Source of the DNA: Sphaerolaimus hirsutus
Taxonomy: Eukaryota; Nematoda; Chromadorea; Monhysterida; Sphaerolaimidae
Length of the DNA stretch: 64,000 nucleotides
Reading direction: 5' to 3'
Assembly: GCA_964036195.1 (NCBI GenBank)
Contig: OZ038452.1
Span: 21,091,785 to 21,155,784 of the forward strand
In this document: positions 1 through 64,000 of the stretch, piece by piece
Position numbering within the stretch: position 1 is the first letter of the stretch
Layout of the letters: each line of letters starts with the position of its first letter
Notes under the pieces: model-generated
The model's database searches: none
Told to the model about the DNA's origin: nothing
What the model saw: only the letters and a program-made list of their open reading frames with translations
Made by a program: the position numbers and the translations under genes

Positions 1-59
1 TTATTGATGCATTTTTCACCCCAGTGTACATCACAAATGACGATTTTGTACTAGGATTT

Positions 60-187
60 GAAAAAATTTCTGGAGAAATAAACCCCCCCCCCTCGAAATC
101 CCCCCCCCCCTCGTTTAACCCCCCCCCCCCTCTCGGGACCACTATGAAACAATCACTCCCCGGGGGGTATTTAGAGGAAATACGGTA
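60..187. repeat. C-tract MITE, right end
   Basis: Runs of 8-11 C are separated by TCGAAAT and TCGTTTAA words, and the stretch ends in GAGGAAATACGGTA. The reverse complement of that end, TACCGTATTTCCTC, starts other copies (19131, 48190). The left end of this copy lies outside the window. Confidence 0.7.
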
Positions 188-1449
188 TGTATGTGTGTAA
201 AATATTTATATTTACATTATGTAAAATTAAAAGGGAATGGATCCAGGGTTCGTTAGAATTTCATTAATCACTGATTTGATTAATCAAAGTTCTGATTAAT
301 CTTTTTCGTAAACATACTCAGACAGGAAGAACATTTAAGAATAACGGTAATGAAACTAATAAAACATCGAAATTTCAAATGAATTATATACATAAATCAG
401 GTATTTAGGTGGTTGATTTGAATCTCCTGAATATATATGTATATCGGCTGCCAACTTGCGCCTGATATAAATTTATGTATGCTAGTTTTACGTTATGTAC
501 ACTGCACTGTATACCCCGGCTCTGTGTTTCCATTATAGCAATTCTATTCATATCGGATGAATCAGCTAGGGTTGGGAAGATATATAAAAAAAATCCATGC
601 TTCTCATTTTGGTTCCTGGAACATTTTGTTAAAAAGTTCAAGTTCAAGCTCCAAATTCCTTTGTGAGCTGTGGTTACCGAACACTTACACACGGAAATTT
701 TTCTAAAGGAGAGGAATTGTTTTTCCGTCAGGAGAGGAATTATTTTTCCGTCAAAATTTTGAAGCAATTCCTACCAATTCATTACACGAAATATACTTTA
801 CTAACGCGATAACATGCCATTTTTGCCGTTTTTTAGGGGGAATTATTCAGGGGGTTAATTACCTATTCATGCAAACACGGTGTTTATCATGTGTTACGTG
901 GCATGTTTTCTGCAGGTCTTTGGGTAAATATTCTCATTGTTGTTTCATTGAGCACCGCTAAAGTAATTATATTTCTTTTGAAAGACTATGGGTTTTTTCC
1001 TGGCGTTTATGACAACGAGTAGCCCGACAAACATACGCCGGCCGTCAAAATGGTGCTGTGAAGTGTGTATTTGACTAAAATAGATACCTACCGAATAAAC
1101 CCATCACACACACCAAGTTGCGATATCATTTTGTTTTTCTGATTCACAAGTTGTGCGTTATTATTTGAAATTTTTGAGTAAATAGAAGCGCTATCCTTTT
1201 TACTGAGTTACGCAAAGATTTTTTACCGATGCCGCTATAATATTTATTGCTTGACTCTGTTGCGGGAACACTGTGAATTCGATGTTTCATTCAAAAATAA
1301 TTCATATTTAAATCTTCAACTAATTGGTAATGGTTTCCCATTAAATTAATAAATATAATGCAGAATCTGGGAAACAATAGAAATCTAAATTATAAATGAA
1401 AGATTCTCTGTTGATCACACTATCTCCTCACAAACTGCTAATAAAACGC

Positions 1450-4228
1450 TCAAACAAAGTATTCCTGCGTGGTCACGCATAGATGGGGCACCGGTCTGTG
1501 TAGCTCTGGTTGTACGGTGTGCATATCGACTTGCACAGCTTGTTCTTGGTGGAGTTTGCCATTGAGCTGGATTGAGTTCTCTTCGGAAACTGGAGGCAGC
1601 CTTTCCTCGTGCAAACTGCTGAAGTCGTCGTCGAGGTTCGACAGAGGCGGGCTGGGGGCACTGCCAAACCCTGTAAAATACCCTGTAAAATATAAGATGT
1701 CATACAAAGTGTAAAAACAAGTTTACCATTTTGCAGGGCACTTTACATGACTTTCAACACTTTGCAAAACATTTTACATTTACCAGGACATTTCTTACAG
1801 GGTCCGAGAATGACACCCGGTCACTCTGCACGCGGGCTCGGATCGCTTGGCCAGGGCCAGGCGCTCGCCGCGCACGCTCCCAGCAGTAGTGCCAGTGGAT
1901 CGCGTTGAACGGTTGCTGTAACCGAAGTTGCCGCCTCCGCCGCCGCCAGGGATCGTGTTTTCGTACACGCCGGTGGACGTGCTGACGCGCAGCCGCTGCA
2001 CCATGGCCATGCTGCGCTTGCGCACTTGGTCGCACGTGCGCGCCACGATCACTCGACCGATCTGTGGTTATATATACTTTACGGTGTGAAATGTGAATGT
2101 GGCAGTGTGGAACAGACGGCCAAAGGTCTTCTAGGTATACATGGGGCAATGTAATTTTCCGACTTCTGTAGTTCATCACTGAATCTTTAAATAATTCTGC
2201 AGATGTTTTCTATTTCTTTTCATGCATGCACGCTAGCATCGGAATTTCAAAATTTTTGGGTTTGCTATCGGATATCGGTTCCAAAAATGTTCGGGTATCG
2301 TGTATCGGCTTAACATTTTTTCGTGGGTATCTCGTTCGGATTTGGGTATTATGGTCGGTTATCGGATTAGGTAATCGCCGGGATTAGAGCTCAGCGTAAA
2401 ATGACGACGTAAAATTACGTCGTAAAATAACCTAAATCAAAATAGAACAAGGTACGGGGTTTAAATTTCAGAATTAGATAGTTCTAGTAATTATGTGTTA
2501 TGTCTCAAAAAATTTGTTAAAAATAATCATTATTTACCGTAAATCCTCGAATAAGTCCCCCCCTCAAATAACTCCCCCCTCGAATAACTTCCCCCTGTAA
2601 ACTGACTGAGGAAAAAGTAACTCCCCCCTCGAATAACACCCCCCATTTTATGGGTGGGAACGAAGTCCACGTCTAAAAAACGTAAGTATGTATACACTCC
2701 TGGAAAAATGTGTTTAGCCCTTTGATTTATTTGGTTCAATGGCGAACAAAACATTAAATATGGGTGACTGAGGGGTGAAACTCATACATAGGGGGGATCT
2801 TTATGTCAACCCCCCCCCACAGTATAAATATGGCCCCCTCCTGCGTATATAGTCCCCATTTCGTTAGCTGTGAACGCAGCGCCTTCCGCGATTTTTTGTT
2901 GCTTTTTTTTACCCCCCCAAATCGGCCAGCTATCTATCTATCCCGGAGGCCCGCTCAGCTTTCTATCTATCCCGGAGGCAAAATTTTGGGCTACTATCCC
3001 CTAAACCCCCCCCCCCCAAATCGGCCAGCTATCTATCTATCTGGAGCGATTTTTCAGAAACTATACCCCAATTTTCCTCAAAATCGCTATTTTTCATACC
3101 TTTATATGGATTTTCTCCTCCAAAATCACTAGTTCATGCATCTAACTGTCTATTTTCAGCCATTTTTAGTACTATATGTCCTTATATACCTGTTTTTAGC
3201 CATTTTACACTTACTTTCAGCCATTTTTCTCCCTTTTCTCCCTTCTATGCCTATATATTGAACCCCCGCGAACCCCCCCCCCCCAGAAAATTTTTCAGCT
3301 ATCTATCCCTCCGGAGGAGCGATTTGCTATCTAGAACACCCGCAAGGGTCCAAATCTACACAACCCCTGAGAGTAGGGTGCCAACTTTCCATTTTCCATT
3401 TTCTGTTTCTACAGGCAAATTTTTTCTATTTTCTGGCAAGTGCAAATTCCGGCAAATTTTTTTCCGTTTTTTTTCTTCGTTTTTCCGGCAAGTGAAAAAA
3501 TTTTTCCGTTTCCGCTTTCCGCAGCCACAATTCTTTCCTTTTTCTGTTTCCGTTTTCCGTTTCCGCAGGCAAATTTTTTTTCCGTTTCCATTTTCTGCCA
3601 AGTGCAAAAAAATTTCCGTTTCCGTTTTTCGGCAAGTGCAAATAAGTTTATGTTTCCGTCTTCCATAAAAAAAGTTTTGGTGACACCCTAATCAAGAGGC
3701 CGCAAATTTTATTAGGAGGGCAGATTTCTGCCCTCCCTGCTGCGTGCCTGACATTCGGCAATTAGTCACTTCCGCACGCACAAATCGCATACTCACCGGT
3801 CCCTGTTTTCCTTGGTCCTCCGGCCCCACGGCGCACACGACCGTTAACAGAATGAACCCGACAACGGCGTACAGCACCAAGTAGAGGCCCCATCCCAGCT
3901 CGTCGATGTCCACCTGGGGGCAGTCCCAGACCATGTAAAGTACCCTGTAAAATGTCAAACGTCATGCAAAGTGTCAAAAGTAATGTAAAATGCCCTGCAA
4001 GATGTCAAACGTACTTTTGCCATTTTGCAGGGCATTTTTCATGACTTTCGGCACTTTGCATGACATTTAACATTTTACAGGGTATTTTACAGGGTCTGGG
4101 ATTGGCACCAGCACGGCGGTGAGCCCGGTGACGAACAGCAGCGCGAACACGCCGCCCAGAACGAACAGCCGCTTCGGGTAGACAACGGCCGCAGCGCCGC
4201 GACCGACCATTCTCAGAGAGCGGCTCAT
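1450..4228 (-). CDS. Small two-membrane-span protein, copy A (227 aa)
   Basis: Minus-strand exons are 4109-4228, 3797-3913, 1817-2061 and 1450-1651, with phases 0, 0 and 2 that join in frame to 684 bp including the TGA stop. I chose the ATG at 4228 (MSRSLRMVG); an in-frame ATG about 25 codons upstream is the alternative. Residues about 20-40 (LFVLGGVFALLFVTGL...) and 48-70 (WGLYLVLYAVVGFILLTVV) look like membrane helices. A cytoplasm-like tail follows with CDQVRKRSMAMVQRLRVS, a Gly stretch and an acidic DDDFSSLHEERLP region. I do not recognise the family. Introns 1 and 3 coincide exactly with palindromic introner-like elements. Intron 2 (2062-3796) has an ordinary GTGAGT donor and is swollen by repeats. 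Near-identical exons in copy B and clean splice phases support a real gene. Confidence 0.8.
1652..1816 (-). mobile_element. Introner-like element forming intron 3 (165 bp)
   Basis: On the coding strand the intron runs from ACCGG|GTGTCATTCTCGGAC to GGCAGTGCCCCCAG|CCCG. The two ends are imperfect inverted repeats (GTGTCATTCTCGGACCCTG against the complement of CAGGGTTTGGCAGTGCC). The interior carries the family words TGTAAAAT and CAAAGTG in both directions. Both splice sites lie at the element tips and the protein frame is kept across it. Confidence 0.8.
2395..3690. repeat. Copy-A-specific C-rich and pyrimidine repeat block in intron 2
   Basis: The block is absent from copy B. It starts near a short palindrome of GTAAAATTACGTCG words, then a TTTACCGTAAATCCTCGAATAA C-tract module (2532 onward), then C-runs with repeated CTATCTATC.CGGAGG (2925-3330). 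It ends in a TTTCCGTTTTCC minisatellite bounded by TAGGGTG (3374) and CACCCTA (3690). The ORFs seen here are low complexity and not credible as genes. Confidence 0.75.
3914..4108 (-). mobile_element. Introner-like element forming intron 1 (195 bp)
   Basis: Coding-strand boundaries are GTGCTG|GTGCCAATCCCAGACC and GGTCTGGGACTGCCCCCAG|GTGGAC. With the flanking CTG included, the two tips match at 16 of 19 positions as inverted repeats. The whole element folds as a long hairpin around AAACGTAC at its centre and carries the family word GTCATGCAAAGTG. The same intron in copy B (23375-23569) is also 195 bp. Confidence 0.88.
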
Positions 4229-4316
4229 TGTTTGAGCTCGCTCGAGATTGATGCTCGTGGGCATGCTAGCGTAGCAGTTGATTGAACTTAGTGCAAAAAT
4301 CAATTAATACTTCATT

Positions 4317-4480
4317 GGCCCTGCGCACACTAATTTCCATAAATGAGTTTTGAACGTGTTTGAGTTTTCCACAATGAGTCGTTTTTAATCTCCGTCAACT
4401 GTAGTTGACGGCCACCTCATTGTAGAAAACTCAAATGCGTTCTAAGCTGATTTTCTAAGTGAAAACTGGTGTGCGCAAGC
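4317..4480. repeat. Hairpin MITE (CACACTA type)
   Basis: Ends GGCCCTGCGCACACTA and the complementary GTGTGCGCA enclose a palindrome centred on GTCAACTGTAGTTGAC. It lies about 90 bp upstream of the gene start, so it may sit in the promoter or 5' UTR. It is also present in copy B (about 23774-23945). Confidence 0.65.
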
Positions 4481-4872
4481 ACAGTGCAGAAAACTTGACT
4501 ATCTCCGAAAAAGATGGAAAATTGAATTTAGTTTTTGGGCGCTGGTGACTCTACGCCGCTGTAATGTGCCCGAGATTGGCCGGTCGCGTCAACTGTCTCG
4601 TTGACCAGGCTAGTTGACATCCTGCGAAATTAGGAGCGCTTGTTATTGCCGTTGCGTGCGCGGCGGCGGCTGGCAAAGTTCTCTACTGTCGCAGCGCGTC
4701 GAGGGAAGCCCGCTATTCAACCACAGCGACTTGTAACCATTCGACTCTTAAGCCAAAGTGCATCATAGTTAAGCCAAAGTGCCTCGTCTCTAAAAGTAAG
4801 TTCAATCAACTCATACAGTATTGGCTATGCATGTGAACATTTACCTGTACTGCAGCTTACAAGTCAACATAT

Positions 4873-5094
4873 TGGCGCTGCACACACTAGTTTACTAACG
4901 GTAAACTGAAAATTTGGTAAACTCAGTTTTCAGCTTCTGAGCGTGCCTGAGTTTACCGGAATGAGCTATTCGTCAACTACAGTTAACGTAGATTAAAAAT
5001 TACACATTCTGGTCAACTCAGATGCGCTCATAAGCTGAAAAATGAGTTTACCAAATTCTTAGTTTAACGTTGGTAAACTAGTGTGTGCAGCGCC
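4873..5094. repeat. Hairpin MITE (GGCGCTGCACACACTAG ends)
   Basis: The left end GGCGCTGCACACACTAG is matched by the inverted CTAGTGTGTGCAGCGCC. Arms of GTAAACT and GAGTTTACC repeats surround a GTCAACTACAGTT core. A copy is present in segment B (about 24340-24560). From 5095 to 6120 I see no gene: AT-rich sequence that is nearly identical in the two segment copies. Confidence 0.7.
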
Positions 5095-6120
5095 ATTGGG
5101 TTAAATAATGACACACAATAGCTTGAATAATGACACACAATAGCTTGAATAATGACACACTTTTTAACATACAATATGGCTATGGCTTTATAGTCGATAG
5201 CTTAAATATTGGGTAGCTTAAATCTTAGTATACTCTCCAGCGCGTGAGCTCTGTGCCGCGCTGCATGCACCAAATGCATGTGAAGGTGCCGCAAACTGCG
5301 CGCGCATGCTCGTCTATTTATGCGCGGAGCTTTTATGTGGCCATTTTCAGGGAACTGGCAGGATGTTTAGCACTAAGTATCACTTCACGCCGTTAAATAT
5401 TTTATCGAATTTCCATTTTGCTTAATTAGAAGCTGTAAATTGGAATCGCGGAATTCCCACAGCAAACATATTTATCGGTGTCTTGGTAAATGGTCCAGAA
5501 TCATGATGTTGGTATTTTAATTAGGATCAGCAGAGCAGTATGCTGGGGTTAATTCCGTCAGTGGAGAAGTAAAAAGACAACTTCAATGTGAGTGATAAAT
5601 AATTTGAGAAGTGAAGAGGCAAGTAAAAAGTCAAGAGTGATGTCAATTTATATGTGGCAGGTCAGGAAACACATAGCAAGTCAATGAGGTTTTGAACTGA
5701 GATATTCAAAAATGCTTGAAAAAAATTCACTGCAAAATTTATGTATGAGGACAAATGCTGACAGAGGAGTGATACAGACGTGTTCTAGCGGAATTAACAG
5801 AACTAGTTGGGACCAGGCTGTTGGATAGTTGAGGGAAGGTATTTAAGCTGTGCCCTCAACCTCATATTTCCTGTACATACCTCTAGCCTTGAAAAAATTG
5901 CAAGCAGTTACCTATATAAATATCTGTGATGTTAATGTGACCAACGATGGGTAAGTTTTCTACGGTAATAAAAAAACACTTTCTGTGTTTTGAGTTTTTC
6001 AAAATTGAATACCTATGTTTTGGAGTTTTTTTGTGAAAAAACTTGGGTAACTCTGTTTTTATTTCTGTGTTTTTGGTGAAAACCATAGTTTTTTTCAAAA
6101 AAGCAAGGTTTTACCCAAAT

Positions 6121-6283
6121 GGCCTCACACACACTAGTTGACATCGACACCAAATGTCAACTGGTTCCGTTCCCAACTCCAAGCTTGCATTTGAACGTCG
6201 TACATTGGCTCGTCAGCAAGCTTTGAATTGGGATGGGAACCAGTTGACATTTGGTGTCGATGTCACCTAGTGTGTGTGGGGCC
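6121..6283. repeat. Hairpin MITE (GTTGACA type)
   Basis: The ends GGCCTCACACACACTAG and CTAGTGTGTGTGGGGCC are followed inward by GTTGACATCGACACCAAATG and its complement. The same family occurs at 25796-25958, is nested inside the Ig-gene introner (61067-61230), and occurs more loosely at 52768-53150 and 55671-55887. Confidence 0.8.
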
Positions 6284-6582
6284 AATACAGTGTTTCAATG
6301 CAAAAACAGTGGTCTTATCATGACACATTTGTTTATGAATGCTCAGCGACCGTGTAAAATGTGCTGAAAAATGTAAACAGTCATGTAAAATGTCAAATTA
6401 AATATTTTGAAAGTGGGCATTTGGAATTTTTACCACGCGTTACATCTGAATACAGAAGCACTTAAATGATCAAGGCTTTTTTACCTGATGAACATCGAAG
6501 ACCACGGTCGTTCCAGTTGATGAAATCGCACTAGAAAATTCTAACAAATATTTAGGGATATAATGACTCCTGCGACTCCTGG

Positions 6583-6778
6583 TATAACTCCTGCGACATT
6601 ACACCTTACAATGAAATCTACCATATCCCATCTGAATAAAAGAACAAACATAAAAAAAATTTCATCATATTTATCAAAGCAATTTGATAAATGTAATGAA
6701 ACAAATTTTATGTTTGTTATCTTATTCAGGTGGGATATGGTAGATTTCATTGTAAGGTGTAATGTCACTGGAGTATAT
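6583..6778. repeat. TA-flanked hairpin MITE
   Basis: Inverted ends ACTCCTGCGACATTACACC and the complementary GGTGTAATGTCACTGGAGT are flanked by TATA. Long arms include CTTACAATGAAATCTACC and its complement. The duplicate is at 26258-26453. The flanking TA suggests a Tc1/mariner-type target site. Positions 6780-7250 hold another diverged inverted repeat (GTTTACC and GGTAAAC words) and no gene. Confidence 0.75.
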
Positions 6779-7254
6779 TTACACCACCGACATTTGGGAA
6801 ACTCTAAAAAAAATTTTTGATCACATTTGAGTTTACCACATTAAGGAGTCTGTCAACTAAAAATCATTCCTTCTGGTAAACTCAATATGTTCAAAACAGA
6901 TTTACGAGTTTCTCAATTTTCGGTGGTGTACTAGTCGCTCGCTAGCGTTAACCGCAACGCTTAGCTAATCGCACGCAATGAAAAGTCTTTCAAAAATGAA
7001 TACGGTTACTGTTAAGACCGAGTGACTAAATCAAATAGCTCGAGGACATCATTTGCATAGTCACTTGATCTTGGCTTTGTACAGAAGGATCAAAAGTGTG
7101 TGAACATTACAGAGTCAATTCAAACTACAGTCACAAAGTTATCTTTCGAAAGTTGCCAAAATTATGCACCTAGGAAGGTAGGTACTTTTTGAAAGTACCT
7201 ATAGATCTTAAAAATCACAGTTTATAACTCAAAGATGTGTATTTTTCATTACCT

Positions 7255-7608
7255 ACCGTATATCCTGGTAATAAAACCTCAGTGGTTTTATTATTTTTAC
7301 AGCTAAATTTGAGGGGGAGGGTCAATCCAAATGTGGATTACTATTTCAGGTTTCATTAAACTCCATAATTAATTTAGTGCATTCACATGCTCAGAAGTAA
7401 ACTACTTTCAACACTGTTAGTATTCAATCCGCATAATTAATCTATTCAATTTAAATGAATCCACCTCCATCTTTACTTGTTACATTCCTTGCGTGTGCTC
7501 TTTGATGTCTGTATGTACACAGTGTTTTCATGATTCACGCACTAATATACTTTCTGAGGGGGTGTATTTCAAGGAGGAGGAGGGCATTAATTCGAGGGAC
7601 ATACGGTA
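7255..7608. repeat. C/G-tract MITE (ACCGTATATCC ... ATACGGTA)
   Basis: Starts ACCGTATATCCTGG and ends GGACATACGGTA, with G-runs near the right end. The duplicate is at 26931-27285. Positions 7609-8043 hold no convincing gene; the short ORF around 7788 is not conserved in frame in copy B. Confidence 0.6.
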
Positions 7609-8043
7609 TTTAGGTACCTAAGAAATACAATTCAGTCCAAGATAATGATGTCGAGAATTTGATCCGCGCAACTGCAAATACGAATCCAAATATCCAGTTG
7701 GCAGTTACCCATCACCGAACATTCTCATTTTGTCCATGTGACACCACAGAATCGGCAGTTCGTTAGCGTGTCCATGTCCGCGATCGTTTGATAAATTGCC
7801 TTTATTGGATGCGTGCACACGTTAATGTATGCAGCTTCTCTCGTGAGTCGGGTCCATCAAATTTACAGCTCGTTTGCTCGCTCGTAAAACGCGGCAAATG
7901 CAATTGCTGCTCAGCACCCACTGTGCATGTCGCATCCTCGCTCGTTTCACATACTGATAACAGTATTTATCAATTTTCCATCAGTGCGCATTTCTTCCCG
8001 CCACATCAGCATACTAGGTAATGGTTCTATTCTATGATACATG

Positions 8044-8466
8044 CCGTATTTCCTCGAAATACCCCCCGGGGGGTGATTGTTTCATAGTGGTCCCGAGAGG
8101 GGGGGGGGGGGTTAAACGAGGGGGGGGTATATCGAGGGGGGGGGTTATTATTTCACAAGAAAATTTTTAAAAACCAAGTACGAAATTATCGTCTGAAACG
8201 TACGCAGACGTCGAAAAATGCAACAAAACTGCCATTTATAAGGTTCTGTAGACTAATATTAGTACGTAGATGGTATAAACACTGTTCTACGTGATTCCGA
8301 CATTGTTTTAACGTGTGTTCTGCACTACGCAGAACATAAACTGCCGTATTTGTCATGTACGTTCTCTTTACACTCAATTGGGGGGGGGGTATTTCGAGGG
8401 GGGGGTGATTGTTTCATAGTGGTCTCGAGAGGGGGGGGGTCAAACGAGGGGGGGGGGGTATTTCAA
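8044..8466. repeat. C/G-tract MITE cut by the assembly gap
   Basis: GCCGTATTTCCTCGAAATAC is followed by G-runs of up to 13, then an interior with CTGCACTACGCAGAACATAA, then more G-runs running into the N stretch. The interior is the reverse complement of 19200-19345. Confidence 0.7.
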
Positions 8467-8666
8467 NNNNNNNNNNNNNNNNNNNNNNNNNNNNNNNNNN
8501 NNNNNNNNNNNNNNNNNNNNNNNNNNNNNNNNNNNNNNNNNNNNNNNNNNNNNNNNNNNNNNNNNNNNNNNNNNNNNNNNNNNNNNNNNNNNNNNNNNNN
8601 NNNNNNNNNNNNNNNNNNNNNNNNNNNNNNNNNNNNNNNNNNNNNNNNNNNNNNNNNNNNNNNNNN
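8467..8666. other. Assembly gap (200 N)
   Basis: Exactly 200 N between a G-homopolymer repeat and the GC-rich leader of an LTR element. ORFs that cross it are artefacts. The 5' LTR of the following element, if present, is hidden here. Confidence 1.
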
Positions 8667-9217
8667 CCGCGCCATCTCAGTGCATTTGGGACACATCCCT
8701 GCACTGCTGCTGCAGCGTTTGAAAGTGCCCCCTGCCCACGGCAGTCAAAGCTTCTGCCAGTGGCAGGCATTTTGGGCCACCCGCTGTTCAGCTAGGCGGC
8801 AACATTTCCGCCTGTGCCGGCCTGGTGCAACATTCCTGCACCGCCGGCCATCATTGCTGCATTGCGTTAGCGCTGGGCACCGGGCCCCGCTAGTGTTGGC
8901 AACTTCGCAACTACACCACGCCCCTCTGCAGCACAAAGCTAGTGTTGAGCATTTGGGCTCCACTAGTGCTGGCAACGCCATTGAGCTGTGTTGCCACAGT
9001 GCCCCTTGCCCACAGTGGATAAAGTTTTTACCTGTGGCTGGCATATTCGGGGCCTCTCTGTTCAATTGGGTGTTGACTTTTCCACCCGTGCCGCCGCGCC
9101 ATTGAGCCACGCGACAACTGCATACAGCATCGCGTCTACGGCTGACGAGCGGCGCCATCTCCAGCACAGCGCGATTTCCAGCGCCACACCATTGTGTGCA
9201 ATTGTGTTGCCTGAGAC

Positions 9218-11023
9218 ATGCCGTTTTCCAAGCAGGGCACTGTCTTCAAGCTGGATGTCAATGAGGAAGAGGAACAAGAATTTTTTGATGCCTCTGTAGA
9301 CATCAATGAGGATCAAAGTGACGCCCAGGCCGCTGCATTGCCGGAAGCCAGCATATCAAATGCTGCCCCCATGCAATTCGCTGGGGGGGATCAGCTGCAG
9401 CAGTTGCAGGCAAATATGACTGCCTTAGCTGAACAAGTTGCTGTGCTGAACCAGCAACATACAGCCATTTTGCAGCAGCTTTCGCTGTTACAGGGCACAC
9501 CGCAGCTGCCAGCCGGCAACAGGCAGGTAACACTTGCACACGGAAATGGCACATTGCACAAGGGAACACATTCATCGGCTGCTCCATTGTTGCAGTCGTC
9601 AACTGTGCCCGGGCCAGACCGCTTCGCCAAGGTTGTCATGCAAACAGACATGGCAAGCCCTGAATTGGAGCATCAAGTGTCACAATATGATCGGATGCCA
9701 GAAGGCCAGAATCAACGGCACAAGCAAGGCAGCAATGCTGAAAGCTCTCAATGCAAAAATACTGCAGCTGCTGATGCAAACCAGTCAGTGGGCAAAAGGC
9801 GACAGCCACGGCAGAAAAATTTCAACAAGGGATTTGATCCCTGGCTGCATAATGGGCCATGGTGCACCTATTTTTTGCATCGAGCCCCACAGCCGCACAA
9901 CCCAGCTGAGTGCTTCCTCAACCCAGCTTTGGGCGTATACAAGCCAAATCGCACTGAACGTGTCCGAAAATTGCTGGAGAAAGCTGGGAAAACTGAGCAT
10001 GACGCTCAACAAAATATGCGAGCTGAGTGTGCAAAACTCAACCTGAATATGGATGAGCACACATTCACTCTGCAGAGCAATGCCGCGTCAACTCCAAATG
10101 GCCAATCGGATGCTCAGGAGAAAACGCCTGCTGCTGCACCATCATCCAACATGAAATTTGATGATTTGGAAACTTGGTGCCCAATAAGTCGCTATGCACA
10201 TGTGGTGACAAATCCTTCGGAAGGCCCGCCAATTGTGCGACACAGCAGCAGTACCAGCCCAACTGCCAAAGTGGATTTTCTTGGCTGCGCACTCACTGGC
10301 ATCATCGATAGTGCCTGCGACAAAGGCATTGTCATCGAGGAACAACTCCTCGAGGATGTGTGGAAGCAAGCCGAGTATGATGTCACCAGGGAAAAAGCTA
10401 AATTCAGGCAGTACCCTGGCAGGCACTTCAAAACTACTCGCTTGCGCATCCCCAGCCACCATTTGGCTGTTTACAAAATGGAGTTGCTGCACACCACACC
10501 AGATGGACAGCAACATTCTGCAGAGATCCTGGCAGTGGTCAAATTGAAGCAATTCAGCACATTGTCAAAATGCCCACTTGTGTTTGGCGATGAGGCATTA
10601 TATGGCCCACTGAAAATGACGCACACTGCGATCTCAGAGCTGCTGCGACTGGAGGCCGATTATATGCCCCGCACCATTGGCAGTTCGACAATGCCGTGCA
10701 CCATTGGCAGTTCAACAGTGCCGTGCACCATTGGCAGTTCAACAATGCCGTGCACAATTGGCAGATCGACCAGCAGTAACATGCTCGAGGGCCACTTGAC
10801 CACCACGGTGTTGACACAATCACCGATGATATTACCGGCTGAACCCATCCACAAGTTGTGCCAATTGAAGGCCAGCAAAACTGCCAGGAAAAAACTGCAC
10901 AAGTCTGCAAGCACAGGCAGACCACCACCAGAGTTGCCAACAGTGCCGCAGGCCAAATCGAATGGCCTAGCAAAAGAAAATCATCGAGGCGAGTCGAGCA
11001 TGCGACGAAGGCACAAGGCCTGA
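9218..11023 (+). CDS. LTR element Gag/protease-like polyprotein (601 aa)
   Basis: This is the only long intact ORF of the element. The N-terminus is acidic (DVNEEEEQEFFD), followed by a Gln-rich stretch consistent with a coiled coil (about residues 60-95). Around residue 215, WCTYFLHRAP..HNPAEC is a zinc-knuckle-like Cys/His cluster. Around residue 355, CALTGIIDSACDKGIVIE resembles the Asp-Ser/Thr-Gly/Ala start of a retroviral-type aspartic protease, with LVFGDEAL further on as a possible second protease motif. Near residue 485 lie about four copies of PCTIGSST, encoded by a 27 bp tandem repeat (about 10667-10770). The family assignment is inferred from these motifs and from the LTR-like 3' block. 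The DSA in place of the usual DTG/DSG leaves protease activity uncertain. Confidence 0.75.
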   Translation: MPFSKQGTVFKLDVNEEEEQEFFDASVDINEDQSDAQAAALPEASISNAAPMQFAGGDQLQQLQANMTALAEQVAVLNQQHTAILQQLSLLQGTPQLPAGNRQVTLAHGNGTLHKGTHSSAAPLLQSSTVPGPDRFAKVVMQTDMASPELEHQVSQYDRMPEGQNQRHKQGSNAESSQCKNTAAADANQSVGKRRQPRQKNFNKGFDPWLHNGPWCTYFLHRAPQPHNPAECFLNPALGVYKPNRTERVRKLLEKAGKTEHDAQQNMRAECAKLNLNMDEHTFTLQSNAASTPNGQSDAQEKTPAAAPSSNMKFDDLETWCPISRYAHVVTNPSEGPPIVRHSSSTSPTAKVDFLGCALTGIIDSACDKGIVIEEQLLEDVWKQAEYDVTREKAKFRQYPGRHFKTTRLRIPSHHLAVYKMELLHTTPDGQQHSAEILAVVKLKQFSTLSKCPLVFGDEALYGPLKMTHTAISELLRLEADYMPRTIGSSTMPCTIGSSTVPCTIGSSTMPCTIGRSTSSNMLEGHLTTTVLTQSPMILPAEPIHKLCQLKASKTARKKLHKSASTGRPPPELPTVPQAKSNGLAKENHRGESSMRRRHKA

Positions 11024-11430
11024 CTCAATGCCAGTACCCAATGGAACCCTGGCTGAATGATTTGCTGCTCTGGAAGGGTGTCAATTTGCAGGCTATTTGT
11101 GAAATTGTTCTAATTTTCACTTGATTTTTTTCACTGGTGATGTTTCAGTGTTTTCCTGACATTTACTTCAGTGTAATGTTCCTGGCATTTTACTACAGTG
11201 CTCCATTTCTGACATTTGTTTCAGTAATTTTCTGACATTTGTTTCAGTACATTTTTGTGAGTTACTAAATGTTTCAGGATGTTTTTCTACACCACTTCTG
11301 AGGTTATTTTTTCCTCCAGCCAGTTCCCTCTAATGTATTGTACTGTAAGAGGGGAACTGTCGTCGTGGGAGGGGCTGTTGTGTGGACACATTTAAGTGTT
11401 TTTCCACCAATGCAGTAGATTTTCCCTAAT

Positions 11431-11771
11431 GCCCAAAAATGTGTTTAACCTGGAATGCTTTATGTAAACGTTTACAGACATTTCCTGTTATGTAGATTTC
11501 ACCTAATTTGAATAGGGCTGATTCATCAGCATTTTCTATGTCTGCCCCGTTTTCTTAGGTTTCTTCACTTGTGATTTTAGTGGAAATGTTTGGCAGGTTT
11601 TCTTGAGCCAACAGTATTGTGTACTGCTCGATTACTATGCCCTAATTGATTGCCACAATAAAAGCTGAAATGTATAAATTGTGGGCCATGATTACTTGGC
11701 TTTTACTAATCAATTAGACTACCACTAATCCAAGTCACCCCAGAAATAAATATGTGTACTAACACACATAA
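11431..11771 (+). repeat. 3' LTR of the gag/protease element
   Basis: It aligns over its length with 61604-61942 and 63440-63778, ending ACTAACACACATAA. It contains CACAATAAAAGCTGAAATG. It differs from those copies by scattered changes and small indels near its 5' end. Confidence 0.8.
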
Positions 11772-11772
11772 T

Positions 11773-12347
11773 ACCATCATGGGAATATTACATGTTGTGG
11801 AAAGTGACATGCCAAAAGGTGAAAGTAACATGCCACGACCCAAAGGTGAATGTAACATGAAAGCGTGAAAGTAACATGTCATGCACATGCGGTCGCAAGT
11901 CGTATCTCATGTGTGTGAAATAATTATCGGTGATTGATCGTTATCACCATGTTTGTCAAGGTGTGAATACTATGAGTGTGCACACGTGCAAATCAAACCC
12001 ACACCACGTCGATAAATAGGACACAAATTTTTAACTGATACAATCTGTTGTTTTTTAATCATTGGTCACAACACATGTGCCACACAGTGATATTGTTGAG
12101 AGAGACTAAATATAGCGATATTGCAGTATAGCTATAAGTTATCAGCATTGTGTACTTTTAGCGCATATTGTTTTGGCATTAATTTGTCCATAAGTATTGG
12201 CTTGGCTCGCTTTTTAGTTTGGTGTTACTTTCACGCTTTGACATGTTACATTCACCTTTGGGCTGTGGCATGTTACTTTCACGCTTGACATGTTACTTTC
12301 ACCTTTTGGCATGTCACTTTCCACAACATGTAATATTCCCATGATGG
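11773..12347. repeat. Long-arm hairpin MITE next to the LTR
   Basis: The left arm begins CCATCATGGGAATATTACAT and carries repeated GAAAGT(G)ACATG and GTGAA(A/T)GTAACATG words. The right arm (about 12220-12347) is its inverted complement, ending TAATATTCCCATGATGG. The LTR element lies directly against its left end. Confidence 0.8.
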
Positions 12348-12417
12348 CATGTTAGATTCCACAACATGTTAAAGTACACAACATGTCAGAATGACCACAC
12401 TCGCGTGTGACCGATTA

Positions 12418-12640
12418 TGCTACGATTACAGCTCGGGCGTAAAATTCCAGCGTAAAATTCCATCGCAAAATTGATTACATAAAAGTGGATGATGACTCTC
12501 GGACACAATGAAAGTATTGATAAACATATTCTCCATGAAAAATTGCAGACCTGTATCATCATCCACTATTATGTAATCAATTTTGCGATGGAATTTTACG
12601 CTGGAATTTTACGCCCGAGCTGTAATCGCTCCATTACGGA
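12418..12640. repeat. Hairpin MITE (AGCTCGGGCGTAAAATTCC arms)
   Basis: ACAGCTCGGGCGTAAAATTC at the left is matched by GAATTTTACGCCCGAGCTGT at the right, with arms of about 80 bp. The loop holds a short ORF that I do not consider a gene. From 12641 to 13022 there is AT-rich sequence with TACATA/GTAGGTA repeats and no gene. Confidence 0.85.
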
Positions 12641-13022
12641 TGTGATGCATATTTACACTATCTTAGAACCTTTTTAGGCACATAGGTACATACCAAGTCC
12701 ATTTCCAAGTTTATAAATACATGTAGGTACGTGTCACGTAGGTACATCATGCTTGTACAGTTGCAACAAGGTAAATATGTGAATATGTGCATAATAGAAT
12801 TTTACATATATTTACATATACGTAGGTGCATATATGTAGATACTAGGTAAATACTTAGACTTTTCGGGGAGGGAACGACATGCGCTAGCCGCTGGGTAGA
12901 TGAAATTTAAACATTTTCAAACACCTATTTACTAAATATGGTGACTTGATATAAACGCAAAGTGTGTTTTCGCTGGCAGTGTGCCACAGATGTGACCCTT
13001 GCAATAAAATGAAAAATTCACT

Positions 13023-13354
13023 ACCGTATTTGCTTGAATAATCCCCCTGGGGGATTATTATTTGGTCAGACTTTTTTGAGGGGGGGACTATTCAAGGGGG
13101 GAATTTTTCGAGGGGGGAAAATATTGTTTCGTCAAAATTTTCAAGCATGTTTCTATCAACACATTTAATGAAATATGCTTTATTAACACAACAACGTGCC
13201 ATTTTTGTTAATATTGGGCACAAACAATTGATCAAATCTTTTAAGGGGGGAATTATTTTGAGGGGGGAATTATTATTTCCTCACTCGTCGTACACGGGGG
13301 GATTATTCGAGGGGGGATTATTCAAGAGGGGAACTATTCAAGCAAATACGGTAT
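13023..13354. repeat. C/G-tract MITE
   Basis: Starts ACCGTATTTGCTTGAATAAT and ends ATTCAAGCAAATACGGT, a perfect terminal inverted repeat, with G-runs inside. A related fragment without clear ends lies at about 14056-14116. Between 13355 and 15020 I see no gene or RNA. Confidence 0.8.
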
Positions 13355-15022
13355 TTACAATGAAAACATGTCACCCGAGCTGATACTGCTGTATTTATTT
13401 ATTGTATCGTTCACGTTCAGAACATTTTGGCTTTGTATAAACGCAAAAAGTGTCCCGCTAGATAAACAAACCCCTGTAAATTGAGTGACGTAAAATACTC
13501 CGCCGTTACGACTCATTCAGGAAAAAACGGTAGACACACTGAAATACTGAAATTAATAATTGAGCATGGAGCCTTCGCCTGTGTCAATAAGTTGAGCTTG
13601 CGGACCATTTTATCAACTTAATCTTCAACGCAACCTTGATGTATCGAACCGTTCGGTATGTATGACTGTTCGAGCAAAATATAGGCAAATTAATTACAAA
13701 GTATTATACCATGTATTCTTGAGTAAGTCCAGGGAGTTCTTATTTCATCAAACAATTATTTCACGTAGACTTATTCGATACTGGATACATTTGACTTATT
13801 TGACCCATGGATACCCATTTGACACGCGCAGACAGAATGGTAATGAAGAAAGTTGAATTTGAACATTTTTTGCAGAGATTTGTTTTGAGGTTTGCGCCTC
13901 ATTTTTCACTCATCAAATTTCACTCAATCAGTTGAACTTGTAGATGTTCTTTTTACGACTGTCAATGGCTAAGTCCGGCCGCAGCTCTTATGGTTTGTTC
14001 ATTTTTTGGCACAATTTGTGAAGTTTCATGACACAATTTTCGGAGTTGTCTTGTATGGGGAATTATTCAAGGGGGAATTTATTCTAGGGGGTAGGGTGAT
14101 AATTTGGGTAATACAGTGCATTCACGAACATAGATTAAAAAAACATGAAAAATTTGAATGACAATGACTAATTACAAAGCTCAAGAGTAATCCTACACCA
14201 ACATTGGAATTCTATTCAACCAGACAACTGATTGCAGCTTCAACTCAGCTTGAATTCAAGTTCAGCTTCAATTTCGATCAGGATCCTTTCCAAAAGAATG
14301 GTCGTCCGCATTTTGAGGATGAAAGCAACGCTGTGATTCCTATACCGCAGTTTCAATTCAGCCATGCATTTGAGTAAAATACACCCAAATAATTGCTCGG
14401 TCATGGTTTTAGCTTTGAGCAGAGATGTTAAACGTATCATACTTTCAAAAGGTATACCTAAACGTAGAGAAATTTGAAACTAACTACTCACTACTGCCAA
14501 ACTACTGAGCATGTTGAAGCTATGATGTTTATACTGACACGTCAAACGACAAAATTTCTATGGCTGTCAATTTTATTTATGTCATGAAAATTTAATATCT
14601 ATTTGTTGTATCGGACACATATTTAGATCTTGAATCCTTTATCACCCTTGTTGCGTATGACGTATTTTCAGATATGACGTAATCATACATAATATTCTTG
14701 TCGTCTTAGGTTGTCTGTTCTATTTGTTCTATGCAGCGTCGTTAACGAAGCTAAAATACCTAGACGGAATGAAACCGACAATCTGTGATGACAAGAAAAA
14801 TGTTATCTTATTGTGTATGATTACGTCATAAAGGTAAACTTATGTTTGCCCTAGTCAAAAAGGTACTCGAGATCTAGGTGTCCGACACAAGAAATAGTAT
14901 CCAATTTCCATGAGATAAATGAAGTTGAAAGCCAAAATAATTTTGTTGTCACACGAAAACGCATCGACGGACATGAAACTCTACGATGTTGTTTGACTTA
15001 ATTGCTAATATTTACTTTACTA

Positions 15023-15418
15023 GCAGGATTCTCTCCGACCTTCGGTCGGGTTTTGTGGTTCTCTACAATTAATACCATTGGAGGAAATATGATAGTTTAG
15101 TGAAGTTTGCCCACATGCTAGGCATGTGTTTTGAAATGTGGTATGTAATGTACCAACAATAACAAGACCAATACCAAAGATGCAATGTTTTGGAATGGAT
15201 TTTTTGTAAACTTCTGTAAAATGGTTGGGCAGTGTGCATTTTGTGTGGTATAGGTTTTGTGATATGATAGTGTGGTTTTTGCAAGGTGTCAAACTTTGTT
15301 GTTATCTTAAATTGGTTACATTTGTGCTTTGCAAATCTTTTTGTGTTTGTAAATCCTTGTGGTATTAATTGTAGAGAACCACAAAACCCAACTGAAGGTT
15401 GGAGAGAATCCTGCTATA
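15023..15418. repeat. Hairpin MITE flanking the satellite block
   Basis: AGCAGGATTCTCTCCGACCT at 15022 is mirrored by GGTTGGAGAGAATCCTGCT near 15418, and GTGGTTCTCTACAATTAATA is mirrored by TATTAATTGTAGAGAACCAC. Arms are about 50 bp and the unique middle has no gene. Confidence 0.8.
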
Positions 15419-15429
15419 GGTACCCACTA

Positions 15430-15985
15430 CTCAGAGGCTTGCAAAAACTGACACCCCAGTGGGGACCCCCCTCCAAATGGCATCACCCAGGGAACCCCCC
15501 AAAAGTGGCACCCCCTGGGAACCGCCCAAAAATGGGACCCCCTAGGGCCCCACAAATATGGCACCCCCTGAGGACCACCAAAAAATGGCACCCCTTAGGG
15601 ACCCCCCAAAAATAGCACCCCCTAGGGACCCCCCAAAAATGGCACCCCCTGGGGACCCCCCAAACATGGCACCCCCTAGGAACCGCCACAAAAATGGCAC
15701 CCCCTGGGGACCCACCCAAAGTTGGCTCCCCCTGGGGACTCTCCAAAAATGGCACCCCCTGGAGACCCCCCCCCAAATGGCACCCCCTATGGACCCCCCC
15801 CCCCACAAAAAAATATAGCACCCCCCTAAGGACCAACAAAAAATGGCACCGCTGGGCAAAAAATACCCAAAAAATTGCATCCCATGGGGACCCCCTTGAA
15901 ATGGCACCCCCATATGTGCCTCCAAAAAATGGCACCCCCTGGAGAACCCCCAAAAATGGCACCCCATGGGAACCCCCTCTAAATC
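15430..15985. repeat. Minisatellite, about 30 bp unit (GGGACCCCCCAAAAATGGCA)
   Basis: About 18-20 degenerate tandem units of the form CCCCTGGGGACCCCCCAAA.ATGGCAC. The long minus-strand Gly-rich ORF across it (15483-16181) is a by-product of the repeat and not a gene. Confidence 0.9.
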
Positions 15986-16125
15986 CTGTAAACACAGCCC
16001 CTAGTTTGGAAACTCCTGTAAACTCAGCCCCTAATTTGGAAACTCCCATAGACTCAGCCCCTAATTTGGAAACTCCCATAAACTCAGTCCATAATTTGGA
16101 AACTCCTGTAAACTCATTTTCAGGT
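15986..16125. repeat. 30 bp tandem repeat (AACTCAGCCCCTAATTTGGA)
   Basis: Five units of about 30 bp, each with CTC.TAAACTCAGCCCCTAA. The same unit returns, degenerated, at 17628-17815, so the two blocks bracket the longer satellite. Confidence 0.85.
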
Positions 16126-17625
16126 TTATGGTAATGTAGTGTCAAAATAGAATGAATATTTGAAATAATTGCTAGCATCAATCCACAAATGCATCAATTC
16201 ACAATCTTCAATTTTTTAGCCCCAGGGGTTAGACTTAAAGGTTATGGTTATGTAGAGTAGAAATGGAGTGCACATCTCAAATCACTGCAATAAAAAACCC
16301 ACAAATGCATCATTTCACAAATTGAAAGTTTTTGGGCCCAGGGGTTCATTATCAGGGTTTTGGTAATGTGGTGTAAAAATTGAGTGTATATTTGAAATCG
16401 CTACAATCAGAAACCCACAAACACATCATTTTATGATTTGAAAATTTTTAGCCCTGGGGGTTCATTTTCAGGGTTATGGTAATGTAGTGTCAAAATGATC
16501 TGCATATTTCAAATCAAGGCAATCAAAAAGCCAGAAATGCATCATTTCACAATTTCTAATTTATTTTCAATTTTCAATTTAAGGCTTACAGTGATGTAGA
16601 GTTGAAATTGAGTCATTTCAAATCAGTGCAATTAGAAACCTGCAAAATGCATCATTTCACAATTTGAAATTTTTGGGTCTAGGGGTTCAATTTCAGGGTT
16701 TCAGTAATTTAGTGTCAAAATGGAGTGCATATTTGAAATTGCTACAATCAGAAACCCACAAATGCATCATTTTATGATTTGAAAGTTTTCAGCCCAGGGG
16801 GTTCATTTTTAGGGTTATTGTAATGTAGTGTCAAAATGAAATGCATATTTCAAATGAGTGCAATCAGAAACCCAAAAATGAATGATTTCACAAATTGAAA
16901 GTTTTTGGCTCCAGAGGTTCATTTTCAGGGTTATGGTTATGTAGTTTTCAGGGTTATGTAGTGTCAAAATGGAGTGCATATTTCAAATCAGTGTAATCAG
17001 AAACCCACATTGAATCATTTCACAATTTCTAATTTTTGAAGCCCTGGGCATATTTGAAATTGTTACACTCAGAAACCCACAAATCCATCATTTTATGATT
17101 TGAAAGTTTTTGGCCCAGGGGGTTCATTTTTAGGGTTATGGTAATGTAGTGTCAAAATGAAGTGCATATTTTAAATTAGTGCTATCAGAAACCCGAAAAT
17201 GCATTATTTCTCAAATTGAAAGTATTTGGCCCCATGGGTTCATTTTTAGGGTTATGGTAATGTAGTGTCAAAATGGAGTGCATATATCAAATCAGTGCAA
17301 TCAGAAACCCAAGAATGAATGATTTCACAAATTGAAAGTTTTTGGTTCCAGAGGTTCATTTTCAGGATTATGGTCATGTAGTTTTCAGGGTTATGTAGTG
17401 TCAAAATGGAGTGCATTATATATCAAATCAGTGCAATTAGAAACCCACAATGCATCATTTCACAATTTGAAAGTTGGCCCCAGGGATTCAATTTCAGGGT
17501 TATGGTAATGTCAGAATGGAGTGCATATTTCAAATCATTGTAATCAGTAACCCACAAATGCATCATATCACAATTTATATTTTTTAGCCCCGGGGGCCTC
17601 ACTGAAGGATTATGGTAATGTTATT
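16126..17625. repeat. Satellite array, about 116 bp unit
   Basis: About 12 units marked by GTAATGTAGTGTCAAAATG.A, spaced about 116-117 bp, each followed by CAGAAACCCACAAATGCATC. Two units are lengthened to about 133 bp by an internal repeat of TAGTTTTCAGGGTTATG, and one unit near 17040 is partly deleted. No coding potential. Confidence 0.9.
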
Positions 17626-17627
17626 GT

Positions 17628-17830
17628 TAACTCCCATAAACTCAGCCCCTAATTTGGCAAACACCCATCAACTCAACTCCCATAAACTCAGCCTCTAATT
17701 TGTAAACTTGTGTCAACAGCCCCTTATTTTTAAACTTCTGTCAACTCAACCCTAATTTATAAACACCCATCAACTCAACCCTGAATTGAAAACTCAGCCC
17801 CTAAAAACTCAAGTTCACCCCCTATACATG
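17628..17830. repeat. Degenerate 30 bp tandem repeat
   Basis: AACTCCCATAAACTCAGCC-type units, the same family as 15986-16125. Positions 17831-18190 hold no recognisable gene. Confidence 0.75.
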
Positions 17831-18193
17831 TGCAATTGCATTCTTGGGAAGCAACTTTGCCATCTACTAACCCTGTTTGTCAAGATTGTAACGTGTTTGT
17901 ATAGGGCATTTTGTACTAATAAATAGTGACTGCATTGTGTGCAAAAACACACACGAATCGGGCAAAAAATGAGGCTGTGATTGTGCCCCTATCTTTTGCA
18001 TTAGGCATCCTTTGCACGCAGTTCTCTCGAAAATATATAGGTTTAGATGTCTCACGTTCTAGTTTGAACAGATTATTTTCGCTCAGTTCATGGTCGATAT
18101 TAAAAAACTTTCTGCGATGTCGTGATGTGAGAACAAAACGTTTTTGCATTTGCGGCTCAACGACAAAGTTTCACTTCGAACCGGGGTGTTAGA

Positions 18194-18388
18194 TATACTC
18201 GGCGGACAACACACTTAGTATGAAAACCTACCATAACCCATCTGAATAATGAACCAAATTTTTTACATTTTTTCATCATTATATTTCATTTATACTATGG
18301 AAGAATTAATTACGAAATTTATCACAAGATTTTATTCATTGAATTATGTTAGGTTTTCATACTAGGTGTGCTGTCCGCCGAGTATACA
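18194..18388. repeat. Hairpin MITE (TATACTCGGCGGACA ends)
   Basis: TATACTCGGCGGACAACACA and its complement TGTGCTGTCCGCCGAGTATA bound the element, and AGTATGAAAACCTACCATAA begins the inner arm. A relative lies at about 53812-53999. Confidence 0.85.
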
Positions 18389-18462
18389 TACACGGCACAG
18401 TACCAAAATAACACGTATTTATGTGTCCTAAACCACAAGCAGATAGAGATGTACAGATAGCC

Positions 18463-18721
18463 GCACCGCACACTGAAATTTTGCGTTCAGCGTTCGAACG
18501 TTTTCGCACGCTGAACTACAGACGCTGAAATCAAAATCTAACGAACACAGCGTTTTTAAAACGTAAAAGTTCGGAATTAGCAGTATTTCGCGTAATTTGC
18601 ATGCGAGATGCGTTTTTTGTGCATTAAAAACGTTCTGTTCTTGAGATTTTGATTTCAGCGTTTGTAGTTCAGCGTGCAAAAACGTTCGAACGCTGATCGC
18701 AAAATTTCAGTGTGCGGTGCG
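18463..18721. repeat. Hairpin MITE (GCACCGCACACTGAAA ends)
   Basis: GCACCGCACACTGAAATTTT and AAAATTTCAGTGTGCGGTGC form the ends. Arms continue with GCGTTCGAACGTTTT and its complement. A relative with GCACGGTACACTGAAA ends lies at 45151-45417. From 18722 to 19130 I see no gene. Confidence 0.85.
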
Positions 18722-19130
18722 CCATAGAGTTGTGTAAATGAAAAACTAATAATTGCGAAATGAGCGAAATCACTCTCGTTTTAACGAAACATGAAGTTTT
18801 CAACATTATTAACGTAAGATATCTCAATTTTTTTTCAATTTTTAGGACTATCGGAAACATTTCTTAAATTTCGTTTCCCTCATATTGCGAAATAATTTGT
18901 GCAGTTATGTTTGGCAAAGTGCCATTCGGTTTACATTACCGTCGTTGCGTATTTATTCAGAACATTTTATTCCATCATGTCCGCCGAGTTACAAGTAAAA
19001 ATCTTTACCAAGGAAAACGTAAAAAGGATGGAAATGGACTTGACCAAAAGTGTAGGTGCGATTACCTACCACACACAACTCAAAGATTTTTTTGTCAAAT
19101 ATGTCGAAAAATAATTACCTACCGTATTTC

Positions 19131-19810
19131 CTCGAAATACCTCCCCTCGAAATACCCCCCTCATTTGACCCCCACTCTCGAGACCACTATGTAACAATCA
19201 CCCCCCCCCCCTCGAAATACCCCCCCAGATTGAGTGTAAAGAGAACGTACATGACAAATACTGCAGTTCGTGTTCTGCGTAGTGCAGAACACACGTTAAA
19301 ACAATGTCGTAATCACGTTAGAACAGTGTTTATACCATCTACGTACTATACTCGGCGTACGTGATACTCTGCCCTCGCACTGATTTATGTCGCGTGTTGG
19401 AAGCGTGCCAATGATTATTAAATCCTGCGATTTCCGTAAAAAAATGAAAAAAATTCATCGATGTGAATGTGTTAATGGATAACATTATAACAACAATCAA
19501 TTTTGTCATCTTTTTATGAAAGTCGGACGCGTTAACCATCGTTGGCACACTTCCAGCGGGAACCACGCGTGCAGGGTGTAAAGTAACCGGAGTATACTAT
19601 TAGTCTACTACAGGAGTCTATACATGTCAGTTATTGATGCATTTTTCCACCCCAGTGTACATCACAAACGACGATTTTGTACTAGGATTTGAAAAAATTT
19701 CTGGCGAAATAATAACCGACCCCCCTCGAGATACCCCCCTCGTTTAACCCCCCCTCTCAAGACCACTATGAAACAATCACCCCCGGGGTGTATTTCGAGG
19801 AAATACGGTA
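19131..19810. repeat. C-tract MITE with nested MITE
   Basis: ACCGTATTTCCTCGAAATAC opens the element and GTATTTCGAGGAAATACGGT closes it. C-runs lie near both ends. A second element with TATACTCGGCGTACGTGATA and CCGGAGTATA ends (about 19347-19597) is nested in the middle. Copy B of the segmental duplication starts inside it at 19631. Confidence 0.7.
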
Positions 19811-21289
19811 TGTATGTGTGTAAAATATTTATATTTACATTATGTAAAATTAAGAGGGAATGGATCCAGGGTTCGTTAGAATTTCATTAATCACTGATTT
19901 GATTAATCAAAGTTCTGATTAATCTTTTTCGTTAACATACTCAGACAGGAAGAACATCGAAGGTAATAGAACATCGAAGGAAGAATAACGGTAATGAAAC
20001 TAATAAAACATCGAAATTTCAAATGAATTATATATATATTTTTTTTTAATATATAAACCAGGTATTTAGGTGGTTGATTTGTAGCTCCTGGATAAAAAGA
20101 TGTATATCGGCTGCCAACTTGCGCCTGATATAAATATGTATGCTAGTTTTACGTTATGTACCCCGCACTGTATACCCCGGCTCTGTCTTTCCATCTTAGC
20201 AATTCTATTCATATCGAATGAATCAGCTAGGGTTGGGACGATATATAAAAAAATCCATGCTTCTTATTTTGGTTCCTGGAACGTTTTGTTAAAAAGTTCA
20301 AGTTCAAGCTACAAATTCCTTTGTGAGCTGTGGTTACCGAACACTTACACACGGAAATTTTTTTAAAGGAGAGGAATTGTTTTTCCGTCAGAAGAGAAAT
20401 TATTTTTCCGTCGAAATTTTGAAGCATTTCCTACCAATTCATTCCACGAAATATACTTTACTGACGCGATAACATGCCATTTTTGCCGTTTTTGAGGGGG
20501 ACTTATTCAGGGGGTTAATTACCGCATTAATTAATACATGCAAACACGGCATTTATCATGTGTTACGTGGCATTTTTTCTGCAGGTCTTTGGGTAAAACT
20601 TTTCATTGTTGTTTCATTGAGCACCGCTAAAGTATTTCTTTTGAAAGACTATGGGTTTTTTCCTAGCGTTTACGACAACGAGTAGCCCGACAAACATGCG
20701 CCGGCCGTCAAAATGGTGCTGTGAAGTGTGTAATTGACTAAAATAGATACCTACCGAAAAAAGCCATCACACACACACCAAGTTGCGATATCATTTTGTC
20801 TTTCTGTTCACAAGTTGTGCGTTTTTATTTGAAATTTTTGAGTAAATAGAAGCCCTATCCTTTTTACTGAGTTACGCAAAGATTTTTCACCGATGCCGCT
20901 ATAATATTTATTGCTTGACTCTGTTGCGGGAACACGGTGAAATCGATGTTTCATTCAAAAATAATTCATATTTAAATCTTCAACTAAATGGTAATGGTTT
21001 CCCATTAAATTAATAAATATAATGCAGAATCTGGGAAACAATAGAAATCTAAATGTAACAATTCTCTGTAGATCACACAATCTCCTCACAAACTGCTAAT
21101 AAAACGCTCAAACAAAGTATTCCTGCGTGGTCACGCATAGATGGGGCACCGGTCTGTGTAGCTCTGGTTGTACGGTGTGCATATCGACTTGCACAGCTTG
21201 CTCTTGGTGGAGTTTTCCATTGAGCTGGATTGAGTTCTCTTCGGAAACTGGAGGCAGCCTTTCCTCGTGCAAACTGCTGAAATCGTCGT

Positions 21290-21524
21290 CCAGGGGCCAG
21301 TTCCGCAAAATGTGAAGTGAGAGTGAAATGGCAAAGGCGAAGTGAAATGAAAAGTGAGACGTGAATTGAGAAGGGAATTGGCAAAAGCGAAGGGAAATTA
21401 CCTTCGTTTAAATTTTATTTTTTTCGCTTTTACCAATTCACTTGCCGTTTCACTTGGCCATTGCGCTTTTACTTCGCCTTTGCCATATCACTTCTCACTT
21501 CTCATTTTGCGGAACTGGCACCAG
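21290..21524 (-). mobile_element. Introner-like insertion in last exon (copy B only)
   Basis: Coding-strand tips are AACCTG|GTGCCAGTTCCGC and GCGGAACTGGCCCCTG|GACGAC. Inverted ends GTGCCAGTTCCGCAAAATG enclose a GAAGTGA/TCACTTC-rich palindrome. Copy A has the uninterrupted exon (AACCTCGACGAC), so this is a direct filled-versus-empty comparison. Both flanks read CCTG, consistent with a short target duplication. A relative lies at 50479-50670. Confidence 0.88.
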
Positions 21525-21540
21525 GTTCGACACAGGCGGG

Positions 21541-22113
21541 CTGGGGGCACTGCCAAACCCTGTAAAATACTCTGTAAAATGTAAAATGTTATGCAAAGTA
21601 CTGTCAAACGGAGTTTACCATTGTTGGTTGCAGCGGCAACGCAAGCTGTGCATGTGACGCGCACGTGAACGCATGGCGTGTCAGTGCATGACAACGCGTC
21701 GCGCGTCATATAAATAGGGCCGATTCTCAACTTTCAAGCAGTGGTACACATTTGGCTTTTTTATATTTCTCCCGTTCGCTTAATCATTCATTTTACGTGA
21801 TATGAAGCGGCTTTTGAACACCGTGGAACTTGTTCCAAGGCGACGTTGAATCCCCTAGAAATCACCACAATCATTTCAAATGTTTCCCTCCTTCGGCACG
21901 GCAGCACCGCGGACGCTGCCCTAGTTCGCCAACGTCCCCGTGCTGTTCACCTTGTTCGGCACTTTCCTCCGCTCATGCCCGCTAATCCGGATTCCTTCCG
22001 CTCCGACCCGCGTGCATACAACACCATATTGCGGGGCACCTTACGTGACTTTCGACACTTTGCGGGACATTTGACATTTTACAGAACATTTTCACATGGT
22101 CTGAGAATGGCAC
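21541..22113 (-). mobile_element. Introner-like intron 3 of copy B with a roughly 400 bp internal insertion
   Basis: Counterpart of 1652-1816. The tips are ACCGG|GTGCCATTCTCAGAC and GGCAGTGCCCCCAG|CCCG. About 400 bp of unrelated sequence (about 21620-22025) sits near its centre. That insert contains CATATAAATAGGGCC near 21707, which resembles a TATA box, followed by GC-rich sequence with short ORFs only. I do not recognise the insert. Confidence 0.75.
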
Positions 22114-22159
22114 CCGGTCACTGTGCAGGCGGGCTCAGATCGCTTGGCCAGGGCCAGGG

Positions 22160-22356
22160 CCAGGGGCAGTCCCAAGCCCTGTAAATTTTAAAGTAAAGTG
22201 TCAATTGTCATGTAAAGTGTCATGCAAAGTTTCAATTGACATGTAAAATGTCATGCAAAGTTCAGTAATAAAATTTTTTTTGTTTTGTTTTGATTGACAT
22301 TTAAGTGTCAATTGAAACTTTACTTTACACTTTACAGAGCTTGGGAGTGCCACCAG
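22160..22356 (-). mobile_element. Introner-like insertion in exon 3 (copy B only, 197 bp)
   Basis: Coding-strand tips are TGCCTG|GTGGCACTCCCAAGC and GCTTGGGACTGCCCCTG|GCCCTG. Copy A has the empty site CGCCTGGCCCTGGCC. The interior repeats the words ATGTCATGCAAAGT and CTTTACA. CCTG flanks both sides. An AG adjacent to the right tip is missing, but upstream and downstream AGs keep the frame. Confidence 0.88.
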
Positions 22357-23374
22357 GCACTCGCCGCGCACGCTGTCAGCAGTGGTGCCAGTGGATCGTG
22401 TCGAACGCTTGCTGTAAACGAAGTTGCCGCCTCCGCCGCCGCTAGTGATCGTGTTTTCGTACACGCCGGTGGACGTGCTGACGCGCAGCCGCTGCACCAT
22501 GGCCATGCTGTGCTTGCGCACTTGGTCGCATGTGCGCGCCACGATCACCCGACCGATCTGTGGTTTGGCGTGAAATGGGAGTGTGACAATGTGGAACAGG
22601 CGGCCAAAGGTTTTCAAGGCAATGGGGCAATGTAATTTTCCGATGTTCGTAGTTCATCATTGAATTTTTACATTATCCTCGAGATGTTTTCGATTTATTT
22701 TCATGCCTGCATGCTTGAGTTCGCAATTTCAAAATTTTCGGGTTTGGTATCGGATATCGGTTCCAAAACTGTTCGGGTATCGTGTATCGGCTTCGAACAA
22801 TTCTGAGGGGATCTTGTTCGGATTTGGGTATTGGGGTCGGGTATCGGATTATCAAATCAAATCAAATCAAATAAGTTTTACTCGGCTCGGACCTCTAGAG
22901 TCAATTGCAAGTAAATAACGCAAAGTAACATTGTACATACATCGGCTACCCCTAATACGCGGTCTTAATAGGTGAGTTTTTGAACGACGCTGCAACATTT
23001 GCATACCTATAACAGAACGGTGGAGTAACAATTAAAAAATATATTAAATTCTAAAAAGGAACGCGGCGGATTATGTAATAGAATTGTCGGGTACCGGGTA
23101 AAAAATAACCTGGTACTGAATAAAAAAAATACAACATGGAATAGTGTAGCTATCACCAGGCCCTAAATTGTATTATGAGGGCAGATTTCTGCCCTCCCTG
23201 CTCTGTGCCTAACATTCGGCAATTAGTCACTTCCGCACGCACAAAGCGCATACTCACCGGTCCCTGTTTGCCCTGGTCCTCCGGCCCCACGGCACACACG
23301 ACCGTCAACAATATGAACCCGACTACGGCGTACAGCACCAAGTACAGACCCCATCCCAGCTCGTCGATGTCCAC

Positions 23375-23569
23375 CTGGGGGCATTCTCAGACCGTGTAAA
23401 ATGCCATGTATAATGAAAAATGTCATGCAAAGTGCCGGAAGTCATGAAAAATGCCCTGCAAAATGGCAAACGTACGTTTGCCATTTTGCAGGGCATTTTT
23501 CATGACTTTCGGCACTTTGCATGACATTTAACATTTTACAGGGTATTTTACAGGGTCTGGGATTGGCAC
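23375..23569 (-). mobile_element. Introner-like intron 1 of copy B (195 bp)
   Basis: Same position and length as 3914-4108. The coding-strand 5' half is essentially identical to copy A, while the 3' half differs at many positions. In this copy the two arms are the better complements, with a perfect AATGGCAAACGTACGTTTGC centre. Confidence 0.85.
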
Positions 23570-25306
23570 CAGCACGGCGGTGAGCCCGGTGACGAACAGC
23601 AGCGCGAACACGCCGCCCAGAACGAACAGCCGCTTCGGGTAGACAACGGCCGCAGCGCCGCGACCGACCATTCTCAGAGAGCGGCTCATTGTTTGAGCTC
23701 GCTCGAGATTGATGCTCGTGGGCATGCTAGCGTAGCAGTTGATTGAACTTAGTGCAAAAATCAATTAATACTTCATTGGCCCTGCGCACACTAATTTCCA
23801 TAAATGAGTTTTGAACGTGTTTGAGTTTTCCACAATGAGTCGTTTTTAATCTCCGTCAACTGTAGTTGACGGCCACCTCATTGTAGAAAACTCAAATGCG
23901 TTCTAAGCTGATTTTCTAAGTGGAAACTAGTGTGCGCAAGCACACTAGTGCAGAAAACTTGGCCATCTCCGAAAAAGATGGAAAATTGAATTTAGTTTTT
24001 GGGCGCTGGTGACTCTACGCCGCTGTAATGTGCCCGAGATTGGCCGGTCGCGTCAACTGTCTCGTTGCCCAGGCTAGTTGACATCCTGCGAAATCAGGAG
24101 CGCTTGTTATTGCCGTTGCGTGCGCGGCGGCGGCTGGCAAAGTTCTCTACTGTTGCAGCGCGTCGAGGGAAGCCCGCTATTCAACCACAGCGACTTGTAA
24201 CCATTCGACTCGTAAGCCAAAGTGCATCATAGTTAAGCCAAAGTGCCTCGTCTCTAAAAGTAAGTTCAATCAACTCATACAGTATTAGCTATGGATGTGA
24301 ACATTTACCTGTACTGCAGCTTACAAGTCAACATATTGGCGCTGCACACACTAGTCTACTAACGGTAAACTGAAAATTTGGTAAACTCAGTTTTCAGCTT
24401 CTGAGCGTACCTGAGTTTACCGGAATGAGCTATTCGTCAACTACAGTTGACGGAGATTAAAAATTACACATTCTGGTAAACTCAGATGCGCTCATAAGCT
24501 GAAAAATGAGTTTAACAGATTCTTAGTTTAACGTTGGTAACCTAGTGTGTGCAGCGCCATTGGGTTAAAAAATGACATACAATGGCTTGAATAATGACAC
24601 ACTTTTTAACATACAATATGGTTTTGGCTTTATAGTCGATAGCTTAAATCTTAGTATACTCTCCAGCGCGTGAGCTCTGTGCCGCGCTGCATGCACCCAA
24701 TGCATGTGAAGGTGCCGCAAACTGCGCGCGCATGCTCGTCTATTTATGCGCGGAGCTTTTATGTGGCCATTTTCAGGGAACTGGCAGGATGTTTAGCACT
24801 AAGTATCACTTCACGCCGTTAAATATTTTATCGAATTTCCATTTTGCTTAATTAGAAGCTGTAAATTGGAATCGCGTAATTCCCACAGCAAACATATTTA
24901 TCGGTGTCTTGGTAAATGGTCCAGAATCATGATGTTGGTATTTTTATTAGGATCAGCAGAGCAGTATGCTGGGGTTAATTCCGCCAGTGGAGAAGTAAAA
25001 AGACAACTTCAATGTGAGTGATAAATAATTTGAGAAGTGAAGAGGCAAGTAAAAAGTCAAGAGTGATGTCAATTTATATGTGGCAGGTCAGGAAACACAT
25101 AGCAAGTCAATGAGGTTTTGAACTGAGATATTAAAAAATGCTTGAAAAAAATTCACTGCAAAATTTCTGTATGAGGACAAATGCTGACAGAGGAGTGATA
25201 CAGACGTGTTCTAGCGGAATTAACAGAACTAGTTGGGACCAGGCTGTTGGATAGTTGAGGGAAGGTATTTAAGCTGTGCCCTCAACCTCATATTTCCTCA
25301 TATATG

Positions 25307-25556
25307 TACTCGGCGGACATGATACTCTGCCCTCGCACTGATTTATGTCTCACGTTGGAAGCGTGCCAAGGATGATAAAGCATGCGATTTTTGTGTAAAA
25401 GATGAAGAAAGTCATTGTTGTGAATGAGTTGACGTATGACGTTATAACGGCGACGACTTTTTTCAAATTTTTATGAAAATCGCATGTGTAAAAAAATCGT
25501 TGGCACGTTTCCAGCGGGAACCACGCGTGCAGGGTGTAAAGTAACTGGAGTTATAC
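25307..25556. repeat. TA-type MITE found only in copy B
   Basis: TACTCGGCGGACATGATACT to GTAACTGGAGTTATA. It is inserted where copy A reads ATTTCCTGTACATACC, and related to 19347-19597. The interior contains ATCGTTGGCACGTTTCCAGC. Confidence 0.75.
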
Positions 25557-27878
25557 ATACCTCTAGCCTTGAATAAATTGCAAGCAGTTACCTATATAAA
25601 TATCTGTGATGTTAATGTGACCAACGAAGGGTAAGTTTTCTAATAAAAAAACACTTTCTGTGTTTTGAGTTTTTCAAAATTGAATACCTATGTTTTTGAG
25701 TTTTTTTGTGAAAAAACTTGGGTAACTCTGTTTTTATTTCTGTGTTTTTGGTGAAAACCATAGTTTTTTTCCAAAAAGCAAGGTTTTACCCAAATGGCCT
25801 CACACACACTAGTTGACATCGACACCAAATGTCAACTGGTTCCGTTCCCAACTCCAAGCTTGCATTTGAACGTCGTACATTGGCTCGTCAGCAAGCTTTG
25901 AATTGGGATGGGAACCAGTTGACATTTGGTGTCGATGTCACCTAGTGTGTGTGGGGCCAATACAGTGTTTCAATGCAAAAACAGTGGTCTTATCATGACA
26001 CATTTGTTTATGAATGCTCAGCGACCGTGCAAGATGTGCTGAAAAATGTAAACAGTCATGTAAAATGTCAAATTAAATATTTTGTAAGTGGGTATTTGGA
26101 ATTTTTACCACGCGTTACATCTGAATACAGAAGCACTTAAATGATCAAGGCTTTTTTACCTGATGAACATCGAAGACCACGGCCGTTCCAGTTGATGAAA
26201 TCGCACTAGAAAATTCTAACAAATATTTAGGGATATAATGACTCCTGCGACTCCTGGTATAACTCCTGCGACATTACACCTTACAATGAAATCTACCATA
26301 TCCCATCTGAATAAAAGAACAAACATAAAAAAAATTTCATCATATTTATCAAAGCAATTTGATAAATGTAATGAAACAAATTTTATGTTTGTTATCTTAT
26401 TCAGGTGGGATATGGTAGATTTCATTGTAAGGTGTAATGTCACTGGAGTATATTTACACCACCGACATTTGGGAAACTCTAAAAAAAAATTTTGATCACA
26501 TTTGAGTTTACCACATTAAGGAGTCTGTCAACTAAAAATCATTCCTTCTGGTAAACTCAAATATGTTCTAAACAGATTTACGAGTTTCTCAATTTTCGGT
26601 GGTGTACTAGTCGCTTGCTAGCGTTAACCGCAACGCTTAGCTAATCGCACGCAATGAAAAGTCTTTCAAAAATGAATACGGTTACTGTTAAGACCGAGTG
26701 ACTAAATCAAATAGCTCCAGGACATCATTTGCATAGTCACTTGATCTTGACTTTGTACAGAAGGATCAAAAGTGTGTGAACATTACAGAGTCAATTCAGA
26801 CTACAGTCACAAAGTTATCTTTCGAAAGTTGCCAAAGTTATGCACCTAGGAAGGTAGGTACTTTTTGAAAGTACCTTTAGATCTTAAAAATCACAGTTTA
26901 TAACTCAAAGATGTGTATTTTTCATTACCTACCGTATATCCTGGTAATAAAACCTCAGTGGTTTTATTATTTTTACAGCTAAATTTGAGGGGGAGGGTCA
27001 ATCCAAATGTGGATTACTATTTCAGGTTTCATTAAACTCCATAATTAATTTACTGCATTCACATGCTCAGAAGTAAACTACTTTCAACAGTGTTAGTATT
27101 CAATCCGCATAATTAATCTATTCAATTTAAATGAATCCACCTCCATCTTTACTTGTTACATTCCTTGCGTGTGCTCTTTTATGTCTGTATGTACACAGTG
27201 TTTTCATGATTCACGCACTAATACACTTTCAGAGGGGGTGTATTTCCAGGAGGAGGAGGGCATTAATTCGAGCACATACGGTATTTAGGTACCTAAGAAA
27301 TACAATTCAGTCCAAGATAATGATGTCGAGAATTTGATCCGTGCAACTGCAAATACGAATCCAAATATCCAGTTGGCAGTTACCCATCACCGAACATTCT
27401 CATTTTGTCCATGTGACACCCCAGAATCGGCAGTTCGTTAGCGTGTCCATGTCCGCGATCGTTTGATAAATTGCCTTTATTGGATGCGTGCACACGTTAA
27501 TGTATGCAGCTTCTCTCGTGAGTCGGGTCCATCAAATTTTACAGCTCGTTTGCTCGCTCGTAAAAACGCGGCAAATGCAATTGCTGCTCAGCACCCACTG
27601 TGCATGTCACATCCTCGCTCGTTTCACATACTGATAACAGTATTTATCAATTTTCCATCAGTGCGCATTTCTTCCCGCCACATCAGCATACTAGGTAATG
27701 GTTCTTTGATACATAATACTTAATGGTTATAATACCTGCATTATTCCCTGACAGACGGCAAAGCATTGACGCATTAGCCATTTTAATCCATCGCTAGCGC
27801 GGTGGCACTTTTACATGAACCAAAGACCAGGTGCGCATCGATAATCAATAGCAATGTCACATCAACCGTTTTATGGAT

Positions 27879-28291
27879 ACCGTATATCCTCGAATAAGTC
27901 CCCCGGGGAATTATTCCAAGGGGGGTATTTTTCCCTCATAACTTTCAGGAAAACTTGCAGGTAGGTAGGTAAAATACACACAGTGTATCTGCTTTAGTGG
28001 TTGCTACACACGGTGCCGTAAGCAAACATTCTTTTGTATTTTTTCTCACACTGCACTGCATTTGCATGTTGTAAATCAGCCCAGATGACTTTTATTTGTC
28101 TGTCTGACTAACGTGGTCATATTTTTCAATTGATGAAGAATCTTTTCCACTCCTCACAGAGGGGGAGTTATTAAAGTGTGGGGAGTTTTTAAAGGGTGGG
28201 AAGTTATTCAAGGGTGGGAGTTTTTCAAGGGGGGAGTTATTTGTTCGTCAGAGTTATTTGAGGGGGGTCTTATTCGAGGATATACGGTATA
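27879..28291. repeat. C/G-tract MITE
   Basis: ACCGTATATCCTCGAATAAG and its inverted partner CTTATTCGAGGATATACGGT bound C/G-run modules. From 28292 to 29189 I see no convincing gene; one short ORF region includes a GTGTCAACTAGTG MITE remnant. Confidence 0.8.
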
Positions 28292-29189
28292 TAACCAATG
28301 GGTGACTTATAAGTTATAACCAGTATAAACGCATGATTATGCAGTCGATTGCTCTGTTTAAATATCAGTGGTCTATTTTTCAAATTTTTGACCAATAATT
28401 TCAAAGTTGAGCAATCGAGAACCGTTTAAATCATTCTCAAGCAATCTTCTGGTTGATGGAAGATTGTTGCATTTACGGAAACAAGTTTTCAGTGAAATGA
28501 AAGATGTCTTCTTATTAAAGTTATGAAACGAGGAAATACAATACCTTATTTAAACTTGGCATCCGGCCAAAACAGTTTTTGGATACTCGCGTTTGTACAC
28601 ATACATCACATACATGTGTCAACTAGTGTTTCGGCCACCATTAGCGACCATTTCCGGTTACTGAAGCGCGCCGCGGCCATTATTGGTAACGCGGACGACA
28701 ATGCCTTTTACTCACGTTCGTACAATATCCAAATCGTATTCAACTGTATCCAATACAAAATTGGACGTAGGCCAACTCTAAATATGCAACGATCCAAGTT
28801 AAATGCATCTCTTGGCATTTTGCCCGCAGCAATGGCTTGGGTACTTTTTTAATGCAAAAGTTGCGAAATTTGATACGGCGCCGTTTCGGCAGAAATGAGA
28901 GAAAATTGTGTTCTGTAAGCGTCGGCGCAGCGGTGGCTCATGGATGTGCGCGCTTTTTCGTTAAATACGCGCGGTATCTGTCGCTCTTCGTATCCAGGAT
29001 GCAAAAATACGCAGTCCCTCCAGTAAAAATAGTGAGACGCGCGGCGCGAATTTCAAAAAATATTTTATCCATGCTTGTATTCATTTGTTTGTGTATAATA
29101 AAAATGTCCTCCTCTTTCAAAACTAATTCAAAACATTTTCAGAATTCCCCACAGCGGTTGCGCGCCAGATTTTTCAACCAGCAGAAACT

Positions 29190-32100
29190 ATGCCTTCAGC
29201 CGGGCGGCGGGGTCAACGCAGCGGCGCCGCGACCGCTGAAACGTCGGAACGAGTCGTTTATAAGGACGATGTGAGCTATAGGAGCCTAAGAAGGTCCTCT
29301 TCTGCGGTCATCGGAAATATCAAAAAGGTTTGTTCTTATATCTTGAGTAGTGATGGAAAAGCGCCACGGCGCTGGCGCCTGGCGCTAGCGCCACAGCAAA
29401 AAGCGCCATGGCGCTTTTGGCGCTTGGCGCTAAAACGCTCTGGCGCCATTGGCGCTTGGCGCCGGGATCTGTGAAAGCGCCATGGCGCTTTTGGCGCTTG
29501 GCGCCATTTTCTGGTGGCGCTGTTGGCGCCTGGCGCTGGCATTTTAAATGGCGCCAAAAAAGCGCCAACCATGGTGATAAAAATTGTTAAAATACAGTGA
29601 AAATCCACATCGATTTTGAGAACAACTGAATAAATATTGATAAATATAGGTAAGGGTGTTAGGGGACATTAATATTTATAAAATATTGATTAGGTAAAAT
29701 TTGGTGACAAATGTATATACCGTATTTCCTCAAATTATCCCCCCCTTAAATTAACCCCCCTCGAAATACCTCCCGTCTTTAATAACGTACATCATGACTG
29801 CAATGTACATGATGTAATATTTGCTGCCAATTTCCCTAGCAAATACATATAAAGTAGTTTATATACCTATGTATATATGCATATATTTACCGTATTTCTC
29901 GAAATATCCCCCCTGTGTAACATTATCGTAAAATGTAAAATATTTAATATTTAAGTTGACGTTCTTATGTTCGCTTTTATATTTAATTAATTCAATTTAT
30001 TATGATTCCATTTTTTATTCACATTCCATTTTTTAACATCTTCACATTCGTCATTTAATATCTCAAGCGACGCTGTTTACAACGTCCGCTTTACATCGCT
30101 CACATATTTAGATCTTAGTCATTGCTCACATTCCGCCACATTTCCTTGACAAGCAGCACGCAAATACGCCGTCATGTTTATGTTAAGCGGCGGGCTCGCC
30201 CCCAAGCGGGGGGCTGGGCCCGCGCGCCATTTCAAATGCTGTCTGGCTTGTCTCACATTTTCACTATCTTGTCAGTTTAGCTCGCTTTTCATCGGAGAAG
30301 CGAGCGGGCAAGGATTGAACTTTCACAATTGGAAATGTTGGGTAAAAATCGGAGATTAGAGCCGACCGATTGGCGCCAAGTCAATAGCCATCGGTCTGGC
30401 CCTTAAAAGCTGATTTCACAGCTAGAATCGGCAGTGTTTGCAACCTCGTCAACTTCACAAGAATCTCTTCCTAGGATCTAAATAAGCGCCGTTTTCACTT
30501 TATTAAGTCACTTGTTTTTGGTGCTAAGTTTAACTCTTGGTGCTTTAAGTCACCTCAGTGCTTTATTCACACCTGCGCTGTTTAAGGTGCTTTCCTCACA
30601 ACCGCGCCACTTAATTATTGCCTTTTGTCGTAATTAAGTGCCTTCTATAAATTGCCTTATTTCTTCGGTAATTAGAACTTATTTTACGTTTTATTTAAGT
30701 AATTAATTTAGTTGTAAATTAATTCCTTTGTTTACGTATAATTTTTATATATATTTTATTTACACTTATTTCTTTGTATTTAATTGTCTAAATAAAAACG
30801 TTCGTCAAAACCTTTGGTAAACAATCTAAATTTGCTTCACACTAACTCACATCAATTCACTTCAACTCAACTAATTCACATTTTGATAAAATAACGGAAC
30901 GTCAACTAAGAGACGACGCTTCACGTCAACTTTCATACATTCACATTTGTCCTCTTCCTCGGTTAGGAATAGGAGCTAGTTCACAAGTCACTTCAACAAG
31001 TTCCGTATTATTTTACATGGCGCAGCGAGCAGGGTGACTAATTAACTAATTGGTCACTCTAATTAAGTCGTCTCGCGCGAAATTTCATTGGAAATTGAGT
31101 TTCACAGCCTGAGTCACACGCACAAGGTTACGGTAACACGGTTTTGGACGCAAAATCGTTAGTAGCACGTGCATATTTACTTACAATTTTACAAGTACAA
31201 GTCACAAGTAACGAAATATTTATTTTTATTATTTTATTTCGTTCACAGCTAGCTACCACATTGCTAATAAGCAAAACATCGATCGAAATTTGCCATGGAA
31301 GAACGTCTACGCGTTCAGAGAGGCGCCCCAGCCGCCGCAGCTATGCCTTTGAGCAACGTAGATGAGTCCGACACAACTCATCCGTTGACTCAACATAGCC
31401 GGGCGTTGACTGGAGTGCGCAACGGTGTGCTACGATTCACAACCAAACCGATTCCTAAAATCATCAAAGACGAGTCACAACCTGCCGCCGTAAACTTACG
31501 CGCGGCGGAGGAAGTATTAGAATTACTTCAAGCCTACGTCTACCAAGCCGAGCTGAAATGCTCGGACCTGTCCACAGCTATGGACAGATTCACATCTATT
31601 GTCCAAGATCACATCACAAGCCTGGACAGAGACCAAGACGGAGTGGCCGAGGAAATAAAGAGCGCCAACGCAAAATTGGAGCGCGCGCTCTACTCGGGCT
31701 CGAACAACGCGATGATGCTCATGGATGAGCTGGAATCGAGGATGGCGACCGCCCAAGCGCAAATCAAATCCGCGGAAAGGTTGATACTTTCCTTGAAAGG
31801 TCAGTCAACTGTTGATTTAACTACTCAACCCCCTTCACAACCACCTTATAACAATGTCAACATGGGAAGTAGTTCTCAACCTTCACAACCGGAAACTTTG
31901 TTAAAGTTACCTAAAATCGAGCTTGCTAAATATAACGGCGATCCGTTAGAATGGGCAGCTTGGTGGGAAATTTTTCGAGCTCAAATTCACGACCGAGCTA
32001 ATTTGTCAACTGGTATGAAATATACATACCTTAAGCTCAGCCTTATCGGTCCAGCAGCGGAACTGCTGGCCGGATTAAAAGGTGATGGTCGAGATTACAT

Positions 32101-35100
32101 CACAGCGGTCACCATGTTAAAATCAAACTTTGGTGAAACGCATCGGGTACAAGCCGCCCTTTGGGATAAATTGTATTTAGGGTTCAAACGGGATCCCGAT
32201 CCCGATCCCGGATCCCGTGAAATTCCGGGATTTAGCAGTCCCGATCCCGATCCCGAAACCCCAATCCCGATCCCGATCCCGATCCCGAAATCCAAAAATA
32301 CCAATCCCGATCCCGATCCCGATCCCGAAAACTTTCAAATCCCGATCCCGATCCCGAGAATCTCCCAAGTCTGGGATCCCGATCCCGGAAAAAATAGTGA
32401 AAATTATAAAAAGTTAAAAAATGAAATTTTTGCGTGCAAAAATGTGAACGCAAACCCCCAGCGTCCATTTTATGTCACTTTTCTGGCATCCAACAGTGTT
32501 TCGAGACCTTTATGAACAACTGTGAATGCCAGAACAGTGACGAAAATCTCTATCCCTACACCCCAATCCCGATCCCGAAAAAATGCCAATCCCGATCCCA
32601 ATCCCGTGACCCCAATCCCGGCCAATCCCAATCCCGATCCCGATCCCGAAATCTCAAAATACCAATCCCGATCCCGATCCTGATCCCAAAACCCCAATCC
32701 CGATCCTGATCCCGAAATCTCAAAAAGTGAATCCCGATCCCGATCCCAATCCCGAAAAGTCAATCCCGTTTGAACCCTAATTGTATTCACTCAAAAAACC
32801 TTCGTCAAGAGGAGACTCCCTCACAAATTTCACAAGAACCCTTTTGTCAACTCTCAATCAACTTAAAGAAAGGGGTGAAAGTGTCGATTCTGGCGCAGTG
32901 TTAAGAATAATTCGTGGTTATCTTCCCGATAATATTGTTCTTGCCGTCACAGAAGAACACCGGAATTCGATGCGCACTGCTGCAACCGACGACACAGAAC
33001 TCACAGTCGTCAGGTTTGTCGATGCATTAACTACCATTGCTTGTGCTCGGTTAGATGCGATGAAAACTGAACAACAAAGTTCACAATCTTCAAATGTTGT
33101 TCAGAAATCACAAAATTCATCGTTAAAAAAGCCACAAAATGGAGGTGGTTGGCAACAGCAAAAGAAAAAGGGAAATAAATCACAAAATACCTTTTCAAAA
33201 CAAAAACCTATTCACAACACGGTTGCTTTTGCTGGTACCAATGCTAATGTTGGTAAACAACAAGGAAAAAATAAAAATTCCACTCAACCTCCCAGAACTC
33301 CCGCGATCGGAGCGACTAGTCAAAAGCAGTTTTCACAACCTGCTGCTGATTATCGCAAGCCGAAATTCGAGTGCTTGTTCTGTGGCATCAAAGAGCACTA
33401 CACCACCGATTGCCCTCAATACGTCACACCGAGAGAGCGCATCGAACGGTTGCAAGCTTTGGGCGATGTGTGCACACGCTGCACACGCAGAGGCCATCAA
33501 GCGGAACAGTGCACTCAACGATTGAGTTGCTACTATTGTCGCCAGATTGGTCAACATCACGGGGCGTTCTGTCCTACCAGACAGGCACCCGCAAGGCGTC
33601 AGGTAAACAATTCACAAAATAAAGCCTTTGTCAAAGCAACGAGCGCTAATTTTGTCAACGCTCAGGTAATCACAACGGGCGCCGCTTCGTCACATGCACC
33701 GCCATCGTATCCGCCTTCACACACGGAACCGATGAGCGTGTGTGTCATCCCCCCGGACGAGAATGATTTTCGGTGGAGACAGCAGACGCTGTATCAAATG
33801 GATATGGACGGTCCGCTGGACATGGGTGAGTGGCCGAAGCCCGCTAACGAGCTCCAGGCGAGAGCTCAAGAGGAAGCCCGCAAGTATCACAGCAAAAACG
33901 AGCTGTGGACGACGCTCCGCGCCAACCTCATCCAGGACGGCACGGACATGGAAACCGTCGAAGCCAAGATCCGCGGCTTCCAGCAGAAACGGTACGAGGT
34001 GTACCCACACCTCAACCCGAACCAAATGTCATCGTCGGTGCCACTTCAACCCAGTCACAGGCCCACGGTGGAGGTGCTAAGCGCACAAGCGGGTTACGGT
34101 AACCCCAACACCGCGACAAGGCAGCAGGCCGAACAAGAATGTGAGTTCGATTTTGCGCCTATTGTTCGTTTGCAAGTGGCCCAGGCTTCATTAATTAATA
34201 AAGACGCTGAATTAAATCGAGTCACAGACCCTTTGTTAATATTCTTTGACACTGGATGCGAATATTCATACATTAAAGCATCTGTGGCAAATGAGTATAA
34301 CTTTGAAAACAAAGGAGATGTTGTTCTTCAAATGAGCGTGTTTGCGACAAAAACGCCTGTCACAGTCAATACGTTTTTGGTCGAGGCCGTCATGCCTATT
34401 TACAAACACGTTGACAATAAGGGCAATATGTTACAAATTCCACTCACCTTACGTGCAGTGGATAATTTGGCAACATATGCATGCCCACCTCCTTTGTCAC
34501 AAGATGACAAAACAGTCATTTATATTGTGTACGGTGAACATGCACAAGAACAATTCGCGGAACCGCTTGAATTGACAGAAATGACTGATGAGTTTTGTCA
34601 CAAACTATGTCAACCAGATGTGGTCATTGGTCAAGACTATTATTGGAAGTTCGATATTCGACCAACAGAAATCGAACTCCCATCTGGATTGATCATCGTC
34701 GAATCAATACTTGGATTGATGCTTGGCGGAAATGCGTCATCACAGTCATTTGTCACAACACCTGACATTTCGCCACATCAATTCATGGTATCATGCAGTT
34801 CACATGCATCATCAGCTGTTGCTGTTGGCCAAGAGACATTATTTCAATTTCACAGTCTCGAGTCAATAGGCATCACAGATGATCCATTATCACATGATGA
34901 TGACATAGCTGAACAGTTAATTCTGGAATCAATTACTCTTGATCCAGAAACTGGACGCTATAGCGTAGATTGGCCATTCAAACAACAATTCACGAATTGC
35001 CAACCAACAATTCAGAAGCATTTCGCCGCTTTCTGTCACTGTTAAAACGGTTTCGAAAAGATCCCGATTTATTCGCTACATACGCGAAAGTCATCTCAGA

Positions 35101-38100
35101 TCAACTTCACAAAGGTGTCATAGAACCCGTCTATGGTTCACAGGATGGTTTGCAAGAACACATCTTACCTCACCAACCTGTCATCACACCTGGCAGATCG
35201 ACAACATGTCGAATAGTGTATGATGGTTCTGCAGGCAAGCCAAGTCTCAACAATTGCTTATTTTGAGGCCCAGTTCTCACACCACTGGCGCTCGGATTAA
35301 TGCTTCGTTTCAGAGCCGGAAAAGTAGTGTTATTAGCTGACATTGAGAAAGCATTTTTACAAATTGCTCTTCACCCAAAATCACGTGCTTTCACAAAATT
35401 TTATTGGCTGCGCGATGACACTATTCCGACTCACGAAGACAATATTCAAATGATGCAATTCACAAGGGTGCTATTTGGTCTCACATGCAGTCCATCCATT
35501 TTGTCGACTGTTATTAAATATCACCTGGAAGCGGAATTAGCTCACATGCATCCCGCTGAGACACATGAACAATCAAAACTGGAACTGCTGCTCAACAGCA
35601 TTTACGTTGATAATTTAGTTATCAGCGTAGATGATGAAAAATATGCAATACAGCTCTATCGCTTAATTAAAGCTGTTTTTGCAAGAGCAAATTTCAACAT
35701 GCGTGAATGGATGACAAATTCACGTATTGTTTCTGAGAAAATCAAACCTGATGATCTCAACCCGAAACAGTCACAATACATCAAAGTAATGGGTCTTGTT
35801 TACGATCACATTGAAGACACCATTGCAGTGCCAGCTCCTAAGAAAGATTTCACGCTCATTGTCACAGCCACACGCCGCAATTTGAACAAATTGCTAGCTT
35901 CAACATACGATCCTATTGGCATCACAGCACCCGCGTTATTTCGGTTGAAATTTCAAAGTTGAAAGTCAAATCAAATTCCCGCGCTCATTTCACTCATTTG
36001 GCATTGATGTCAAAGCCGAAACACGCCCATTAGAGTTACATGTGTTTTGTGATGCCTCGAAAGATGGATACGCTGTTTGCGCTTATTTGCGTCAACAAGC
36101 GATTTCACCTGATGAATACGGTTATGAAGATGACCGATATTTTAGTGGTTTTCTCACAGCTCACACAAAATTGGCTCCACTTCCGTCAAAACAAGGTCAA
36201 CCCCTAACAATCACACGCTTGGAATTGCTCGGTGTCACAATTGGTGCACAGCTCATCGATTATTTACATCATGAACTCGTTGAGCTGGGTGGATGGAAAA
36301 TTCACAGTAATTTCCTATGGACCGATAGTACAGTTGTCATCGGCTGGCTATATACTTCAAAGCCGCTGGCTACTTTTGTCAACAATCGGGTCACAAAAAT
36401 CCATTCATTTATGTCAAAACACTGCATTCAAATTTGCAAGGTTGCTACAAAAGACAATCCAGCTGACATAGCGTCACGGGGTTGTACTTTTGATCAACTA
36501 ATGATCGAAACAATGTGGTTCACAGGACCAACATTTTTCGCTGAACCTTTCACATCAGCCATGGTTGACATTTTGCAATATCAAGCGCAACCTGTCACCG
36601 AAGAGCTAGCGAAAGGCGACACTCACATCAGTCGACCTTTATACGCTGGAGCAGTAACTTCACAGCCTGCTTCACAGCCAGCTAATGCTCTTTCACAACA
36701 AGTGCCTGTCAATTTGGACCCCAATTTGTCACAAAGTGTCACTCCTCAAAATCCGTTTGTCGAAAGTCGACAACGTCACATCCCTTCAAATCCGTTCGAA
36801 ATTGACATTCGACGATTTTCAACATTGTCAAAATTGTTGCGCACTGTCGTTTATCTACTTCGTGTGAAAACATATTGGCTAAATCGCTCTATGCATAAAG
36901 CTGCAAAACGCGAAAGCGAATATTTATCAAAACCTATCACACAAGCTGATCTAAACGAAGCATTTAGACATGTATTGCGCATTTCACAAGCAGAAGAATG
37001 CGCCAGTTGCATTTCACAAGCGCAACTTGGCAAGCACCACATGCTCAAATGGGACGCATGGAATAATTTATTATATTGTGTCACGCGTGTGTCTCACAAA
37101 GAACACAGAAACCCTTCGTTATTTTACTACCTGCCAAAGACCGGATGGTTAACAACGCTGGTAGTTACTCATTTTCATGAGCTTGCTGGTCACAGTGGCA
37201 TGCTTCACACTTTAGCAGATTTACGCGAACACTGCTGGTTGTCAAGTGCCAAGCAGGTAGTTGCAAAAATTTTGCGCAAATGTGTCACATGCCGCAAAGT
37301 GGAAGGAGGTCCATTCACATTACCTGATTTTCACACACTACCTGTCACTCGAACTCAATCACAAATCAAGCCATTTCAACATATTGGCATTGATTATATG
37401 GGACCGTTAGTTTATTCACAGAACGGAACCCGTCACAGTCAACACATTTTGTTGCTAACATGCTTCAGTACACGCGCCATTCATTTAGAGTCAACCAATA
37501 GTGTCTCAACAGCCGACACAATTATGGCTCTAAATTGTTTTATTTCGCGACAAGGCATGCCGGACACAATTTGGTCCGACAATGCTCCCGCGTTCAAAAA
37601 TTGTGTCAAAATGCTGCCGGACGTAAAATGGCATTTTATCACAGCCAATAGTCCTTGGCAAGGCGGCGTGTACGAACGCATGGTCGGATTAGTCAAACGC
37701 TTGCTCAAAAAAGCATGCGGCAGACGTTGTCTCACATGGCATGAATTTCTCACAGTCATGCTTGATGTCGAATTCTCCGTCAACACACGACCATTGTCAT
37801 ATTTGTCAAACACCGACATTGGTGCAGCAATACTGCGCCCAATACATTTTCTTTGGGGCACCCCACCACCATGCTACATGGATGAAAAACGTGAGATGGA
37901 ACTCGATTCCACCACGATTGAACCCATGCGAAAAATTCCGAAAGAGGAATGGGATAGGCTAACGGATGGATCTTTCAATCTCACACCCTTACAAATCGAA
38001 AAATCCTACGTACTCACGCCCCCACGAGTCAATGACGTCAATTGCATTGACAAAATTGCACTCAACTCTGTGCCTGAAAAGGACAGAGATGACATCACCT

Positions 38101-41100
38101 TACTTTGGGACCAAATTCGTCACAATCGTGAAGTGCTTTGGTATGAGTGGTCACGTCAATACATTGACCTACTCAAAGATCGAGCTAAAAATCAACGCTT
38201 GAAAAAAGGCACTATCAACGAAGCTCCCAAACGTGGCCAAGTGGTGTTAATTACTGATGATAAACAGCCACGTGGCATGTGGCAAATGGGCCGCGTTCAC
38301 GAGATACACGTGTCAAGCGATGGCAAAATACGTGCAGTCACAGTATTGTCAAGTAACGGCCGTCGCACACGTAGATCCCCATCTAACCTTGTGCCTCTTG
38401 AAATCGACACAGAGGACGGTGTTGAGTATAAAATCGACACTGAGGTAAAAGATGATGATAAATCACAACCTCCACCTGATAAAGATGATGATAAATCACA
38501 ACCTCCACCTGATAAAGGTGATGATTCACAAACAGATCAATCACATCAACAGTCACAATCTTCACAACAAGATGCAAGGCGCGCAAACCCACGTCGAACA
38601 TGTCGCTACACTGGCACATATTCGTTCTGGGGAAACGTGTCGCATTAAATGGCACTCACGTTGCTAATACAATCAAAATTAGCCAACACGCTCACATGGA
38701 CAGATCAATATCACAAAACTTTCAATCTGTGCCATAAAACACGCACCGGTCACGCAATTCAACTTCCGGAAAAAGTAACATGTCATTTTCCTCAAGTTAC
38801 GGCCATAGAGGATATTGTGATATCCATATGGACGTTGCATGTTGAACCGCAAACAACACCAATTTATAGATGCTTTCAACAAGAGCATACTATAATCACA
38901 TATATGAGTCTGGTGGGCGGAAAATCTATGTTGCCACCAGAAGTCATTAGAAATCACAGAGTCACAACCTACGATTGCATGATCGCCTACCAAAATAAAA
39001 CTTGGAAAGGCGAACCTTTAGTAAAAATTGGTCATGCATTGTGGAGCACCAACAAATCACTTCACATTGATTATTGTTACTTTTGTCACAATCTGAGTAA
39101 CACGGTGATGAACTTTCACATAGAAGAAGGTGTGGTCGCAAGTCTTGACGAAAAGTTTCCAAAAAAATTGTTTCTGAAATTCAAGATCTGTCGCATTGCA
39201 ACCCACAAGCCGGCTATTGTTATGACAGCGACAATGGCGTCTCTTTATGGAATGCTACTGCTTTTAACAAACAGTGTGCGTTCCAAGAGATTGGTCAATT
39301 TGATGCGCAATATTCACACAATCACTACATAGTAGAAAAATAGCAATCTGCATTTTCGGTCACATGGAGATCACAACAATTTCCAAATAATGCAGAATGT
39401 GTGCCAAAAGACGCAAAATATATTGACCAGGGCTCGGCATTCATTCAATTTCTTCGATATCAACTTAAGAAATTGAAAAAACCTGAAACCGAGAAAGCTC
39501 CTCTTCATTTCAAACTCGCACCAAATCTTGATGTTGGTGTATTTCACTTGCTCACAGCCCGTCAACAATATGAAGTTGACAAAATTGCACACCTGGAACA
39601 AAAACAATTTGGATCCATCTGGCAACAATTATGTCACATCCGTCAGACCCAGCTAGATATAATTCATGCAATTGTCACATTCAATCCCACGCTTGGCTTG
39701 CGAGCGCTGCTAGGACGTCAAAATCTCTATGCTGAGTGGCATGGAGATATATTAATGTTCTGGGATTGTAAACCTGTCACAGCAGAAATGATTTATTTTC
39801 AACATGAATATAACAATACTTGTTATAAATTTCTGCCGGTCAAAGTCACAGACCACCAGCATATAATGTTTGTAGCTCCTGGTACCAATGATCTAATCAC
39901 ACATTCACCAATAGATCATTGTCTCATGAAAGATCACAAATATTATCAATTAAATGATAATTCATGGGCCAACGAAAACGGGCCAACAAATTTGCATGTC
40001 ACAAAACTCCCAATCGAATTAATTTGGGCTGGCTTGTGGAAACCATTCACACTAAATGTTTCCGGGTCACCAGGTGTAAGCATGACTGACATTGCGTTCA
40101 GTATCATGGCTGCACATCACCACTTTCAAAATCTGCAGCGACTCGAACAACAAGTCACACGTTCAGTCGATTATATTGCAACAAAATCCAACGATCCTAA
40201 AGCCGTGCAGGCATATATTGCTGGCATCGGCCAAGGGGTTGGTGCATATTTTGAAGGTGTAGGGAAAGAATTGGGTCACATCATTCACGGTAGTGTCACA
40301 GGTGGTGCGTCTGCATTAGACACGTTACTTACTGGGCCACTTCAAACAGCTGTGAACATCATACTCATTATTATCACAATTGCTTGTATTGGGTATATTG
40401 GCTATGTTTACATGCAGTGGCGGCTCGTAACCGGCAGGGGTATGCTGCCAGACATCAAGGGCTTTTTCCGAAGAAAGGGCAGAAGGGACAGAAGCCCAAA
40501 CAACAGGGGCCCCCATCCGTTCAACAAGGAAAAATCGCAACGGAACAATGGCAGCCCACCGAGCCGTCGAAGACGAGCGTCGACGAGACCGACACGCTAC
40601 GACAAGCCTACGACAGTTTCGTGAGTGTGTAACATTATCGTAAAATGTAAAATCTTTAATATTTAAGTTGACGTTCTTATGTTCGCTTTTATATTTAATT
40701 AATTCAATTTATTACGATTCCATTTTTTATTCACATTCCATTTTTTAACATCTTCACATTCGTCATTTAATATCTCAAGCGACGCTGTTTACAACGTCCA
40801 CTTTACATCGCTCACATATTTAGATCTTAGTCATTGCTCACATTCCGCCACATTTCCTTGACAAGCAGCACGCAAATACGCCGTCATGTTTATGTTTAGC
40901 GGCGGGCTCGCCCCCAAGCGGGGGGCCGGGCCCGCGCGCCATTTCAAATGCTGTCTGGCTTGTCTCACATTTTCACTATCTTGTCAGTTTAGCTCGCTTT
41001 TCATCGGAGAAGCGAGCGGGCAAGGATTGAACTTTCACAATTGGAAATGTTGGGTAAAAATCGGAGATTAGAGCCGACCGATTGGCGCCAAGTCAATCGC

Positions 41101-44100
41101 CATCGGTCTGGCCCTTAAAAGCCGATTTCACAGCTAGAATCGGCAGTGTTTGCAACCTCGTCAACTTCACAAGAATCTCTTCCTAGGATCTAAATAAGCG
41201 CCGTTTTCACTTTATTAAGTCGCTTGTTTTTGGTGCTAAGTTTAACTCTTGGTGCTTTAAGTCACCTCAGTGCTTTATTCACACCTGCGCTGTTTAAGGT
41301 GCTTTCCTCACAACCGCGCCACTTAATTATCGCCTTTTGTCGTAATTAAGTGCCTTCTATAAATTGCCTTATTTCTTTGGTAATTAGAACTTATTTTACG
41401 TTTTATTTAAGTAATTAATTTAGTTGTAAATTAATTCCTTTGTTTACGTATAATTTTTATATATATTTTATTTACACTTATTTCTTTGTATTTAATTGTC
41501 TAAATAAAAACGTTCGTCAAAACCTTTGGTAAACAATCTAAATTTGCTTCACACTAACTCACGTCAATTCACTTCAACTCAACTAATTCACATTTTGATA
41601 AAATAACGGAACGTCAACTAAGAGACAACGCTTCACGTCAACTTTCATACGTTCACATTTGTCCTCTTCCTCGGTTAGGAATAGGAGCTAGTTCACAAGT
41701 CACTTCAACAAGTTCCGTATTATTTTACACCCCCTTGAATTAATTAATAATAAACCCACATGGGGGTAATTTGAGGTAATACAGTAAATACATTTTAACA
41801 ATAAATTGCTCTGTGTAGCACAGTAAAAATACCATAAATGACGGTGCACTATTCCGCACATCGGCCTATTCCGCATTTTGGCTCATCCCGCACATTTACC
41901 TGCCCATTCCGCATTTTGGCCTATCCCGCATCTTGCCGGTGTAATGTGCGAGATAGGCAGTGTGCGTGATGGGTTTGTGTGCGGGATAGGCCGAAATGCG
42001 GGATGGGCCAATGATCACACATTGCGTGTTGACACCCCCTCCCCCCTGCAGCAGCCGGGTCCAGACAAATGGGAGCTGCACATGCGGAATGAGCCACCGT
42101 ATTTCATGAGCGGCATGGCGCGGCAAACTCAAAGGGCACACAACAATGGAAGTTATGAGTAACAATGTTTGCCCTTTGAGTAATAATTTTTGCTGAGGCT
42201 GCGAATATTTTCGGATATTGAATGATGATTTTTGGAATGGAATGGAACTCCCCATGTGCGCCACACGTGCAAATCACACGCGGCGCATGTCAATTACCCC
42301 CCCCCCATACTTAATTGCGTGTTGCGCAATTTAGTGATTATTGTGTGGGCAATTTGCGGTTGGCGTTGATCAATTAAAATATTATCAGCAGTGATCTGCC
42401 CACACAATAATCACTTAATTGCTCAGGTCCGGCCATTCACCAGCCGTGAACAGCACGTGTGGTTAATTTAATTGTGTGTGGCGCGGCTGCAGCGTTTGAA
42501 GCCGGAAGTGAGCAATGGCAATGCACAACCCAATTAGGTATTTGATTGCTTTTTGGGGGGGCGATTTGAAGAAGTGACATTTTGGCAGTAAAACAAAGGG
42601 CAAACATTGTTACTCATAACTTCCATTGTTGTGTGCCCTTTGAGTTTGCCGCGCCATGCCGCTCATGAAATACGGTGGCTCATTCCGCATGTGCGGCTCG
42701 CATACTTCTGGACGCGGCTGCTGCGGGGGGGGGGGGGGGTGTCAACACGCAATGTGTGATCACTGGCCCATCTTGCATTTCGGCCTATCCCGCATTTCGG
42801 CCTATCCCGCACACAAACCCATCACGCACACCGCCTATCTCGCACATTACACCGGCGAGATGCGGGATAGGCCAAAATGCGGAATGGGCAGGTAAATGTG
42901 CGGGATTAGCCAAAATGCGGAATAGGCCGATGTGCGGAATAGGCATGCGCCCCATAAATTACCTAAATAAGTCCTCTCCCTAGAATAACTCCAACTGTTA
43001 GCCAAATGAGAATAAAATAAACATCCCTTAAATAACTTCGCTTTTTAGCTGTGTGGGGAACAAATAAGTCCCCATTGAAAGCTCCCCAGTCACATTGCTT
43101 GGCTGAAAAATATATCCCTGGGCATTTTAATAATGTAAACATGTAGTGGTTGATTGAACTTCAATGGCAGAAGTAAAATTGACCACTACGACATCAGCGG
43201 TGTGTCGCAGTTATGAATCCATTATTCTACAAACGAATTGCAGAAAAAATTTTTGGCGCTGGCGCTATTGGCGCTTGGCGCCATTACCCTCTGGCGCCAT
43301 TGGCGCTTGGCGCTATTTTGCTCTGGCGCCATTGGCGCTTGGCGCTGGGGGTTCGAAAAGCGCCATGGCGCTTTTGGCGCTTGGCGCCAAAAGTCTGGCG
43401 CTTTTTCCATCACTAATCTCGAGTAAGGGTGTTTTATTTGGGTGTGGTTCAGTCCGATAAATGGGTTTTTGGCACTCTGCCCAGTGACCGGTATAATTAC
43501 ATTATGCAACGCAGAAACTGTCGTCGGCGCAAGAGATGGTGCGCAGTCGGCGCGCGCTGCAAACGCTCAACGAGTCGCCGGGCGCGTGCGCCACGCCGCG
43601 CCTGGCCGCCTACCGCAACCCGGTCGCCTGTCTCGACGTGACGCCCGCCGCCTCGTCGACGCGCCGCCGCACGCCCGCCAGCGCCAGCAAATTGTCGCGC
43701 GGCGGCAAAAGTGGCGGCGTGCAGAAACGCCCGGCCGTGGCGGCGTTTGTGCGCCAGTTGCACACGCGCGCGTCTAAAATGATCGCCCGACGAAGGATTA
43801 GCCAGCTGCAGACGCCGCGCAGCAGTGCCAAAAATACTAGGTAAACATGCAGGCAGGGAATTTTTTATTAACTTTGCTGATTACGTGAGATTATTGACGG
43901 GTATCTGTTCTGCAATAATTGGTGAAGATTCGGCACACTCTAATACACGCAATTCAAACTTTGTGCTGTTTTGATGTCTCTGACAAATTATTCTGAGCGT
44001 TATAAAATTCTGTTTCCGTATACCGTATTTTATTTAAACATTGCAAGCAGCAATCAGGCACCATTAGCGTACTCACGGTACACTGAAATTTTGCGTTTTG

Positions 44101-44535
44101 CGGAATTTTACGTGTAACTGCATATACTTAACTGAGAAATTTACTGAATGCGACGCGTTAGAAGCTAAAAAATTCTTGATTCAATATGCGCAAAGAATAA
44201 TAAACTCTTTTAATCTTTCCACGAAAGGTGTCCCTTTATTCCAAAGAAATGCAAAAACTTTTAAGATACCATTTCCGCACTTTCGTAACCGAAAACCTTC
44301 GATTGCGGAACCGAAATTATCATTACATGGCCAAAATGTCCGTGGCACTTGCGTATGCATATTGCTTTTGATCTGGCCGACTTGATGCAAAACTAAATCC
44401 ACTTGGCGCAGGGCGGAGTCTAGCAGCGACTCAACGCCGAACCGCTTCACCAGAGAATTGAACGAGCTGGTGGACAGTTTCCGCATGTTGGACCAGACAG
44501 TACGAGAGCAGTCTACCAGGGCCAATAGGCAGTGA
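29190..44535 (+). CDS. Small Arg-rich basic protein (195 aa), three exons
   Basis: Exons are 29190-29327, 43515-43840 and 44412-44535. Phases 0 and 2 join cleanly to 588 bp ending in TGA. The protein starts MPSAGRRGQRSG and is rich in Arg, Ser and Ala. It has repeated Thr-Pro sites (ATPRLA, DVTPAA, RRTPAS, LQTPRSS, DSTPNRF) that look like proline-directed kinase targets. It ends in a likely amphipathic helix (FTRELNELVDSFRMLDQTV). There is no signal peptide or membrane span. The composition suggests a nuclear or chromatin-associated protein, but I do not recognise the family. Exons 2 and 3 are supported by composition and frame; exon 1 is linked across a 14,187 bp intron by phase and position only, so the 5' end is the least certain part. 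Confidence 0.62.
29349..29585. repeat. GGCGC-word hairpin element
   Basis: TAGTGATGGAAAAGCGCCA at the left and the inverted TTGGCGC...TGGTGATAA at the right bound dozens of GGCGCTTGGCGCC and TTTTGGCGC words. It starts 21 bp after exon 1 of the basic-protein gene. Relatives lie at 43245-43420, just before exon 2, and 56375-56450. Confidence 0.8.
29914..31017 (+). repeat. BEL/Pao 5' LTR (1104 bp)
   Basis: Matches 40626-41729 with few substitutions. AATAAAAACG near 30790 could be the polyadenylation signal. The short ORF around 30174 occurs in both LTRs and is not a gene. Confidence 0.95.
31295..32177 (+). pseudogene. BEL/Pao gag, 5' part
   Basis: Begins at ATG 31295. A predicted helical region (about residues 60-170) is followed by the DUF1759-like core with LPKIELAKYNGDPLEWAAWW and AALWDKLY. 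The reading frame is broken by a 602 bp MITE at 32178 and resumes in phase on the other side once the insertion and its duplicated 8 bp are discounted. The family match is to Pao-type Gag in general knowledge; no search was run. Confidence 0.85.
32178..32779. mobile_element. hAT-like MITE made of CCCGAT repeats, inserted in gag
   Basis: The terminal inverted repeat is TAGGGTTCAAACGGGA with TCCCGTTTGAACCCTA. The target duplication is ATTGTATT (32170-32177 and 32780-32787), 8 bp as expected for the hAT superfamily. Most of the interior is degenerate CCCGATCCCGAT tandem sequence, with a unique middle near 32390-32560. Overlapping ORFs are repeat artefacts. Confidence 0.92.
32788..35045 (+). pseudogene. 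BEL/Pao gag 3' part and protease
   Basis: Continues Gag after the MITE. Three CCHC-type zinc knuckles are visible: CLFCGIKEHYTTDC, CTRCTRRGHQAEQC and CYYCRQIGQHHGAFC (the last with altered spacing). The retroviral-type aspartic protease site is IFFDTGCEYSYI. The ORF stops at 35045, but the homologous pol sequence continues in another frame from about 35000, implying a 1 bp frameshift. Confidence 0.88.
35000..35962 (+). pseudogene. BEL/Pao reverse transcriptase (broken)
   Basis: Shows KRFRKDPDLFATYAKVI and CRIVYDGSA before an in-frame TGA near 35264, then LADIEKAFLQIALHP and YVDNLV. The usual catalytic box in this family is YVDD, so the second Asp is replaced by Asn here. The frame is lost again near 35960, shortly before the RNase H domain. 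Together these argue against polymerase activity of this copy. Confidence 0.88.
36042..38648 (+). pseudogene. BEL/Pao RNase H and integrase
   Basis: RNase H begins with FCDASKDGYAVCAYL, with domain sequence in frame from about 35970. Later come WTDSTVVIGWL and KDNPADIASRG. The integrase has an HHCC finger (HFHELAGHSG...CVTCRK) and a DDE core with Asp in IGIDYMGPL, Asp in WSDNAPAFK and Glu in WQGGVYERMVG. A DUF5641-like module (RGQVVLITDDKQPRGMWQMG) follows, as is usual for Pao elements. This ORF (868 aa) is uninterrupted. The tail repeats KDDDKSQPPPD. It is labelled pseudogene because it is cut off from gag by frameshifts. Confidence 0.9.
38649..40624 (+). pseudogene. Env-like third ORF of the BEL/Pao element (broken)
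   Basis: Two ORF pieces, 38649-39332 and 39401-40624, are separated by at least one frameshift near 39.2 kb and a stop near 39.34 kb. The position between integrase and 3' LTR is where env-like genes sit. The first piece is Cys-containing with N-glycosylation-type sites. The second has a Gly/Ala-rich stretch, then one strong hydrophobic segment near its C-terminus (IILIIITIACIGYIGYVYM) and a basic tail, the layout of a class I or II membrane glycoprotein. I cannot say which viral family it came from. The breaks make a functional product unlikely. Confidence 0.65.
40626..41729 (+). repeat. BEL/Pao 3' LTR (1104 bp)
   Basis: Same length as the 5' LTR and ends TTATTTTACA. The CCCCC that follows matches the bases before the 5' LTR. 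Confidence 0.95.
41843..42952. repeat. Long palindromic element with ATTCCGCA/ATCCCGCA words
   Basis: The left arm begins TGCACTATTCCGCACATCGG and contains many CATTCCGCATTTTGGCCTAT words. The right arm is its inverted complement ending CGATGTGCGGAATAGGCATG. An inner pair of arms (GGGCACACAACAATGGAAGT and complement) flanks a unique core. No gene. It lies in intron 1 of the basic-protein gene. Similar words occur at 50100-50150 and 50440-50475. Confidence 0.8.
43245..43420. repeat. GGCGC-word hairpin element
   Basis: Related to 29349-29585, ending TGGCGCTTTTTCCATCACTA. It lies about 95 bp before exon 2 of the basic-protein gene. Confidence 0.75.
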
Positions 44536-44803
44536 TTCAGTGGAGTTGTAATCCGCATGGCTTTGTATTCAGTGTGAAATTTGACACATAGACGTTGGGA
44601 TGGCCGAAAAATGTTTTTTTTTGGCTACCTCCTGGTTGAAAAAAAATCGGTTTCGATACTCGGGTTTTTAATCCCCCCCCCCAACGTTTAAAAAAAAGAA
44701 AAAACCTTAGAAAAGAACCCGGCCATACCTACATAGATGTATAGAATAGAAAATGTTCACAACTGTGTGAGCTGGAAAACGGGATTTTTCTTCAAATTTG
44801 CAT

Positions 44804-45042
44804 ACCGTAGTACCTCGAATAACTGCCCAATGGAAGTGATGTTAGAAAGTAATCCCCTCGAAATTAAGTTAACTCACACCTTTTTATCGATCAACCTGAT
44901 TTAATTTTGGGAAACCAAGCAACGTGGACAATTTATTTTGCTTGATATTTAGCCGTGGCGCTGTCGGTGTTGGCGCCACGTGGTTTTTTGTACGTGAAGA
45001 CGGTAAATTATTCCCCATGGGTATTATTCAAGGTAATACGGT
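44804..45042. repeat. C/G-tract MITE, diverged
   Basis: ACCGTAGTACCTCGAATAAC and TATTCAAGGTAATACGGT bound a mostly AT interior with few C-runs. Confidence 0.65.
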
Positions 45043-45150
45043 GTACGTAAATAGCGACTTTTGTTACAGATTGTTGTTTCGTATCAACAGTGAACTTTGC
45101 ATTACTAACATATTAATATAGGTTGGGTTATGTCGCTTTGTTTTTGTGTG

Positions 45151-45417
45151 TCGCACGGTACACTGAAAATTTCGGTTAATACGCATTTTAACTTTCTTGG
45201 TTCCGCAAGTGCGGACATGGTATTTTTAAAAGCATGATTTTTGGAAAAATTGTCACCCATTTCGGATGGATTCGCAATCCTTCACACAATTTGCACCCGG
45301 CCCCATTTTTACCCTTCGAGCGCATTGCGCTTTCGTTAGATTTTTTATTTCCGCATTTGCAGCTCTGCATGCAAATCCTTCGGATACAAAACGCAAACTT
45401 TCAGTTCACCGTGCGCT
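45151..45417. repeat. Hairpin MITE (GCACGGTACACTGAAA ends)
   Basis: CGCACGGTACACTGAAAATT at the left and CTTTCAGTTCACCGTGCGC at the right, relative of 18463-18721. It lies in the upstream region of the PYROXD2 gene. Confidence 0.7.
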
Positions 45418-45663
45418 CTTCTAGGTGGCTTTAATTTCCGAGTTGCCTGATCGCTAACTTTGAGTATTCATTTATAAAATCTTTGGAAAAGTTGCTTATC
45501 ATCCGAGATAAATCAGACATTATCGTTTGTTAATCTGCAGCAGTACTACGCGTTGATAAACTCACAGTGATTGCGGCCAGGCCACATTTCAGCTCACTCG
45601 TTATCAATTCTTATCTCACTTCTCGACAAGACAATACGAACAAACAGCGTTTCTCTTTTGACC

Positions 45664-48600
45664 ATGCTGTCGCGCCGTTTCTGCCGCCTTCAACCAACCT
45701 TTGTGGCTCGCCGCTTTTGCTCAACATCCATCGCGACCGACTGCAGCAACAACCCCTCCACCTTGTCGGGCCGCTACGACGCGCTGGTGATCGGCGGTGG
45801 GCACAATGGTCTGGTGTGCGCCGCCTACCTGGCCAGGGCGGGCAAGTCCGTCGCCGTGTTGGAGAGGAGATATGTGCTCGGCGGCGCCGCTGTTACTGAG
45901 GAGATTGTGCCTGGTTGGTGGGTGCGTGGCGCTTTTGCTTCTCGCGCAGAGTTGGTAGGTGGATTGGTGAAAACGGGTTTGAGAAGTAAAATGGATTGGT
46001 TAGAAAGTTAAAAACCGAATATGATTGTAACTTAATAGCTAGGTCAACTTGTATCTTGGTCTTTACGTCTAAAATTGCATACCTTTGTAAACACCTTCCC
46101 GGACAAGTTCACCTACCATTATTTTATTTCACTTCGAATGCAATATCTCCGTTCATGGGTGTGTTATAAAGCTGAAACTTTGTATATATAAAGTTGTAAG
46201 ACCCCTCTACTCCCCAACAATGGGGGAGGTGCGGCGACTCACTACAGGGTGGGTCGCCCTATATGCAACATTTTTTTTGGCGTTTTTGGTGTCCCAATCA
46301 AGTTCACCACCCACTTGATTGGCTACACTACGAGAGACATATCTCCAGCTGTGATGGCGGTATGAAGCTGAAATTTGGGGGATGTCTTGCCAATTTTCTT
46401 GACCATTTTCTGAAAACAGCCCAAGTGTCCCAAAACAAGTTCATCACCCAACTGCATTAAAAAAATGTTGCAACAACATACCTAATATAAAACTAAATCG
46501 GGTTGGAACCCTATTTCAGCCAAAAAAATTTTTTTCAGTAGGGCACCCACCCTGTCCCATAAACGATAGACTGAAAATTTCACTTTAATCCAATTTTTTG
46601 TTTCACACTTAAAAAGTTGGTTTACAAAGTTCACTAGAGAATGGTCTAAGGTTCAAAGTTATGTAAACAACATAACCTCTAAAATGCTTCCATAAGGAAA
46701 TTTATTTGGGGTGAATGAAAAAGTGAAAATTTTGTCAAATTTTGTTCCTGCAATGATATCATTTTGACATCATAGAATTCACCCCAAGTAAATTTCCTTA
46801 TGGAGGCATTTTAGAGGTTATGTTGTTTACATAACTTTGAACCTTAGACCATTCTCTAGTGAACTTTGTAAACCAACTTTTTAAGTGTGAAACAAAAAAT
46901 TCATTTTAAGTAAAATTTTTGGTCTACCGTTTATGGGACAGGGTGGGTGCCCTACTGAAAATTTTTTTTTTGGCTGAACTATGGTTCCAACCCGATTCAG
47001 TTTCATATTAGGTATGTTGTTGCAACATTTTTTTTAATGCAGTTGGGTGATGAACTTGTTCTGGGACACTTGGGCTGTTTTTAGAAAATGGTCAACTTTA
47101 TATGCAGTGACCCATGCTTTAGTGGGTCGTCGGCAGCCGCCCCGGTGGTGTATTGTGAGGGGGGTTGTTGGCAAGACATCCCCCAAATTTCAGCTTTATA
47201 CCGCCATCACAGCTGGAGATATGGCTCTTGTAGTGTAGCCAATCAAGTGGGTGGTGAACTTGATTGGGACACCAAAAACGCCAAAAAAATTTTTGCACAT
47301 AGGGCGACCCACCCTGTAGTGAGTTGCCGCACCTCCCCTATTGTTGGGGAGTAGAGGGGTCTTACAACTTATTATATACAAAGTTTCAGCTTTATAACAC
47401 CCCCATGGATGGAGATATTGCATTCGGAGTGAAATAAAAAAATGGGTGGTGAACTTGTCCGGGAAGGTGTTTACTTATCTTCTTTTACCAGTTACTTCAC
47501 TTTAGCTTTTTAAATTTCATTTGCTCGAACGTTTTCAATATCTCCGGAGTTGACTCTTACCGTTTGAGAAAATGCCCCGCGTCAGGTTTCAGATTCTCGC
47601 GAGCGTCTTACCTGCTCAGTTTGTTCCGGCCGCGTATCATTGAAGAGCTAGAACTACAGGTGTCTTTTTTGAATTGACGTTCAGACTGATATGCATGCGA
47701 TGACTTTTATCTGCCACATTCAGAAACATGGACTGCGGTGGCATATCAAGAACCCCAGTTCATTCACGCCCATGCGCGGCGACAAGCGGTCGTTACTATT
47801 GGGCAGCGACATGCGACAGAATCAGGAACAAATAGCTCAGTTTTCTACAAAGGACGCGCAAATGTATCCGAAATATGAGGAGTTGATGGAGAGAATCACG
47901 GTGCACTTGGAGCAGCTGATGGACGTGCCGCCGCCCGACTTTGACGCGTCCAAGTGGAGCCTGGCGCAGCAGCTTTACTCGCTTTACAGTCTTGGTGAGC
48001 AGCAATTGAAAATCTGGATAAATTTTGTTGTCTTTCTGGTCTTTCAGTTTTAGCATTGAAAAAATCTGGGAGGTTTGTATCAGAAAATATAAGATTTTTT
48101 ATATTGATATTTTTCCACTAATATTAAATTATGTTTTCCTTTTCAGAGATCTTCTGATCTTTTTGAAAATATCAGAAAATATCTCATTTACCGTATTACC
48201 TCGAAATACCCCCAGGGGGTTTATTATTTCGCCAGCAAAATTTGAGGGGGGGATAATTCGAGGGGGGGGTTTATTCGAGGGGGGGGGGTCTATTATTTCG
48301 CCAGAAATTTTCGGAAATTCCCCATAGGCAGACGTATAAAAATCGAACAATTACGTAGATGTTATATGTGTTTATAGGTATATATAACTGTATATACACA
48401 TAAGCCCGTCCCTAACGTCACTTGATCATCACTTTTAACGTGTGTTATGCAGTGTACAGATCACAAACTGCGGTATTTGTCATGTACATTCTCTTTACAC
48501 TCAATTTTAGGGGGGGTATTTCGAGGGGGGGGGGTTTATTATTTCCTCAGCCGAATTTTAGGGGGGGGGGTATTTCGAGGGGGGGGGTTAATTCAAGGGG

Positions 48601-51600
48601 GGGGGATAATTCGAGGTAATACGGTATGTATATTTACGCATTTATATTTCTTCTGGTTTTTCTCAGGATTTTCTAGATTTCTGGATTTTATAATATTTTA
48701 CTTCTTAAAATATTTTCTGTGATTATATTTTATCATATTTTCTGAAAAATCGCACATTTTTCCAACGCTATCCGCAGTGCAGCCGCTGGGCGTGCGCGAC
48801 GGCCTGGAGCTGTACGAATTACTGACGGCGCCCATCTCCAAAGTGATGCGTAGGTGGTTCGAATCGGAGCCGCTGCGCGCCACGCTGGCCACCGACGCGG
48901 TGATCGGCTTCATGGCCGGGCCGCACAGCGCCGCCACCGGCTACGTCCTGCTGCACCACGTCATGGGCGGCGTGGGCGGCCAGCGCGGCGCATGGGCCTT
49001 CGCAGTTGGTGGTATGGGTGCGGTCAGCGATGCGTGCGCCAAAGCGGCCAAGCTCGCTGGCGCTGAGCTGTTTGTGAATGCTGTGGGTTGACACTGAGTT
49101 GTTGCTTTAATCAACAGATTGATCACTTACCGTATATCTTCGAATAAGTCTGGGTGGGGAAAATTAACCTCACCTCGAAAAACTCCCCCCTTCGAATAAC
49201 CCCACCTGAAAAACTCACCCTGGAAAAATTCTGTCTAATAAATAATACACCTGTGGTCTTATTCGAGGATTTACGGTAACTATATTTCTGGTGTACTCTT
49301 TACCTGCGCAGGAAGTAGAGTCAGTATTAACTGACAGCGAAAATCGTGCGCGCGGCGTGCGACTGCGCTCCGGCCAAGAGATTGAAGCTGGCATGGTATT
49401 TTCCAACAGTACACCAAAAGTGACTTTTGAGAGTCTGGTCGAGCAGGCACTGTTGCCGGCTCAATTCGTCAGCGATGTTGCTAACATAGACTACACATCG
49501 CCCGTGACTAAGATCAACGGTTCGTTTGTTTTACACTACTGTTCAATCGTGGGGCCAGTCCCGCACGCAGTAAAGTGCCTTGTCGAGTGTCACAATTTTT
49601 CAGATGCCCTGTCAAGTGTCAGGTTTGCACTTGCTTTTCGCATTTGAAACTTGCATAATTCATCTCCGATTTTTACTGTATTTCAACTTATCATTCAAAA
49701 ATCGTCCATAATGTATCTTCCTGACACTTTCAAATTGCCAGGTAAATTGCCAGGTAATCCTTGCCTGGCAGTTGTTACAGTGTGCAAGATTGACCCCATA
49801 TCGTACAGATTGACCCCATATCAATTGACCCCAGATTCACTTACATAATGCCACCCCTTGTTTTACACAGTGGCCTTGTCATCGCTTCCCAACTTCGAAT
49901 GTTCCCCCAACACTGGCAGCACGCCTCTGCCGCACCACCAGACCACTGTGCACTTGAACTGTGAGCACATGGATGTTGTGCAGGCCGCTTACATGGACGC
50001 TTGCGCTGGGCGGGTCTCGCGAAGGTCATTTTGAATGTCTGATTCAATGTTGGCCCACACACTGTTGACACATGTGTGTCAACTGGGGCCAGTGGCAGTG
50101 CACTATTCCGCATGTAAACCCATCCCGCATGTTGACCCGGAACACATTTAATTATACCTGGCATGTTGAAAATAGGTAATAAAACACATGACCTAGTTAT
50201 TTTGAAGGTGAAAATCTATAAGACGTATGAAAATGAGGGAATTTTGGTGAAAATTAGGGTAAAGTGGCTCAAAAGCGCTCCAGATAGCTATATAGCTAGG
50301 CAATTTGCGGGTGGGGGGGTGTTCAGGGGAATGTAGCCAAAAAAAATTTGCGCCAGGGATAGATAGATGGGCAATTTGGGGTGATGTTACCCACCCCCCC
50401 CTTTCTTACCCCTGCAGGCATAATGTGTCTATAATGGGTCTACATGCGGAATGGGCTTTGATGCGGAATGGGCCCTAGCCGGGGCGAGTTCCGCTAATTG
50501 ACAAGTGAGAAGTGAAGTGGCAAATGCTAAGTGAAATGACTTTTATATATGTATCACTTTTATATTGCTTCACTTTTTACCAATTTACTTGCAATTTCAT
50601 ATCACTTGCCATGTGACTGCGCTTTTGCCAATTTACTTCTCGCTTCTCAATTTGCGGAACTGGCACCTGGTCTGTGTCAACTCAGTATTCGGCTTCACGT
50701 GTCACGGCTTCATGCCTTCATGTTGAAAAATTAATATTACGGGAAATGTATTGGTAAATAGCTCTTCGCCACGTGATGCCGAATTCTGAGTTGACACAGA
50801 CCGGTTGACACACATGTGTCAACTAGTGTGTGGGCCGCCATTAGTGTAATAAACATCATTTTTATCCATCATCTGTACTAGGGGTGGCCGAGGGATCTTT
50901 CTAAGGTTAAAAAACACATTCTTTTTCCAAAAAAATTTTTTCCATGCCTAATCTGTACACAGGCCCGTTATCGAGATGACCATTCCGAGCAGCGTGGACA
51001 ACACCCTGTGCGCGTCGGGCAGTCACGTTGCATTACTTTTTACACAGTATACACCTTTCAGTCCCGTTGATCACGTCGAATGGGGTGATAATGCGACTGA
51101 GTCATATGCAAAAAGAGGTGGCTTTCATATTTCATGTATTGTGTTTCGTTATTGCTGTGAAATTTACGTTACAGTCGTTTTCGTGCGCAGTGTTCTCTCA
51201 AATCGATGAATATTGCCCTGGCTTCGAGAAGAGCGTGGTTGGCTATGAAGTTTTGTCGCCGCCGGCACTAGAACAGATATTTGGATTGACCGGTGGAGTG
51301 AGTTAGGGCAGGCGTGGTATGCATACTGTATCGTTTTGTTTATATGCTCCACCTCTTTAGAACATTTTCCATGGATCGATGTCAATGGATCAATTGTTTT
51401 GGAGTCGACCTGTGCGCGGTTTTGCCAATTATCGAACCCCCATTCCTGGTTTGTACTTATGCGGCAGCGGTGCTCATCCTGGTTTGTGGGATTTTGGGGG
51501 TCGCAGTGAGGTTTTTTCAAAAAAAATTTTGAGGAAGTTTATGCCGCACCACTATTTTGTTAAGATGAAACCTCGTTTTGAGTTTGGATTGCGCCATGTT

Positions 51601-51996
51601 GCCGGTACAGACAGCGCTAGCGCTCGGTGACGCTTGTCATTCGTCAAAAATATGTAAGAATTGTAAAAGATTAGTAAAAAGTGCAAGATGTGCAAAGTGT
51701 AGAAGATTTGCAAAAAGTGCCATGCGACGCGATGCAATGTTCACTTTGCGTTTATCACTAGTAAAATTGTTTCACTCCTGCGGCCATGTTTTAACCAAAC
51801 ATGCCTGGAGACACCTATGGTGTCAAAAACAATTTTTTACGAAACGGAAAAAAAATTCAGCGGCCGGAAAACGGAAAAAATTTGTTTTGGGAAACGGAAA
51901 ACGGAAATTTGAGACGCTAGAGACACCCATTCTCCAGGTGGCGGTGTGACCGGTTCCCCTGGGCGCTTAGCTGCGATGGCTGCCCTGGCTTCATGA
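45664..51996 (+). CDS. PYROXD2: Pyridine nucleotide-disulfide oxidoreductase domain protein 2 (PYROXD2-like), 567 aa, ten exons
   Basis: Exons are 45664-45913, 47586-47659, 47724-47994, 48778-49082, 49312-49519, 49871-50024, 50963-51117, 51191-51297, 51361-51481 and 51938-51996. They join in frame to 1704 bp ending in TGA, close to the roughly 580 aa typical of the family. The N-terminus (MLSRRFCRLQPTFVARRF) is Arg-rich with no acidic residue, like a mitochondrial presequence. YDALVIGGGHNGLVCAAYLA is the FAD-binding Rossmann motif (GxGxxG type). Other family-like segments are TEEIVPGFRFSRASYLLSL, FESEPLRATLATDAVIGFM, GYVLLHHVMGG, RRPVIEMTIPSS and GLYLCGSGAHPGGGV. The related vertebrate protein is a mitochondrial flavoprotein whose substrate is unsettled. 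The exon 4 donor (GCT|GTGGGT) is the least certain junction. The gene looks intact and presumably functional. Confidence 0.93.
46087..47474. mobile_element. 1.4 kb near-perfect palindrome in PYROXD2 intron 1
   Basis: GTAAACACCTTCCCGGACAA at the left is matched by TTGTCCGGGAAGGTGTTTAC at the right. The arms are about 650-700 bp with a short loop near 46755. The right arm carries about 80 bp of extra sequence (about 47096-47177, including TTTAGTGGGTCGTCGGCAGC) that the left arm lacks. No transposase ORF. This fills most of the 1672 bp intron. Confidence 0.9.
48190..48627. repeat. C/G-tract MITE in PYROXD2 intron 3
   Basis: ACCGTATTACCTCGAAATAC and ATTCGAGGTAATACGGT bound several runs of 7-13 G on the sense strand. 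The interior contains ATTTGTCATGTACATTCTCT, shared with 8355 and 19245. Confidence 0.85.
49129..49278. repeat. Short C/G-tract MITE in PYROXD2 intron 4
   Basis: ACCGTATATCTTCGAATAAG and CTTATTCGAGGATTTACGGT bound 150 bp with C-runs; it fills most of the 229 bp intron. Confidence 0.85.
50052..50836. repeat. Nested MITEs in PYROXD2 intron 6
   Basis: The outer element has GGCCCACACACTGTTGACAC and GTGTCAACTAGTGTGTGGGC ends. Inside lie a CATTCCGCA/TGCGGAATG-type element, an introner-family copy (50479-50670) and a GAGTTGACACAG inverted pair. Order and incomplete arms suggest serial insertion. Confidence 0.75.
50479..50670 (-). mobile_element. Introner-family copy in antisense orientation inside an intron
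   Basis: Minus-strand tips are CCAG|GTGCCAGTTCCGCAAA and GCGGAACTCGCCCCGG. It matches the 21290-21524 family. Relative to PYROXD2 the GT end points the wrong way, and the element lies inside a larger intron, so it does not define splice sites here. Confidence 0.78.
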
Positions 51997-52395
51997 CTCG
52001 CTGATTCTACATGGTAGGAGTGCCTCATAGCTGACTAAGCCGCTCACTGGTTGGGTTACTTTTTTTTCTAATTTGTGTGTGTTTGTCTAGCTATTCTCTA
52101 TTGCTTTATTGTAGGGTGGGTTTGTTTATTTTAACAATATTTTTATAGATCATTTTATCACGTTTTACGTCAGTATTTTATTTATATTTGAAATCATTGT
52201 CTCATATTTATTACATTTTTATACATTTTAGCAGTGGTTCGTGGGACCATTTGTGATTCTATTATCCAATTATTCAATACAAAATTACCCAAGACAGTTT
52301 CACCCAAATACGATTGATTTTCCATTTAAACACATTGTTTACACACACACACACATTTCATTTACATAAATACGATGGTGGCACGCACAGTTCAT

Positions 52396-55300
52396 TCATT
52401 TCGCCGCCTTTTCAATGCTTTGCGGATTCTTCTGCAGCGCCTCCAAGTTCTTAACCAATTTACCCAGCGTAGGGTTCAGATAGGAGCTGCCCTTGTACGC
52501 TGCGAGCGTGTTGGCAGCGCGGCCGGGCGACCCGGCCTCGGTGAGCTCGGCGGACGCGAGAACGTTGCGCCATTCCGCCAGCACGGACTTGAGGCGGTCG
52601 GGCACCATCTTGGGGTCGGACCACTCGGCCGGGTCGGGGTGCCTGCCCAGCTCGTTCAAGTAGACTTGCTGCGCGTGTTGAGGGATCGTTACTTCCTCTG
52701 GGCAAAAATGTAATAGAGGGGGTAAAGCCTGAATAAGTGTATGTTAGCTACGACATATTTAAGCAATGCGCTAGTTGATAACGACACCAAATGTCAACTA
52801 AATGTCAATTCAAAACTTGCTGACGAGTAACACTACCCATCATTGTAGACACATGTAGGGTTGGAAAAAAAACGTTTTTTTTTAACTCGATGTTTTTTTA
52901 ATAAAAAAACGTTTTTTAAAAATAAAAAACGTTTAAAAAAAACATCGGCCAACCCTAGACACATGCCGGCCTTGTATGCGGCCCTGAAGATAGCGCAATA
53001 TAATAATGATTATATTTTTCCAACACTACAGCTTCATTTGCGACACGATTCAACACTTTTGCATTTGAACGTAGTTCGTTTGCTCGTCAGAGCTTTGAAT
53101 TGGGATCAAAACCAGTTGACATTTGGTTTCGTTGTCAACTAGTGTGTGTAACCGCACCCATTTCGCTAGTAAATAAGTGCACGTCTATGTTTAGTCATTT
53201 AGGATTATTGCTTCTGTAGAACGTAATTATGGCTAAGTACCCGCTTTCACATTATGCTTTTGTTTGGTGGTTCCGCATATCTCTTGATCGCTTTTATTTA
53301 CCATCTCATTTTCATTGACGTACAAGCAGGGCGAAGCTGGCCACTTTGACAGATTCCTGGTAATCAGCGCCGGCTGGTGCAATTATCTTCCTGCTCGCAG
53401 TTTTCAACGCTCTGTACAGCATTTCTCTGCGAAGGTAAATTACCTACGCAACTGTCACTCGTCTCAGTTTTGCACGCGGGCACACCTGAAAGTGTTGCCC
53501 TTGTCGTCCAGCTCGCCGACCATGAGCTTGTGCGCGACCATCATGGACGCGTCCCACATGTCGCCGCGCGGCAGCAGTACCGCCTGCTCGGCCATGTGCT
53601 TGCGCAGCTCCATCTCCGGCGGCCACTTCCAGCTTTTGTCCGACTGCGTTCGCGTTTTCAGTGTACTCTAGTGACTTTACACCTTGCACGCGCGGTCCAT
53701 TTTTATTGGCGCGCATCCAACAGGAGACATAAATCAGTGCGAGTGCAGACGCAGAGTATCGCCCTCACTCCAGTTCCCTTCAGATCGCACTTCACAACTT
53801 GTTCAGTATACTCGGCGGACCGCAAAGAATGCGCAGAATCCTACCATAATTTTATGAATAAAATTTTGTGATAATTTTCGTAATTAATTATTCCATAGTA
53901 AAAACGAAATATTATCATGAAAAAACTGTAAATTTTTGGTTCGTTATTCTGATGGGTTATGGTAGGTTTCCATAGTAAGTGTGATGTCCGCCGGTTATAC
54001 CTACACCCCACTTCAAAAGTTCGTGCGCGACGATTTTTTTGCCTTTTTAAAATCGCGATTCATGATGACTACATGCTGGGAGGCTGAGATTGGTGTCAAA
54101 AGATAGCCCAGACATTTGTCTACCAACGTCTAAATTCTCAGCCCCATAGCTGTATCATGCCCCAGTTGAAAGCCCCTCAAAGAAATAGTGTGCGGACAAA
54201 AGTTCATGCGCCAGGAACAAAAGTTCACTTCCTGGGCGTGGTTGTTGATGGCCATAGCGACTCAGCCACATGTGCCACCGTCAAGCCGAGCCAGTTTTTG
54301 AAGGAGCATGTACAGATCGAAATATTGTTGTAGGGGACAAGGATCCTACCCCAAAGTCCAATGCCATGGGTGTAAATCAGAGATACAACCAAAACGCAAA
54401 AATATCGTACTTTTTTCATCGCAGTAAAAACTGATAAAATTGCTTGCGAGTCAGTTCACAGGACCTCTCTTCAGATGTGCCACTTCAGGGAGCATGTGGA
54501 ATTCACTACGGACTGGCCTGAAACTGACTGGAACATGTATTTTTCCTGTGTTGAAAAAAGTACGATATTTTTGCGTTTTGGTTGTATCTCTGATTTACAC
54601 CCATGGCATTGGACTTTGGGGTAGGATCCTTGTCCCCTACAACAATATTTTGATCTGTACATGCTCCTTCAAAAACTGGCTCGGCTTGATGGTGGCACAT
54701 GTGGCTGAGTCGCTATGGCCATCAACAACCACTCCCAGGAAGTGAACTTTTGTTCCTGGCGCATGAACTTTTGTCCGCACACTATTTCTTTGAGGGGCTT
54801 TCAACTGGGGCATGATACAGCTATGGGACTGAGAATTTAGACGTTGGTAGACAAATGTCTGGGCTATCTTTTGACACCAATTTCAGCCTCCTAGCATGTA
54901 GTCATCATGAATCGCGATTTTAAAAAGGCAAAAAAATCGTCGCGCACGAACTTTTGAAGTGGGGTGTATGTGATGTTTTGTTTCGTGTATGTAAATACAA
55001 GCTCACCGCCGCTTTGGTGAACAGTTGCTCGCTGCCGCTAATGTCCTTTGCGAAGATGACCGGCGTGATGGACACGCCCACTGGGGAGGGGCTGGGGTCT
55101 TGATCGCTGGCCGCCGGCGCGAATTTCAGACATATCGGTTGGTTGGCTCGGCCGTCTTGTAGACTCATTGCTGGAATTTGTAGGTTGATCACATAATTCT
55201 GGAGTGACAGAAAAGTAGTCTTTGCGTGTCTACTTTGGACATAACTATAATGGCCAGCCATGCCTATTGTGGAGATAAAATGGCTGGCCATGTGGGGCTG

Positions 55301-57114
55301 CATCATAAGTGTTATGGTTTGGTGACAGAATTTACTGCACCATATTAACGGTACTGAACTCTGCTGAAAAATTACACGCTGAATAGTTTTGCATTTGAGT
55401 GGTTTTATTCTAAATCGTAAATATGGTTTTTTTGTGTAGCGCCAAAAACTACTTCCCAAAACTCACTTCCATGCTCCTTATTAGCCTGATTCCACTCGTC
55501 GACGCACTGAGCAATGCGTTTGCGCAAACTTTCGCGCACTCTGGCTGCGGACAGGCGACCGTTTTGCAGATTGTCAGCCCAGGCCTTGGGCGGGCTCTTC
55601 ATGCCGATGTTGCAGAAGGGCAACTTGTGCGGCTCGAATTCTGCGTGCGTCATTAATTTACAATTTTATGGCGGTTCACACACTAGTTGACACATTTGTG
55701 TCAACTGGACTGTGTCAACTCCGATTTCGGCTTCACGTGTCGCGCAGAGATCTCCAGATGCACTTGCCGTAACTTTTTTCTCCACACATTGCTCCATGTG
55801 TATTTCGAGGTAGCTCTGCGACACGTGAAGCCGAAATGTGAGTTGACACAGGCTAGTTGACACAGAGTGTCAACTAGTGTGCGGGCCTCCTCTCAAACAT
55901 CACGTAGTTGCGTTTGTCAGTTAGATGTTAAAAAAGACGCAAAGTGCCATTTTCGGAACTACCTAGGTAATGGCTTTCTGTGAACGCGACGGATAACTTT
56001 AACATGATATTCGCTCCGCTCAAGTCATCTGAAGTTTGACTAAGTTTCTTATGTTACCTAGTCTCGCCCCCGGCGGGTCCGCCAGCGGCAGATGCATGTC
56101 GAAGTCGGTGTTTGGGAAGGCGCCGCTGCCGCGATAGCTCCTACTGATCATGCCCATCTGCTGCGAGTAAGTGTCGTCCTTGCCGATTGCGTTGCCCAGT
56201 AGGAAGTTGATCGGCCCGTTTATCTGTTCACGGGTTTATTTCATGTTTTTGGTTTAAACAGCGGCAGGGACGTACATAGCCAGGATTTTTGAGCGGGGGC
56301 GGATTGTATACGGAGCTCGGCGAAGGGGGGGGGGCGCCCCCCCCCCCCTAAAATTTGACCCCTCTGGTAAAGGAACGGCGCCTTGGCGCCAGCGCCATTC
56401 GTAGGCGCGACGCCATGGCGCCATTGGCGTTGGCATTGGCGCCAAATAGTGCTGTACATGTATGTATTCTACATACATCTAATTACAGCGACGGAGCACA
56501 TTTTGAGTGCTTTTTTGGTCATTTTTTTGGGCCTCCCCCCGCCCCCCCCCCCTGGCTACGTCCTTGAACTCGGGTAATCGTAAATATCTCCATAAATTTT
56601 TACCCATCAGCACGTTTGTCAGACTGCTATCTATCGATTGTTTTTTCGCAGCTTTATTATCATTTTCAATGCTTCATACCATTTTCTTATTTTCATCCAT
56701 TTGGGGCCTCGCCTATTTGTATTCAACTTGTTTACCTTTTGAACATGTTTGAGAAGCCAACAGGGGGCTAGCCCAAACAATGACCCCTATGGGTCCCCAC
56801 TAGGTGTTGACAACACGAGTTTGCGTGCGCTCACTTTGCGCGTTCACTAAATGTGCGTGACAAATTTTTAGTTGACATTTGGGCTTTTTAGTACCCGGCG
56901 TGCGCCTTTTAAATTGTGTCACCAAGTGCGAATCTAATATAACATATAACTGATAATGATCGTATTATTATCGAAGCTGCCCATTCACCTGTTCCTTTAA
57001 CATTTGCCGCTCTCTGCGCTTAGGATCGCTCAAGCGACTGTCGCAAACTGTGCGCACCGCTTGCACTAGTTGTTCGTTCGCCGCCGCCGCTGCAGGATCG
57101 TCACGCTTGCCCAT
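52396..57114 (-). CDS. Uncharacterised protein, 396 aa, seven exons
   Basis: Exons on the minus strand are 56989-57114, 56058-56223, 55467-55640, 55007-55170, 53486-53643, 53324-53426 and 52396-52695. Phases 0, 1, 1, 0, 2 and 0 agree at every junction and give 1191 bp ending in TGA. The start MGKRDDPAAAAANEQ has no signal peptide, and I see no membrane segment. Recognisable stretches are INGPINFLLGNAIGKDD, FCNIGMKSPPKAWADNLQNG, KSWKWPPEMELRKHMAEQAV and LNELGRHPDPAEWSDPK. I do not recognise the family. The last acceptor is placed at CCCAGAG|GAAGTA to fit phase 0; the alternative CCCAG two bases upstream would not fit. Several introns are filled by hairpin MITEs, while one is only 59 bp. It is convergent with PYROXD2, about 400 bp away. 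Confidence 0.72.
52768..53150. repeat. GTTGACA-type MITE carrying a nested hAT-like MITE
   Basis: Outer ends GCGCTAGTTGATAACGACAC and TCGTTGTCAACTAGTGTGTG. Inside, a 102 bp element (52856-52957) has TAGGGTTGG/CCAACCCTA ends, an A/T and CGTTTTTT-rich body, and an 8 bp target duplication GACACATG (52848-52855 and 52958-52965). It lies in an intron of the uncharacterised gene. Confidence 0.85.
53812..53999. repeat. TATACTCGGCGGAC-type MITE
   Basis: GTATACTCGGCGGACCGCAA at the left and ATGTCCGCCGGTTATAC at the right, with ATCCTACCATAATTTTATGA and ATGGGTTATGGTAGGTTTCC as diverged arms. A relative of the 25307 element adjoins it at about 53661-53818. Confidence 0.7.
54002..54968. mobile_element. 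0.97 kb near-perfect palindrome in intron of the uncharacterised gene
   Basis: TACACCCCACTTCAAAAGTT is matched by AACTTTTGAAGTGGGGTGTA. The arms are about 420 bp (54002-54425 and 54545-54968) with a loop near 54430-54540. Small ORFs occur in mirrored pairs and are artefacts of the palindrome. Confidence 0.9.
55671..55887. repeat. GTTGACA-type hairpin MITE
   Basis: GTTCACACACTAGTTGACAC and GTGTCAACTAGTGTGCGGGC ends, inner arms ATTTCGGCTTCACGTGTCGC and complement. In an intron of the uncharacterised gene. Confidence 0.8.
56258..56570. repeat. ACGTA-GCCAGG element with C/G runs and GGCGC words
   Basis: CAGGGACGTACATAGCCAGG at the left and CCTGGCTACGTCCTTG at the right form inverted ends. Inside are G/C homopolymers and a short GGCGCCA-rich stretch (56375-56450). 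From 56571 to 56988 there is no gene. Confidence 0.7.
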
Positions 57115-57140
57115 TTGCGACTAATTTTGGGTATTTATAA

Positions 57141-57334
57141 CTGGTGTCACTCCCGGACCCTGCAAAGTGCTCTGTAAAATGTCAAATGTCATGCAATGTG
57201 TCAAATGTCATGTAAAATGTCCTGTAAAAAGGCAAACTAGTTTGACATTACACGGCATTTCAATTGACTTTTGACACTTTGCATGACAGTTGACATTTTA
57301 CGAGGCATTTTACAGGGTCTGCGAGTGCCCCCTG
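57141..57334 (+). mobile_element. Introner-family copy outside a coding region (194 bp)
   Basis: CTG|GTGTCACTCCCGGACC at the left and CTGCGAGTGCCCC|CTG at the right, with interior ATGTCATGCAATGTGTCAAA and AAATGTCCTGTAAAA. CTG stands at both flanks, consistent with a 3 bp target duplication. It lies 27 bp upstream of the start codon of the 52396-57114 gene in the opposite orientation, so it may sit in the 5' UTR or promoter. Confidence 0.82.
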
Positions 57335-57380
57335 TTCTTGTATGTAAAAAATACAGCAAAGCCGATCTGATGTTCGCGAG

Positions 57381-58260
57381 AATTGAGGCATCTAGTTCCG
57401 AATGTCGGTAAAGACCAAAGTGGAAAAAAATGAGTTAAGTGCGGATCTGTGATAGGTGCACTTATTTCTTCATGATAGCAAAAGAATTTTCTCAATATCT
57501 TATACCGTTCCCGAGATATATATACATGCCGATTTTTAGAAAAAACAAAAAAAATCAACCGAAACAGGGTATCTCCACCCTCAAATTCGAAAAAATTCAC
57601 TCGAAACAGGGTATCTCCAAAAAGAGCCACCAAAAATTTCACTCGAAACAGGGTATCTCCACCAACGGAAAAAATCATCCGAATTACGGTATAGATTTGT
57701 AGCAATCAGTCCAAATTCCCATACAAAACAGAAAAAATCATCCGAATTACGGTATAGAATTCCCATTCAGCGTTTGAAAAAAATCATCCGAAACAGGGTA
57801 TCTCCAAAAAAATCTTTGTCCGAAACAGGGTATCTCCAAAAAATCTTTGTCCGAAACAGGGTATCTCCACTCAAAATTTACTCTCAAGTGGGGCCATTCT
57901 CATCGTCTGGCACCATTGACTCTGAAGCGGTGCAACACCACCGCCCAGTCAATCCTATGTACTAAGTGGAGATACCCTGTTTCGAGTGATTTTTCATAAA
58001 AAAAATCACTCGAAACAGGGTATCTCCACTGAATCTGCTGATCTGCTGTCAATCAAATCATCATAACTCCAGCTATATACGTCGGCCGCAGGGTCGAAAA
58101 TATGGAAAATGTAGACAATTTCATAAGCTTTTCAAAAAGTCTTGGGCAAGACTTGTCACTTTAAAGTTGCCCGCTCGGGCCAACTTTGAATTTTCAAATG
58201 CAATTTTGGAAAAACCTAAAATGATGGAGATACCGACATTCGGAACTAGATGCCTCAATT
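57381..58260. mobile_element. 880 bp element with internal CGAAACAGGGTATCTCCA repeats
   Basis: A perfect 30 bp terminal inverted repeat (57381-57410 and 58231-58260; outer word AATTGAGGCATCTAGTTCCG). The interior has about seven direct copies of CGAAACAGGGTATCTCCA, one inverted copy (about 57966-57985) and two variants CCGAATTACGGTATAGA, irregularly spaced. Repeat-derived ORFs only, with no transposase. From 58261 to 59409 I see no gene apart from the hairpin at 58920-58986. Confidence 0.9.
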
Positions 58261-58919
58261 GTCTGACGTCAGTCTAAATGTGCGTGGCTGATGAAATTCC
58301 GCGCCGTATATTCGTTTTGTGTACGCTTGTCGCCAGGCGGCCGGCATGAAGCTTCTGCAGCCATTCAAGTACAGTCTTTGTGTTTCATGAGGCTACTGCA
58401 TGGCGGCTTGCGGAGTTAATACTGAGGTAAAATCCTTCGTGTTGGACGCGTGTATTATTTATACGTTGGAAACTCGGTCGGTGACAACGACTTTGTCGAG
58501 TCGCTTCAGGTCGCAAATGTATTTACGTTTTGTGTCGTTTCACTTTTCGCTATACACGATGCTATTTACGTAAATACACAAATTGGTTGAAATGCATTCT
58601 GAACTTCATTATTTAGAAAATTTGATCTGTTAAAACAAGCCAGGCTTTTTTTGCATCTATCAATATCATTATATAATCTCATTAGCGCGCCACCCCAGGA
58701 AAGAACTGCGATTGTCAAATAAATTACGTAACGATGACGGAAAATTATGACACATTGACATAAGATAATCTGACAACTGCAGTTTTTAAAACAAAAATAC
58801 CATCGAATTGCAAAATAATTTTGATAAGAAGTAGCTGTGGCTATAGATTTATCAATATACAATCAAGGCAGTAGTGTAGCTATCGAAATAAAAAATAATA
58901 TGGGCCGATGTTCAGACAA

Positions 58920-58986
58920 CTTGGCACCATGGTAACTAGCCCGGAGGCACCGAAACCCCAGTAAAGGTGCCTCCAGGGGTGCCAAG
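58920..58986. other. Compact two-stem hairpin
   Basis: CTTGGCACC (58920-58928) pairs with GGTGCCAAG (58978-58986). Inside it, GGAGGCACC (58943-58951) pairs with GGTGCCTCC (58966-58974) around a 14-base loop. Both stems are perfect 9 bp. It is single copy here and not part of a recognised MITE. Function is unknown; an RNA hairpin is possible. Confidence 0.55.
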
Positions 58987-59409
58987 CTATCCTCAAATAC
59001 AGCCGCGTTAGCTGATGTGAATGCTGTGTTTTTCATTGTCATTTTTTTGCTCTTCTAAATAGGAGGGGCGGTGCAAAGATAATCTCCTGAAGCTACTTTA
59101 TGCTGCGTATTGCAAAATGTCAACTGCGGCACATCAAGAATAATCATATTCATCAACAATTTTCACGTGTCCGGGTTAAGTTGCGGGGAAGACACAGGCT
59201 TTCTGTCGAAACTTTTGTGCTACCTCTTTACAGTTAATCGATAATAATATCTATTAGACGATGCGCAATACCTGGTCAAAAATAGCACCGAGTTTGAAAG
59301 TTCTAGGCAGAGTGTAAGCAAAAAAAATGTCTAAAAGGTGACCTAAAATGTAGAAAATATGTCCTAGTGTCAGGCGACAGAATTGGGTTGTGTGAAAGAA
59401 GTAAGCGCG

Positions 59410-62400
59410 TCACGCGTGTACAGTGACGCTGGCAGAATACTTGGCTATGGCTTTCTTGTCCTTGATCACCTTGACCGTGTAGATGCCGCCGTCGGCCGCC
59501 TCGACGCTCTGAGTGGATGTTTTGGGGTATTTTTTTGTCACTTTTTTAGTGTGGAAGTTGTATGAGAGCCCACCTTGATGTCTAGCTTGAAGGCATTGCC
59601 TGATTTCATGGATTTGACGCGGTCGCCTTTCTCCACCTTCTCGCCGTCCTTGAACCATTGCACTGCGCATCGAGTATATTTATTCACACATGCGCGAGTG
59701 TTTCATCGACAAAATTTCATTTGATTCATCGTTTGTGTTTCATCGAGCGATCGCTCGCAACCAACCGGTCAAGTCCTTGGCATCCTTCAACTCCAGCTGC
59801 AGTTTGTCCGGTTTCCCAGCGGCGACGATCACGGGCGCGGGCAACTTGGTCGCGTCGGGCACGGGCGGCTTCTTGTCGCGCACGACCACGCTGCCGGCGG
59901 ACGTCGCCGTGCCGCTGGCCGACCGCATGTCGCACTGGTAGCAGCCGGCGTCGTCGGCCGTCGCGCCGCTGATGCGCAGCGAGTGCGCGCCGCCGGCTGA
60001 AGTGACGGCCACGCGCGACCCGTCCGCCTTGACCTCCTTGCCGTTGCGCAGCCACACCACCTCGCTGGGTGTGCCTGCGTGGAAATAGAACGGTTTTGTG
60101 TGTAGAGAATATCGCTCTAGATATATGTTGAAAAAGGTCGCTCCATGATATTTGACGCGACATCGATTTTTTGGTGTCAACATTCGATAATTGATATTTT
60201 CGGTCGACTTTCGATTTCCAATTTTACGGGAAATTTCTGAAAGCTCGATATTTGAACTTTGAAGGATGTTTAGGAGCCTAGATAAATACATTTTATTGTT
60301 GTTTTTTGCACAGCGCTCCCGTGCTTACCTTCGGTAGAGCATTCCAATAGGATCTCTTCGCCGGCGGCAACGATTCTCGGTTCCATGTCTCTTTTCAGAA
60401 CTACTGGACCAGTGTCCGCAGGCGCAGCCGCCGCCCCATTGGTTTCATCTGCCGCCGGCGGCGGTGGCGCCGCGCTCACTCTGAAATTGCGTGTGTTCAA
60501 GTTGTCACAGAAGTTGTGCACTATTCACATGGGTGCTAGATAGGGTTGGAAATTTGTTTTTGAATCGCCTTGATTTTTATAATCAATTTTTTTAATTGAT
60601 TAAAAAAATTTAGAATCAGTTTTCAACCTGTGATAAAAAAAAACAGATTGAAAAATTCAAGTGCCACCCCCAGAATTGACCAACCTGCAAATGAGCTGCG
60701 CCTTGCAAGACTCCCCACCGGCGGCGTTCGTCGCCCGGCAGCAGTACTCGCCGGAGTCGCCCGCGTCGCACTTGCCCACCGCCAGCGTGGCCGTGCCGCC
60801 TGCGTGCGTCATTTTCACCCGCCCGCCGCGGTCGCCGTCTGCCAACTTCTCGCCGTTGTGCAGCCACTCGACCCAGGGCTCGGGGTCGCCGCGCACGCCG
60901 CACGTGAACTGCGCCGACTCGCCCGCCTCGCAGGTGCAGTCCTGGGGGGCAGTCCCGGACACCGTAAAGAGCCCTGGAAGATGGAAAATGTCACGCAAAG
61001 TGTCAAAAGTCACGTAAATGCCCGGTAAAATGGCAAACGTACGTTTGCCATTTTACCGGGCATTTTGGGCCCACACACGCTAGTTGACATCGATACCAAA
61101 TGTCAACTGGTGCCGATCCCGATTCAAAGCTTGCTTACGAGAGGACGAACAACGTTCAAACGTACTCTTTGAATTAGGAACGGAACCAGTTGACAGTTTG
61201 TGTCGATGTCAACTAGCGTGTGTGGGGCCTTTATGTACGTGCCGTTTGACACTTTGCGTGACATTTTCCATCTTCCAGGGCTCTTTACAAAGTCCGGGAC
61301 GGGCACCTGCAGCGCGGGCCCGAAGTTCGGCGGCGTCTGCGTCGACGTGCTCGCCGTGGCGGCGGAACTGTCGTCGCGCGCCGCGCTCTTGCTGGTTGAC
61401 GCTTGGGTGCGGCGCGCGTCCGCTGAGGAGTGCGACTTGGCTAGGTCCCTCGAACCTGGTTTTTGGGCGGTTTGAAGGGGTGCTTTTAAGGTCAAAATTT
61501 AGTTGTTTTGAAAATGTACTGTTGTATGTGCAATACACTTAGATTTTCCGCCCTTTCCTAATGCATTTTCCAGCCATGTAGGTAAATTCGTATTTTGCTA
61601 TTTGGCGCAAAAATGTGTTTATGTAGATGGCTTGCATTCTTGCAATAGCATTTTCTTTGTGTAGATTCTACCTAATTTGAATAGGGCTGATTCATCAGCA
61701 TTTTCTGTGTCTGCCCCGTTTTTCTTAGGTAGACTTCACTTGTGATTTTAGTGGAAATGTTTGGCAGGTTTTCTTGAGCCAACAGTATTGTGTACTGCTC
61801 GATTACTATGCCCTAATTGATTGCCACAATAAAAGCTGAAATGTATAAATTGTGGGCCATGATTACTTGGCTTTTACTAATCAATTAGACTACCACTAAT
61901 CCAAGTCACCCCAGAAATAAATATGTGTACTAACACACATAACATGGTGACTGTACTGGGAGCACCGCATTGGTGCTCCCATTAATCAAACCCAGTCGCG
62001 CAGCAGCCACACCATTTGCGTGCGCCGCCGCGACTTAGCGAAAATCGGCCGCTCCATTGGGCAGCCGAAAGTTTTTGGTCGGCTGCCGTTGAAAACGACA
62101 GCCGATTTGCGTTCCGGCTGGCCGTTTCGACCACGCGCCTAAGTGGCGTTGGTTAGCGCCCACGGGGGCATTGGACATTGCGCCACGGGCGTTGGCAATC
62201 GCGCCGCGGGCGTTGGCACTTCACCACGCAACGCGACGCCCTGCCCACCGGGTTGGTCACTGCGCCGCTCGGACATTCCAGCCCGGCGGCGACATTCCTG
62301 CGCCGCGCCACGCCTCTGCACCAACCGCGCTAGTGTTGAGCGTTTGAGCTCCACTAGCGTTGGTAACGCTACAGCGCCGCGCCGCGCACCTTTTTCCAGT

Positions 62401-63880
62401 CCGGCGCGACATTCCTATGGCCCGGTCTTCGCGGCGCGCTAAGTGTTTGGGCACTGGGCCCCACTAGCGTTGGTTTCACGCCACGCCGTCGAACCGCTAC
62501 ACCGGCACTGTGCAGCGGAACGCGCCATTTACGCGCGCCTGCACCATTTTCGAGACTCACTATTTTCCAGCACCGCGCCGCTCCAGTGCAGGGGCAGGGG
62601 AACGGCTGATTGCCGCACTGCCTACACATTTTTCCGGCCCCGCAGCGGTTGATTTTCCGCCTGTGGAGTGCATTCCGGGGGGGAGTCGAGGCGCCGCGCC
62701 AACTGCAGCGCCTGCATTGCGCCATTCGCAGCAGGGCGCCGTGGATGACATTCCTGTGCCGCGCCGCCTGCTGCGCTAGTGTTGGGCACACCGCCCCACT
62801 AGCGTTGGTAACACCGCCGGGTCACACGGCAGTCCAGCGCCGCGCGGCACCGCGACAGGATTCCTGTGCCGCGGCACTTCCTGCACAGCGCCATTTTCAG
62901 CGCCACGCGGCCACATTCCTTTGCGGTGCACACTGCATCAGCTGCACTGCGCTAGTGTTGAGCATTGAGCTCCACTAGCGTTGGCAACGTCACCGCTGCT
63001 GTGCCGCGCTGCCAGTTCCCCTTTGCCCACAGCGACGCAATTTTCCGCCTGTGGCTAGCATTTTAGGGGCTCTGGACGTTCACTTTTGCGGGACATTTTC
63101 AGCCCGTGCCGCTGGACATTTGGTGTCCTAACGCCAAGCTGCCGCGGCGCCGCTCTACACAATTGCTGCATTTTCTGCAGTGCGGCACCTGTGTGCACAT
63201 TTTGGTGATCCATTTTTTACACAATCCCCTGGCGCATTTCCCGCAGTGGGGCGCCCGCGTGCAGTTTCGCCAGCTGCACCGGTTTCCAAGCCGCCGCGTC
63301 ATTTCACAACCTGCGCCGGATTTCAAGCGCCACTTTTCAAGCTGCGACATTTCACAAGCAGCTGTTTTTTCGCGCCATACCAGCGCCGCTGCTGCTGCAC
63401 TGGTCAACTAGTGTTGAGCACTGGGCTCCACTAATGTTAGGCGCAAAAATGTGTTTATGTAGATGGCTTGCATTCTTGCAATAGCATTTTCTTTGTGTAG
63501 ATTCTACCTAATTTGAATAGGGCTGATTCATCAGCATTTTCTGTGTCTGCCCCGTTTTTCTTAGGTAGACTTCACTTGTGATTTTAGTGGAAATGTTTGG
63601 CAGGTTTTCTTGAGCCAACAGTATTGTGTACTGCTCGATTACTATGCCCTAATTGATTGCCACAATAAAAGCTGAAATGTATAAATTGTGGGCCATGATT
63701 ACTTGGCTTTTACTAATCAATTAGACTACCACTAATCCAAGTCACCCCAGAAATAAATATGTGTACTAACACACATAATAGTACCTGCGCTAAGAAATGA
63801 ATCGTAAACGCGTCGCGGCGGCCTGTAGTATGGCGTCCATCCCGGTGGCCGCGGCGGCTCGATTTCACGCTGCCGACGGC
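59410..63880 (-). CDS. Muscle-type immunoglobulin (I-set) domain protein, 3' part
   Basis: Minus-strand exons are 63785-63880 (5' end outside the window), 61307-61455, 60685-60941, 60329-60480, 59766-60074, 59574-59662 and 59410-59508. Phases 1, 0, 2, 1, 1 and 0 agree throughout, giving about 382 residues before TGA at 59410-59412. The order is a Pro/Arg segment (EPPRPPGWTPYYRPPRRVYD), a Ser/Thr-rich linker, Ig 1 (FTCGV, VEWLHNG, DAGDSGEYCC), Ig 2 (LLECSTEG, VVWLRNGKEV, ATADDAGCYQC) and Ig 3 (VQWFKDGEKV, VEAADGGIYTV), which lacks the disulfide cysteines. These are titin/twitchin-superfamily features of intracellular muscle proteins. I cannot name the orthologue. The intron between the linker and Ig 1 is an introner, and the 2.3 kb intron upstream holds an LTR element. 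Confidence 0.85.
60942..61306 (-). mobile_element. Introner forming the intron before Ig domain 1, with nested MITE
   Basis: Coding-strand boundaries are CTGCAG|GTGCCCGTCCCGGAC and GTCCGGGACTGCCCCC|CAG|GACTGC. The tips are inverted repeats continuing into TTTGTAAAGAGCCCTGGAAG and its near complement. CAG flanks both ends, so splicing restores CTGCAGGACTGC exactly, the likely pre-insertion sequence. A GTTGACA-type MITE (61067-61230) is nested near the centre; without it the element is about 200 bp, as elsewhere. Confidence 0.92.
61067..61230. repeat. GTTGACA-type MITE nested in an introner
   Basis: GGGCCCACACACGCTAGTTG and CAACTAGCGTGTGTGGGGCC ends. It interrupts the introner arm after ACCGGGCATTTT, and the arm resumes with TACGTGCCGTTTGACACTTT. 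Confidence 0.85.
61604..63778. mobile_element. Short LTR element in Ig-gene intron (2.2 kb)
   Basis: Two 339 bp direct repeats, 61604-61942 and 63440-63778, appear identical by eye. Both run GGCGCAAAAATGTGTTTATG to ACTAACACACATAA and both carry CACAATAAAAGC. The GC-rich interior has recurring CTAGTGTTGAGC and CCACTAGCGTTGGTAACG words, matching the leader of the element at 8667. It has no gag, so it is an internally deleted, TRIM-like derivative. It lies antisense to the Ig gene, and its right LTR ends 6 bp from the splice donor at 63784. Confidence 0.85.
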
Positions 63881-64000
63881 CTGTGTGAAGTATACAATTA
63901 GATTTTTGGAAATCAGACTATGATATAAATTTGTCCGTTTCGAAATTTGCCAGTTCAAAATAATCAATTTTGTTTTATTTGCATAGCACAAATTTGAAAT

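Follow-up and report, generated by a model that had tools for sequence, protein, structure and literature searches.

The origin of new introns is a long-standing question, and the locus described here raises it in a concrete form: can a hairpin element that lands in a gene become an intron, with the tips of the element as the splice sites? We analyzed one stretch of 64,000 nucleotides (the window) from the nematode Sphaerolaimus hirsutus (contig OZ038452.1) that contains nine copies of such hairpins. Judged from the reading frames, hairpin elements landing in genes appear able to create new introns, and we estimate a probability of about 85% that the hairpin family in this window is a real introner family. 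We favor this reading because of two lines of evidence that carry the case: reading frames that close when elements are removed tip to tip, and paralogous sites that are empty. Introners are an already known kind of element, reported from other organisms. This locus offers a probable source of introns together with its anatomy, namely a target site, tips, an orientation rule and empty sites.

Hairpin copies and independent insertions

The hairpins, the target-site pattern, the paralogous empty sites and the frames that close tip to tip can all be read directly in the DNA. The nine copies represent seven independent insertions, two of which are common to both copies of a tandem gene duplication (Table 1). 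Five of the insertions belong to family A (3914, 1652, 60942, 22160 and 57141, each named here by its first position) and two to family B (21290 and 50479). The nine stretches listed in an earlier note on this DNA all exist, but the bounds given for four of them (22160-22356, 57141-57334, 21290-21524 and 50479-50670) include the flanking target triplets.

Several similar introns, with similarity that reaches both splice boundaries, are what defines introners. This is found for three of the seven insertions (five of the nine copies). Their two tips coincide to the base with the GT and AG needed for an open frame (junctions inferred from the frames). Two of these tip-to-tip introns are in a gene for a protein with two membrane spans and one splits an Ig domain. 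The earlier note listed all of these copies for their tip structure; that every one of them is an intron at its tips is not supported. For example, 57141 and 50479 do not sit at splice sites.

Table 1. Coordinates in the window of the hairpin elements and of the exons of the two-membrane-span gene
Feature	Position	Strand	Observations
Exon 4 to stop codon, paralog 1	1450..1651	-	contains empty site of 21290 insertion
Putative introner A2 = intron 3, paralog 1	1652..1816	-	frame closes: ...RVTG joined to PPLSNL...
Exon 3, paralog 1	1817..2061	-	contains empty site of 22160 insertion
Exon 2, paralog 1	3797..3913	-	compared with paralog 2: 9 synonymous and no nonsynonymous codon changes
Putative introner A1 = intron 1, paralog 1	3914..4108	-	GTGCCA...CCCCAG; in-frame stops if kept; full-length hairpin
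Exon 1, paralog 1	4109..4228	-	start ATG to ...AVL
Family B copy, exon 4 of paralog 2 only	21290..21524	-	CTG both sides; GT tip, no AG opposite
Paralogous copy of A2 with nested insert of about 404 bp	21541..22113	-	from paralog alignment
Family A copy, exon 3 of paralog 2 only	22160..22356	-	CTG on donor side; GT tip, no AG opposite
Paralogous copy of A1	23375..23569	-	same junctions; identity 95/96 in 5' arm, 82/99 in 3' arm
Degenerate family A fragment, another PYROXD2 intron	49549..49718	-	about 30 bp from donor, not at intron tips
Family B copy, antisense within PYROXD2 intron	50479..50670	-	flanks CAG and CGG; not at splice sites
Family A copy, no gene recognised around it	57141..57334	+	CTG both sides
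Putative introner A3, intron within Ig (I-set) domain	60942..61306	-	CAG before donor, CAG at acceptor

Two putative introns in a tandemly duplicated gene

The two-membrane-span gene lies in a tandem duplication of about 7.7 kb (337-8028 and 19981-27705), the copies of which are about 19.7 kb apart. The aligned blocks of the duplication are about 85 to 98% identical, and a portion of its middle (about 2370-3690) is unaligned. Read on the minus strand, the element at 3914-4108 is GTGCCAATCCC...GACTGCCCCCAG, 195 nt. Its removal tip to tip joins ...VTGLTAVL to VDIDELGWG... in frame in both paralogs, which supports the proposal that the splice sites of intron 1 are the tips of a hairpin. A2 (1652-1816) behaves likewise, with stops if it is read through and an open frame if it is taken out. 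The region of exon 1 (4109-4229) is the same in paralog 2 at 121 of 121 bases. A search of 5.8 billion proteins gave 2491 candidates, none of them a homolog of this gene at E <= 1. Therefore, the exon edges rest on the reading frame, on comparison of the paralogs and on the codon pattern.

The codon pattern also bears on whether these genes are functional. If the elements were disruptive transposon hits, the genes would be pseudogenes and nothing would be spliced. Such decay would be compatible with the two insertions without a tip AG in paralog 2, and with the part of exon 3 that precedes the 22160 insertion (its first 67 codons), where 5 synonymous and 7 nonsynonymous differences between the paralogs hint at relaxed constraint. 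However, the differences in exon 2 are exclusively synonymous (Table 1), and so are those in exon 4 downstream of the 21290 site (3 synonymous and 0 nonsynonymous over 61 codons). In addition, A1 and A2 are common to both paralogs and the frames of the exons that flank them are still open, as are the Ig exons described below. We consider it unlikely that the genes are pseudogenes.

The divergence between the paralogs shifts abruptly at position 4015 (support 4005-4034), adjoining the center of the introner palindrome at 4012.5. Below 4015, 37 of 325 sites differ, and above it 29 of 1819. This step at the hairpin (3914-4111 and 23375-23572) suggests an end point of gene conversion or exchange.

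A putative intron within an Ig domain and copies away from splice sites

Once A3 is taken out, PPNFGPALQ runs on into DCTCEAGESAQF (minus strand), the Ig exons read open and the domain is continuous. The joined protein aligns to Ig domains of titin across the A3 junction. In the best titin chain, four of six domains align from residue 2, and thus over the junction; in a second chain, all four begin at residue 2 or 3. The best-scoring domain alignment begins at residue 11, just past the junction. The Pfam I-set match begins at profile position 5 before the exons are joined and at position 1 afterward, and its score does not rise (78.1 bits before, 78.0 after).

PYROXD2 occupies 45.6-51.5 kb. 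The first 18 of its best 120 protein matches (7998 scored) are all from nematodes. Among the matches listed, Plectus sambesii has the highest identity (60%, with 79% of the query aligned), which most likely means a nematode host without near relatives in that list. Elsewhere in the window, a BEL/Pao-type retrotransposon extends over several ORFs (31271-40624), and a run of 200 N (8467-8666) represents an assembly gap or a masked stretch.

The copy at 50479 and the fragment at 49549 are located in PYROXD2 introns, away from the splice sites. This is what would be seen if the introns of this locus were old and ordinary and MITEs had inserted later inside them, in which case the coincidence of tips and splice sites would be due to chance or to boundary drift. 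In contrast, three independent introns consist of an element tip to tip, with no further intron sequence outside, and two more insertions are in exons and have element-free paralogous sites. Old introns invaded by later elements are thus a very improbable account of the three tip-to-tip introns, which we regard as the insertions themselves.

Insertions private to one paralog

The insertions at 22160 and 21290 are found in only one of the two paralogs. At the empty site of 22160, exon 3 of paralog 1 reads ...GGCGAGCGCCTGGCCCTGGCC..., with CTG as the target; at that of 21290, exon 4 reads ...AACCTCGACGACGAC..., with CTC as the target. These two paralogous empty sites indicate that the family moved after the duplication, or else that both copies were lost from paralog 1. 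Insertion after the duplication is the simpler reading. The earlier note had proposed an active or recently active family, and mobility after the tandem duplication is the part of this proposal that the two insertions support. Together with CWG flanks and palindromic TIRs, the empty sites provide the signs of mobility expected of introners.

The earlier note counts 22160 among the recurrences of the tip structure and places 21290 in a sister family. The GT tip is present in both, but neither has an AG at the opposite tip, because the target copy there reads CTG in sense (for the non-donor side of 22160, this requires a one-base shift of the end). Other candidate acceptors are available. Three of the eight AGs between the 22160 donor and the next intron keep the frame. 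The first of them (TTTACAG) is inside the element and would add 6 residues, and the other two would drop 6 and 9. Of the 28 AGs after the 21290 donor, 6 would preserve the original C-terminus; one is inside the element and would add 37 residues, and the other five would lose 9 or more.

Anatomy of the elements

The halves of the 3914 element (3914-4012 and 4013-4111) are 86% complementary and have no spacer between them. The arms of 3914 and 23375 measure about 99 bp, which makes each of these elements a palindrome over its full length. Profiles of both families were run on both strands of the window. The one for family A gave end-to-end matches at 1652, 3914, 22160, 23375 and 57141, and found 21541 and 60942 each as two halves that flank nested inserts. 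Weaker matches include fragments at 6340-6422, 26015-26098 and 49549-49718. The nested insert in 60942-61306 is a 168-bp repeat (61065-61232), and that in 21541-22113 is about 404 bp (21619-22022) and has a single copy within the window. The tips are intact despite these inserts, which is what a constraint acting mainly on the splice ends would predict. Copies of the 168-bp repeat are also present at 6118-6285 and 25793-25960, and the copy inside A3 is inverted relative to these two.

With at most one mismatch allowed, the window contains 8 occurrences of the tip GTGCCARTCCC, compared to 1.6 expected, and none of 100 shuffles reached 8. Five of the occurrences are donor tips of listed copies, one is in the 49549 fragment and two are elsewhere (32583 and 61110). 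All seven independent insertions, from both families, have GTG at one tip and GGG (read inward) at the other. In sense, the non-GTG end has TGCCCC or a similar sequence, and the target triplet comes next. A looser form of the tip pattern had three matches in viral contigs, judged to be near chance, and the one inspected had no family A match; a stricter form had no match in prokaryote genome contigs or in viral contigs. A search for RNA families and tRNAs found none.

An end-to-end fold is obtained for each of the nine copies, and its outermost pair leaves 2-4 bases free at the start and 4-7 at the end. The predicted fold of the 3914 intron is -117.2 kcal/mol (z = -19 relative to shuffles), and that of 1652 is 6 standard deviations below shuffles. 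Donors of the putative introners match the U1 consensus at 4-5 of 9 positions, compared to 5-7 of 9 for seven conventional donors, which were placed by eye and leave out two PYROXD2 introns (the one after exon 4 and the one near 51.3 kb). The conventional donors are also loose, and three of the seven lack a G at +5. Removal of the hairpins by a structure-guided process with no need for GT-AG, as considered for the nonconventional introns of euglenids, would fit the folds of all nine copies, the weak donors and the intact frame that paralog 2 would also have if the copies lacking a tip AG were removed exactly, but it is the least probable of the alternatives, and a highly improbable one, given that all three insertions apparently used as introns have GT and AG and that ordinary in-frame acceptors are present for both 22160 (3 of 8 AGs) and 21290 (6 of 28).

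Target site and orientation

With the ends of each element set by the 11-base tip symmetry (the strict rule), the flanking triplet is CWG (CAG or CTG) at 10 of 14 flanks; with a one-base slip at two ends, it is CWG at 12 of 14. The slips concern the C run at the acceptor end, which would be one base longer in 60942 and one shorter in 22160. CWG makes up 2.9% of window positions. The corresponding binomial values (4e-13 strict, 3e-17 with slips) are too extreme, since flanks that belong to the same insertion do not count as independent observations. The same triplet is present on both sides of two of the seven insertions under the strict rule (57141 and 21290), and of four if 60942 and 22160 slip. 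The duplications are imperfect in 3914 (CTG/CAG) and 1652 (CGG/CAG), and the flanks of 50479 are CAG/CGG.

CAG is at the acceptor side in all three insertions that appear to be used as introns. In all five exonic insertions the GTG tip is upstream in sense (two-sided sign test, 0.06). Known coding sequence makes up about 6% of the window and contains five of the seven insertions (1.8e-5; with a weighting for CWG density, 1.9e-4); these figures are rough, as they use an approximate coding length and known genes only, count the paralogs apart and come from a window picked for these elements. The pattern fits a simple filter, in which CAG-sense insertions persist as introns and the others are seen here in one paralog only.

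A proposed model for intron gain

We postulate the following model, in which the splicing itself, the identity of the transposase, the helper role of the hairpin and the order of the mutations are inferred. The introners would be hairpin-shaped MITEs, a non-autonomous type of DNA transposon. They would target CWG, leave a second copy of this triplet on insertion and be spliced out of the pre-mRNA from tip to tip. The ancestor probably had GGG...CCC ends, like those of NuwaI/PHIS elements. With GTG now at one end, an element would carry a splice donor with it. At the other end, which reads TGCCCC, the acceptor would come from the duplicated CAG that follows, so that the intron ends in CCCCAG. 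With GTG upstream and CAG in sense, the product would be CAG/GTGCCA...TGCCCC/CAG/, and splicing of such an insertion would restore the original coding sequence. A CTG-sense insertion would gain a donor and have no acceptor AG at its tip. The palindrome would fold end to end and leave both splice sites unpaired at its base, and the hairpin may help to pair a weak donor with its acceptor. The rule makes a simple prediction: CAG-sense insertions should become introns at their tips, and CTG-sense insertions should not.

Comparison with known systems

Introners were reportedly the subject of a study by Huff et al. in 2016. They have been described as families of similar introns with similarity that extends to both splice sites, many of them with TIRs or TSDs (PMC9860276), and with 5 to more than 2,000 copies per family per genome (Gozashti et al. 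2022, PMC9860276). The elements in this window resemble them in being similar introns with similarity to both splice sites and in having a TIR and a TSD. They differ from the introners in that report in their nematode host, their CWG target, their palindromic structure and their GTG tip opposite a GGG tip. In that report, the Chrysochromulina introner has a 4-bp TSD and no TIR (PMC9860276, Fig. 2C legend). In the main text of that report, tables apart, the stem "nematod" does not occur. Judged by titles and abstract openings among the matches listed, the open-licence introner literature reports no nematode introner. In 104 nematode genomes, 168 gained introns were found in Caenorhabditis, and their source sequence was not identified in the account given (PMC9169325).

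The nonconventional introns of euglenids have inverted repeats near their ends, and a MITE-like origin has been proposed for them (PMC4770533). The elements described here also have inverted repeats. However, nonconventional euglenid introns have variable, non-canonical borders (PMC4770533), whereas the three introns here keep GT-AG.

The NuwaI group of PHIS transposons duplicates a CWG target, has TIRs that usually start with GGG and is found in animals (PMC4482050); the hosts listed there are 12 bony fish, a coleopteran, a crustacean, a mollusc and an anthozoan, with no nematode among them. Pangu was considered as the CWG-target group and was rejected, as CWG belongs to NuwaI (PMC4482050). 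The elements in the window are like NuwaI in their CWG flanks. Their tips agree in part, with GGG at one end and GTG at the other in all seven insertions. They differ in being one whole palindrome with arms of about 99 bp (3914 and 23375), compared to TIRs of 12-61 bp in the published NuwaI families (PMC4482050). Membership in NuwaI would also predict autonomous relatives with a DDE transposase and a Myb/SANT protein. No DDE transposase family was found among 19 scanned ORFs, a subset of all those listed in the window, and non-autonomous copies would be expected to lack one. Based on these sequence features, the window elements are likely members of NuwaI (PHIS). Among the matches listed from the literature since 2023, none treats introners and NuwaI together.

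The asymmetry of the tips may belong to the families and not to single copies, as GTG and GGG are paired in all seven insertions of both families, including the two copies outside exons. We speculate, with some reserve, that the families as such are ready for splicing and that this state arose when a NuwaI-like transposon adapted to splicing, through a change of GGG to GTG at one end and use of the CAG half of the CWG target as the acceptor, giving nematodes a molecular source of introns. If the link to NuwaI is true, a family of introners would be connected with a transposon group that already has a name, PHIS/NuwaI.
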